DNA from: a virus
Length of the DNA stretch: 40,377 nucleotides
Direction: 5' to 3' (one strand)
Virus record (IMG/VR): IMGVR_UViG_3300006990_000065
Coordinates: 1-40,377 of that record
Shown piece by piece: positions 1-40,377 of the stretch. Position 1 is the stretch's first letter. Each line of letters starts with the position of its first letter. Position numbers and translations under genes: made by a program. Below the pieces are notes generated by a model. The model had not been told where the DNA came from. It did no database searches and saw nothing but the letters and a program-made list of their open reading frames with translations.

Positions 1-2
1 CT

Positions 3-347
3 CCGGCACCTGAACCAATGGATTCTACTACTGAAGAACAACCTGAAGTTGCAGGTGTAGCGCCTCAAATGATGGACTTCGGTTCAGACCAGCCATCGAG
101 TACAAAGATTACACCAATCGCAGACAGTCAACCACAGGATATGGGTGCAATGTTGGCAGAAAATTTGGCGAAAGTACCCGGAATAGAAAATATGAGTGCT
201 GAACAAGTTGAATATATGAAACAATTACTTGCTGCACAAGCGGAATCAATGCAACAAAAATCAGAACCTATGCTCAACTTCAACGCAACTAAGGGAGATG
301 AACTCCTAAAGGGCATTAAGGATAAGTTTTGGCGGCAGGGTTATTGA
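3..347 (+). CDS. C-terminal end of a virion (head) protein, 5' end outside window
   Basis: The reading frame is open from base 3 through an in-frame ATG at 18 to the TGA at 345-347, so this is probably the tail end of a longer gene rather than a 109-aa protein; the codons before the ATG read Pro-Ala-Pro-Glu-Pro. The visible part is rich in Pro, Gln, Glu and Met, lacks recognisable catalytic motifs, and ends in a basic amphipathic stretch (KGIKDKFWRQGY). It lies 36 bp upstream of the head-tail connector candidate, where head genes (portal, scaffold or capsid) normally sit in tailed viruses. Low-complexity acidic C-termini of this kind occur on portal proteins, but nothing here proves which head gene it is. 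The CDS is well supported by frame and position; its function is not resolved. Confidence 0.7.
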   Translation, partial: PAPEPMDSTTEEQPEVAGVAPQMMDFGSDQPSSTKITPIADSQPQDMGAMLAENLAKVPGIENMSAEQVEYMKQLLAAQAESMQQKSEPMLNFNATKGDELLKGIKDKFWRQGY

Positions 348-383
348 AGAGGTACAGCGTGGCTTTGGTGAGGGGAATGAAAT

Positions 384-2324
384 ATGCCAGTTATATTCTC
401 ACCCGGCGAGGCTGAAACACGACCACTCAACCCTGACGACATAGTATACACTACTGCTCAGAAGGTTGCAGATTTACTTGGTATTGGGCCACAAGAAGCG
501 ATTTTAGCAAGCCATGATTCTGACACAAACGGAGTCTATGTTACTGGTGCAGATTATAGGGACCACGGGTTTCAAAGTGGAGATACCATTCTTATTTATT
601 CTGATGACGACCCTATGGGGATTGAAAAAGAAATATCTACACCTACAACCAGCACTAACGGTGTTAAGTTACCTTTTGCGACTGGTACCGTAACAGCCGC
701 CACATACACTGTTGCTAAGAATACTTACATTCAAAACACTGCATCATTCACCAACGGCAAGACTCGTGGAATGAAACGCAGTACTGTTGAGGATTTCATC
801 AAGCGCACTCAAGATCGTATTGATAGTGAAGCGCATAACGCTTGGCGACCTACTCTTGTCAACGCTGAGTATATCAATTTCGACACCTACAAACCATATC
901 GTCGCCGATACTATACTGATTATGTAGGTACGGCTCCACTTTTATTCCGTAATGTTCAACAAATCCTTCGCCTTGAAGTATGGCAGGGTGACGATTATAG
1001 AGACCTTGCTGGCTCTGAGGCTAGGCTTGAGATTGTTGACCATGCAGGGTTATCAGGAGACAGCATATGTTTTGGGATGGCAAATGGTAGTGCTGTTACT
1101 CTTACTGCCGGAACTGCGGCTACACAATGGAGGCCTGATTTTGATAAAGTAAGTGCTGCTCAGAATCTTGCTGACCTTATCAATAAAGAGGATAGAGTTA
1201 GTAAATCTGTTGTAGATTTCTCACCTACATTTACATTAGAAGGTTCAACTAGCAATATAGCAGTCCATAATGAAATACTTGCTACAGCAAATTCCGATTA
1301 CGGTAATGGCAAAGTCAAAGTTACCAGCCTGCGACAAACAAAGGGTGGAGAAAATGTTAGCATTGCTTCCACCGATTTAACGAACTTAACAATATCCCAA
1401 GTTACAGAAAACTCCGCAACAAGTGCAGTTATGGCTACTGCAATTACTTTTGCACAAGGTGACGGAGTTGCAAATAGCGCAGGTCACACTGGTACTATAA
1501 CGACATCGGGTGGAGTAGGTTCAAAGTTTGCAGTAGGAGATTCTGTTTATAACGCCAATGGAACATTGATAGGTGCAATTACAACGATTTCGACTAACGA
1601 CATCAGAATAAATCAAAGTACGGGTGGTATATTAGTTAAGGTCATTAACGGCGAAACACTTTACACTGCTAGAATGCAATCTGCTGTAGACACAGACGCA
1701 TTGATTGTAGATGAAACTTCACTTGGTTCATTCCCTGCAGGCGGTGTCATTATGATAGGTAGTGGCGAAACTGTACGAATAGCAAGATACACCAGTGTAG
1801 ACAGTATTACTGTCACCGCTACCGTAGGTGAAGGCTCAGCAGATGCGTTAGGTGTATCAATAACTAAAGTATATGGTAGACTCAATGGAGTAGTTGATGT
1901 TGCAAACTCATTCATTAATAATGTAGGTGGAGCAAGTGCTAGTGGTGCAAAAGGTACAGCGGTATTCCAAAGATTGCTTCAATCTGACATCGGAGCATTC
2001 TCTGACTTGGGAGGCGACCAAGGTCGTCTGAAAGACTGGTGGATTGACTACGAAATGGGTATCATTTACTTTAACAACTCTTATCCGTACTTTGAATGGA
2101 ACGCCATCAAAGTCGCTTATATCTATGGAGAGCGCTATGTGGAAAAGGCCATCGAAGAAGCGGCTACCAAGATGGTTGCATCCGACTTACTCATGTCTGA
2201 TGACCGCTCGGTATTGATACCTGAAGGCTCTCAGAATGTAGACCTTGGTGCTAAGATTCAGATCTATCGCAACCAAGCCAAGGCTATACTAAGTAGATAT
2301 AAGGAAGTAGTGGTGTTTGAATGA
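384..2324 (+). CDS. Head-tail connector (gp6-like) candidate with large beta-rich insertion
   Basis: 646-aa virion protein, probably the adaptor between portal and tail. The helical C-terminus (about residues 590-646, ending AKAILSRYKEVVVFE, with EEAATKMVASDLL before it) and the N-terminal part (residues 120-215, TVEDFIKRTQDRIDSEAHNA) resemble the helical shell of gp6-type connectors. Those are usually 100-200 aa, so most of this protein is an insertion: residues about 215-590 are Ser/Thr/Gly/Val-rich and look like beta domains, including a GDSVYNANG module (residues about 368-427) that recurs in three other proteins here. The ATG at 384 follows a purine-rich GAGGGGAATG site. The stop overlaps the next start (ATGA at 2321). 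The function is inferred from gene order and weak residue patterns; a decorated neck protein is an alternative. Confidence 0.6.
   Translation: MPVIFSPGEAETRPLNPDDIVYTTAQKVADLLGIGPQEAILASHDSDTNGVYVTGADYRDHGFQSGDTILIYSDDDPMGIEKEISTPTTSTNGVKLPFATGTVTAATYTVAKNTYIQNTASFTNGKTRGMKRSTVEDFIKRTQDRIDSEAHNAWRPTLVNAEYINFDTYKPYRRRYYTDYVGTAPLLFRNVQQILRLEVWQGDDYRDLAGSEARLEIVDHAGLSGDSICFGMANGSAVTLTAGTAATQWRPDFDKVSAAQNLADLINKEDRVSKSVVDFSPTFTLEGSTSNIAVHNEILATANSDYGNGKVKVTSLRQTKGGENVSIASTDLTNLTISQVTENSATSAVMATAITFAQGDGVANSAGHTGTITTSGGVGSKFAVGDSVYNANGTLIGAITTISTNDIRINQSTGGILVKVINGETLYTARMQSAVDTDALIVDETSLGSFPAGGVIMIGSGETVRIARYTSVDSITVTATVGEGSADALGVSITKVYGRLNGVVDVANSFINNVGGASASGAKGTAVFQRLLQSDIGAFSDLGGDQGRLKDWWIDYEMGIIYFNNSYPYFEWNAIKVAYIYGERYVEKAIEEAATKMVASDLLMSDDRSVLIPEGSQNVDLGAKIQIYRNQAKAILSRYKEVVVFE
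1485..1664 (+). repeat. Recurrent beta module, copy 1 (in connector candidate)
   Basis: Protein-level repeat, residues about 368-427 of the 646-aa protein. The core reads GDSVYNANGTLIG followed by an I-x-I strand and an NGETLY end. It matches copies at 9013-9207, 13070-13291 and 27934-28173 in the pattern hydrophobic-GD-x-VY-x-ANG-x-LIG-x-I, a strand, then N-x-E-x-LY. Confidence 0.6.
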
Positions 2325-2767
2325 CGGCAGAATATACCGAGCCGTTGGATTCTATCATTACAGTCCTTGGTGACTGGAATAGAGCCAACTCTGATAACAT
2401 CAAACCAGTTATTATTGACATTGCAAATCATGGACCTGAGCGTGGCAAGCGTTTAGATTTAGGTCGCAGCGACTATGTTCTATGCTATGAAACAGCACAC
2501 AGTGAAGAGCAACCTGATTTATTTTACAACTTCGTTACGACGAGAGTTAACATCACAGTTGACATAAGGACTGCAATCAGCAGGTCAAGGCTAAGGAAGA
2601 TGGAAGATGAATTCCGTCGCCTGATTCACACCAAGCGCAAAGGTGACGGCGTTAACTATGACAGGCTCATCATCAAGACTCGTACCGATCTAAGTGACAG
2701 GACCAAGAAGTTGTTTAGGCATACATTCCAAGTAGAGGTAGTCATACTGGCTGAATTGATACCATGA
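2321..2767 (+). CDS. Tail terminator / tail completion protein candidate
   Basis: 148-aa protein between the connector and tube candidates, the usual place of the gene that closes the top of the tail tube (gpU/gp17-type terminators, typically 120-160 aa). The sequence alternates short strands and a helix: an N-terminal helix (SIITVLGDWNRAN), a strand-rich centre (FYNFVTTRVNITVDIRTAIS), a charged helix (RLRKMEDEFRRLIHTK) and a final strand pair (FRHTFQVEVVILAELIP). That order fits the small alpha/beta terminator fold. The start overlaps the upstream stop as ATGA, implying coupled translation. No sequence signature is diagnostic, so the call rests on size, fold pattern and position. Confidence 0.55.
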   Translation: MTAEYTEPLDSIITVLGDWNRANSDNIKPVIIDIANHGPERGKRLDLGRSDYVLCYETAHSEEQPDLFYNFVTTRVNITVDIRTAISRSRLRKMEDEFRRLIHTKRKGDGVNYDRLIIKTRTDLSDRTKKLFRHTFQVEVVILAELIP

Positions 2768-2774
2768 GGTGATT
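2766..2774 (+). promoter_or_regulatory. Strong archaeal-type ribosome binding site
   Basis: GAGGTGATT lies 2 nt before the ATG at 2777, complementary to the usual archaeal 16S 3' end (CACCUC). It overlaps the TGA of the terminator gene and fixes the start of the tube candidate. Confidence 0.7.
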
Positions 2775-2776
2775 AG

Positions 2777-4774
2777 ATGGGAGGGTTCGCAGCGCACTAC
2801 AAGGGAGATGTCTCTGAGGTCACGATGGGTCACGAGACAGGGCTTTACATTGAACATAATGAGCCTTTAACTTGGTCGGCTACGGATGCCACAGATTATA
2901 CAGAAATTACTTTTGCAACTGCTGCTGGTGCCGCTGGCTCTATCGGCTCTAACACGGCAGCGGGCGTACTGCGTGTCCCAATCGGTATGTTAATCGGTAC
3001 TAAGATGACATTTCATGGTGACACAGGTAACTTTTCTCCCCACTATTATGAGGCAGTAAGTGGCAAGGTTTTCAGTATTGTAGACCATACTCATAGTTCA
3101 GATGTAACTAAAATAAAAATTGTACCTTCGTTAAATATAGGGGGTACGCTGGCTAGTTCTGCTTCAGATGTAATTTGTATTCACTCTCTTGGTATGCCTA
3201 CAATTGGTGTAACGACTGCTATCAATAACAATGCTGATGCATCTGCTGAAGTTAGCCTTATCGACCAATTCATAGGTCTAGCGTCTTTCATGGACTTACC
3301 TGACATGACAGTTGACATTCACAAGTATCACATTGTAGGGCTTGGTAGACAAGTCGCAGTACAACAAACAGGTAAAGTTCATCATATGGGTGGCATAGTA
3401 GAAATGCCTTTGCATAGTCCACGCTGGTTATATTACAGTCTTGGTAGAGAAGTAGTTGATGCTTACAATTGCGGTGCTAATCCAGCAGGTCACAGTAATA
3501 AAACCGGCCTTACTTACACTGTTGCTCCCAGTCAAACATTTATCGATTTGAATAATCTTGCTTTTGGCGGTGCCACGGCAGCAGTTGGCGACTATATTCT
3601 CATCAAAGACACCACTAGGACACCTACAGTCACTTACAAGACTCCCGACATAGCAACCACTGATTATTGGCCCCCTGCTAGTAGCAGTAGTTTAGGCTCA
3701 GACGCTCATCACTTTGAGTGGGCTGAGACTAGTGAGTGTAGAAGAATAGCAGCGATTGAACCGTTGGCTAGCGGACATAGATTATTCGTAGACGATCCTT
3801 GGCAGTTTGAGCATAACGGTGACGATATTTTGTTAAGAAAATATGACTCAACCGGACCTACCATTGCTACGACTAAAGATATTACAAACCCGGTTAGGCG
3901 CTTATTGTTTTCAAGCGACACCATTCCGTCATTCTGTATAGAGCACAGCATTCGTAACAGAGATGTAGGGTCTTACAGTACAGAGCAATCTAGCAATGCT
4001 CCGGGTGGCGCTAATGATAGTAAGCAACTTACTCGCATCTTTAGAGGCTGTAAAGTAGTAGAATGGGAATTGTCATCTAGCGTAGATGCTGAACTAAGGT
4101 ATCGATGCGTATTCGATGCACTTTCTACTTACACTGACACTGGTCGATTAGAGTCGGCTAACAAAGGAGATCGGTACATTGCACACCGTATGTTCCAAAA
4201 CACTGCAACCGATGACGCATCAAGAAAGGCTTCCGGTATAGCGATTGGTACAGAGAAACCATTTATGTTTTACAACGGAAGCGTAGAAGCATTCGGCTCT
4301 AGCCTTGGCTTTGTTAGTGCGTTTGAATTGAGAGGTAAGACCGGAGTTGAATTATTCCACACTATCCAAAGCAACCCTGTTGCTGAAACTTTAGACACAA
4401 ACAACCTGTCAACTAAACAGGTTCCTTATGGTGGTACAAGAAATGCATCTATTATCCGTGAAGGTCGTGAAGAGTTTGAGATGGAAATAGATGTAATCTT
4501 AACCGACGCTACTCTACTCCATCGATTGCGCAGCCATCTTGAAACTAGTGGTGCGGCCGGTGCGGCTGGTAACCTCATCCATCTTCACTTTACAAAGCCT
4601 ATAGTCAGTGGCGGTGGCGCTACTGCCCAGTCATTGAGAATACTCATAGACGATTATGTTATTACTGAGGTACCTGTTCCAGTACCTGATGAAATGGGTT
4701 TGTTGCACTCCAAAATACGGCTGGAGCCAAGAAATGTCAAAGTAGTCAGCCAAGATACTCTATACCATTGTTGA
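2777..4774 (+). CDS. Major tail (tube) protein candidate
   Basis: 665-aa Gly/Ser/Thr-rich, beta-dominated protein placed between the tail terminator and the tail-assembly ORFs, which is where the major tail tube protein is encoded in siphovirus-like genomes. The central portion (about residues 165-225, including VQQTGKVHHMGGIVEMPLHS) and the C-terminal part (about residues 555-665, with ITEVPVPVPDEMG and KIRLEPRNVKVV) look like strands of a tube-type beta sandwich; intervening regions look like surface insertions. Tube proteins are commonly 150-400 aa, so this is long for the role. No catalytic motif, signal peptide or membrane segment is seen. A different abundant tail or baseplate component remains possible. 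Confidence 0.55.
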   Translation: MGGFAAHYKGDVSEVTMGHETGLYIEHNEPLTWSATDATDYTEITFATAAGAAGSIGSNTAAGVLRVPIGMLIGTKMTFHGDTGNFSPHYYEAVSGKVFSIVDHTHSSDVTKIKIVPSLNIGGTLASSASDVICIHSLGMPTIGVTTAINNNADASAEVSLIDQFIGLASFMDLPDMTVDIHKYHIVGLGRQVAVQQTGKVHHMGGIVEMPLHSPRWLYYSLGREVVDAYNCGANPAGHSNKTGLTYTVAPSQTFIDLNNLAFGGATAAVGDYILIKDTTRTPTVTYKTPDIATTDYWPPASSSSLGSDAHHFEWAETSECRRIAAIEPLASGHRLFVDDPWQFEHNGDDILLRKYDSTGPTIATTKDITNPVRRLLFSSDTIPSFCIEHSIRNRDVGSYSTEQSSNAPGGANDSKQLTRIFRGCKVVEWELSSSVDAELRYRCVFDALSTYTDTGRLESANKGDRYIAHRMFQNTATDDASRKASGIAIGTEKPFMFYNGSVEAFGSSLGFVSAFELRGKTGVELFHTIQSNPVAETLDTNNLSTKQVPYGGTRNASIIREGREEFEMEIDVILTDATLLHRLRSHLETSGAAGAAGNLIHLHFTKPIVSGGGATAQSLRILIDDYVITEVPVPVPDEMGLLHSKIRLEPRNVKVVSQDTLYHC

Positions 4775-4783
4775 GATGATAAT

Positions 4784-4993
4784 ATGCCGATGAAGTTTTG
4801 GAAACCACTTCACCCTCGTATTGAAATCGATGTTATAGAAGATGAAGAAGAAGAGGGAGGAGACTACCTTTTCGACCCCGAAGCAGGTAAGGCCAGTGAC
4901 GATCCATTCGCCCACCTTGCTTCACAGGATGCCCCCGATTCGGCTGCATCCGAGGAAACCGTGAGTAAGTATGTCCAAGGAGAAGAAGAATAA
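4784..4993 (+). CDS. Small acidic hypothetical protein
   Basis: 69-aa protein beginning 9 nt after the tube candidate's stop, with a GAGATGAT site just upstream of the ATG. Apart from a basic N-terminus (MPMKFWKPLHPR) it is strongly acidic (an EDEEEEGGD run and an EEE C-terminus) and rich in Ala, Ser and Asp, so probably partly disordered. It overlaps the next ORF by 23 nt. I do not recognise a family. Its position right after the tube and before the tail-assembly ORFs suggests a role in tail morphogenesis, which is inference only. Confidence 0.6.
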   Translation: MPMKFWKPLHPRIEIDVIEDEEEEGGDYLFDPEAGKASDDPFAHLASQDAPDSAASEETVSKYVQGEEE

Positions 4994-5333
4994 AATTGAA
5001 ATAAACGGCAAGGAAATAGAAGTAAAGGTGAAGCAATTAACCTTCTTTGATGTTCAAGCAGTAGCACCATTATTATCCAACGGTAGCCTAGATTTTTCTT
5101 TATACTGGCGACATGCTTTCAACTACTGGCTTACTTATAATTTAGAATTCGATATAGAAAACCTGACTCCCTCAGAAGGCGCAGCGCTATCTGCTTTGTT
5201 ACCCGAACCTAACGAGGTGGTAGGGTGGCTGCTTTTTCGGGAGCCGAAGTCGGCAAAATTAAACATTTCATCAACGGGCGACCCGTTAGTGAACGACTTC
5301 GCTACCAACGAGAAGGGATGGAGTACCTTTTGA
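4971..5333 (+). CDS. Tail assembly chaperone candidate, upstream frame
   Basis: 120-aa protein starting inside the end of the acidic ORF. The N-terminus (KIEINGKEIEVKVKQLTFFD) has the strand-turn-strand then helix start common in tail assembly chaperones of the gpG type, and the rest of the first 85 residues is helical. From about 5213 onward a second open frame (-1 relative) overlaps it for about 120 nt and ends at 5494; in that stretch the -1 frame gives a more protein-like helical sequence than the zero frame, which ends in a Ser/Gly/Asn-rich tail. Lying just before the tape-measure gene, this arrangement matches the G/GT pair that is often joined by programmed frameshifting. The frameshift is inferred: no perfect X-XXY-YYZ heptamer is visible. 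Confidence 0.6.
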   Translation: MSKEKKNKIEINGKEIEVKVKQLTFFDVQAVAPLLSNGSLDFSLYWRHAFNYWLTYNLEFDIENLTPSEGAALSALLPEPNEVVGWLLFREPKSAKLNISSTGDPLVNDFATNEKGWSTF

Positions 5334-5494
5334 TGACACACTACAATATGGGGTTGAATGAAGTGAGGGGGTTGAGTGTAAACGATGCTAAGCAAATGTT
5401 GTATTGGGCACAGGCATCTAATGATGATTCTGAAGCCTCTGCAAGCGCAGTTTACTTGGGCTATGACTCTGTGCCCCCACTGGAGGGGATATGA
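5225..5494 (+). CDS. Tail assembly chaperone, downstream frame (probable frameshift extension)
   Basis: Open frame from 5213 to the TGA at 5492-5494, in the -1 frame relative to the 120-aa ORF. A GTG at 5225 would give 89 aa; ATGs at 5318 and 5333 (the latter overlapping the upstream stop as TGATG) would give 58 and 53 aa. The sequence is helical and charged (VSERLRYQREGMEYLL, NDAKQMLYWAQ) and acidic toward the end. If made by frameshifting from the upstream ORF, the fusion would be about 170-175 aa, similar to GT-type chaperones. The ATG of the next gene overlaps this stop (ATGA at 5491). Frameshift product and reinitiated short protein are both possible; the true start is undecided. Confidence 0.5.
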   Translation: MAAFSGAEVGKIKHFINGRPVSERLRYQREGMEYLLMTHYNMGLNEVRGLSVNDAKQMLYWAQASNDDSEASASAVYLGYDSVPPLEGI

Positions 5495-5913
5495 TGGTAG
5501 ACGGCAATATAGACCCAAGGTCAGTAGATGCAATGGAAAATTTCAAAGATTACACAGAAGAAGCCCAAAAGAATATGAAGGCGCTTCAGACTCAGATGGA
5601 TAAGTTTACTAACAGTATGTCTATGACAAAGGCACATAGTAATGACCTTAGAGAATCGCTAAGACAAACTAGTAAAACAGACGGCTTCAAACAGATCGTC
5701 AACCCTTCAGCAGAGCGCAAACCGATAGGTGGTGCCGTTACACAAGAATCCCAAGGTGATGTAACAGTTAATCTCAGAATTGATGTTAGTGGAGTTACTG
5801 ATAGAAGTGATAAAAAGGCACTTGCTAAGGAAATAAGTGCTATGGTGCAAAAGGAACTACGCTCTAAAATGGGCGGGCCGCTTAACCAAAGCGGCTTCAG
5901 TAGGAGTGGTTAA
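5491..5913 (+). CDS. Very short tape-measure-like tail protein
   Basis: 140-aa protein. Residues about 13-60 form a predicted coiled coil (DAMENFKDYTEEAQKNMKAL onward, then a second heptad-rich helix). Residues about 92-130 carry a strand (DVTVNLRIDVSGV) followed by an amphipathic helix (KALAKEISAMVQKELRSKM), the closing pattern seen at the C-terminus of many phage tape-measure proteins. Its position straight after the tail-assembly ORFs and before distal-tail genes is exactly the tape-measure slot. Normal tape measures run 600-2,000 aa; at roughly 1.5 angstrom per residue, 140 aa would set a tail of only about 20 nm. It could instead be a tail-initiation or short-tail core protein. Translation is coupled to the upstream ORF (ATGA). 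Confidence 0.55.
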   Translation: MMVDGNIDPRSVDAMENFKDYTEEAQKNMKALQTQMDKFTNSMSMTKAHSNDLRESLRQTSKTDGFKQIVNPSAERKPIGGAVTQESQGDVTVNLRIDVSGVTDRSDKKALAKEISAMVQKELRSKMGGPLNQSGFSRSG

Positions 5914-5915
5914 AG

Positions 5916-8474
5916 GTGGCTGATGGGGAGAGAGTACCTGTACGACTTGTACAGGAAAATGGTAACACTATCTCCCTAGATGCGACTAGCATAGACATGG
6001 TGGTCGAGCGTCAACAATCGGCATTTGGAATACCCTTAGCAGATGCAAAGAAAATGGCAATTGATTTAAACCAAGCAATGGTTGGTTTTGAAATACAAGG
6101 TGTATTTACTGACGATAAGGGCCAAGAGGTATCTTCGCAAGCAAAGGCAGTAGTTGACTTGAATCATACTCAAACATTGTTTAGTGAAGAGGCAGCAATT
6201 GCTTATGTTCATTCACTGATGAATAAAGGTAAACCCGGCAAAGAAAAAGAAAGCATTGGTCACAAAGGGGCACGACCACAACCCACGAGCGTATATCTAC
6301 CATCTAAAAGAAAATCTTCAAGTTGGCTAAAGTGGCATAAGAAATACCTTTCGTTCCCTGTTGCTTATTGGGTTGAGCAAAACGCAACTGCAACAGGAGG
6401 ACTACCTGTTACTTCGGGACTAAATGTAAGGTTTAGTGCAAGTGACTTATCTGCTACTAATATGGTAGGTGGTGCTTTAACGCACGGGGCCATAGTAAAT
6501 ACTTGGGTAGATTCTGCATCTAGCGTTGTTGCAAATAAATCAGGCTCTCCAATTTACAAGGAACATGGGGCTGGAGGTAACCCTTATGTTTACTTTGATG
6601 GCTCTTCAAGGTTTGAGGTAGCCTACAACGCTGCATTACATCCCGCAGAAAAAACAATCTTTATCGTAGCAAACAGCACGAATGCTGCTGCAGATACAGA
6701 GCAATATGTAATCAATACTAGGGAAAGTTCTAACAAAGGCTGGACAATTCGTTACAGGTTTGGTAGTAACAACAAAATTAGACTTGCACTTTACAACTCA
6801 GGTTCCGACGAAGTGTCGGATTCGACTACTACTCTTGTAGCAAGTGTACCACAATTACATGCCCATACTGTAGACCAACAGGGTGACGGGACATATCATA
6901 CTAAATTTTACAACAGGGGTGTTTTAGAAGATACAGATACTAGTGATGATTACGATGTAGTTGATGATGATACCACACAAATAGGTTCGGGTACAACTCA
7001 GGATTACCTAACGGGTAATATCTATGAAATAATAGTGTACAATCGAATCCTAACAGATGATGAAAGAGAGCAGGTCGAAGGATATTTGTCAACTAAATAT
7101 AGTGTACCTTTAATCGGTGTTGCAGGCGGAGAGCACCCTTACAAGTTTTTCGATTTTAGAGAAGATGCAGATTCTGCTAAAGTGGTATTTGATGGCGATA
7201 AAGTTACAACTAAAAATGAACCTTATGGCTTTGTTAATAAGACAAGAAGAATGACGGGTGTCAATGTCAATGGCAGTATATCGGGTTGGACTGGTAGCGG
7301 CGCTAGTTTCACAATAGATGTTGACGGGGGAGATCCTAGAGATTGGATGGAAGTTACTCAAGCACTTACTCCTTACTACCTTACATTAAAAGATCCAGAT
7401 ACGGGTTATTTCAGAGGAGATACAGCAACCGGCAAGGTAGTACTTAAGGTAATATCAGTTGCTGAAACATCAATTGTTTGTAAATTACTAAGCGGTAGTG
7501 GAGTAACACCTGAAAATAATGACGAAGTATGGTTACTCCCGTGCCAAAACTTAGGCCCCGAATATGAATCTTCATTATATGGTGGTCCGGTTTTAGTACT
7601 ACCAATCAAAAATGCATTAGCCGAATTAACATCGTTAGGAGAAAGTGTGTCGTATGTTGAATATCCTACTTACCAAGATGGTACCGCTAGGTCGATCGGT
7701 AAGTCTGAAATCACTACATACCCTAACATAAACGGAGAAGGTAAGCGAGCAGATGAATACATCACATACTTATTATCGCAGTTACTAACTTCTACTTTAG
7801 AAATAAGCCAAAGGGCGGTTAACGCAGCCGGTGACAAAACGATGGATAAGATATTTACAACTGCCATTAAGGATAGTGGTGATGGTTTCAAAACCCGATT
7901 AGAGATAACACAGGTCCATGCTACATCTCTCGGTACAGTAAATAGCAAAATTCGTCATAACTTTACCATTGGGACTTTACCTACCGTTCAAGGATTTACT
8001 GGAGGCAAGTCAGGTAAGAAAGTGAAGTCTGCTGGCGATAAGGTACAGGACATACTAGGTATACTTGGTAATAGTAATAATTTTGATACTGCTAAAACAA
8101 ATAGTTCACTTGGTAACTTTATTATTGATATTGCTAATAACGCAACTGACATATTTTACGGTGAAAGAGACAACAGCGACTATATATTTGCTATACAGAT
8201 ACCTTATGATACCAATACCACAAAAGGCAATAGCAGTTTAGATGCACAAGTTGCACAAAGAAATCATTGGGTTATGACTGATGATGCTCCAACATTTGAA
8301 AAGATGTCTGTAAGCAATGATACCCACGCTTCTAAATCTTATGCGCTTGAACATGACGATAGTAGAAGAAACGGCATACACGGTATAATCACTGATTTTC
8401 ATGTACACCGTGATGCTGAGATGAAAGCCTATGAGTTTGCTTTGAAATTTGTAGCAGCGAATGTAATAATTTGA
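5916..8474 (+). CDS. Distal tail/baseplate protein with LamG-like domain (paralogue A)
   Basis: 852-aa protein; GTG start at 5916 preceded by AGGAGTGGT with 6 nt spacing. Domain order: a strand-rich N-terminus (residues 1-75) and a C-terminal region (about 698-852) that both match the next protein, and between them a laminin-G/concanavalin-like jelly roll at about residues 164-400, recognisable by YVYFDGSSRFEVAYNAALHP, then TIFIVAN, and the closing IYEIIVYNRILTDDEREQ with YLSTKY. LamG domains on virion proteins usually bind glycans. A further insert (about 400-690) is unassigned. Position after the tape measure suggests a distal-tail or baseplate ring component; the LamG insert would then face outward for host attachment. 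Family homology of the ends to known distal-tail proteins was not tested. Confidence 0.65.
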   Translation: MADGERVPVRLVQENGNTISLDATSIDMVVERQQSAFGIPLADAKKMAIDLNQAMVGFEIQGVFTDDKGQEVSSQAKAVVDLNHTQTLFSEEAAIAYVHSLMNKGKPGKEKESIGHKGARPQPTSVYLPSKRKSSSWLKWHKKYLSFPVAYWVEQNATATGGLPVTSGLNVRFSASDLSATNMVGGALTHGAIVNTWVDSASSVVANKSGSPIYKEHGAGGNPYVYFDGSSRFEVAYNAALHPAEKTIFIVANSTNAAADTEQYVINTRESSNKGWTIRYRFGSNNKIRLALYNSGSDEVSDSTTTLVASVPQLHAHTVDQQGDGTYHTKFYNRGVLEDTDTSDDYDVVDDDTTQIGSGTTQDYLTGNIYEIIVYNRILTDDEREQVEGYLSTKYSVPLIGVAGGEHPYKFFDFREDADSAKVVFDGDKVTTKNEPYGFVNKTRRMTGVNVNGSISGWTGSGASFTIDVDGGDPRDWMEVTQALTPYYLTLKDPDTGYFRGDTATGKVVLKVISVAETSIVCKLLSGSGVTPENNDEVWLLPCQNLGPEYESSLYGGPVLVLPIKNALAELTSLGESVSYVEYPTYQDGTARSIGKSEITTYPNINGEGKRADEYITYLLSQLLTSTLEISQRAVNAAGDKTMDKIFTTAIKDSGDGFKTRLEITQVHATSLGTVNSKIRHNFTIGTLPTVQGFTGGKSGKKVKSAGDKVQDILGILGNSNNFDTAKTNSSLGNFIIDIANNATDIFYGERDNSDYIFAIQIPYDTNTTKGNSSLDAQVAQRNHWVMTDDAPTFEKMSVSNDTHASKSYALEHDDSRRNGIHGIITDFHVHRDAEMKAYEFALKFVAANVII
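6405..7115 (+). other. LamG/concanavalin-like domain
   Basis: Encodes about residues 164-400 of paralogue A. The order of motifs (FDGSSRFEV, an I-F-I-V-A strand, a Gly/Trp strand pair, DDDTTQIGSG, then IYEIIVYNRILTDDE) is the usual signature of phage-type LamG jelly rolls. The domain is absent from paralogue B, so it is an insertion into a shared scaffold. Confidence 0.65.
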
Positions 8475-8483
8475 GGGTTTGAT

Positions 8484-10496
8484 GTGGCACTACCGATTAG
8501 ATTGATTGTTGGCCCTGACAACATAATGGAGATACCATTAGAAGCACAATCGGTAGACATTACAGTAAATCGAAATGCATCTGCATTCCCGACTCCTAAT
8601 AACATCGTAGGTAGGGTCGCAATAGATACTAACATTCCTGAGATAGATATAGAAATATCAGGTATATTCCAAGACGATGATAGTGCTACATTTGACATCG
8701 AAAAGACAACTCCCCAATTTGGAGGGGGAGATATAGTGTTTAACTTTGCATCGGCTTTGCCAACTACTGCCTTTACTCGTACTGGAAGTGAACCAAATTA
8801 TCTAAGAGTAGAGTTTAAAGAAGACTTTGCAATGGATAATCAAGTTACTAACTCTATAGATATTTATAACACTCCTAATAGCCGCAATCCTCTTCCTCCT
8901 GCCGGTATTGCTAGTTCTGACAACCTTGAAACTAGTAATGTAGATGCTGTGTTAAGCACTCTGCGCAGTGGTAGTTCTACTTATGTGGAAAGCACTGTAG
9001 ACCATCCTTCATCAGGTTCTTATTCTGCTGGTAGCACTAGTATTCGCTTAAATACCGTTACGGGTTATAAGGTTTCACAAAGAGTACATTTGACAAACGG
9101 GACATTTGTAGGGACAGTGACTGGTAAAGATGCTTCGGCTAAAACATTACAGTTTTCAGATGGAATAAAAGTTGGCCTGAGTCATGGAAACGATCTTGTT
9201 ACCTTTTCGACTACATTGTATACTGGTGATGGGCGAATAGTAGGTAGCGTAGTTGCAATCCAAGAACTCGATGAGGATGATGATGTCCCTACAACGGTCA
9301 ACAGAATAACACTAGATTCAATCAATGTACCAATTTATGAAGATGTTTACTATTATATGACTGTGTTTAGTAGGCCACCGATTGAGTCTTTTTTGAATAA
9401 CAGGACAATATCTTTGTACCCCAATTTTTGGAGAATGGATAATCATGTTATCAGTTTTTTCGGCACAACACTTTCATCTGAACCATTAGGTGTACATTTA
9501 GAATTTTCAACTGATATGGCCCATGCTGATTATCAAAGTGGCATTAGTGGAGAATACCCTAGTGTCATTGAAAACGGAGAGCACTACCCCGAATATAGTT
9601 CTAGTGGCAGAAGGATTGCAGGCGAAGGCAACCGTGTGAGAATTAAACTACCAATAGGTGGCATAACTACCGATCCTGTTAACGGTAACCCTGCTTCTAC
9701 ACTAGCACTGATTGTTAAAAAGGCACTAGAGTTGACTACCGATGTCATGGATGAGGGGTACATCACTTCTACTAATGGTGAAACATTAGCCAGTGCATTT
9801 GAAGTGGCAGTTAGTGGCCCTATGTTGAAGGTAAAGCAAAAAGACAACCCAATAAAAGAATCTCTTTTGTCAAGCATAGAACCCTGTTTACAACCTGATG
9901 CTTCTGAAAACTTTGAAACTACTAATTCTTTAGAGCCAGCACTGATTGAATTCTTTACTGACAATTATGCTCTAAATGCGGTTAGCGTCAATGCTAAATC
10001 TGCTGGTGACAAAGTACAAGATTTGTTAGGGCTAGTTTCTAATGCTAAGAAAAATAGAGATTTAATTAGAGGTATACAGATACCTTATGATAGCCTTATA
10101 CAAAGTGATGCAGTTACACCGACTGCAAGGAACTTCTTTTTGACTTTTGGTCAACAAGACAACGACGCTAAAGGTTCGTCAGGTAACGCTCTTAGTGCAT
10201 CTAGTAAAATGGTTCCCGGTTTGTTGCCCGGTGATTTGGGCGGAGACACCCCGGAAGGCGACGAAAGTAGTTTCTTTGATAACTTTGGTGATTTTGGTAA
10301 TGCTTTGCAGGCGTTGGGGAGTTTTGTTGGTAACTTTGTTAGTGATACATTTGTAACCTTAACATCAGAACCTCATGGGAATGACGGCGGAATTAGGATT
10401 ATACCTGAAAAGTTTCATGTACACTATGATGCTGGGAACAAATACTACGCTTACAAGTTGATATTGAAGGCATCTGATTTCGTAATAGGGGTGTGA
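8484..10496 (+). CDS. Distal tail/baseplate protein (paralogue B)
   Basis: 670-aa protein with a GTG start at 8484 after TTGAGGGTTT; the nearby ATG at 8482 is out of frame. It is a paralogue of the 852-aa protein upstream. The N-termini share the pattern P-x-RL followed by S-x-D-x-x-V-x-R-x-x-SAF and an I-x-I-x-GIF/VFTDD strand. Near the C-termini both contain KSAGDKVQD, an IQIPYD strand and the ending FHVHxDA...YA/EFxLKx. The middles are unrelated: here there is no LamG domain, but residues about 177-241 carry a copy of the recurrent beta module (VHLTNGTFVGTVTG). The two proteins may build alternating or stacked rings at the tail tip. The last bases overlap the giant gene's start region. No enzymatic motif was seen. 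Confidence 0.65.
   Translation: MALPIRLIVGPDNIMEIPLEAQSVDITVNRNASAFPTPNNIVGRVAIDTNIPEIDIEISGIFQDDDSATFDIEKTTPQFGGGDIVFNFASALPTTAFTRTGSEPNYLRVEFKEDFAMDNQVTNSIDIYNTPNSRNPLPPAGIASSDNLETSNVDAVLSTLRSGSSTYVESTVDHPSSGSYSAGSTSIRLNTVTGYKVSQRVHLTNGTFVGTVTGKDASAKTLQFSDGIKVGLSHGNDLVTFSTTLYTGDGRIVGSVVAIQELDEDDDVPTTVNRITLDSINVPIYEDVYYYMTVFSRPPIESFLNNRTISLYPNFWRMDNHVISFFGTTLSSEPLGVHLEFSTDMAHADYQSGISGEYPSVIENGEHYPEYSSSGRRIAGEGNRVRIKLPIGGITTDPVNGNPASTLALIVKKALELTTDVMDEGYITSTNGETLASAFEVAVSGPMLKVKQKDNPIKESLLSSIEPCLQPDASENFETTNSLEPALIEFFTDNYALNAVSVNAKSAGDKVQDLLGLVSNAKKNRDLIRGIQIPYDSLIQSDAVTPTARNFFLTFGQQDNDAKGSSGNALSASSKMVPGLLPGDLGGDTPEGDESSFFDNFGDFGNALQALGSFVGNFVSDTFVTLTSEPHGNDGGIRIIPEKFHVHYDAGNKYYAYKLILKASDFVIGV
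9013..9207 (+). repeat. Recurrent beta module, copy 2 (in paralogue B)
   Basis: Protein-level repeat, residues about 177-241. The core VHLTNGTFVGTVTGKD and end HGNDLVTF follow the same strand-NG-turn-(L/V)G-strand pattern as the other three copies. This is the most diverged of the four. Confidence 0.45.
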
Positions 10497-10498
10497 AA

Positions 10499-13400
10499 AT
10501 GACTATACTAATCGAACCCGGATATGCGCTTTCATTCAATGGTATTACTGACGGTGTACTAGTACCTCCTAATCTTAATATGGGGAGTAATAAGGTTGAG
10601 TCGAATAAGGCTTTACCTAATGCTTTGCGCTCATTTACATTAGAGACATGGATAGTTCCTGATTGCGGAGGAATTGTGTTTGAATATGAAAATGTCATGA
10701 GGCTGAGCGTGGGTACGCCTTCAAGCCCTGCCCCTGCGTCTTTTGAAATCAATTTAGAGAATGTAGCGGCTGGGACAAGTAGTGTACAGACCATCAATAG
10801 TGCTAAGCCAGTGCATCGCCCTAATGGTGACTTGGCTTATTGGGACGGTATTTTATTCCCTACTCCTAGTTTAGGTTTACATAATTCTTATGTCTATACT
10901 GACGAAAATAGAAATGACTCTACTGCACTAAACGATGGTCATAGAGAATTATTGAATGTCACGGTTACATTTACTGGTAGGCGTTTGTACATGCACATTA
11001 ATGGTGATTTGTTAGTTTCAAAAGAATTTGAGGAAGATCAACAAGTTGTACTGAATGCTTCTAATATGTACCTTGGTGGTAGAGGAGGTGAGTACAGGGG
11101 CACTATAGAGGCAATTCACTTATCAAGAGGGGTAAAGGCTTCAGGGAGGACATCTTACGCCCCAGTCAAAAGTGATGACACTATTGGGCTTTGGAGATTT
11201 GAAGAGCCGATTGAACCGATCACTACTCAAGTTGTAACCCCTGCTATATCTGCATCGACTAGTACAAGTTCTACTATCAACATAGGTACGGCTGCTGCCA
11301 AGGCATTAGCAAAAGAATTGGCAGGTGACGGATTTACAGACAACATAAACTTTACCACTACTGCCCCTTGGAATTCACAAGGTTCTTACACTGTCAAAAA
11401 ATATGCAGCAACATCAACTAGTGACATTACTATACCCAAAGTACCTTACAACATAATAGTCAATCCTCTTGGTTATAGTTCTACAACTGGTAAGCCTACT
11501 GCTAAAGCCCCTGAGCGTTTGCGCTTAATGGAAATTAGTGGTGGGGCGGGCACGATTACAGTTGAATCAATCCATCTTGATTTTGGCGCTACTTCAAATG
11601 GTAGAAGAGGAGCATTACAGGCTCACGACGCTGGTATATTTGTGATTGTAACTGGAGATTGTATAGTAGACGGTGGTAATGGAAATGTGTATCAGCCACA
11701 AGGAAGCGGTACTCAGTTCTCGCATAGACAGGGACAAGTATGCATAGATGAAAGTGTTCACGAGAATCACGGTATAGTTTTCTCTATGAGTATGTCTATC
11801 GATTCTGACAGTTACAATAAATTTTCAGCATCTTCGGCTAACCCCGGCGATGGATTTTACATAGGTCATTCAGGTAGACATGTGTTAAATCATGTCAAGA
11901 GTCATCCGTTTATGGGTACTTTGCCACCAGCAACAGATTTAGTTGTTGACAAAAAGTTAGATGCATCTGCTGATGTAATATCTGCTTCGTTTTCATCACA
12001 GTATTCTGATATTAAAGGGACGGTACCAGTCAATTCCAAAATATCAACCTATGACTCCCATATTAGTAATCAGATTACAAACTTGTCTTTCAAAACCAAA
12101 GTGAGCCAAGTTGTAGAAAACGGCATGAGTGACATATCAGATTCCCAAAGAAGCATTATCGCTTTAGGTGGTATTCGTTTTGATTCTAGTTTATTTAGTC
12201 TGAAGACAATTGGTGGTAATAAAACTTCTAAAGATTCCACAGAGGCGGCTAGGCACTTAGTGCCTTCTGACGAATCTCGCATTGCCATTTTAAGTCTACC
12301 TTCTCTTTCTACATACAATTATGCTCCATTTATACAGGTGCATTACAATGCAGTTTGTCATAATTTGGCTAATTTCCCAGTTGCCGCTGCTTCTAGGATC
12401 GACTCTTCCTTTACCAGTACATCTACTATAATTAAATTAGAAAGCATCAAGTCTTTTGGTAAAAATGGTGCTGTGTTACCCGCTAGTAGAATTTCTATAG
12501 ATGGTACACCTGCCACAACAAACGGTGCAATAACTGCTACACTGAATCACAGTGATAACAAAATTACATTTAGTGCTGCTACTGATTCTGCATTCCAAGC
12601 AAAAGACACCACAGGTGCAATTGTCAAATTCAAAATGAATGGGCCATCAATAATGGTGACTAAAACCTTACCTGATGTAAGCACCATTGTCACTGGTACT
12701 ACATCAATCCTCGATCTTATTCATACTGCTTTGGCTGACGGTGCTTTAGATATTGTTGCACCGGGTGGTAGAATTGAAATTGATATGCCTGATAACTTTG
12801 CATTTGGCGAAGGTGCTTTGGAAGGTGATACTGAAGAAGGTATAGTTGCAGAACCTAAATTAGACTTTACACTATGTCCTGCCAATTATTTACCATTGGC
12901 TTCGACTGATACCCCTGCTAAGACTCCGCAGAGTATAGCGCTGGCTAATTCTAATTTATCTACTAAGGTTTCTCAGTTTAGTAAGGTCATCATATCTCCA
13001 ACGCACAGTTCTTCTAATTTAGAAGAAGGAGAAGATATGGTCCGCCAGTTACCAATCAATCGCCGAATTAGTACTGGCATACTAATTAACAACAGCGGGG
13101 GCTACAATGCTAGTACTACATCGGCAATGGCTGTTGACGGAGTGGATGCTAGGACTATATTTTCTAACGGCGATACTGTTTACAGGGCTGACGGCAAAGC
13201 ACTCGGCACAATTAGTGCAACAGTGACGGAAAATGCTATAACAATAGGTGGAGGTACAGCGGCTCTTTTACAGGACAATGAAGAGTTGTATAGAACTCCT
13301 ATAACATTAGGTCAGGGTACTACTAATCATTCTACTGCCGTGCATGAAGTCTTTGACATCATTGAACACCAAGTATTAGGTAAAAAGGTTGTCTTGACTG

Positions 13401-16400
13401 TACAACCTAGTGACCGTAGGCGCTTTTCGCAACTGGCAAAACTCAGGTCAAATGCCTCTATGCCTAATTCCATATCCATCGAATACTTAGTTTCAAGAGG
13501 CAGAGTCTTATCATTTGATGATGATGTTAATGGTAATTCCAACTTATTAGCCTATGGACTTGTATCTGATATAGCAAGTGCAAGTGTCAGCGCCAAAGGT
13601 GATGGTGCTCCTGATTCTCACATTGTAAAGGAAATAATGCCGGGTGCACCTGTAGTTACAGTTACATTGGGTGGTCCCGGCCAAGGTGCAATCAATACTA
13701 AGGAAACATGGGATCCAAGTCCTACTGCTAGAATGGCTTGGAGTACTAGGCGTGACTGTGTTACGAACGGAACTGAGTATGATGTAAGTGCAAGGACAAT
13801 TACAGTCGTTCCTCTTAAAAACAACGCAACTGACTTAGGCTCTTGGGGCACATATTGCTTCCCTAAAGTTGGCAGAATATATATTGAACTGGCGAGAACA
13901 GATGTAAATGAAGGGATTAGTTTTGCTTCAGCAGAATACAGTTCAAAGACGGGTACTGTATTCAACTTTGCATCAGGTTCTCATCGAGGTACTGGTAAGT
14001 TTTTACTAGCAGATGGAAGCGAAGCAGATACTTTTTCTGAATGGGTTAGTGAAGTTGGAGCCGCAAACATAGTTGGTGGTAACATACATGTCGATGACAA
14101 GTTCCTTGAAGAATCGATGTGCAACGATGGTACTACAATCAACGACAGATTATTCCAAACACTTGATACTGTACAGCACGATTATCAATTGGGTACACAG
14201 TACGCAAGCACTCGTGCTATGGTAGAGATTCCTTTGTTTGATAACCAGTTCTTTAGTAATGAAGATAGAGGTATATTTGTTGGACCTGACAACAGCATGA
14301 AGATACATGTTGATGCTACTCACACTGCAAGCAACTGGGCACCAAACCCTGTCGGTAGAAGACACGAAGAGATAGCCCCTCAAGACCCTGAAGTATTTGG
14401 GGCATTTTCTTACAGCATATCTAGCAATAGCCACAGGTCGGGTACTAAGATTACTAAGCCTTTCACTGGTGCTACAATTTCCGTAGAAGATGCAAGCATA
14501 TTCCCTATACCTGATGCTGCCCCTGTCACCGTTGCCGGTGTTGACGGTAGCGCAAGGTATCGTAGAGCATTCTTGCCGAGCGGAGAATGGGTACTGTATA
14601 CTGCTAGACATGAAGGTAATAACACAATCACAGCAGCCGCAGCAGCAACTGCTGGTGGTAACTGGGCAATGAGCAAGAACTTTGTCAAGGAGTTTGCAGT
14701 CGGCGTACAACTCACTCCGGGTCCGGGCTACCAAGATATGAACTACACCTCTATTGCAGACAACCCCTTACTCAAGAGTGCTGGATATGAAGGTCGTCGA
14801 TCTTTCTATTATGACCGTTCCAATGTGATGACTCAAGGTGGCAATGTTGACTATGGTATGAAGCAGTATGTCAGCGCAGTTGAGTTCAGAGCAGGGCCTC
14901 GTGTTAACCCTCACCTTGACAGAATCCAAAGTGGCAGGGCTAAAGGAATAGTAGAATCTTTGAATACAGGTCTAAACATATTATACTTAAAAGATGGAAG
15001 CGCTTTTCCTGAAAACAGAGAAGGAGTAAATGGGTATGCTGGTTATCGCTACAGGCTGGCTTGGAGAAATGCAAGTGGTACCCTTACATATGCGCACTAC
15101 GAAGCAAGAGCAGGTACTATATTCGCACTATCGCAGAGAGACTCCGGCTTCACACCGTCAGCAGGTGATGAGGTAACGCTTGTTGATATGCATGCAAGCC
15201 CTAGTACAATTTACCCTGAAGTAAAAGAAGGCGTTTTCCTAAATAAGAACTGGGCCAACCCTTATGCTCCGGGTGGTTTGCGTGACGGTGACACTGTTTG
15301 GATGAACATGCACTACACTAACCCTCATTCAATAGAAGGTTTATTCGCTAAGAGTAGAGGTACGCTCAATGAAGGTCAAGTTTGGACTGGGTTTAATGGT
15401 GGAGAAGGGGCGATGAATGCAAACCCAAGAAGCAGTACACCTTTGGAAAACTTCTTGATAGGTAATACCTGTACTGAAACTGCCAAAAACTTCGTGCAAC
15501 ATGTTAACAAAACTATTGAATTGAATTACGAAGCCCTTGGTTTATCAGCAACTTTAGCACCTACTGTTGCATATCTAGATCCGTACCAGTCATCTGATGA
15601 ACATTCTCGTGTGTTGCTATACGATGTAGCGCATGACCGTGAGTTTATTGCATTCCAAGACTTGTGGATGCAAGTACAAAGCAGTGCAGATGCCATCAAG
15701 ATAGGTGCGGCCCCTACTACAACAGCAGGCGCTATTCTGCATAGCGATGCAAATTCAGGCTCATCGCTAGATGTAGCATCAGGTTTCCCAAGCCAAAGCA
15801 AATACCTTGCAGTATCTGCACAGTCTCAGTTTATGGAAGCGGCCTATTCGCACAAAAGCACATGGAATGCTAGTACTGGTACTATTTTGTCGCCGCATTC
15901 TCCTGATGTAGGTTCTAGTTATACCACTAATAACGGCATGCCTAGAACCAATGACGCAGTAATCAACTCTGCAGATTCGCTATTACTTCATCAGCAAATC
16001 GACAAGGATTCAAGAGAAGCGTCTACTTTCTTTGATACTCCTGACGGTACTCGTGCTATACCTGCATTCCTTGCACTGAAGGGAATTAGAAACGATACAC
16101 TTGATTTAATAAGCCATGAAGAAACCCGACTACGGCATTTAGACCACTGGACAAAGATGGACTTCGTAAGAAGGTTAACCGTGGACTTTGGAGAAGTAGC
16201 ACTTAGAGATGGTGTTACTAACATAGAGTCAGCCGCCCGTGAAGTTGTCCGCTTAATCAATCAGGCCGGTGCTAAGAACGGCAGAACTTACACAAAAGAA
16301 TCAGATGACCCTCATCTTGGTGCTAGTACTGGCTCAACTCACGATCCTGCACCGTTTTGGGATGTTGAGAAATCTTTCTCTAGTCATGATAGAGGTACGC

Positions 16401-19400
16401 ACATGGGGTATGTTCGTGCTCACCTCGGTAGAGTTGTGCAAGACTCTGATGGAAATTCAGGCTATTCAATAGTAATACATTCTACTGTACCGGGTGCTGA
16501 AGGTCGTAACTTCTGTACTTGGTTAGATAGTAGTCGTGCACAGACTCCTTATCGTCCTCAGTATCTTATTGGTCATGGCGGAAGATTCCGTAACTATTGG
16601 TGTCAACCTGACGAAATGACTGGGGAGAACATGCACCCTGCTCCTATGCCAATCAATCGATTTGGTAGACCATTTGCTCCAATCACTACTCTCAAAGAGT
16701 TCTTGCCTCCTGAAGAAACACTAGATTCGTTTGAAAACAATCTAAGCCTTGGGCCTGAAACCGTTGCAAGTTCTACTCAGAAAACAGATGCATTTAGAGA
16801 AAGCGCATCGGGTAGAAACAGTAACACCGTAATCGATGAGTCGTTTGAAACAAAAAGTCCATCTTCTACATTAGTCGATGGTTTGAGGACTGGTACCTCT
16901 GCAAAGGCACGAATTAACTTTGGTGGCATGACTCAGGCTGGAATACCGGGCTGGGCACCTAATGCTGGTAAGTGGGGTATAGGTAGAGATGGAGACTCTA
17001 AATTTGAAGCAATTTATGGTAATGCATCTAATGCTGCTACTGCTACGCTAGGCGGCACAGCATATTCTGATAGCAATAAAACAGGCTACATCCCTGAAGC
17101 AGATATGAAGCCATCTAACATAGGTGATGGTAACCTCTATGGAATTAAGTTAGTCGATCATCGTGGTGACAGCCATACAGTAAGAATGGTTTACAAGCAG
17201 TATGGTAAGTCGTTTGCAAACGATTTGACAATGGCTCCCCCTACAATTGATGAGGAAGTCATTATTCACTTTGATGACAGAGATGTAGCGCAAGGTGGAT
17301 TCACAATTGGTAAGCATATGGTTGGCACAGGTGAAGTATGTGGCGAAAAGAGTGGAGGTACTGCTGAGCCATACAAAGGTAACCTTTGGAATAACTACCC
17401 TTCACCTGCTGTAGGAATACATGTAACTGGTAACAAGGCCACTGATACCGGAGTAACTATGGATGTAACTTTCACTGCGCCTTACAGTACAGGAGACACG
17501 CTAACCCACCCTGATGTACTAGGTTATCTCGGATTCCCTGAGTCGGGCGTATTGCAATTGACAGATGATGCAGGCACTAGTGGTGACCAAGGGATTACTA
17601 TTCATTACACCAGCCGATCTCATTACGACCACGATGGTGATACTGGTGCATCTAACAAGCACTACTTCTATGGTTGCACAGGTGGTCGTGCACTAACTAC
17701 TAACGAAGGTATGTTAATTAGTCCAAGAATCAACTTCACAAGCGTACTCACTGACGAAGTGATTGCAGCGGCAGTTGAGTTCGCTATGACAATGCCTGAC
17801 CCTAGTGACGACAGCATATCAGCAACAAGTTTCGATTGCACAGGTATGTTTGCACCTGATGGTAAAACATTAGGCGAATGGGGAGTTAGCCCTACTGCTA
17901 TACGAGTTAAGGCCAGTAGTAAAAACAAGGTACCTCTTAGTAAGTTGTTTGAAGTTTCAAGAAGTAAGGATTGGGGATTGGTCGAAGGTGCAAGTAGTGA
18001 CGCTGTAGTATCAAGTAAACACACTGGTGGATTAAGCGATGCTGAAAGAGATGCGGGTGTACGCCTAGATGTAGGTTATATTCCTGAAACTCTTTTACAC
18101 ATTACTACTCGTTACAAGGGTACTAATGCAAACACTGCTACTCCCATTCTAGTTGATAATCAGAATAACCCTGTTGATATATCGATATGGCAAAGAAACC
18201 TTCGTGGAGATAACTACACAGGCGTAGCGGGCGACCACATTATACCAAAGGTAGACAGCCCTATGATTTTGAAAACCACTGATGATGGTACTCTAATAAC
18301 AACCGCAAGTAACACTTACTTGTATTCAATATGTGTACCGGGTTCAGACCATGCACAGGCTTGGGGCGAGCGGTTTACAATTTGGTGGGGTTCAGAAGAA
18401 TACGCAGAGGTTGCCAGTACGCCCGGAACAGCAGTTGAAACCAAACTTACTTACGGAGCGGCTACAGGTGTTAGTACTAACTTTGCTTCTTTCTGCCATG
18501 ACAGTGATGATGAAGTCCTCATGCGCAATGGCGATGTCAAGAATGGCATGAAAACAGATGGTATTCGTAGGGCTGGAAGCAAGATGTCCAGCCCTTTCCT
18601 CTACTTTAGAGGAGGCAGAGACAGCCCTGACCACTGGGTGCCACTTTACTTCGGTGGTGGGTTCAGTGGTGTAGTTATGGATGTTAACGACGGTACTCAA
18701 AACGATTACGGTGATTTCTATACACATCCTTACGCAGGTGGGCCAACCGGATCTGCTGGTCTACAAAACATAGGCGAAGTTGCTGGCGCTTACGCACTTC
18801 TTGATACGAATGCAATGCTGGCTATGTTCCCCGGTACACCTTATTTGGATAACCACAGGGGTAAAAATAACCCGCCTATGTTTAACCAAGATGGTATTTT
18901 ACCTTTCGATATGGCTAAGGGTGCAAACAATCACGCTACTGGTACAACATATACAGATGGTACAAATACAGTATCAACAAACATACCGAGTCCAATTATA
19001 CTTCGATTTGGTCATCCTCACGCTAGGTATAGCGCTGCTGGAAACACTGCTGACCAAACTATCTACATGGTGTTTGGTCCCGGCCAAGCCTTCCCTCACA
19101 ACAGTGCTACCTTTGAACCCCAAGGGTCGAATATAGTGACTACAGGTAATGGCTACAGCGCTGTCCCAATTTATACAACAAGTACCTCCCCGTCATTCTT
19201 ACCTAATCAATTAACCAACGGTGACGATTTTGTTAGTGGTTTCAATAGAACTTTGGCTGCATCTGCTCACTTACCAAGGACCAGTTTCTTTCAAAAGAAT
19301 AGACTAAGTGCATTCAATTACGATATGAATTGGGAACCAACAAAGGGATTCCCAAGTGTCGCTGCTCATACTAGTAGTGGTGATTCATTTGCGCAAGGGT

Positions 19401-22400
19401 ACAACAAAGCATTTTATTACGAAGGTTCTGACTTTACTATAGGTAGTTTAACTCTGCCTCCTACGGCACATCCATTTAACCATGTATTTACTAACTTGGC
19501 TGGTGGTGCATTAGAGAGTGCAACATATCCCGCAAGTAAAAAGGCGTTTGCAATTTGGCACATGGATGGAGGCTATCATCCCGGTGGGCACTTCCTTGAT
19601 AATCATGTCAATATCAATCCAAAGCACCCAGTAGAGAATGGTAGGTTAGCCACAGGTAGCGCTAATAAACACAATGTATCTGCATTCAGGCCTTGTGGAC
19701 TTTTGGCTAAAGCATATTTGGCTAAATATGATACTGATGGCGATCCTGAAGACCAAGTAAGTGACGAAAATGTTGTACTGATAGACGCTACTCGTGTACA
19801 GAACGCAGAGGAGTTAGGGGCAGTTATCAGTGCATCTATCAACACATTCCCCGGTAAAGACCCGCTCAAAGCAATAGGTGGTACATTTTTACCGTCTATG
19901 CAGAACGCTCACAAGCAAGACAGATACGGTTGGGTAGAATTAGCCGTAGCATCTTACACTGCTCAGAACGGCCTCGACCCAGCCAGTGCAACTGCTGCGT
20001 CATTAGTGGCAACTAGTACTTCTACGACATTACCACCTTATGGTTGGTTAAGAGTAAGTGATGGTACAACTTCCGGTTACGCACCTTATGTTGGTTATTC
20101 TGTTAGTGCTCCTAATACTACCTTTACACTTGGTAAAGGTCCGGCTGCGACCACACCAAAGAGTGTAACAGTCCAAGGAGGAACTAGTGGAACTAGTGGC
20201 TATTCTGCAGCATCCGGTTTGGCTACGACTGGTGGTTCAGGTACTGGGTTAACTATACAAATAACAAGTGTAAATGGCTCAGGTCAAGTTACAGGTGCGA
20301 CAATAACCGCTTCCGGTTCAGGTTATAACAGTGGCGAGGTAGTTGTTATTCAACAAGGTGGCTCTTCAAATGATGCTAGGTTAGAACTAGTCCTTGATGC
20401 CTCTTCAAATGTCATTGACCCTACAAATAATAGGCATGTTGCTGTAACTAACAGTTTCAAAGTATATGTTTGGACTAAGGCAGGTACTCATCGTCATAAT
20501 AACGACAGTGGTGTAACTGATCGTGACCACATGACACAAGTACACTATAACGGTTTAATCGATGCAGTAGATCGAACTAAGCCTATTGGTGCAGTAGGAT
20601 GGGCTGGAGAAGCCTATTCTTACATGAATTCGTATACAGGTACTCAAGTTGGTTCAGGCGTTTATCCCGCTGGCTTAGGTGCTTGGCACCCATTCCTTGG
20701 CTTCAATCCATACGGGGCAGCAGAGACCTGCTTAGCAGCGTCAGCGCCTGTCGGTACAGGAGATACTGCTACTGCAACATTCTCTGATTACTGTGTAAAT
20801 GGCTTATCATCAAGGCACTTGATTGCTATTACTAATGAAAGTGAATTACCATTAATTGCAAAGGCCGACAGGGACGGTATTCTCTGTTCAGGTGATTGGT
20901 TGATGGCTAAAGAAAACGGCAACATATTACATGCTGGTACAACCCAGTGGGACACTGATAAAGTTCACAATAAATCAAGATATGTGGCTTACGCTAACGC
21001 TGGTCCTCGTGTAGAAGCACAGGTACACAGCGATTTCGTAAGACCATTTGACGCAAGTGATTACCCTGCAACAAATGCAGTGCCCGCTGATAACAAATGG
21101 CATGCTACAATAGCATCCGGCAAAATGGTACAACTCAATTCATGTTTGCATCCGACTGGTGATTTGTATTGGGATGAAAGCATAGTCAAAGGTTCTAACT
21201 TCCACGAAGATTTCGCAACTTACGGTGTAGAGTGTATTGGTAATAGTGGTTTGTTGGATTATCTTAATCCGGGCGCTGCTACTACTGCTATGCCTCATCC
21301 CGGTTTGTTTGGATATTACGATAAGCGATCTGCTGCTCGTAACTTTAGTGCAGAGCATGTTGTTTGGAAGCGTATGGATGGTGGTAGCCTAACTATGCCA
21401 GCGGCCAATGCTAGAGGCCTTGGGGCTATACCTTGGGTTCAGCGAAAAGTAGGGGAAGAGAGATATGAGTTAGTTGGCGAGAAAATACTTGGTAATGTTA
21501 GATTTAGTTTTGAATCTACTAATTCTGCTATGTTCCCAGTTATACAGGCTCAAGAATTAGCCCACCCTCAGTTGGCAGAACAGCACCCTAAGAAGATAAG
21601 AAACGCACTAATGATACCAAATGAAGAATTGCAATTCCAAAGCATGATGGTGGTAGATGATACTGGGCAGGAACATCGCTTAGAAGGCGGTTCGCCATTA
21701 GGTACTGTCATCATGGACTTCAGACATGTAAGTGACAGGGAGATAGAAGGTTTAGCACCTGCCTTAGCAGGTACTGGTATTTCACCTAATATGAAAATCC
21801 GTTTACCTAATCCTGATGAAATACCGGGCAATATCATAATAAGGCCCGGCTTTGATAGAATACAAGCGTATCAGAATGAAACATTTGGTTCAGGTGGTTT
21901 GCAGCACCCTGCTCAAGGAGAAGAGGGTGGCTTTGTCAGAAACCTGTTTGATAATCAAAGTCCCGGTCCTAGATTATGGCCTACATGGGAAAATAATGGT
22001 TGGGAGCATCTAAGTCAAGATAGAACAGATGTTTCAACTACTAAGCACAGGCATCGATTAGGTTTCCCGGCATCAACATCAGAGGGTTGGGAAGATTATA
22101 CTGGTCATAAACCACTTACCACGGCTTACGAGCCACACGATCGCAGCCTTTATTTCCATGTAACCAAGATGAGCACAAGTATGACTTACAGGTATGGTGA
22201 GTCACAAGAGCGAACATACCTTAGTGTAGATGGAACCAACTTGATAACACAATCACCTGAAGACATAAGTTCTTCTGTCTATACGGACCCTAGTGAACTT
22301 AGTGGGGGTAGATACTTTTTGAGACTATACAATCAAGAAACTGGTAAAGGAGTAATTGTTTCATACACGGGTATAGATAACAGTAGCAGTGCCAAAAAGT

Positions 22401-25400
22401 TTACAGGTGTAGTGTACGGTCCTGATTTTGAAACATTTATACAAGAAAATTCTTTCCACCAAGTCAACATAACACCTAGTTATTACATGCCAGCAGGTAG
22501 TACTCGTATATACGCATCGAGAAGGTTGCGTGACCACAGTGAATATAGTGGTGCTAGCCCTGATATGAAGATTACAGATTGGTTTGAAATATATGACAAA
22601 CTGCCTGCAAGTAGCGGTAGTTTCACAAACCCATCGATTCCTTACATACATCTTGCAGGGACTTCAAGCCCTAAGATGACACCTATGCCTATACCTCGTA
22701 TGGGTCACCACTATGTTAACCCAACAATGGCATTGATGCCGGGCCATTATGCTCATCCAGCATATCAGCGCCTGTACGAGTTAAACCAAAGTTGTAGAAC
22801 TTCTAACAATGCACCTGCTATCAATAGTCTGATTGGTACTAATGAAGGGACTAGAACGAGCACAACCGCTACTTCGACTACGCATGAGCCGGGTCGAGAC
22901 CCTTACATTTACTTCTCCGGCCCAACTGCTGCATTCGCTCCTTCTGACATCCACGGTGGAGGTTTCACTCTATTGACTGAAACTAAAATCAAGTACGAAG
23001 GATATGGTGTCGCTGCATCCGTTGGTGATGCAGGTAGTAAGAATGCAGCCGGTGGTCACGAGTTGGTACTAGAGGCTGCTGGAACATATACTCTCAACAA
23101 TCACTTCCCCGATCCAATGGAAGTGGGCGCATACCAAATTGTAATACAACCGAATGTATTTGCACAACAAATCAAAGGTTTCCATCTTAACCACGGTACT
23201 GAAAACAAAGCGCCATCTGAAAGTGGAGACAAAGTAGTGGAGTTGACTGGGCAACAGGTCAACACTGTCATTGCTATCGAGCAAGACATCAGTACAAATG
23301 GTGCACATACACTCATATTAGCAGAGGCTATAATGGCTGATGTTAGGGGTTGTGAAATAATTATCAATGAGGTCATTCTTGATATTGAGCCTGATTCCGG
23401 TAGCCACTTCGCCAACATGCCTGCACTCGGCCTCTATAACCCACTTGGTGTACAAGAGTCTAGTTCTCCTTCACTGAGTCGTAGAAGTCTACCTTACAAG
23501 CCGGGTATGTTCTCTAGTGCAACGCCGGGATATACAGTCACAATACCTTGGTGGGGGATATTGCACAAAGATGGTGCTGGGGATTCTGCTGCTCAGAAGT
23601 TTAGACATTTAGAGTGGCACAAGCCTGACAATTATTACGAATTCTGTAGAATGTCTTACGGCTGCGTAGGTGCCCAATTGACTATCGCTGGCTACCCTAC
23701 TTCCTTTATGGATATTTATGAGGCGCACAGGCGCAATAGAAGTCTAAACCCTACCTGTGTTGTACTTGCAACTGATAGCAGCGGCTCTACAATCACAGTC
23801 GATAATAACGACTTATTCCCTGTAGCCCCATATTACGGGGAAAAGTTAGAGTACACTAAAAGCGGTAAACGCTATACTGCAACCTATGGTAATAGGACTG
23901 GGACACTTGCTCATGCTACATTAGGGGTATCTACTATATTTTCAAGCGTAAGTGGTAGCGCAGAGTTTTGGGCTAACATTGCTGCTGACACAGTGCTGAA
24001 ATTAACTAGACCTTATGATACATATGCATCTGATTCTGTGTTCTTAGATACTAAGAGTAGTATAATGACAAGACTACTACCTCAAAGGAGGAAGGTAGGA
24101 GAAGAAAGCATCTACACATCTATAGCAAACGGAACTGCTGACACAAATTCACTACATCTACCCGACGCTTACCTATGTATGTGGCACCCTAATCTAGGTA
24201 GACCGTTTACTTGGTACAGCGACACCGCTACAGGTGGAACTCGCAACTTCTATGACAAGACTGGAGTAGCAGATACGCCTGTTGATAAGAAACCTTACAA
24301 CCATATACCTGAGCACTTTGAGACTATACATTATCATGATTTCAATTATGTTGCAAGCAAGGGGCCATTTGGACTAGCGATGAAATGGCTGAGTCCACCG
24401 GGCAGTGCTGGCCTATCAGCAGACGGTACAATTTACACAGCGGCACAGATCGATAGTGATGGCAACTTGTCTCACCAAGGTGGTACAGATAGTTCAGAGA
24501 AGTATAACTTTGCAGGCTTTTGGCCCGGAGGCTCTCATGGAGGCGGGGCAATAAGTCGCCTAGAAGCCTACGGAGATGCACTGATTGGATGGGGTGGTGA
24601 AACTCATGGAATGGATTGTGGTGGGTTTGATGACAATACTGGAGTTAGGACTAGGACATACGCACAATTGACATCTGCTTCTGCTTATGCTCGCAACAAT
24701 TGCTTTGGGTTTAGATTTGGATTAAGGCAGGCTTACAATAGGCCACGCTGGGCTAACTATGTTAGAGGTTGGTTAGAAGTTGCCAACGCTAATGCTTTGC
24801 TTGGTTATTACAATGGTCCTCTTGTACAGCAAGATGATAAAGCCGGTGGCTGGGACTATGTAGGGACAGACACAGGGACAATAGGTGATTCATCAATAAG
24901 TGATACTTACATTGGTATTTTAGAAAGACTGACTCAGGTTAGTGCACTTCTAAACCAAGACCAAATTGGTCGTCAAGTGCGATACAGTGATGGTCGTAGA
25001 ATGTCAGAGCCATTCGGCTGTGCAGTAAGGACAATTAGGAACGCATCTACAGTTAGAAGAGAATATCCGGGCGATAATGCTGGTAAGGGTATATCCGAAT
25101 TAGCCGATGCGCACAGATATTACATGGTAGATTGGTGGGGCAATACTCGTGGAGAAGATGTACGCAGGTTCCCAGTTAGAGGGTTTGGAATTAGACCTTC
25201 TTGGGATCCTGAAGATGCATATGCGGACACTAATGTTGCTCATAGGCCTGCTGCCGGTGCTTTGTTTGGTGGAGATGGCAATGACCGTTACAGTGGCAAC
25301 GCTAATACCGCTAACAATGACGCTAGCAACATGGGCGTGGCTGATTGGTTTAACCCTGCTAGTGCACTTAGAGTCGGAGACAGAGGTGATGGCAGAGGAG

Positions 25401-26578
25401 TGCGCTGGCCCACTGTGTTTAACGAAAGCATGCTCATGGATGTCAGCGAAACGCACGATGCTACTGGATTAGTGCTGTCTCATAGCACAGCAGAGCCAGC
25501 CTTTGGTCAAGGACTAGTGAGGCCTAGTAACTTAACTTTACAGTCGGGTGAAATAGAGAGAGGAATAAGCGCTAGGTTAGACTTGGCAGACGAAGATGGT
25601 TTGCTCAAACCTAGTGCTTCTGTAGGTGAAGGTGTAGAGACCGTAACCGCTGATACAAGGCTAGTTGACCCAGTTGCTAGAGATGATATGAGAATGGGAC
25701 TAGATGTGGACACTATTGCTGAACTAAACGATGGTGTTAGCAGAGAATATGTCATCATGTCTACTGAAGCAGCCAGCCTACACACTGACAGAGAAGTAGG
25801 GCAGAGGACAAACTTACGAGGGGCCATGACAGGCGCAAGTCGTACTTTAGGTAACTTCGATTTGACCGCTCTAAACTTCAGTACTAATCCGGTTGCGGGA
25901 ATTACAAGATTCTCCAACGCTCACGCTTATTGGCCGCTTGGTGGAACTTACATCATGGAATGGAGTAGGTATTCAGGCGTATTAGATGTCAAAGGCTGGG
26001 GTCAAACTGGTGTATCTTCTACATCTAATCCGTACCAAGATGCTAACCACGACCCAATCATTCAAAATACTAACTTTACAGATTCCACTATCGAATTCCT
26101 GTACCGCCCAGTACAGGTATTAGACAGTAAACATGTTCAGTTCTTTAGACCAGCACCTGTAATGAAAACTAGTGCTGACCAAGTTGGCTCTAACTTCTAT
26201 AGAGCGACAAGTGGCGGTAAATATGGCCTATTCACAAGCGATGCTCCGGGTGCACTGACAGGGACTCCGAGTAGCCCACCATATGCGCCAGTTTACTCAA
26301 TTACACCTACTTCTAGTACAACAGTACCTACAAGTCAGGGGCCTAAGATTGAGGGTGTCGATGTAACAGGATATGACAAGACTGACATCCGATCTCCAGT
26401 AGCAAGAGTAGTCATGTCTGAGAACACACTTGAGCACTTTAGAGCAGATGCAAGTCGCAAGTCTCCTGATGATGAAGAAGGCGATTTCACTGTACAGCCG
26501 AGGCACAGTCAGACCCTACATCCAAAGGGTAGCGATGGTGATGCAACTTATAATACAGGAGACCATAGCGGGGAGTGA
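10499..26578 (+). CDS. Giant virion protein (about 5,359 aa), probable tail adhesin/fibre
   Basis: A single uninterrupted frame of 16.1 kb. A GTG at 10493 is possible, but GGGGTG at 10488-10493 sits 5 nt before the ATG at 10499, which I prefer. Residues about 8-240 form a LamG-like domain (ALSFNGITDGVLVPP, TFTGRRLYMHINGDLL, DDTIGLWRFEE). Residues about 270-420 look beta-helical (Gly/Asn turns with short hydrophobic strands). Residues 858-931 are a copy of the recurrent beta module. Residues about 3225-3291 are a Gly/Ser-rich GSGTGLTIQITS...ASGSGYNSGEVV module common in marine phage fibres. The remainder is beta-dominated, rich in Gly, Thr, Ser, Asn and aromatics, with almost no long helices or coiled coils, so it does not look like a tape measure. 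No catalytic motif, signal peptide or membrane segment was found. Lying between distal-tail and hub genes, it is most likely an exposed host-binding structure of over 500 kDa. Function is inferred. Confidence 0.8.
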   Translation: MTILIEPGYALSFNGITDGVLVPPNLNMGSNKVESNKALPNALRSFTLETWIVPDCGGIVFEYENVMRLSVGTPSSPAPASFEINLENVAAGTSSVQTINSAKPVHRPNGDLAYWDGILFPTPSLGLHNSYVYTDENRNDSTALNDGHRELLNVTVTFTGRRLYMHINGDLLVSKEFEEDQQVVLNASNMYLGGRGGEYRGTIEAIHLSRGVKASGRTSYAPVKSDDTIGLWRFEEPIEPITTQVVTPAISASTSTSSTINIGTAAAKALAKELAGDGFTDNINFTTTAPWNSQGSYTVKKYAATSTSDITIPKVPYNIIVNPLGYSSTTGKPTAKAPERLRLMEISGGAGTITVESIHLDFGATSNGRRGALQAHDAGIFVIVTGDCIVDGGNGNVYQPQGSGTQFSHRQGQVCIDESVHENHGIVFSMSMSIDSDSYNKFSASSANPGDGFYIGHSGRHVLNHVKSHPFMGTLPPATDLVVDKKLDASADVISASFSSQYSDIKGTVPVNSKISTYDSHISNQITNLSFKTKVSQVVENGMSDISDSQRSIIALGGIRFDSSLFSLKTIGGNKTSKDSTEAARHLVPSDESRIAILSLPSLSTYNYAPFIQVHYNAVCHNLANFPVAAASRIDSSFTSTSTIIKLESIKSFGKNGAVLPASRISIDGTPATTNGAITATLNHSDNKITFSAATDSAFQAKDTTGAIVKFKMNGPSIMVTKTLPDVSTIVTGTTSILDLIHTALADGALDIVAPGGRIEIDMPDNFAFGEGALEGDTEEGIVAEPKLDFTLCPANYLPLASTDTPAKTPQSIALANSNLSTKVSQFSKVIISPTHSSSNLEEGEDMVRQLPINRRISTGILINNSGGYNASTTSAMAVDGVDARTIFSNGDTVYRADGKALGTISATVTENAITIGGGTAALLQDNEELYRTPITLGQGTTNHSTAVHEVFDIIEHQVLGKKVVLTVQPSDRRRFSQLAKLRSNASMPNSISIEYLVSRGRVLSFDDDVNGNSNLLAYGLVSDIASASVSAKGDGAPDSHIVKEIMPGAPVVTVTLGGPGQGAINTKETWDPSPTARMAWSTRRDCVTNGTEYDVSARTITVVPLKNNATDLGSWGTYCFPKVGRIYIELARTDVNEGISFASAEYSSKTGTVFNFASGSHRGTGKFLLADGSEADTFSEWVSEVGAANIVGGNIHVDDKFLEESMCNDGTTINDRLFQTLDTVQHDYQLGTQYASTRAMVEIPLFDNQFFSNEDRGIFVGPDNSMKIHVDATHTASNWAPNPVGRRHEEIAPQDPEVFGAFSYSISSNSHRSGTKITKPFTGATISVEDASIFPIPDAAPVTVAGVDGSARYRRAFLPSGEWVLYTARHEGNNTITAAAAATAGGNWAMSKNFVKEFAVGVQLTPGPGYQDMNYTSIADNPLLKSAGYEGRRSFYYDRSNVMTQGGNVDYGMKQYVSAVEFRAGPRVNPHLDRIQSGRAKGIVESLNTGLNILYLKDGSAFPENREGVNGYAGYRYRLAWRNASGTLTYAHYEARAGTIFALSQRDSGFTPSAGDEVTLVDMHASPSTIYPEVKEGVFLNKNWANPYAPGGLRDGDTVWMNMHYTNPHSIEGLFAKSRGTLNEGQVWTGFNGGEGAMNANPRSSTPLENFLIGNTCTETAKNFVQHVNKTIELNYEALGLSATLAPTVAYLDPYQSSDEHSRVLLYDVAHDREFIAFQDLWMQVQSSADAIKIGAAPTTTAGAILHSDANSGSSLDVASGFPSQSKYLAVSAQSQFMEAAYSHKSTWNASTGTILSPHSPDVGSSYTTNNGMPRTNDAVINSADSLLLHQQIDKDSREASTFFDTPDGTRAIPAFLALKGIRNDTLDLISHEETRLRHLDHWTKMDFVRRLTVDFGEVALRDGVTNIESAAREVVRLINQAGAKNGRTYTKESDDPHLGASTGSTHDPAPFWDVEKSFSSHDRGTHMGYVRAHLGRVVQDSDGNSGYSIVIHSTVPGAEGRNFCTWLDSSRAQTPYRPQYLIGHGGRFRNYWCQPDEMTGENMHPAPMPINRFGRPFAPITTLKEFLPPEETLDSFENNLSLGPETVASSTQKTDAFRESASGRNSNTVIDESFETKSPSSTLVDGLRTGTSAKARINFGGMTQAGIPGWAPNAGKWGIGRDGDSKFEAIYGNASNAATATLGGTAYSDSNKTGYIPEADMKPSNIGDGNLYGIKLVDHRGDSHTVRMVYKQYGKSFANDLTMAPPTIDEEVIIHFDDRDVAQGGFTIGKHMVGTGEVCGEKSGGTAEPYKGNLWNNYPSPAVGIHVTGNKATDTGVTMDVTFTAPYSTGDTLTHPDVLGYLGFPESGVLQLTDDAGTSGDQGITIHYTSRSHYDHDGDTGASNKHYFYGCTGGRALTTNEGMLISPRINFTSVLTDEVIAAAVEFAMTMPDPSDDSISATSFDCTGMFAPDGKTLGEWGVSPTAIRVKASSKNKVPLSKLFEVSRSKDWGLVEGASSDAVVSSKHTGGLSDAERDAGVRLDVGYIPETLLHITTRYKGTNANTATPILVDNQNNPVDISIWQRNLRGDNYTGVAGDHIIPKVDSPMILKTTDDGTLITTASNTYLYSICVPGSDHAQAWGERFTIWWGSEEYAEVASTPGTAVETKLTYGAATGVSTNFASFCHDSDDEVLMRNGDVKNGMKTDGIRRAGSKMSSPFLYFRGGRDSPDHWVPLYFGGGFSGVVMDVNDGTQNDYGDFYTHPYAGGPTGSAGLQNIGEVAGAYALLDTNAMLAMFPGTPYLDNHRGKNNPPMFNQDGILPFDMAKGANNHATGTTYTDGTNTVSTNIPSPIILRFGHPHARYSAAGNTADQTIYMVFGPGQAFPHNSATFEPQGSNIVTTGNGYSAVPIYTTSTSPSFLPNQLTNGDDFVSGFNRTLAASAHLPRTSFFQKNRLSAFNYDMNWEPTKGFPSVAAHTSSGDSFAQGYNKAFYYEGSDFTIGSLTLPPTAHPFNHVFTNLAGGALESATYPASKKAFAIWHMDGGYHPGGHFLDNHVNINPKHPVENGRLATGSANKHNVSAFRPCGLLAKAYLAKYDTDGDPEDQVSDENVVLIDATRVQNAEELGAVISASINTFPGKDPLKAIGGTFLPSMQNAHKQDRYGWVELAVASYTAQNGLDPASATAASLVATSTSTTLPPYGWLRVSDGTTSGYAPYVGYSVSAPNTTFTLGKGPAATTPKSVTVQGGTSGTSGYSAASGLATTGGSGTGLTIQITSVNGSGQVTGATITASGSGYNSGEVVVIQQGGSSNDARLELVLDASSNVIDPTNNRHVAVTNSFKVYVWTKAGTHRHNNDSGVTDRDHMTQVHYNGLIDAVDRTKPIGAVGWAGEAYSYMNSYTGTQVGSGVYPAGLGAWHPFLGFNPYGAAETCLAASAPVGTGDTATATFSDYCVNGLSSRHLIAITNESELPLIAKADRDGILCSGDWLMAKENGNILHAGTTQWDTDKVHNKSRYVAYANAGPRVEAQVHSDFVRPFDASDYPATNAVPADNKWHATIASGKMVQLNSCLHPTGDLYWDESIVKGSNFHEDFATYGVECIGNSGLLDYLNPGAATTAMPHPGLFGYYDKRSAARNFSAEHVVWKRMDGGSLTMPAANARGLGAIPWVQRKVGEERYELVGEKILGNVRFSFESTNSAMFPVIQAQELAHPQLAEQHPKKIRNALMIPNEELQFQSMMVVDDTGQEHRLEGGSPLGTVIMDFRHVSDREIEGLAPALAGTGISPNMKIRLPNPDEIPGNIIIRPGFDRIQAYQNETFGSGGLQHPAQGEEGGFVRNLFDNQSPGPRLWPTWENNGWEHLSQDRTDVSTTKHRHRLGFPASTSEGWEDYTGHKPLTTAYEPHDRSLYFHVTKMSTSMTYRYGESQERTYLSVDGTNLITQSPEDISSSVYTDPSELSGGRYFLRLYNQETGKGVIVSYTGIDNSSSAKKFTGVVYGPDFETFIQENSFHQVNITPSYYMPAGSTRIYASRRLRDHSEYSGASPDMKITDWFEIYDKLPASSGSFTNPSIPYIHLAGTSSPKMTPMPIPRMGHHYVNPTMALMPGHYAHPAYQRLYELNQSCRTSNNAPAINSLIGTNEGTRTSTTATSTTHEPGRDPYIYFSGPTAAFAPSDIHGGGFTLLTETKIKYEGYGVAASVGDAGSKNAAGGHELVLEAAGTYTLNNHFPDPMEVGAYQIVIQPNVFAQQIKGFHLNHGTENKAPSESGDKVVELTGQQVNTVIAIEQDISTNGAHTLILAEAIMADVRGCEIIINEVILDIEPDSGSHFANMPALGLYNPLGVQESSSPSLSRRSLPYKPGMFSSATPGYTVTIPWWGILHKDGAGDSAAQKFRHLEWHKPDNYYEFCRMSYGCVGAQLTIAGYPTSFMDIYEAHRRNRSLNPTCVVLATDSSGSTITVDNNDLFPVAPYYGEKLEYTKSGKRYTATYGNRTGTLAHATLGVSTIFSSVSGSAEFWANIAADTVLKLTRPYDTYASDSVFLDTKSSIMTRLLPQRRKVGEESIYTSIANGTADTNSLHLPDAYLCMWHPNLGRPFTWYSDTATGGTRNFYDKTGVADTPVDKKPYNHIPEHFETIHYHDFNYVASKGPFGLAMKWLSPPGSAGLSADGTIYTAAQIDSDGNLSHQGGTDSSEKYNFAGFWPGGSHGGGAISRLEAYGDALIGWGGETHGMDCGGFDDNTGVRTRTYAQLTSASAYARNNCFGFRFGLRQAYNRPRWANYVRGWLEVANANALLGYYNGPLVQQDDKAGGWDYVGTDTGTIGDSSISDTYIGILERLTQVSALLNQDQIGRQVRYSDGRRMSEPFGCAVRTIRNASTVRREYPGDNAGKGISELADAHRYYMVDWWGNTRGEDVRRFPVRGFGIRPSWDPEDAYADTNVAHRPAAGALFGGDGNDRYSGNANTANNDASNMGVADWFNPASALRVGDRGDGRGVRWPTVFNESMLMDVSETHDATGLVLSHSTAEPAFGQGLVRPSNLTLQSGEIERGISARLDLADEDGLLKPSASVGEGVETVTADTRLVDPVARDDMRMGLDVDTIAELNDGVSREYVIMSTEAASLHTDREVGQRTNLRGAMTGASRTLGNFDLTALNFSTNPVAGITRFSNAHAYWPLGGTYIMEWSRYSGVLDVKGWGQTGVSSTSNPYQDANHDPIIQNTNFTDSTIEFLYRPVQVLDSKHVQFFRPAPVMKTSADQVGSNFYRATSGGKYGLFTSDAPGALTGTPSSPPYAPVYSITPTSSTTVPTSQGPKIEGVDVTGYDKTDIRSPVARVVMSENTLEHFRADASRKSPDDEEGDFTVQPRHSQTLHPKGSDGDATYNTGDHSGE
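10520..11215 (+). other. N-terminal LamG-like domain of the giant protein
   Basis: Residues about 8-240 show the LamG order: LSFNGITDGVLVPP, FTLETWIVP, then LNVTVTFTGRRLYMHINGDL, MYLGGRGGEYRGTIEAIHLS and the closing IGLWRFEE. It is the second LamG-type domain in the operon, but its motifs differ from the one in paralogue A, so it is unlikely to be a recent copy. Confidence 0.65.
13070..13291 (+). repeat. Recurrent beta module, copy 3 (in giant protein)
   Basis: Residues about 858-931, starting STGILINNSGGY, core GDTVYRADGKALGTISA, ending DNEELYR. It is closest to the copy at 27934-28173, which begins STGILINNGGGY and ends NNEELF; the DNA also resembles that copy over the first 25 bases or so. 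Confidence 0.7.
20171..20365 (+). repeat. Gly/Ser-rich GSGTG-type module inside the giant protein
   Basis: Residues about 3225-3291. It opens with a short tandem duplication (two copies of GGAACTAGT at the DNA level, giving GTSGTSG) and continues GSGTGLTIQITSVNGSGQ, then ITASGSGYNSGEVVVI. The GTG-x-V/I...GSGY-x-x-G-(D/E)-x-(V/L) pattern is widespread in tail-fibre and structural proteins of marine tailed phages, where it occurs as a stand-alone repeat; here only one copy was noticed. Confidence 0.5.
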
Positions 26579-26580
26579 AC

Positions 26581-28266
26581 ATGGCACTAGGTAAGAATCT
26601 TGCAACTGGTCGTGCTGACGCAGTGCAGAATGCAATTATGAAAGTCGTGCGCAAGCCTAAGTTCGTAGATAATGGTGTCCGTCACGGAGAATACACTAAA
26701 CAACAAAGTGGGTTTTTAGTGAAAGTACCGACATCTAGTGATTTTATGCCTACTCACGATCGAAAGTATTCTTTAATCGAAGAAGAAGATACCATTAGGC
26801 TAAGCCATAACATTAGTGACGGACATAGATATACAGGTAACATATTTTTAGGACAAGATAAAGTTAATAAACCGACCTTAAGCGCTAACCTTAGTCTTCC
26901 TCCTTTGATTATAGGTGCAGATAATCCTGACCAAGCCTTAGTCCCTGCGTCTATAGAGCATAGTGCTAAAGGTAGTCGATATAGGCTAAACAATTTAAAG
27001 GGTAGAGAATTAAAGCAAATAGGCTTTACAGACAAAACAGTACGCATAGGTCAAAAAATAAATGTCGGTCTAAGGACCACAGATTTAGTCAGTCGTATAG
27101 CAAAGGCCAGTACTAGTTCAATCAACGGGCTGACTATTAAAAACCCAAGTGGCACATTCGTAGCACAGGACTTTTACGGAGTAGACGGTATCAGCGCAAT
27201 GCGCTTTTTAGCCAAACACGACGGCTACAATTCCAGCACAGATCAGTTTGGCAACATACACTACTCTCACCAGCGTAAACATGGTCGTGAGCATCGCATT
27301 ACTAACACAATGGTTAGTGAAGGCGATGTAGAATCGGTGGGGAAAAGTACACTCAACCGGGTAGTAGTTCGGGGAAAAGTCCGTGCTAATAATGACCAAA
27401 ATGTAGTACAGGTTGACGACTTTGGTCCTCAAAAGGACACTGTGAACGAAATACCCGGTGGCATTTATGCCCCTACAGCCGTAACTAAAGCCAGTGCTAA
27501 AATGATTGGTCGTAGGTTACTTTCTATGGCAAAGAAAGCAGAGGGTAATAAGAAACTGAAGGGTACATTGCTATCGAGTAAAGTACAGCCGGGAGACATT
27601 GTGTCATATGATACCTTAACGACTACAGAGCGCAAGGTAGTTTTGTCTACTAGGCACTATCTTACAGAGCGTAAATCAGATATTGACATTAACTCAGTCG
27701 AAGGCTCTATAGAAGACATTTTACAACGATTCCAAGAAGTAGACATCAGTTCTAGCACAGGTGATAACGAAGAAAGAAATCGCCAATATAACAGGGAAGA
27801 GTTTGCTACTGCATTTGGCTTTAATGTTAGAATTGCATGGCGCATTGAAACCCGCAGGGTTAAAGATCCAACTGGTGGGATGGCGATTGGGGTATCTAAC
27901 AGAAACACAGTTCATGGTAGAATGCATTTGAAGTCAACTGGTATATTAATCAACAATGGTGGGGGTTATGCTGTAGGCACTACTAACTTTACAACTGATG
28001 GTACTAATGCTAACTCTATATTTACATCAGGCATCATCAGTGCAGGTAAAGCAGACGCATTTGTTTACAAGGCTAATGGTAATCTATTAGGTAAGTTAAG
28101 TAGTGCAAGCACTACATCAGTAGTCATTACTAAGGCATCACCTTATGCGGTTGAGAATAACGAAGAGTTGTTTTTAATCTCTATCGATACATTACCTGAG
28201 TCTGCAAACGACCACCTAAAGATAAAGATGAATAAGGGTACATTCTCAAATAGAAGGAGGGGCTGA
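26581..28266 (+). CDS. Baseplate hub (gpD/gp27-like) candidate with appended beta module
   Basis: 561 aa from the ATG at 26581; a GTG at 26575 inside the giant gene's stop is possible, but GGGGAG with about 6 nt spacing favours the ATG. The centre resembles phage hub proteins: a helical segment (GISAMRFLAKHDGY) followed by a domain beginning NRVVVRGKVRANND and closing with VQPGDIVSYDTL, the arrangement seen in gpD/gp44/VgrG-type hubs where a swapped beta barrel ends in a G-D-x-V turn. Residues 452-531 are a copy of the recurrent beta module also present in the giant protein. The position after the tip proteins suits the hub that caps the tail tube. No lysozyme or peptidase domain is visible. 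Hub assignment is by fold pattern, not by a search. Confidence 0.55.
   Translation: MALGKNLATGRADAVQNAIMKVVRKPKFVDNGVRHGEYTKQQSGFLVKVPTSSDFMPTHDRKYSLIEEEDTIRLSHNISDGHRYTGNIFLGQDKVNKPTLSANLSLPPLIIGADNPDQALVPASIEHSAKGSRYRLNNLKGRELKQIGFTDKTVRIGQKINVGLRTTDLVSRIAKASTSSINGLTIKNPSGTFVAQDFYGVDGISAMRFLAKHDGYNSSTDQFGNIHYSHQRKHGREHRITNTMVSEGDVESVGKSTLNRVVVRGKVRANNDQNVVQVDDFGPQKDTVNEIPGGIYAPTAVTKASAKMIGRRLLSMAKKAEGNKKLKGTLLSSKVQPGDIVSYDTLTTTERKVVLSTRHYLTERKSDIDINSVEGSIEDILQRFQEVDISSSTGDNEERNRQYNREEFATAFGFNVRIAWRIETRRVKDPTGGMAIGVSNRNTVHGRMHLKSTGILINNGGGYAVGTTNFTTDGTNANSIFTSGIISAGKADAFVYKANGNLLGKLSSASTTSVVITKASPYAVENNEELFLISIDTLPESANDHLKIKMNKGTFSNRRRG
27934..28173 (+). repeat. Recurrent beta module, copy 4 (in hub candidate)
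   Basis: Residues about 452-531: STGILINNGGGY at the start, core VYKANGNLLGKLSSAS, end NNEELFLIS. It pairs with the giant-protein copy at 13070-13291 and has a slightly longer loop before the VY strand. Confidence 0.7.
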
Positions 28267-28267
28267 T

Positions 28268-28624
28268 ATGCCATTATTAAACGAAGCAAATAGATTTATG
28301 ATAGACACGCTAAAGGCGAGAATAAACGAAGTAGTATTCGGTTTTGGTGGAACACTAGCAACACAGGATGATACAGGTGCCGCTCAACCGGCGATTGTAG
28401 TTACACCTACCGTAAGGGTATTGGACGATCATAGTCTATCCGTTGAAGCCAAAATACCACTTAGTAGTTCATTCAACAATACACTAAAAGAAGTAGTAAT
28501 ACAATACAAGAACCCTAGCGATGCGACAGATGTTACTGCCATAGCAAGGTACACATACGACTCAATTACTAAGACTAACGATAACGAAATCGTTTTCTCA
28601 GCAATTATTGAGGTGAATTCATGA
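28268..28624 (+). CDS. Small baseplate-associated hypothetical protein
   Basis: 118-aa protein with a strong GGAGGGG site 4-8 nt before the ATG. It has an N-terminal helix (NEANRFMIDTLKARINEVVF) and then strands (AIVVTPTVRVLDDHSLSVEA, EVVIQYK, EIVFSAIIEV), suggesting a small beta sandwich after a helical hook. It sits between hub and fibre candidates and its stop overlaps the next start (ATGA), so a baseplate or fibre-attachment role is plausible. I do not recognise the family. Confidence 0.65.
   Translation: MPLLNEANRFMIDTLKARINEVVFGFGGTLATQDDTGAAQPAIVVTPTVRVLDDHSLSVEAKIPLSSSFNNTLKEVVIQYKNPSDATDVTAIARYTYDSITKTNDNEIVFSAIIEVNS
28610..28616 (+). promoter_or_regulatory. Ribosome binding site of the fibre-like gene
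   Basis: GAGGTGA, 4 nt before the ATG at 28621 and inside the previous gene; it supports this start and translational coupling. Confidence 0.65.
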
Positions 28625-29823
28625 CGAATCCAAAAGCAGGACATACAAGCGCAGCCGGAATGAGCACTAGTGCTGAAGGGCTAAGAGATGGAGATGGGCT
28701 ATCATCTCCGAGTTTAACTAACCCATATGAAGGCATACATGGTAACGGCATTATTAGATTACTAGATAGCGCCGTTGGTGATAGTAATAGGAATGCTATT
28801 TCTACTGCAACCCCCGGTTATATTGAAACAGCATCATCAGGTGTGGTTACTATTCATGGAGGGTGGTGTGTACTTGATGGAGCATTGTATAAGTTTGCTG
28901 GAGGAATTGGTGCTACTCAACAAATCACAATTGGTGCTACTGGTACTGCTAATTTTAATGGCGAATTGCCAGCCGTACCTACTGCCACCAGCGATGTATT
29001 TGTTGTAATCTACATATGCTCTGATAGCGGAACTACTACTAGAATAAGGTACGAAGTAGGTACCCCAGTGGCCCCTAGTGTAGGTACGCCACTCATACCT
29101 GCTGGCTTTTTGACCGATCCAGCCATCGGCAATACTCGTAAGAATCATCAATCGATTGTACTAGGTGTATTGCGCTATACAATGACGGCAGGTACTGCAA
29201 ATGTAACTGCTTCTTTGAGCGCTACACCTATATTGCATGATAGAAGGGTATTCATCAGAACCAGCCCTATGTATCTTCAGCACATGTCTAAGGGTACTAG
29301 GACTATGAGTACAGGTGGTACTGACTTAGGTCATGCTAATAACAAGATTACTCACCATACCGATCTTGCGGCAATGTATGGCTCTCCTGAAAGTAGCGAT
29401 TTGACTAATAGTGAATTTGGTGCTATTTGGCAAAGCCATACAACTGAATCTAATGCCATGCTCTTTTACGCAGCATCTAATACACTGAATGGCACTAAGG
29501 CCATGCACACTCATAGGTTAGGGCCTGATGAAGTCAAGATAATAACCGCTAATACCAGTTTCACTTTCGACCAAGCGAACATATGGTTAATCAATGCTAA
29601 TGGGGGAAGTGCACATGCTACACTTACCCCAAGTGGGACTTTTCCCCCCGGCTATGTACTTGAGATTAGGAACATATCTACTGCTAACTCTTACAATGCA
29701 GTATTTACTGCTAAAAGTGACGATAAAACTTCTAGCGCTGCCGCTATCAACATAGCCAATGGTAAGTATGCTAGATTCGCATACGATGGTACCGATTGGC
29801 ACCTACTATTCTTACAGGCTTGA
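28621..29823 (+). CDS. Tail fibre / receptor-binding protein candidate
   Basis: 400-aa protein closing the tail module. The N-terminal part is polar (Ser/Thr/Gly), followed by a region with GYIETASSGVVTIHGGWCVL and DGALYKFAGG, the layout seen in baseplate-proximal fibre proteins where a strand-rich segment describes a solution-exposed trimer. The C-terminal 110 residues (from about HRLGPDEVKIITANTSFTF to the final WHLLFLQA) resemble the small beta-sandwich tip of phage fibres: a Gly/Asn turn, PPGYVLEIRNIS, then GKYARFAYDGTDWHLL. Ending in a Tyr/Trp strand of this kind is common for fibre C-termini. It is a good candidate for host recognition alongside the LamG-bearing proteins. No enzyme motif was seen. 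Confidence 0.6.
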   Translation: MTNPKAGHTSAAGMSTSAEGLRDGDGLSSPSLTNPYEGIHGNGIIRLLDSAVGDSNRNAISTATPGYIETASSGVVTIHGGWCVLDGALYKFAGGIGATQQITIGATGTANFNGELPAVPTATSDVFVVIYICSDSGTTTRIRYEVGTPVAPSVGTPLIPAGFLTDPAIGNTRKNHQSIVLGVLRYTMTAGTANVTASLSATPILHDRRVFIRTSPMYLQHMSKGTRTMSTGGTDLGHANNKITHHTDLAAMYGSPESSDLTNSEFGAIWQSHTTESNAMLFYAASNTLNGTKAMHTHRLGPDEVKIITANTSFTFDQANIWLINANGGSAHATLTPSGTFPPGYVLEIRNISTANSYNAVFTAKSDDKTSSAAAINIANGKYARFAYDGTDWHLLFLQA

Positions 29824-29827
29824 TACT

Positions 29828-30067
29828 ATGGGGAAATTACTCGCCGCTTTGAGGATAGAATGCGTCAGTTGCGAAGAGAAAAGCATACCCCTTGTAATAA
29901 AGGGCGTTTACTTTTCCGGCAAAGGTACGGCAATTCAGGAATGTCCTCTTTGCGGGCATATGTGTAAGTTGGGTGATAAGTCCCTGCCTCGATCTAAGTC
30001 TAGCAAGGCCCGCAGGTTTCCCTACGGGCGCTTTGCTAGAGAATTAGTTACTGCTTCTAGGCAATAA
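29828..30067 (+). CDS. Small Cys-pair (zinc-ribbon-like) protein
   Basis: 79 aa from the ATG at 29828, 4 nt after the fibre-like gene's stop; the frame is open further upstream, but that part lies inside the previous gene. Two Cys pairs (C12-x2-C15 and C39-x2-C42, with C46 nearby) are spaced like a zinc ribbon, and the C-terminus is basic (SLPRSKSSKARRFPYGRFAR), compatible with nucleic-acid binding. It is the last gene of the rightward operon. The ribosome binding site is weak, so it may depend on coupling. Role unknown. Confidence 0.65.
   Translation: MGKLLAALRIECVSCEEKSIPLVIKGVYFSGKGTAIQECPLCGHMCKLGDKSLPRSKSSKARRFPYGRFARELVTASRQ
29999..30040. terminator. Inverted repeat at the convergent operon junction, possible bidirectional terminator
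   Basis: TCTAGCAAGGCCCG at 29999-30012 faces CGGGCGCTTTGCTAGA at 30025-30040: an 8-bp outer stem (TCTAGCAA/TTGCTAGA), a GCCCG/CGGGC inner stem and a 12-nt loop. It lies inside the end of the 79-aa gene, about 25 bp before the point where the two operons' stops meet. No T-run follows on either strand, and archaeal terminators are usually U-rich rather than hairpins, so a termination role is speculative; it could also be an RNA-stability element or chance. Confidence 0.35.
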
Positions 30068-31567
30068 TCACTCGCCACGCTTACCGATGATGTCATCGAT
30101 GCGTAGTATACTGATAGTGACTTCGCTAGCAGACTGAATCGCCTGCTTGACTAGGCTGAGAGGTTCCCATACATTGGCATCCTTCATTGAGCAGGTGCCT
30201 CCATCTTCGATGTTAGGCCCATAATCGATATTACCCGATAAGTGCTCATTCCTGAGCGCTAGTACGATGTCTAGTGGATCGTGACCTGCATTTTCTGCAA
30301 TGGTAGAAGGTATCGATTCCAATGCATCTGCAAAGGCATCAATTGCCATCTGAGCACGACCACCAATCTCTGCTGCCCTGCTTCTTAGATTGATAGCAGA
30401 GTTGAGATATGCGGCACCGCCGCCCGGTACGACCTTGAGGGTGTTATAGGCTACACATACGACTCCGAGAGCATCTTCAAATCCACGCTCGGTCTCATCT
30501 AGTGTTTGCTTAGTAGCACCTCTTAGGATAAGAGTAGTGACTTCACCTGTGCCCTTGACGACGACATACTTCATGTCACCGATAGTAGTACACTCGATGT
30601 CTGCATCTACTGCATCCCCTAAGTCCTCAACAGTGTGAGCCGCAGAGGTGTTTAGTAGTAACCCTAGAGCAGATATATCACTTTCAGGTAAACGCTGAAC
30701 TACGCTGATATTGGCCTTAGCCAAAGTAGCCGCAACTACCTCGTTTACATGGTCTCTGACCAATACTGCACCACCATTAGGTAGGCGCTCGATGATAGAC
30801 TCTGCTTTCTTGACCCAAATATCCCTAGTTGTAGTCTGCTGGTATTGTTGATACTCAGCAGCAGATCCAAGTGACACTTGTACATTGTCCTCATTCTTTT
30901 TGTTACTGAGTCCAGTGTTGATTAGTAGTACCTTGCCTTCAGGTGTGAGAGGCATAGCAGGTAACATGAATTCCTTGTGTAATACTACACCTGAGAAGCA
31001 TGTCGAATCTTCTAAGCCTCCACCGGGCTGACACAGGACACGGATGCGCTCAAAATCGCCACCTGCCAATTCTGCCGCCTTAACACATAGTTCACTGACA
31101 TGTTCCATAGCGGATTCCAATGACTTACCTGTAATCGATGTCTGCGCTACATGCCTCAAGTGAGGCTTGGCAGATTCTGCTAGGCTTGGAATGTGTTCAG
31201 TAGCCCACTGTGCTGCTTGTCTGTAACCTTTACAGATAACATTAGGGTGTAGGCCCTTTTCAAATAGTGATTCAGTATTGCTCAGCAGTTGCCCTGCTAA
31301 TACTACTGTGCTGGTCGTACCATCGTAACACATACTCTCTTGAGTGTTAGCCGCTTCAATTATCATCTTAGCGCCCGGATGTGATACATCTAGTGATTGA
31401 AGGATAGTAGCGCCGTCATTTGTTACAATGACATTGCCACCTCCATCGACCATCATCTTGTCCATTCCCGCTGGACCTAGCGTACTTCTAACCGTGTCTG
31501 CGATTGCTTTCGCAGCACGAATGTTTAGGCTCTGTGCTGTTTGTTGTTGATCTCCGTTGTTTACCAT
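30068..31567 (-). CDS. ths: Group II chaperonin (thermosome-type)
   Basis: 499-aa ATP-dependent protein-folding chaperonin of the archaeal cytosol, related to thermosome/CCT subunits (usually 530-560 aa). Clear family motifs: AIADTVRSTLGPAGMDKMMV (residues 21-40), the ATP-site NDGATIL (50-56), TSITGK, LRGATKQTLDETERGFEDAL with the catalytic Asp of the ED-AL segment, VVPGGGAA and the C-terminal RIDDII. Equatorial, intermediate and apical domains all appear present. Oddities: the normally invariant GDGTTT reads YDGTTS (residues 81-86), the Glu after GGGA-x is Tyr, GPKG is GPAG, and the Gly-Gly-Met-rich tail that lines the cavity is missing. The gene overlaps the upstream 184-aa ORF by 7 nt. Chaperonins of this class are known in magrovirus-like genomes; capture from an archaeal host is likely. 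Confidence 0.93.
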   Translation of the reverse strand: MVNNGDQQQTAQSLNIRAAKAIADTVRSTLGPAGMDKMMVDGGGNVIVTNDGATILQSLDVSHPGAKMIIEAANTQESMCYDGTTSTVVLAGQLLSNTESLFEKGLHPNVICKGYRQAAQWATEHIPSLAESAKPHLRHVAQTSITGKSLESAMEHVSELCVKAAELAGGDFERIRVLCQPGGGLEDSTCFSGVVLHKEFMLPAMPLTPEGKVLLINTGLSNKKNEDNVQVSLGSAAEYQQYQQTTTRDIWVKKAESIIERLPNGGAVLVRDHVNEVVAATLAKANISVVQRLPESDISALGLLLNTSAAHTVEDLGDAVDADIECTTIGDMKYVVVKGTGEVTTLILRGATKQTLDETERGFEDALGVVCVAYNTLKVVPGGGAAYLNSAINLRSRAAEIGGRAQMAIDAFADALESIPSTIAENAGHDPLDIVLALRNEHLSGNIDYGPNIEDGGTCSMKDANVWEPLSLVKQAIQSASEVTISILRIDDIIGKRGE

Positions 31568-32115
31568 TCTACATCATACTCCTTTGGTACTCCCTTGTCT
31601 CTTAGTCTCACCCTTATATCACCTGCGCTACTACAGCGCTGTACTAGGGTGAGTATGATATTCGCATCATCGATGCAGTGCTTAATTATTGACAGTTCAC
31701 TGCCCTTCTGCCAAATAGGGGCATACATTTCTGTATGCAGGGAATACTCCAAATCTAAATCGTTTAGATTTAATTGCTGTTCCGAAATACGCTTTATCTC
31801 TAAATCTATATCCATGATATGCCTTTCAATATGGTCAACCATATCACTAGGACTACCTTTGTCTATACCTGTCCAAGAAGTATTCAGGCCATAGGGCTGA
31901 GTATTCTTTAGGACCAATATACCTCCATTATCTACGATATAGGCCATTTCGTCTTGTATTTTTGAATAAGAAATTGGCTTTGAATTGATATAAGATCGGT
32001 GACTAGTGTATACCGATAAGTAATCATCACTAGTGACAATTACCACTTCGGGGGCATTCACCATATGTGAAAATTCACTACCATAGGCGAACACGACAAA
32101 GTGCTTGCCTTTCAT
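31561..32115 (-). CDS. Hypothetical protein coupled to the chaperonin
   Basis: 184-aa protein; the ATG at 32115 overlaps the upstream stop (ATGA) and the 3' end overlaps the chaperonin start by 7 nt. The N-terminal half is strand-rich (HFVVFAYG, PEVVIVTSDDYLSVY, GGILVLKN), suggesting an alpha/beta fold. The C-terminal half is helical and charged (DMVDHIERHIMDIDLEIKRI, ELSIIKHCIDDANIILTLVQ), probably a short coiled coil. No catalytic motif, Cys cluster or membrane segment. I do not recognise a family. Tight coupling to the chaperonin makes a co-chaperone or substrate role worth considering, but this is only context. Confidence 0.65.
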   Translation of the reverse strand: MKGKHFVVFAYGSEFSHMVNAPEVVIVTSDDYLSVYTSHRSYINSKPISYSKIQDEMAYIVDNGGILVLKNTQPYGLNTSWTGIDKGSPSDMVDHIERHIMDIDLEIKRISEQQLNLNDLDLEYSLHTEMYAPIWQKGSELSIIKHCIDDANIILTLVQRCSSAGDIRVRLRDKGVPKEYDVEW

Positions 32116-32273
32116 TCCTCTTCACCTAGTAAAACCTTGAGGCTTTCATGCATAGCGCCCATACAGGCAAGGCAGAAGTCGCAGAAATCTACTTTCAATA
32201 GACCGAAGTACCCACTTATACCTTCATCTTTGTACTCAAACTTAGCATGACAAAGAGAACAGTTTTTTTCCAT
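32112..32273 (-). CDS. Small zinc-binding protein (53 aa)
   Basis: The frame is open from 32366, but the upstream part lies inside the helicase gene; the ATG at 32273 follows the helicase stop as TAAAATG with a GGGGGA site upstream, giving 53 aa. Cysteines at C5-x2-C8 and C31-x2-C34-x2-C37 form two zinc knuckles around a Gly/Phe strand segment, and the end is acidic (LLGEEE). Such mini zinc ribbons in viral replication operons often act as nucleic-acid or protein adaptors. Specific role unknown. Confidence 0.65.
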   Translation of the reverse strand: MEKNCSLCHAKFEYKDEGISGYFGLLKVDFCDFCLACMGAMHESLKVLLGEEE

Positions 32274-32274
32274 T

Positions 32275-33678
32275 TTAATCCCCCTTACTTCTATGCTCTT
32301 TGAGCAATCTGACATACTTACTTTTCCCATCACGGGTTTCCTCAAACAGACTTTTCCCCGATTCATTGTATTTGTTATTAATGCCCGGTTTACTGCTTAG
32401 ATTCTCACTCTTGCCGAACATTTCCATAACCTTAGCCTTCTTGACCCATCCCGGCCCTCGGTTGTCATTGAAATCATATTGCTCGCAGCGCCAATAAGCG
32501 CCTTTCCAACTAGCCTGCATCTTACGCTTAGTAGCATTAGCCATGCCTACCTTGACCTCTGATTCCAGCCAGTCAATTAGATTGTGATACAGGTCGTATA
32601 GAATCTCTTTAGCCATATCTACATGGTCTCCAGTGACCACCCAAGTACCTTCCAACATAGCCATATGGTGGGCTAATACATTGGTGTAATTCTGTAGACC
32701 CATAATGAATGATGCACATACACCCTGCTTCTTAGGGTCCATGTTTTCTACTAAGTCGTAATAATCATCAATTGCCTGATGTAGAGCAGATCGATAGGTG
32801 GCATCTAAGGTGAACATATCGTACATTACCGCCTTAGTCCATCCTTCTTGCATCTCACGAGTAGATTTACCCCACTCATCTGCACTAATTCCGGCTAAGT
32901 CACATACCCTTGCTTGCAAGTTGTCCTTCAAGTCTTTAAAGAAGTCAACTACTTCGTCGTATGATACTTCAAAGTCAACATGGTTGTGTACAGAGTCTGC
33001 TAATTCGTGAGCAATGTTTCTTTTCATCTCAAGAGTCCAGTGCCTCCAATAAACTAGTACTCTTTGGAAAATACCCTTGTCAAGTACATGCTCTTTGATA
33101 CCCTGTGGAGGGAATGTTGTAATCCAAAGTGACACTAAAGACTCGATGGTAATTGTACCATCTTTCATGTGCTTGGTCAATATGTTTCTACCAGTTCCAG
33201 CAGAATTCAATGCCGATTGTAAAAACAAAACAGTTTGTTCTGAGTGCTGGGTGGGTTTTAGGATAATGGAACCTTCATCGAAGTTCATCCCCTTTGCTCC
33301 CGCTAACACCCCCGGTGTTTGGTGCAATGTGCCATCTTCGTCCCGACTCCAAGAGCCGACCATAGCGGAGTCAGTACCAGTTGTATAATCAACGCAATCT
33401 AAGCCAGCAGATGTCATTACACGCTGTATGATTTCAAACGCCACTGATTTACCAGTCCTAGTGTCTTGAATCCAAAACACACTCACCCTTGGATCGATGT
33501 TAGAGGCACCAATTGGTACTCTTACAAATGGTAGAGCAGTCTGCCCTAGAATAAAGAAAAATGATAGTAGGCCGGGTATTTCGTTGTCTTTTGATACTTC
33601 TCTAAAGTGTTCTAAATATCCTCTCAAAATAGGGTATTTCTGCATGCATTCATAGTGCTCTACGCTGTGCTCAATCAT
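32275..33678 (-). CDS. Putative replicative helicase/ATPase (DUF3987-like, AAA+ type)
   Basis: 467-aa protein. Residues 64-80 hold a Walker A-like segment (VFWIQDTRTGKS); the usual first Gly is replaced, leaving QDTRTGKS. Residues 129-135 (KGMNFDE) suit Walker B, 184-191 (LWITTFPP) a sensor-1 strand, and 202-214 (GIFQRVLVYWRHW) the arginine-finger strand; this order is typical of DUF3987/primase-helicase ATPases of phages and plasmids. The middle is helical, and residues about 410-467 (KAKVMEMFGKSEN onward) look like a winged helix. It likely unwinds DNA at the fork together with the primase and polymerase of this operon. It overlaps the XPF-like nuclease by 4 nt (ATGA). The family placement is moderately sure; the helicase activity is inferred. 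Confidence 0.7.
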   Translation of the reverse strand: MIEHSVEHYECMQKYPILRGYLEHFREVSKDNEIPGLLSFFFILGQTALPFVRVPIGASNIDPRVSVFWIQDTRTGKSVAFEIIQRVMTSAGLDCVDYTTGTDSAMVGSWSRDEDGTLHQTPGVLAGAKGMNFDEGSIILKPTQHSEQTVLFLQSALNSAGTGRNILTKHMKDGTITIESLVSLWITTFPPQGIKEHVLDKGIFQRVLVYWRHWTLEMKRNIAHELADSVHNHVDFEVSYDEVVDFFKDLKDNLQARVCDLAGISADEWGKSTREMQEGWTKAVMYDMFTLDATYRSALHQAIDDYYDLVENMDPKKQGVCASFIMGLQNYTNVLAHHMAMLEGTWVVTGDHVDMAKEILYDLYHNLIDWLESEVKVGMANATKRKMQASWKGAYWRCEQYDFNDNRGPGWVKKAKVMEMFGKSENLSSKPGINNKYNESGKSLFEETRDGKSKYVRLLKEHRSKGD

Positions 33679-34391
33679 ATCTTTCCTCTCCGTTTACTGT
33701 ATTTTCTCTCTACCTTTACTGGTTCTTCGCTAGTTAAAACCTCAACTAATCGCTGGCGCAGAACTGAACCCATTCCTCTCACCTGTTTAATGGATTCGAC
33801 ATGTAACATCTCTTCAATAGAGCCACATTTATCTAGTAATTTTTCTACTAGGTCTTGCCCGAATCCGGGTATAGAAAGTAACATATCAGCCCTAATATCA
33901 TTGGTGCTGACTCTAGTGATTGCCTTTGCACCATGACTTGATGCAGAGGTATGTAGTTTGGAATGTAATTTGGTGACGAACATAGCCGCCTCACTGTAAT
34001 TGTTAGCCCGCCAAACATGACAATCGAAGTCAGCCATAATGCGAGCAATGACTCCGGTTAATGTGTTGAGGGCCTTGGAATAGGTGGTTTTTCTACCTTG
34101 GTTATTTGATATTTTGACATACTTCGCTAGATCTCCATGTATCACTAAGAAAACTCGCTGACAATTAGCGTCTAGGTTTTCCATTTGTCTCATCAGGTGC
34201 CCTGAATAGGTAGATTGAAACAAATCAGAGATACTTTTGCACTCTATGTGCCCATCCCCTGCTTTGTAATCCCCCATGCCCTGTAGGAACTCTTGTTTGA
34301 TAGGAATGCCCTGTCTTTCTGCTGCCCTAACGATGGCATCTTTCAGCGGCCCTCTTTCATTAGAGTCAATAATTAATGGTACCTTAGTCAT
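33675..34391 (-). CDS. XPF/ERCC4-type structure-specific nuclease
   Basis: 238-aa endonuclease of the XPF/Hef/Mus81 family without the helicase part. The N-terminal ERCC4 domain (residues 1-150) shows IIDSNERG (D9, E12), GDY (40-42) and IECKSISDLFQS (E50, K52, D56), matching the family's D...GDY...ERK-x3-D pattern except that ERK is ECK. The C-terminal half (about 166-220) is a tandem helix-hairpin-helix: LLSIPGFGQDLVEKLL and VRGMGSVLRQRLVEVL. Such enzymes cut branched DNA at stalled forks, flaps and recombination intermediates, and archaeal ones bind PCNA; the C-terminus here (EEPVKVERKYSKRRGKI) is basic and shows no clear PIP box. Its start overlaps the stop of the 36-aa membrane ORF as ATGA. 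Confidence 0.88.
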   Translation of the reverse strand: MTKVPLIIDSNERGPLKDAIVRAAERQGIPIKQEFLQGMGDYKAGDGHIECKSISDLFQSTYSGHLMRQMENLDANCQRVFLVIHGDLAKYVKISNNQGRKTTYSKALNTLTGVIARIMADFDCHVWRANNYSEAAMFVTKLHSKLHTSASSHGAKAITRVSTNDIRADMLLSIPGFGQDLVEKLLDKCGSIEEMLHVESIKQVRGMGSVLRQRLVEVLTSEEPVKVERKYSKRRGKI

Positions 34392-34498
34392 CCAAACACC
34401 TTCTCATTAACTATGTGTAAAGGATATAAAATCAATAGAATGGGTACCAATACCACTATCAGAAGCAACGCTTCGACAAATTGTATTACCTTCCACAT
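34388..34498 (-). CDS. Small membrane protein, 36 aa
   Basis: Short ORF filling the only gap between the 72-aa zinc protein and the XPF-like nuclease. The ATG at 34498 lies 4 nt after the upstream stop and follows GGGGGAG; the TGA overlaps the nuclease ATG (ATGA), the same junction style as its neighbours. The protein has a short amphipathic start (MWKVIQFVEA), one strongly hydrophobic span (LLLIVVLVPILLILYPL, about 17 residues) and a polar end (HIVNEKVFG), so a single transmembrane helix is predicted. Possible roles are membrane anchoring of replication, holin-like pore formation or a regulatory microprotein; none can be chosen from sequence. Confidence 0.55.
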   Translation of the reverse strand: MWKVIQFVEALLLIVVLVPILLILYPLHIVNEKVFG

Positions 34499-34502
34499 GA
34501 GT

Positions 34503-34721
34503 CTACTCCCCCTTGGAATCATGATGGGCACAATGCTCCTTATCTACCTTGGCCCATTGTCCGCAGCGATTTCCTTTAGAATTCATTCCTTTGCACCTAT
34601 ATTTGTCAGGCGGTGCCTTGTTGTTACACCTGAAACATATGCTTCTTTTAGACTTATTATTGGTCTTGATGCTTCTTTTACATATGCTGCATTCTGCACC
34701 ATGAAATGTGTGTTGCTTCAT
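34503..34721 (-). CDS. Small Cys/His-rich zinc-finger protein (72 aa)
   Basis: The ATG at 34721 overlaps the upstream stop (ATGA) and is preceded by AAGAGGGAAG, so I prefer it to the ATG at 34748. The first half has two Cys pairs (C11-x2-C14 and ICFRC, C38-x2-C41); the second half follows the pattern RC-x5-8-G-x-RC-x-Q-x-A...HC-x-HH, a small Cys/His motif found in many phage and viral zinc proteins. Lys/Arg-rich throughout. Likely nucleic-acid binding; a transcription or replication accessory role is inferred from context. Confidence 0.7.
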   Translation of the reverse strand: MKQHTFHGAECSICKRSIKTNNKSKRSICFRCNNKAPPDKYRCKGMNSKGNRCGQWAKVDKEHCAHHDSKGE

Positions 34722-34987
34722 GGACTTCCCTCTTCTGCTAATTTCCACACACCGATCCTTTCACGGTTACCATTCTTTGTTCTGCTACGATGTCCTACTT
34801 TTTTGAATTCAGGACACTTGCTCAAAATCTGTGTCAATGTCATTTTTCCGGGGCTTTTACTATAGGGTCTACCATTATGTGACCTTTGTGAAAGTAACAT
34901 ATCGTATATTTCGTTAGTACTGAGTGCACCCTTCTCTGCTTCAAATACTCTAATTATACGAGACATATACAGTGTTTTCTTCTTCAT
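34718..34987 (-). CDS. Small winged-helix-like DNA-binding protein (89 aa)
   Basis: The ATG at 34987 overlaps the primase stop (ATGA at 34984-34987); the longer frame from 35020 would run into the primase. The pattern helix (RIIRVFEAEKGA), helix-turn (STNEIYDMLLSQ), recognition-type helix (TLTQILSKCPEFKKV) and a two-strand wing (SRTKNGNRERIGVWKL) matches a winged helix-turn-helix. The acidic C-terminus overlaps the zinc protein's start. It may be a transcriptional regulator of the operon or an origin-binding accessory; there is no direct evidence for either. Confidence 0.6.
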   Translation of the reverse strand: MKKKTLYMSRIIRVFEAEKGALSTNEIYDMLLSQRSHNGRPYSKSPGKMTLTQILSKCPEFKKVGHRSRTKNGNRERIGVWKLAEEGSP

Positions 34988-36078
34988 TCTACAGCCCCCG
35001 TTTTGTCCCAGTATCGACACTTACCCATGCATAGACCCTTAGACCATAGCATCTTACAGGTTTGAGGATAGTCTTTACCCACAATAGTCCGTACTTGGTA
35101 TCTAGTTACCCCTTCGTCAAAGTCAGCCCACTGAAGACTCTTGATAAACGAAACAATCTTCTCTGTATGACCTTGTAGTACATCGGGTGAGAACTTGTCA
35201 AGTGGTAAGAAGTGCCGCAAACGCTTTGCTAGATACTTTACTAACTGTACCCTTGCATCGTGACTAGGGTTCCCGCCCACTTGACAGGCGGCTTGGTTTA
35301 GACAGGGGAGTATGATTACTCCATCCATTTTGAGAGTCGGTAGATCGAGAGGAGCAGTATTCTTTTGGAACACCCCCTTCTTTTCCCCCGGCTTCTTCAC
35401 TTTGAGTTTTACACCTTTGGAACCATAAGAAATGACACCGCTTGTTGCATCAAGGGCCTGTTCTAAAATATGGTCTACTCCATTTTGTAAATCCTCTGTT
35501 TTCAGAGGAATACTCCAATATCCACGCTTGGCATTGTAGGAATTAGGAATGCGAATGAGTCCACTTGTATCAAATGGTACAGCGGGGTCTGAACAAAACA
35601 AATCTAAATCTTTTATCCAGTCATTGACTCGTTTCATACCTGCTTCTCTGATTGCCGACAGATGTGAGCCGCTGGCAGGTGTGTATATCTCCGATAGTGC
35701 TATCCATATGTGGAAGCCACCCCCACTAAACCACACACCATGCTCTATGTCATTCTTTAGTAACTCTTGGTGTAACTTCAGTGTCTGATTCAGAGGTACT
35801 TCAAGTGGTACATCAGGTCGCTTAGGATTAGTAAAGTCCTTGGGATCGAAATCGAGTACAAAGTGCCTGATGATAGGTGTTTGTAGGTTGACTCTCCTGT
35901 GATTGGGTGCTTCGGTAGCACGGTAACCATAGACTGTCATATAGGCATTAGATACGCCGTTTTTACCAGCCCAGTACCTTTCAAACTGAACAGTGTCTGA
36001 TACTAGTTTTCTGAAGCCTTTGCCCTTCTCTGTGCTTAGTTCTAATACTTCTCTTGGAAAATCAAAAGTCATGTGCAT
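34984..36078 (-). CDS. Archaeo-eukaryotic primase, PriS-PriL-like fusion
   Basis: 364 aa from the ATG at 36078, chosen because GAGGTGG sits 4 nt upstream and longer starts would lie inside the nuclease gene. The N-terminal AEP catalytic core shows FVLDFDP (D76, D78), WFSGGGFHIWI (S118-H123) and SGLIRIPNSYNAKRG, the metal-binding, nucleotide-binding and third motifs of the small-subunit primase. The C-terminal 110 residues resemble the PriL iron-sulphur domain: LPCLNQAAC (C259/C265), an HDARVQLVKYLAKRL helix, DYPQTCKMLWSKGLC and MGKC (C341, C350, C354). Archaeal hosts normally make PriS and PriL as separate proteins; a compact fusion is known from some plasmids, viruses and reduced archaea. 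It would start RNA/DNA primers for the polymerase. Confidence 0.85.
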   Translation of the reverse strand: MHMTFDFPREVLELSTEKGKGFRKLVSDTVQFERYWAGKNGVSNAYMTVYGYRATEAPNHRRVNLQTPIIRHFVLDFDPKDFTNPKRPDVPLEVPLNQTLKLHQELLKNDIEHGVWFSGGGFHIWIALSEIYTPASGSHLSAIREAGMKRVNDWIKDLDLFCSDPAVPFDTSGLIRIPNSYNAKRGYWSIPLKTEDLQNGVDHILEQALDATSGVISYGSKGVKLKVKKPGEKKGVFQKNTAPLDLPTLKMDGVIILPCLNQAACQVGGNPSHDARVQLVKYLAKRLRHFLPLDKFSPDVLQGHTEKIVSFIKSLQWADFDEGVTRYQVRTIVGKDYPQTCKMLWSKGLCMGKCRYWDKTGAVE

Positions 36079-36079
36079 T

Positions 36080-37036
36080 TTACCACCTCGGCCAGTGATG
36101 CTCACCGCCGGGTTTCCATGCGGGGCAATCTTCAGTAAAACTGCACCAAGCACATTTACCTTGGTGTGGTTTTGGTGGAAAGTTGTCTGTAAAGTAGGCC
36201 TCTAACAGATTATTGATGTCCTTATCTAAGGACTTAGAATAGGACTTAACTACCTTCTCGTGCTTCCAACTATCTATGAACCTGACACCTTCCATATCAT
36301 CGCCACAGGAGCCGTCAGGATAGAACCAGCCCCAATGAGTTACATTCTGTAGTGGGTGGTCTGCCATCTTGAGTAAGTCAGCGTAGTATGCCATTTCTTT
36401 GCGCATGCCCTGTACCTTGTATCTATCATCGGCCCAATCATTCTTTTTCTTGTCCCACTTCTGCTTCCATTTACCTGTCTTTAACTCCATCAGGCTAATA
36501 GTGCCATCATCGTTTTCAAATCCACGGTCTATCATACCAGCAAAGTGAATAGGTACAATGTGAGTTTCCCCATTATGTACAAACTCACGCTCAGTGAATA
36601 CATGTATCTCATCTTCGTTAATGACTGGTAAGAAGTTTTCACCCTGTGTAGCCTCTAGTCGATCCAACTCCCAATTCAGCCTTTTTACTATAACTGGGCC
36701 TTCTCCTAGTTCCCAAGGCTCTTCAGGCTCAGGTACACTTTTGATAAACAAATCGAGTGCTTCATCTCTCTTCTTTTCATTGAGTAGTTTCAGTACTTTG
36801 TTGATGTTGGGTCTAACATATACATAGAACTCTTCCATAGCATTGTGTATATTGATACCCTTAACCATAGCGTCTGTTTGAGGAGTCTTGCGTCCCTCTC
36901 TACGCTTGTAATGATACTGCTGTGGACAGTAATCGAAGTCACTAGTCAGGCTAGATTTAGTGATTCGTAGATGTAATTCGTGCCCCGGTTCCCACTTGTA
37001 TGTGGACTTCTTGTATGCTTCAAAATCTCTTGTCAT
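36080..37036 (-). CDS. Cas4/RecB-like PD-(D/E)XK nuclease with Fe-S cysteines
   Basis: 318 aa from the ATG at 37036, which follows GGTGAT. Residues in order: DYCPQQYHYKRR with C37, an INIHNAMEEF helix (H64), FAGMIDR with D170, MELKTGK with E184 and K186, and QGMRKEMAYYADLL (the Q-x3-Y type motif), then CAWCSFTEDCPAW with C295, C298 and C304. One N-terminal and three C-terminal cysteines around a PD-(D/E)XK core is the Cas4/AddB/RecB-type Fe-S nuclease layout. Without CRISPR genes nearby, a replication or recombination role (5' end resection, as in other viral Cas4-like proteins) is more likely than spacer acquisition. It lies directly between polymerase and primase. Confidence 0.85.
   Translation of the reverse strand: MTRDFEAYKKSTYKWEPGHELHLRITKSSLTSDFDYCPQQYHYKRREGRKTPQTDAMVKGINIHNAMEEFYVYVRPNINKVLKLLNEKKRDEALDLFIKSVPEPEEPWELGEGPVIVKRLNWELDRLEATQGENFLPVINEDEIHVFTEREFVHNGETHIVPIHFAGMIDRGFENDDGTISLMELKTGKWKQKWDKKKNDWADDRYKVQGMRKEMAYYADLLKMADHPLQNVTHWGWFYPDGSCGDDMEGVRFIDSWKHEKVVKSYSKSLDKDINNLLEAYFTDNFPPKPHQGKCAWCSFTEDCPAWKPGGEHHWPRW
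36083..36089 (-). promoter_or_regulatory. Ribosome binding site of the primase
   Basis: Minus-strand GAGGTGG, separated from the ATG at 36078 by TAAA (4 nt), where TAA is the stop of the nuclease gene. It decides the primase start. Confidence 0.7.
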
Positions 37037-37040
37037 AATA

Positions 37041-39395
37041 TCACCAATACCTCTTTGGTCGTGCTGCACCTGAAGCCGATTCTAAGTCCCATTCAAGGGC
37101 TTGGAATATCGGCTTGACCTTGCGCTTAACTAACCTGTCAACCATTTTCTCCCAATCGAGCGTAAAGCCCTCCATCTCAGATATGTCCTTGTAACAGACT
37201 ATATCTGTAGGTGCGGCCCAGTCAGGAGAAGAGGCAACATATACCCACGGTACACTGTCACCTTCATCAAACTTGGGCTGGCTGAATCGCTCTGCCATGT
37301 GTTTATTGTAATACACAGCAGCCTTAGCACCCAAGGTAGGCTTGGCATAATCCTTCAATTTCTTAGATATTCTAGTTACTCCAGTTACCTCTTTCAAATC
37401 GACCTTGGCCTTCTGTATCTTGAGTGCAATAGGCCTAACATGGTCTATTACATCTGCTTCTGATGCACCTTGGCATACCAAGTTTAGCACATCTCTCTCT
37501 AAGTTGCGAGAGATAGGTGCGAGAGTAGAAATCTTACCGAATCGAGCCGACTTAGGCTTACCCTCATCTTCAGGGGGCCAAGAGCATATACCGTAGTAGA
37601 GATTTTTCCCCGCTACTAACCAGTATGGCATATATGCCTCAAACTCCACGAATAGGTGACTTGCGTTGAGATCAACTTGTACCTTGTCTGTCAGATGCTT
37701 GGCTAATGCCGGTGCCTCATCGAATGGTACACTCACGAATGCTGAATCAGTGTGACCATACAGAGCCTCGTAGCCCTGAGCCTCTGATTCTTCCATTAGG
37801 AATTTGATTGCCTCTCTACCACAGGCTGTGATAGCGTTGGCTATGTCGAAGTCACACCAGCCCCAATGAGCACTGGCGACCATACCGTATAGGCTCGCCA
37901 TCACTCGCTTGGTAGCAAGTTGCATTGTATTCCAGCCAGCCCTCTCTGTAGGGCTATCTGCCGCTTTCATCTTACCTTTGTATTCATCACGCAACTCAAA
38001 CATTTCCTCTACAATTTGAGGAAGTAGCCCCTTCTTGGATTGGTCCCAACAAGAGCCGTCAGGTAACTTGTGTACACCGTCTTCACCGGCTCTACTTCGA
38101 TCTACTTGGGTTTCCCATGATAGTGAATGTGATAAAATGAGTGAAGGGTACAGTCCCTTGTAATCTACACACGCTACACCCTCGTACCTGCCCGGTTTGG
38201 GCGGAGGAATGTATGCACCCTCGTAGTCCTGTTTCTCTACATCAGGCCTTGTAGGTGCCTTCCAGTGTGTGCGTCTGCTGAGCAGGCCACGGGCGAATCT
38301 AGTTACATTGTGACATGAAGTGAATGTCACACCACATATACGCTGTAATGATAAGAAGAAATTTAGGACATGATTTTCTTCATCCATTCTTTTGAGTAGT
38401 AAAGTATCTTGCATACAATAATCACAATAGTCATCAAATCTCTCTCTCCATCCTGTAAATACATCCATGTCAAATTTGCCGCCGTAATTCAATACATCGG
38501 GGCCTGTAATGTGGTCTAGTTTTCGACTGGCTAATTGCGGTTTACCGCTATCCTTCCATACACGCTCAAAGCCTGTACCACTGTCGTAGGGCGCTGCTGT
38601 GTCGAAGCACAATCTGCCTATGATTGGCTGAGCAGTGTACTTGTAACCACGCTCTCCTTTAGGTGGTTTCAGTACACGGCCAAGAGGGCTGAGTCGTCTG
38701 AACTCATCCAGTCTACTGACTAGGTGAGGTAAATCTGCCCACATGATAGCGTGGGCTATGAGTATATCGGGGTTGCACTCTTCTAAATAATCTAAGAAGG
38801 CACTGTGCATTGACTTTTCATCAGTGTAGAATAAACGCTCGTAAACAAAGTCGGCACCTTCATGCTTTACATGGCGTTCCTCTTTTCTTACGAACCCTTT
38901 CTCTTCTATTTCTGCTGTTTCTTCGCTCCAGCAAAATGTGACATTCCTATTGTTGTAGTTGTCCACTACAGACATAACAGTTGTGAAGTTGTCATGGGGA
39001 TCCCATTCCAAATCGAAGTGCCATACACGGGGTTTCCACTCAGGCATCTCTCTGATTTCATCTATGAGGTACCTGTCGGTTAGACTCATGTCTGCTTCCC
39101 AAGTCCTACCAAACTCCTTTTGCATCTGTCTGACATCTGCTTGTCTGTAGGCATATACCTTAACCAGTGTGTCCTCTGTCTTTAGAGCAATCGCAGTGTC
39201 CTCTTTATCAATCGAACTACCGGGGTATCGTGACAGAACACGCTGTACAATTCTCTCAGGCGTTTTGTTTAAAATCCAAAAGTACGGCTTAAAATCACTG
39301 ATTCGCTCTTCTATCAGGTTTCCTTCAGAGTCACGCCATCTCTTGTATATGTGGTCGTGTCCTTCAGGGTCGGGTCGGTAGGTGTTGATAATCAC
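37041..39395 (-). CDS. polB: Family B DNA polymerase with 3'-5' exonuclease
   Basis: Replicative polymerase. The GTG at 39395 (784 aa) overlaps the upstream small ORF's stop as GTGA and follows GGGGGA; an ATG at 39413 would add six residues. The exonuclease is intact: WHFDLEWD (D128/E130), NPDILIAHAIMWADLPHL and YCMQD. Polymerase motif A is VDYKGLYPS (D411). Motif B reads KRVMASLYG (K496-) where the family has K-x3-NS-x-YG, so Asn is Ala. Motif C reads YGHTDS, with His548 in place of the first Asp of YGDTDS. Length fits archaeal PolB (about 775 aa). The second Asp of motif C and motif A Asp, the metal ligands in RB69 polymerase, are kept, so activity is plausible. No clear PIP box was seen at the C-terminus (RPKRYW). 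Confidence 0.95.
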   Translation of the reverse strand: MIINTYRPDPEGHDHIYKRWRDSEGNLIEERISDFKPYFWILNKTPERIVQRVLSRYPGSSIDKEDTAIALKTEDTLVKVYAYRQADVRQMQKEFGRTWEADMSLTDRYLIDEIREMPEWKPRVWHFDLEWDPHDNFTTVMSVVDNYNNRNVTFCWSEETAEIEEKGFVRKEERHVKHEGADFVYERLFYTDEKSMHSAFLDYLEECNPDILIAHAIMWADLPHLVSRLDEFRRLSPLGRVLKPPKGERGYKYTAQPIIGRLCFDTAAPYDSGTGFERVWKDSGKPQLASRKLDHITGPDVLNYGGKFDMDVFTGWRERFDDYCDYCMQDTLLLKRMDEENHVLNFFLSLQRICGVTFTSCHNVTRFARGLLSRRTHWKAPTRPDVEKQDYEGAYIPPPKPGRYEGVACVDYKGLYPSLILSHSLSWETQVDRSRAGEDGVHKLPDGSCWDQSKKGLLPQIVEEMFELRDEYKGKMKAADSPTERAGWNTMQLATKRVMASLYGMVASAHWGWCDFDIANAITACGREAIKFLMEESEAQGYEALYGHTDSAFVSVPFDEAPALAKHLTDKVQVDLNASHLFVEFEAYMPYWLVAGKNLYYGICSWPPEDEGKPKSARFGKISTLAPISRNLERDVLNLVCQGASEADVIDHVRPIALKIQKAKVDLKEVTGVTRISKKLKDYAKPTLGAKAAVYYNKHMAERFSQPKFDEGDSVPWVYVASSPDWAAPTDIVCYKDISEMEGFTLDWEKMVDRLVKRKVKPIFQALEWDLESASGAARPKRYW

Positions 39396-39529
39396 TCCTC
39401 TTCCCCCAAACATTCGCAGTCGTTACAACCGCCTTCGCCTTGGTAGCAATGACAATGTGGACAAAGTGGCTTCTTTTTGTTACCTTTGTGATAAGGTATG
39501 TCTTTACCACAGTTACACTGATAGAACAT
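39392..39529 (-). CDS. 45-aa Cys-rich zinc-binding protein between PCNA and PolB
   Basis: Short ORF: ATG at 39529, 2 nt after the PCNA stop, with GAGGAGGACTGAGT upstream; TGA at 39392-39394 overlapping a polymerase GTG. It encodes MFYQCNCGKD at the start, PLCPHCHCYQ in the middle and GGCNDCECLGEEE at the end: eight Cys and two His in 45 residues, enough for two zinc sites. The acidic EEE tail resembles that of the 53-aa zinc protein at 32112-32273. Its place between clamp and polymerase suggests a replication accessory. No family recognised. Confidence 0.65.
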   Translation of the reverse strand: MFYQCNCGKDIPYHKGNKKKPLCPHCHCYQGEGGCNDCECLGEEE

Positions 39530-39531
39530 AC

Positions 39532-40290
39532 TCAGTCCTCCTCGTACTCTTGATCCATCACGACTAGTAGGAAACCAGTGTCACCCTGCTCTATCACAAG
39601 GACTGTTTCATCCCCTGTGTGGAGATTGAGTGGTCCCGGTGGTAGGTTAGCCAGTAGCGATGGTAACCAGTAAGCAAATGCTGAGTTCACTGTATCGTTA
39701 TTAGATTCACAGTTGGTGATAGGTACACGGACAAACATCTTGCCCTTGGCCTTTGAACCCGCACTGACTACATACTCACCTGATGGGTCAAATGCTGACT
39801 TACAGGAAAACTTGCCACCAATTACTTTGTCAAACTGTGCCGCAGGGGCGAAGTCTTCTCCGTTTACTATACCATGACAGTCTAGGTCAAAATTGGCCCA
39901 ACTCCGCCACATGTTAGTTTCACCTTCACCAACCAATCTTTCTATCAGAGGCAATTGCTTCTGAGTAGTCAGGTAGGATGATGTCGGCAACTGTAGTGTG
40001 GATTTGCCACAGGCTACATGCAACACTGATGTCTTACCCATCTGATTGATGCTGACCTCTCCGGTCTTTGTGGCCTTCAAGAATGCAAGTAGCCTAGATA
40101 CATCGCTTACTGCAATGTTGCCAGCCTCTGCTTCTCTAACAGCCAGTCGTCGTCTAAGGTAGTGGGTGTCTTTACCCACTGCCGATTCTACATATTCATC
40201 TTTGACCCTGAATACAATGTCAGGCAATTCTTTGCCAAACCCTGTAATGAACTGGGCTAGATCTTTGTTACTTACTTTGAAACTTGTCAT
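39532..40290 (-). CDS. pcn: Sliding clamp (PCNA-like)
   Basis: 252-aa protein, the size of archaeal PCNA (about 245-250 aa), which forms a trimeric ring that tethers polymerase and nucleases to DNA. The strand-helix rhythm is that of two clamp repeats: MTSFKVSNKDLAQFITGFGK, then VSDVSRLLAFLKATKTGEVS in the first half, and AAQFDKVIGGKF with a closing LLANLPPGPLNLHTGDETVL and FLLVVMDQEYEED in the second. PCNA identity is diverged: the usual C-terminal APR/K-I-E is absent and the end is acidic. GAGGTGATA lies just before the ATG. It is the first complete gene of the leftward replication operon. Supported by length, fold pattern and its polymerase neighbour. Confidence 0.8.
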   Translation of the reverse strand: MTSFKVSNKDLAQFITGFGKELPDIVFRVKDEYVESAVGKDTHYLRRRLAVREAEAGNIAVSDVSRLLAFLKATKTGEVSINQMGKTSVLHVACGKSTLQLPTSSYLTTQKQLPLIERLVGEGETNMWRSWANFDLDCHGIVNGEDFAPAAQFDKVIGGKFSCKSAFDPSGEYVVSAGSKAKGKMFVRVPITNCESNNDTVNSAFAYWLPSLLANLPPGPLNLHTGDETVLVIEQGDTGFLLVVMDQEYEED

Positions 40291-40292
40291 AT

Positions 40293-40301
40293 TATCACCT
40301 C
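40293..40301 (-). promoter_or_regulatory. Ribosome binding site of PCNA
   Basis: Minus-strand GAGGTGATA, 2 nt before the ATG at 40290; an archaeal-type site that supports the start. Confidence 0.7.
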
Positions 40302-40377
40302 ACGGGTGGGGAAAGCGGTTCATGTACAAGAGAAGACACTATCTCCGAGTTTTGAAAGTTTGCCACTTATTACTGGA
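40302..40377 (-). other. Segment upstream of PCNA; no gene resolved
   Basis: On the minus strand one frame from the window edge is open to a TAG at 40339-40341 and another to a TGA nearer PCNA, so this could hold the 3' end of another replication gene. No clear TATA-like promoter or repeat was found in these 76 bases. Confidence 0.3.

What the first reader, a model, noticed from the sequence alone, without database searches (positions are those of the whole stretch)
10499..26578. A 16.1-kb single gene for a ~5,360-aa virion protein in an archaeal-type virus
Seen: one uninterrupted frame covering 40% of the window, between distal-tail and hub genes, beginning with a LamG-like domain and otherwise beta-rich with no long coiled coil. 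Known: genes of this size are rare in tailed viruses and usually encode tape measures, giant adhesins or polyvalent proteins; the composition here argues against a tape measure. Inference: an exceptionally large host-attachment structure, perhaps a mosaic of many small beta domains used against planktonic archaeal surface glycans. Keeping 5,000+ codons intact implies strong selection.
Basis: partly seen in the sequence, partly recalled or inferred. Interest (0 to 1): 0.85.

Follow-up and report, generated by a model that had tools for sequence, protein, structure and literature searches.

The report
Giant conserved tail protein of magroviruses
Viruses thought to infect the abundant ocean archaea Poseidoniales carry one enormous (about 5,360-amino-acid), well-conserved tail gene, probably the body of their host-attachment machine, into which different virus lineages have slotted extra small domains, some of them sugar-binding in type.

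Summary
One uninterrupted frame (ATG 10499 to stop 26578, 5,359 aa, 577 kDa) lies in a magrovirus (Poseidoniales tailed virus) fragment. It is no assembly artefact: same-virus contigs from three other metagenomes agree without indels, and orthologues of 5,100-5,980 aa occur across magroviruses (pN/pS about 0.16).

The protein sits in the tail module, is beta-rich, and starts with a LamG domain. It is not the tape measure: that is the separate 140-aa gene at 5491-5913, whose relatives include canonical 405-609-aa tape measures and whose length does not track that of the giant. It is also not simply a mosaic of small domains. It is a largely unique scaffold conserved end to end, about as well as the tail tube and slightly below DNA polymerase. 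Lineage-specific modules of 60-320 aa (LamG/ConA, propeller-like, GSGY, VYN and others) are inserted at about 15 sites; some recur in other tail genes. A small barrel present three times most resembles one in lambda gpJ (Z 8.2, borderline).

Best reading: a giant tail-tip/baseplate scaffold carrying exchangeable attachment modules. Position and binding are inferred. AlphaFold failed on most of the scaffold. Cyanophages have a comparably large tail gene (4,482 aa), so this is a new variant of a known kind.

The parts
10499..26578 (+). Giant tail scaffold protein, 5,359 aa, 577 kDa (reading frame open from GTG 10493)
   Evidence: ATG at 10499 is the start conserved in orthologues
10499..11218 (+). 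N-terminal LamG/ConA-like domain (aa 1-240)
   Evidence: Laminin_G_3 in 14 of 19 orthologues, best 2.9e-11; conserved in all clades aligned
13073..13291 (+). VYN module (aa ~859-931), also found in hub, 670-aa protein, adaptor and tube
14444..14671 (+). Small beta-barrel copy 1 (aa ~1316-1391)
14942..15175 (+). Small beta-barrel copy 2 (aa ~1482-1559)
   Evidence: HMM; hhalign to copy 3, E 4e-6; AF2 model best VIA hit lambda gpJ 490-567, Z 8.2
20183..20386 (+). GSGY module (aa ~3229-3296); absent at this site in more distant orthologues, present at other sites in other lineages
   Evidence: HMM E 8.7e-22; PHROG 460 E 1.9e-5; region gapped in 99% of more distant orthologues
23750..23995 (+). 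Small beta-barrel copy 3 (aa ~4418-4499)
   Evidence: HMM E 1.8e-33; VIA best hit lambda gpJ 489-566, Z 8.2
24398..24406 (+). Site (aa ~4634) where several other magroviruses carry a 315-332-aa propeller-like insert; empty here
26000..26015 (+). Site (aa ~5168-5172) where many lineages carry a ~230-255-aa ConA/LamG insert; empty here
5491..5913 (+). Tape measure protein, reduced to 140 aa in this clade
   Evidence: same slot and C-terminal motif as 405-609-aa canonical tape measures of other clades
5916..8474 (+). 852-aa tail protein, paralogous to the next gene; carries a ConA/LamG module at 6417-7100
   Evidence: hhalign 852 vs 670: 100%, E 1.5e-41; PF13385 E 9.9e-6; module HMM E 2.6e-70
8484..10496 (+). 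670-aa tail protein, the fastest-evolving tail gene tested (pN/pS 0.39)
2777..4774 (+). Tail tube protein
   Evidence: PF18906 Phage_tube_2 E 4.1e-6
4784..5333 (+). Two small overlapping ORFs (69 and 120 aa), position of tail assembly chaperones
   Evidence: synteny between tube and tape measure in all loci checked; function inferred from position
26575..28266 (+). 563-aa baseplate-hub-like protein with a VYN module at 27937-28176
   Evidence: module HMM; hub role inferred from gpD/gp27-like sequence motifs and position, no significant family match
28268..29823 (+). 118-aa and 400-aa downstream tail/fibre-like proteins
   Evidence: syntenic and conserved; function inferred from position
384..2324 (+). 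Head-tail adaptor-like protein with a VYN module at 1470-1667
   Evidence: phrog_17057 E 2.7e-23, function unknown; module HMM; role inferred from position

Best explanation
The gene encodes a giant structural scaffold of the tail tip or baseplate of magroviruses. [quoted passage not shown] It displays a LamG domain at its N terminus and lineage-specific beta modules (ConA/LamG, propeller-like, GSGY, VYN and others) in loops. The modules supply or tune attachment to the host surface, while the scaffold itself is under the constraint of a core machine part. Shown: intact frame, conservation, purifying selection, tail-module position, separate tape measure, module insertion and dispersal. Inferred: location in the virion, oligomeric state, glycan binding.
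For: Fixed gene order tube, chaperone-like pair, tape measure, 852, 670, giant, hub, fibre. Scaffold identity follows PolB and tube (e.g. 30109_3187: giant 64.5, PolB 67, tube 60, hub 47, 852 35, 670 32%). pN/pS about 0.16 against 0.09 for tube and 0.39 for the 670-aa gene; it rises to 0.25 at aa 3151-3600, where the GSGY module lies. LamG start. Small barrels whose best VIA match, for two copies in independent models, is lambda tail-tip gpJ (Z 8.2, rmsd 2.8, about 77 residues). Modules dispersed over many giant sites and other tail genes. Length 5,100-5,980 aa irrespective of tape-measure length (r = -0.19, n = 17).
Against: No proteomic or structural data. AF2 failed on most of the two fragments folded (mean pLDDT 39 and 47.5), so the scaffold fold is unknown. 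Z 8.2 is borderline, and F1-ATPase and EF-Tu barrels score 6-7 in the same lists. The hub and adaptor assignments rest on position and motifs. Identity of the giant and of other genes was computed by different methods (MAFFT columns against tblastn segments).
Confidence: 0.6

Rival explanations
1. A giant receptor-binding tail fibre or adhesin whose whole length projects and decides host range.
For: LamG start, ConA-like and propeller-like inserts, beta-rich composition, and a cyanophage gene of 4,482 aa annotated as short tail fibre. It could overlap with the best explanation.
Against: The scaffold is much more conserved than the fibre, 852 and 670 proteins and follows PolB and tube; no long repeats; low pN/pS nearly throughout.
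Confidence: 0.22
2. A tape measure protein.
For: Size, and nearness to the tail genes.
Against: A separate tape-measure homologue fills the canonical slot; the giant is beta-rich and its length does not covary with it.
Confidence: 0.01
3. An internal or ejected polyvalent protein, or a polyprotein cleaved into several products.
For: The size class is typical of polyvalent proteins (general knowledge); most of the scaffold has no known fold.
Against: No enzymatic domain in Pfam or PHROG scans; LamG and GSGY-type modules, which are typical of virion exteriors, are inserted along its length. Cleavage could not be tested.
Confidence: 0.1
4. Assembly fusion or another artefact.
For: None found beyond two split contigs and one 10-N gap.
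Against: Identical frame in assemblies from other metagenomes with no indels, and many orthologues.
Confidence: 0.01

Closest known systems
Magroviruses (order Magrovirales: Aoguangviridae, Apasviridae)
   Same: PolB, primase, ERCC4-type nuclease and PD-(D/E)XK genes, chaperonin, non-contractile-type tail module, convergent structural and replication clusters (PMC10768690, PMC12999244).
   Different: None of the openly held magrovirus papers searched describes this gene as a giant conserved scaffold; some profiles only mention a tail fibre or baseplate. A UniProt entry, A0A1B1IU10, is an unnamed relative (38% identity).
Very large virion proteins of marine cyanophages (S-RSM4 SRSM4_214, 13,449 bp; PHROG 701, 6,136-position profile)
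   Same: Tail-region gene of 4-6 thousand residues; the GSGY-type module is shared with cyanophage virion proteins.
   Different: No scaffold similarity found.
Phage lambda tail-tip protein gpJ
   Same: A ~77-residue small barrel in two giant copies aligns best to gpJ 489-567.
   Different: gpJ is about five times smaller; no other similarity found; the Z-score is borderline.
HFTV1 baseplate hub and fibres (archaeal siphovirus, PMC12494034)
   Same: Archaeal tailed virus with trimeric baseplate parts and predicted carbohydrate-binding domains used in attachment.
   Different: HFTV1 spreads this over several smaller proteins and has a 341-aa tape measure with a 56-nm tail.
Promiscuous Ig-like and carbohydrate-binding insertions in phage structural proteins (from general knowledge)
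   Same: Small beta domains inserted, present or absent, in different structural genes.
   Different: Here one giant scaffold is the main acceptor, with about 15 sites and at least six module families.

Membership tests
Magrovirales | Family B DNA polymerase related to haloviruses and magrovirus contigs | tested here: met
   PF00136 E 3.7e-34; best named relatives are halovirus PolBs at 24-26%; 76 viral loci at 61-100%
Magrovirales | Replication genes and morphogenesis genes in two oppositely transcribed clusters, with chaperonin | tested here: met
Magrovirales | Host is Poseidoniales | not tested
   taken from the literature (PMC5332604, PMC10768690)
Tape measure protein | Helical protein encoded between tube and distal tail genes, length scaling with tail | tested here: not met
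   giant is beta-rich; slot occupied by a separate tape measure; lengths uncorrelated
LamG/ConA-like domain at N terminus | Significant profile match | tested here: met
   14 of 19 orthologues, best 2.9e-11; the window copy alone is below threshold
gpJ-type tail-tip proteins | Overall gpJ hub architecture | tested here: inconclusive
   only one ~77-residue barrel aligns, Z 8.2
Tail fibre / receptor-binding protein | Hypervariability relative to core genes | tested here: not met
   scaffold identity follows PolB and tube; overall dN/dS 0.06 with saturated dS
Tail fibre / receptor-binding protein | Binding of host surface | not testable with these tools
   needs experiment
Polyvalent/internal ejected protein | Enzymatic domains | tested here: inconclusive
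   none detected by Pfam or PHROGs; most of the scaffold has no known fold

The most novel reading that the evidence does not exclude
In the window's clade the tape measure has shrunk to 140-170 aa, which predicts a very short tail (about 20 nm or less), while a 577-kDa tip protein is kept. The giant assembly may itself form the long reach or conduit to the host membrane, a tail architecture not yet described.
Probability: 0.13. Interest if true: 0.78.

Novelty: new variant of a known kind. Interest (0 to 1): 0.52.

Why it matters
[quoted passage not shown] This gene takes up about 16-17% of a ~100-kb genome, is as conserved as core genes, and carries exchangeable modules of sugar-binding type. 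That makes it the leading candidate for the attachment machine, and the insertion sites give a natural map of which parts are exposed. The short tape measure makes tail length in these viruses a direct, testable prediction.

Tried and rejected
Megablast and tblastn of the giant against INPHARED phages: no match; the collection seems to lack magroviruses, since PolB found only haloviruses and other phages. Hub, tape measure and tube tblastn: no match. A consensus GSGY peptide of my own making gave nothing and is not used. hhalign of the N terminus against the ConA module was not significant (prob 1.2); the LamG call rests. Internal repeats: only the small barrel. AF2 models were mostly low confidence; Foldseek PDB gave nothing at E <= 0.001. 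PDB sequence hits to sodium/calcium exchanger 1 over aa 131-248 were judged a weak beta-sandwich or compositional match. PDB profile searches for hub, tape measure and 670-aa alignments gave no credible hit. Genome scan found only two magrovirus-like contigs inside bacterial MAGs. Papers on magroviruses by Philosof 2017 and Prabhu 2025 are not held, so prior mention of the gene there cannot be excluded.

Full report
WHAT IS THERE. The frame at 10493-26578 (+) is open for 5,361 codons. The start conserved in orthologues is the ATG at 10499, giving 5,359 aa and 577 kDa. The window is a magrovirus fragment: tube protein PF18906, thermosome-type chaperonin, family B polymerase, ERCC4 nuclease, primase large subunit and PD-(D/E)XK nuclease. 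The named phage PolB relatives of highest identity and coverage are haloviruses, and 76 viral-contig loci carry PolB at 61-100% identity. Magroviruses are known only from metagenomics and are linked to Poseidoniales (PMC5332604, PMC10768690, PMC12999244). I did not test the host link.

IT IS REAL. Contigs of the same virus from three other metagenomes (3300006735, 3300006737, 3300030376) match the window over 13-23 kb with 1-16 mismatches and no gaps. Full orthologues stitched from overlapping loci or fetched whole are single frames of 5,100-5,980 aa. Among 196 loci with part of the gene only three contigs show a split, one of them at ten N. At least 324 IMG/VR stretches encode relatives of the central region. 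All nine PolB-bearing contigs of at least 90 kb also yielded the giant. Against a relative at 82.5% identity, pN is 0.112 and pS 0.706; dS is saturated, so only the low ratio matters.

IT IS NOT THE TAPE MEASURE. Between tube and 852-aa gene lie two small overlapping ORFs and a 140-aa protein in every locus checked. In other clades the same slot holds 405-609-aa proteins with hydrophobic helices and/or the motif GEAGPEAVIPL, typical of tape measures (general knowledge), or, in one case, a repeated coiled segment. Their C-terminal motif (VGGVTDRTDKRALAKEI) is shared with the 140-aa protein (IDVSGVTDRSDKKALAKEI), and a search with the 140-aa protein finds them at E 1e-6 to 1e-8 through that part only. 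So the 140-aa protein is a tape measure reduced to its C-terminal part and a short helix. At about 0.15 nm per residue (general rule) the clade would have a tail of about 20 nm or less. HFTV1, with 341 aa, has a 56-nm tail (PMC12494034). The giant's length does not follow the tape measure (r = -0.19, n = 17).

ANATOMY. (1) A LamG/ConA-like N-terminal domain: 14 of 19 orthologues match Laminin_G_3. (2) A scaffold with no family match and no internal repeats beyond one small barrel, conserved end to end: 80-82% to near relatives, 57-65% to the main group, 41-44% to the most distant. (3) Three copies of a small beta-barrel; for two copies in independent models the best aligned solved structure is lambda gpJ 489-567, Z 8.2, rmsd 2.8, about 77 residues. 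Other small barrels score 6-7, so this is suggestive only. (4) Removable modules. In the window these are VYN (13073-13291) and GSGY (20183-20386). In other lineages, inserts of 45-330 aa sit near aa 910, 1161, 1482-1534, 1684, 2297-2315, 2587-2671, 2976, 3213-3225, 3580-3649, 4113-4116, 4359, 4575, 4633-4715, 4799-4925, 5168-5172 and 5268. The ConA/LamG insert is always at 5168-5172 and the propeller-like one near 4634; GSGY occurs at about a dozen sites. The same families turn up in the hub (VYN 52 distinct sequences), the 670-aa protein (28), adaptor and tube, and ConA in the 852-aa protein (29). GSGY is also present in cyanophage virion proteins. Some of the larger gaps (e.g. 2,018 and 1,583 aa) are alignment breaks, not inserts, and were ignored.

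SURROUNDINGS AND CONSTRAINT. Gene order tube, two small ORFs, tape measure, 852, 670, giant, hub, 118, 400-aa fibre is constant where visible. The 852 and 670 proteins are paralogues. Identity of the giant follows PolB and tube and exceeds that of hub, fibre, 852 and 670. pN/pS for one pair: tube 0.09, giant about 0.16, tape measure 0.13, 852 0.24, 670 0.39. A host-range adhesin would be expected to be the variable gene; here the variable genes are 670 and 852, and within the giant the modules.

MECHANISM. The best reading is a tail-tip or baseplate scaffold. Likely steps: the scaffold oligomerises between tube-end proteins and hub (inferred); the LamG domain and lineage-specific modules are displayed outward (inferred from their insertion without loss of the frame); they bind surface glycans or glycoproteins reversibly (inferred from domain type); the hub then triggers DNA release (general knowledge of tailed viruses). 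The shown steps are the frame, conservation, position, separate tape measure and module dispersal.

LIMITS. Two AlphaFold jobs (aa 1050-2240 and 4161-5359, 39 and 50 sequences) gave mean pLDDT 47.5 and 39, so most of the scaffold has no fold assignment; the N-terminal 1,050 aa and aa 2241-4160 were not folded. The failure may reflect an obligate oligomer or a shallow alignment. Hub, adaptor and fibre names rest on motifs and position. Papers that first described magroviruses in detail were not available.

NOVELTY. Giant virion proteins and promiscuous beta modules are both known kinds; S-RSM4 has a 13,449-bp tail-fibre gene. What appears new is a universal, core-conserved scaffold of this size in an archaeal virus order, acting as the main acceptor of modules and paired in one clade with a minimal tape measure.

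Noticed in passing
window 5491-5913; G001/G005/G021-G024 same slot: Tape measure varies from 140 to 609 aa across magroviruses; the short forms keep only the C-terminal motif and a short helix, predicting very short tails in the window's clade.
   Followed up: yes
window 1470-1667, 8997-9197, 13073-13291, 27937-28176: The same ~70-80-aa VYN module sits in four different structural genes of this one virus (the 670-aa copy is weak, E 0.0013).
   Followed up: partly
window 5916-10496: The 852- and 670-aa genes are adjacent paralogues and the fastest-evolving tail genes tested (670: pN/pS 0.39); they may hold the true host-range determinants.
   Followed up: partly
window 1-347 and L282: C-terminal end of a long Pro/Ala- and Gln-rich, partly helical protein upstream of the adaptor; an 858-aa counterpart occurs in G015. 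Function unknown.
   Followed up: no
window 30068-31567 (-): Virus-encoded thermosome-type chaperonin convergent with the tail module; it might help fold the giant protein (speculation).
   Followed up: no
L196 (PAUP01000059.1), L197 (NZMJ01000142.1): Magrovirus giant-gene contigs sit in MAGs labelled Cytophagaceae and Maricaulis, most likely binning contamination.
   Followed up: no
G007 (103,328 bp) 141-608 and 102824-103291: The tape-measure gene is found at both ends of the contig, suggesting terminal overlap and a complete genome.
   Followed up: no
G004 (3300046171_000110) and 3300000973_000860: The giant gene is split into separate frames in these two contigs; natural break or sequencing error not resolved.
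   Followed up: no
window 32275-33678 (-): 467-aa protein in the replication cluster with no Pfam match.
   Followed up: no
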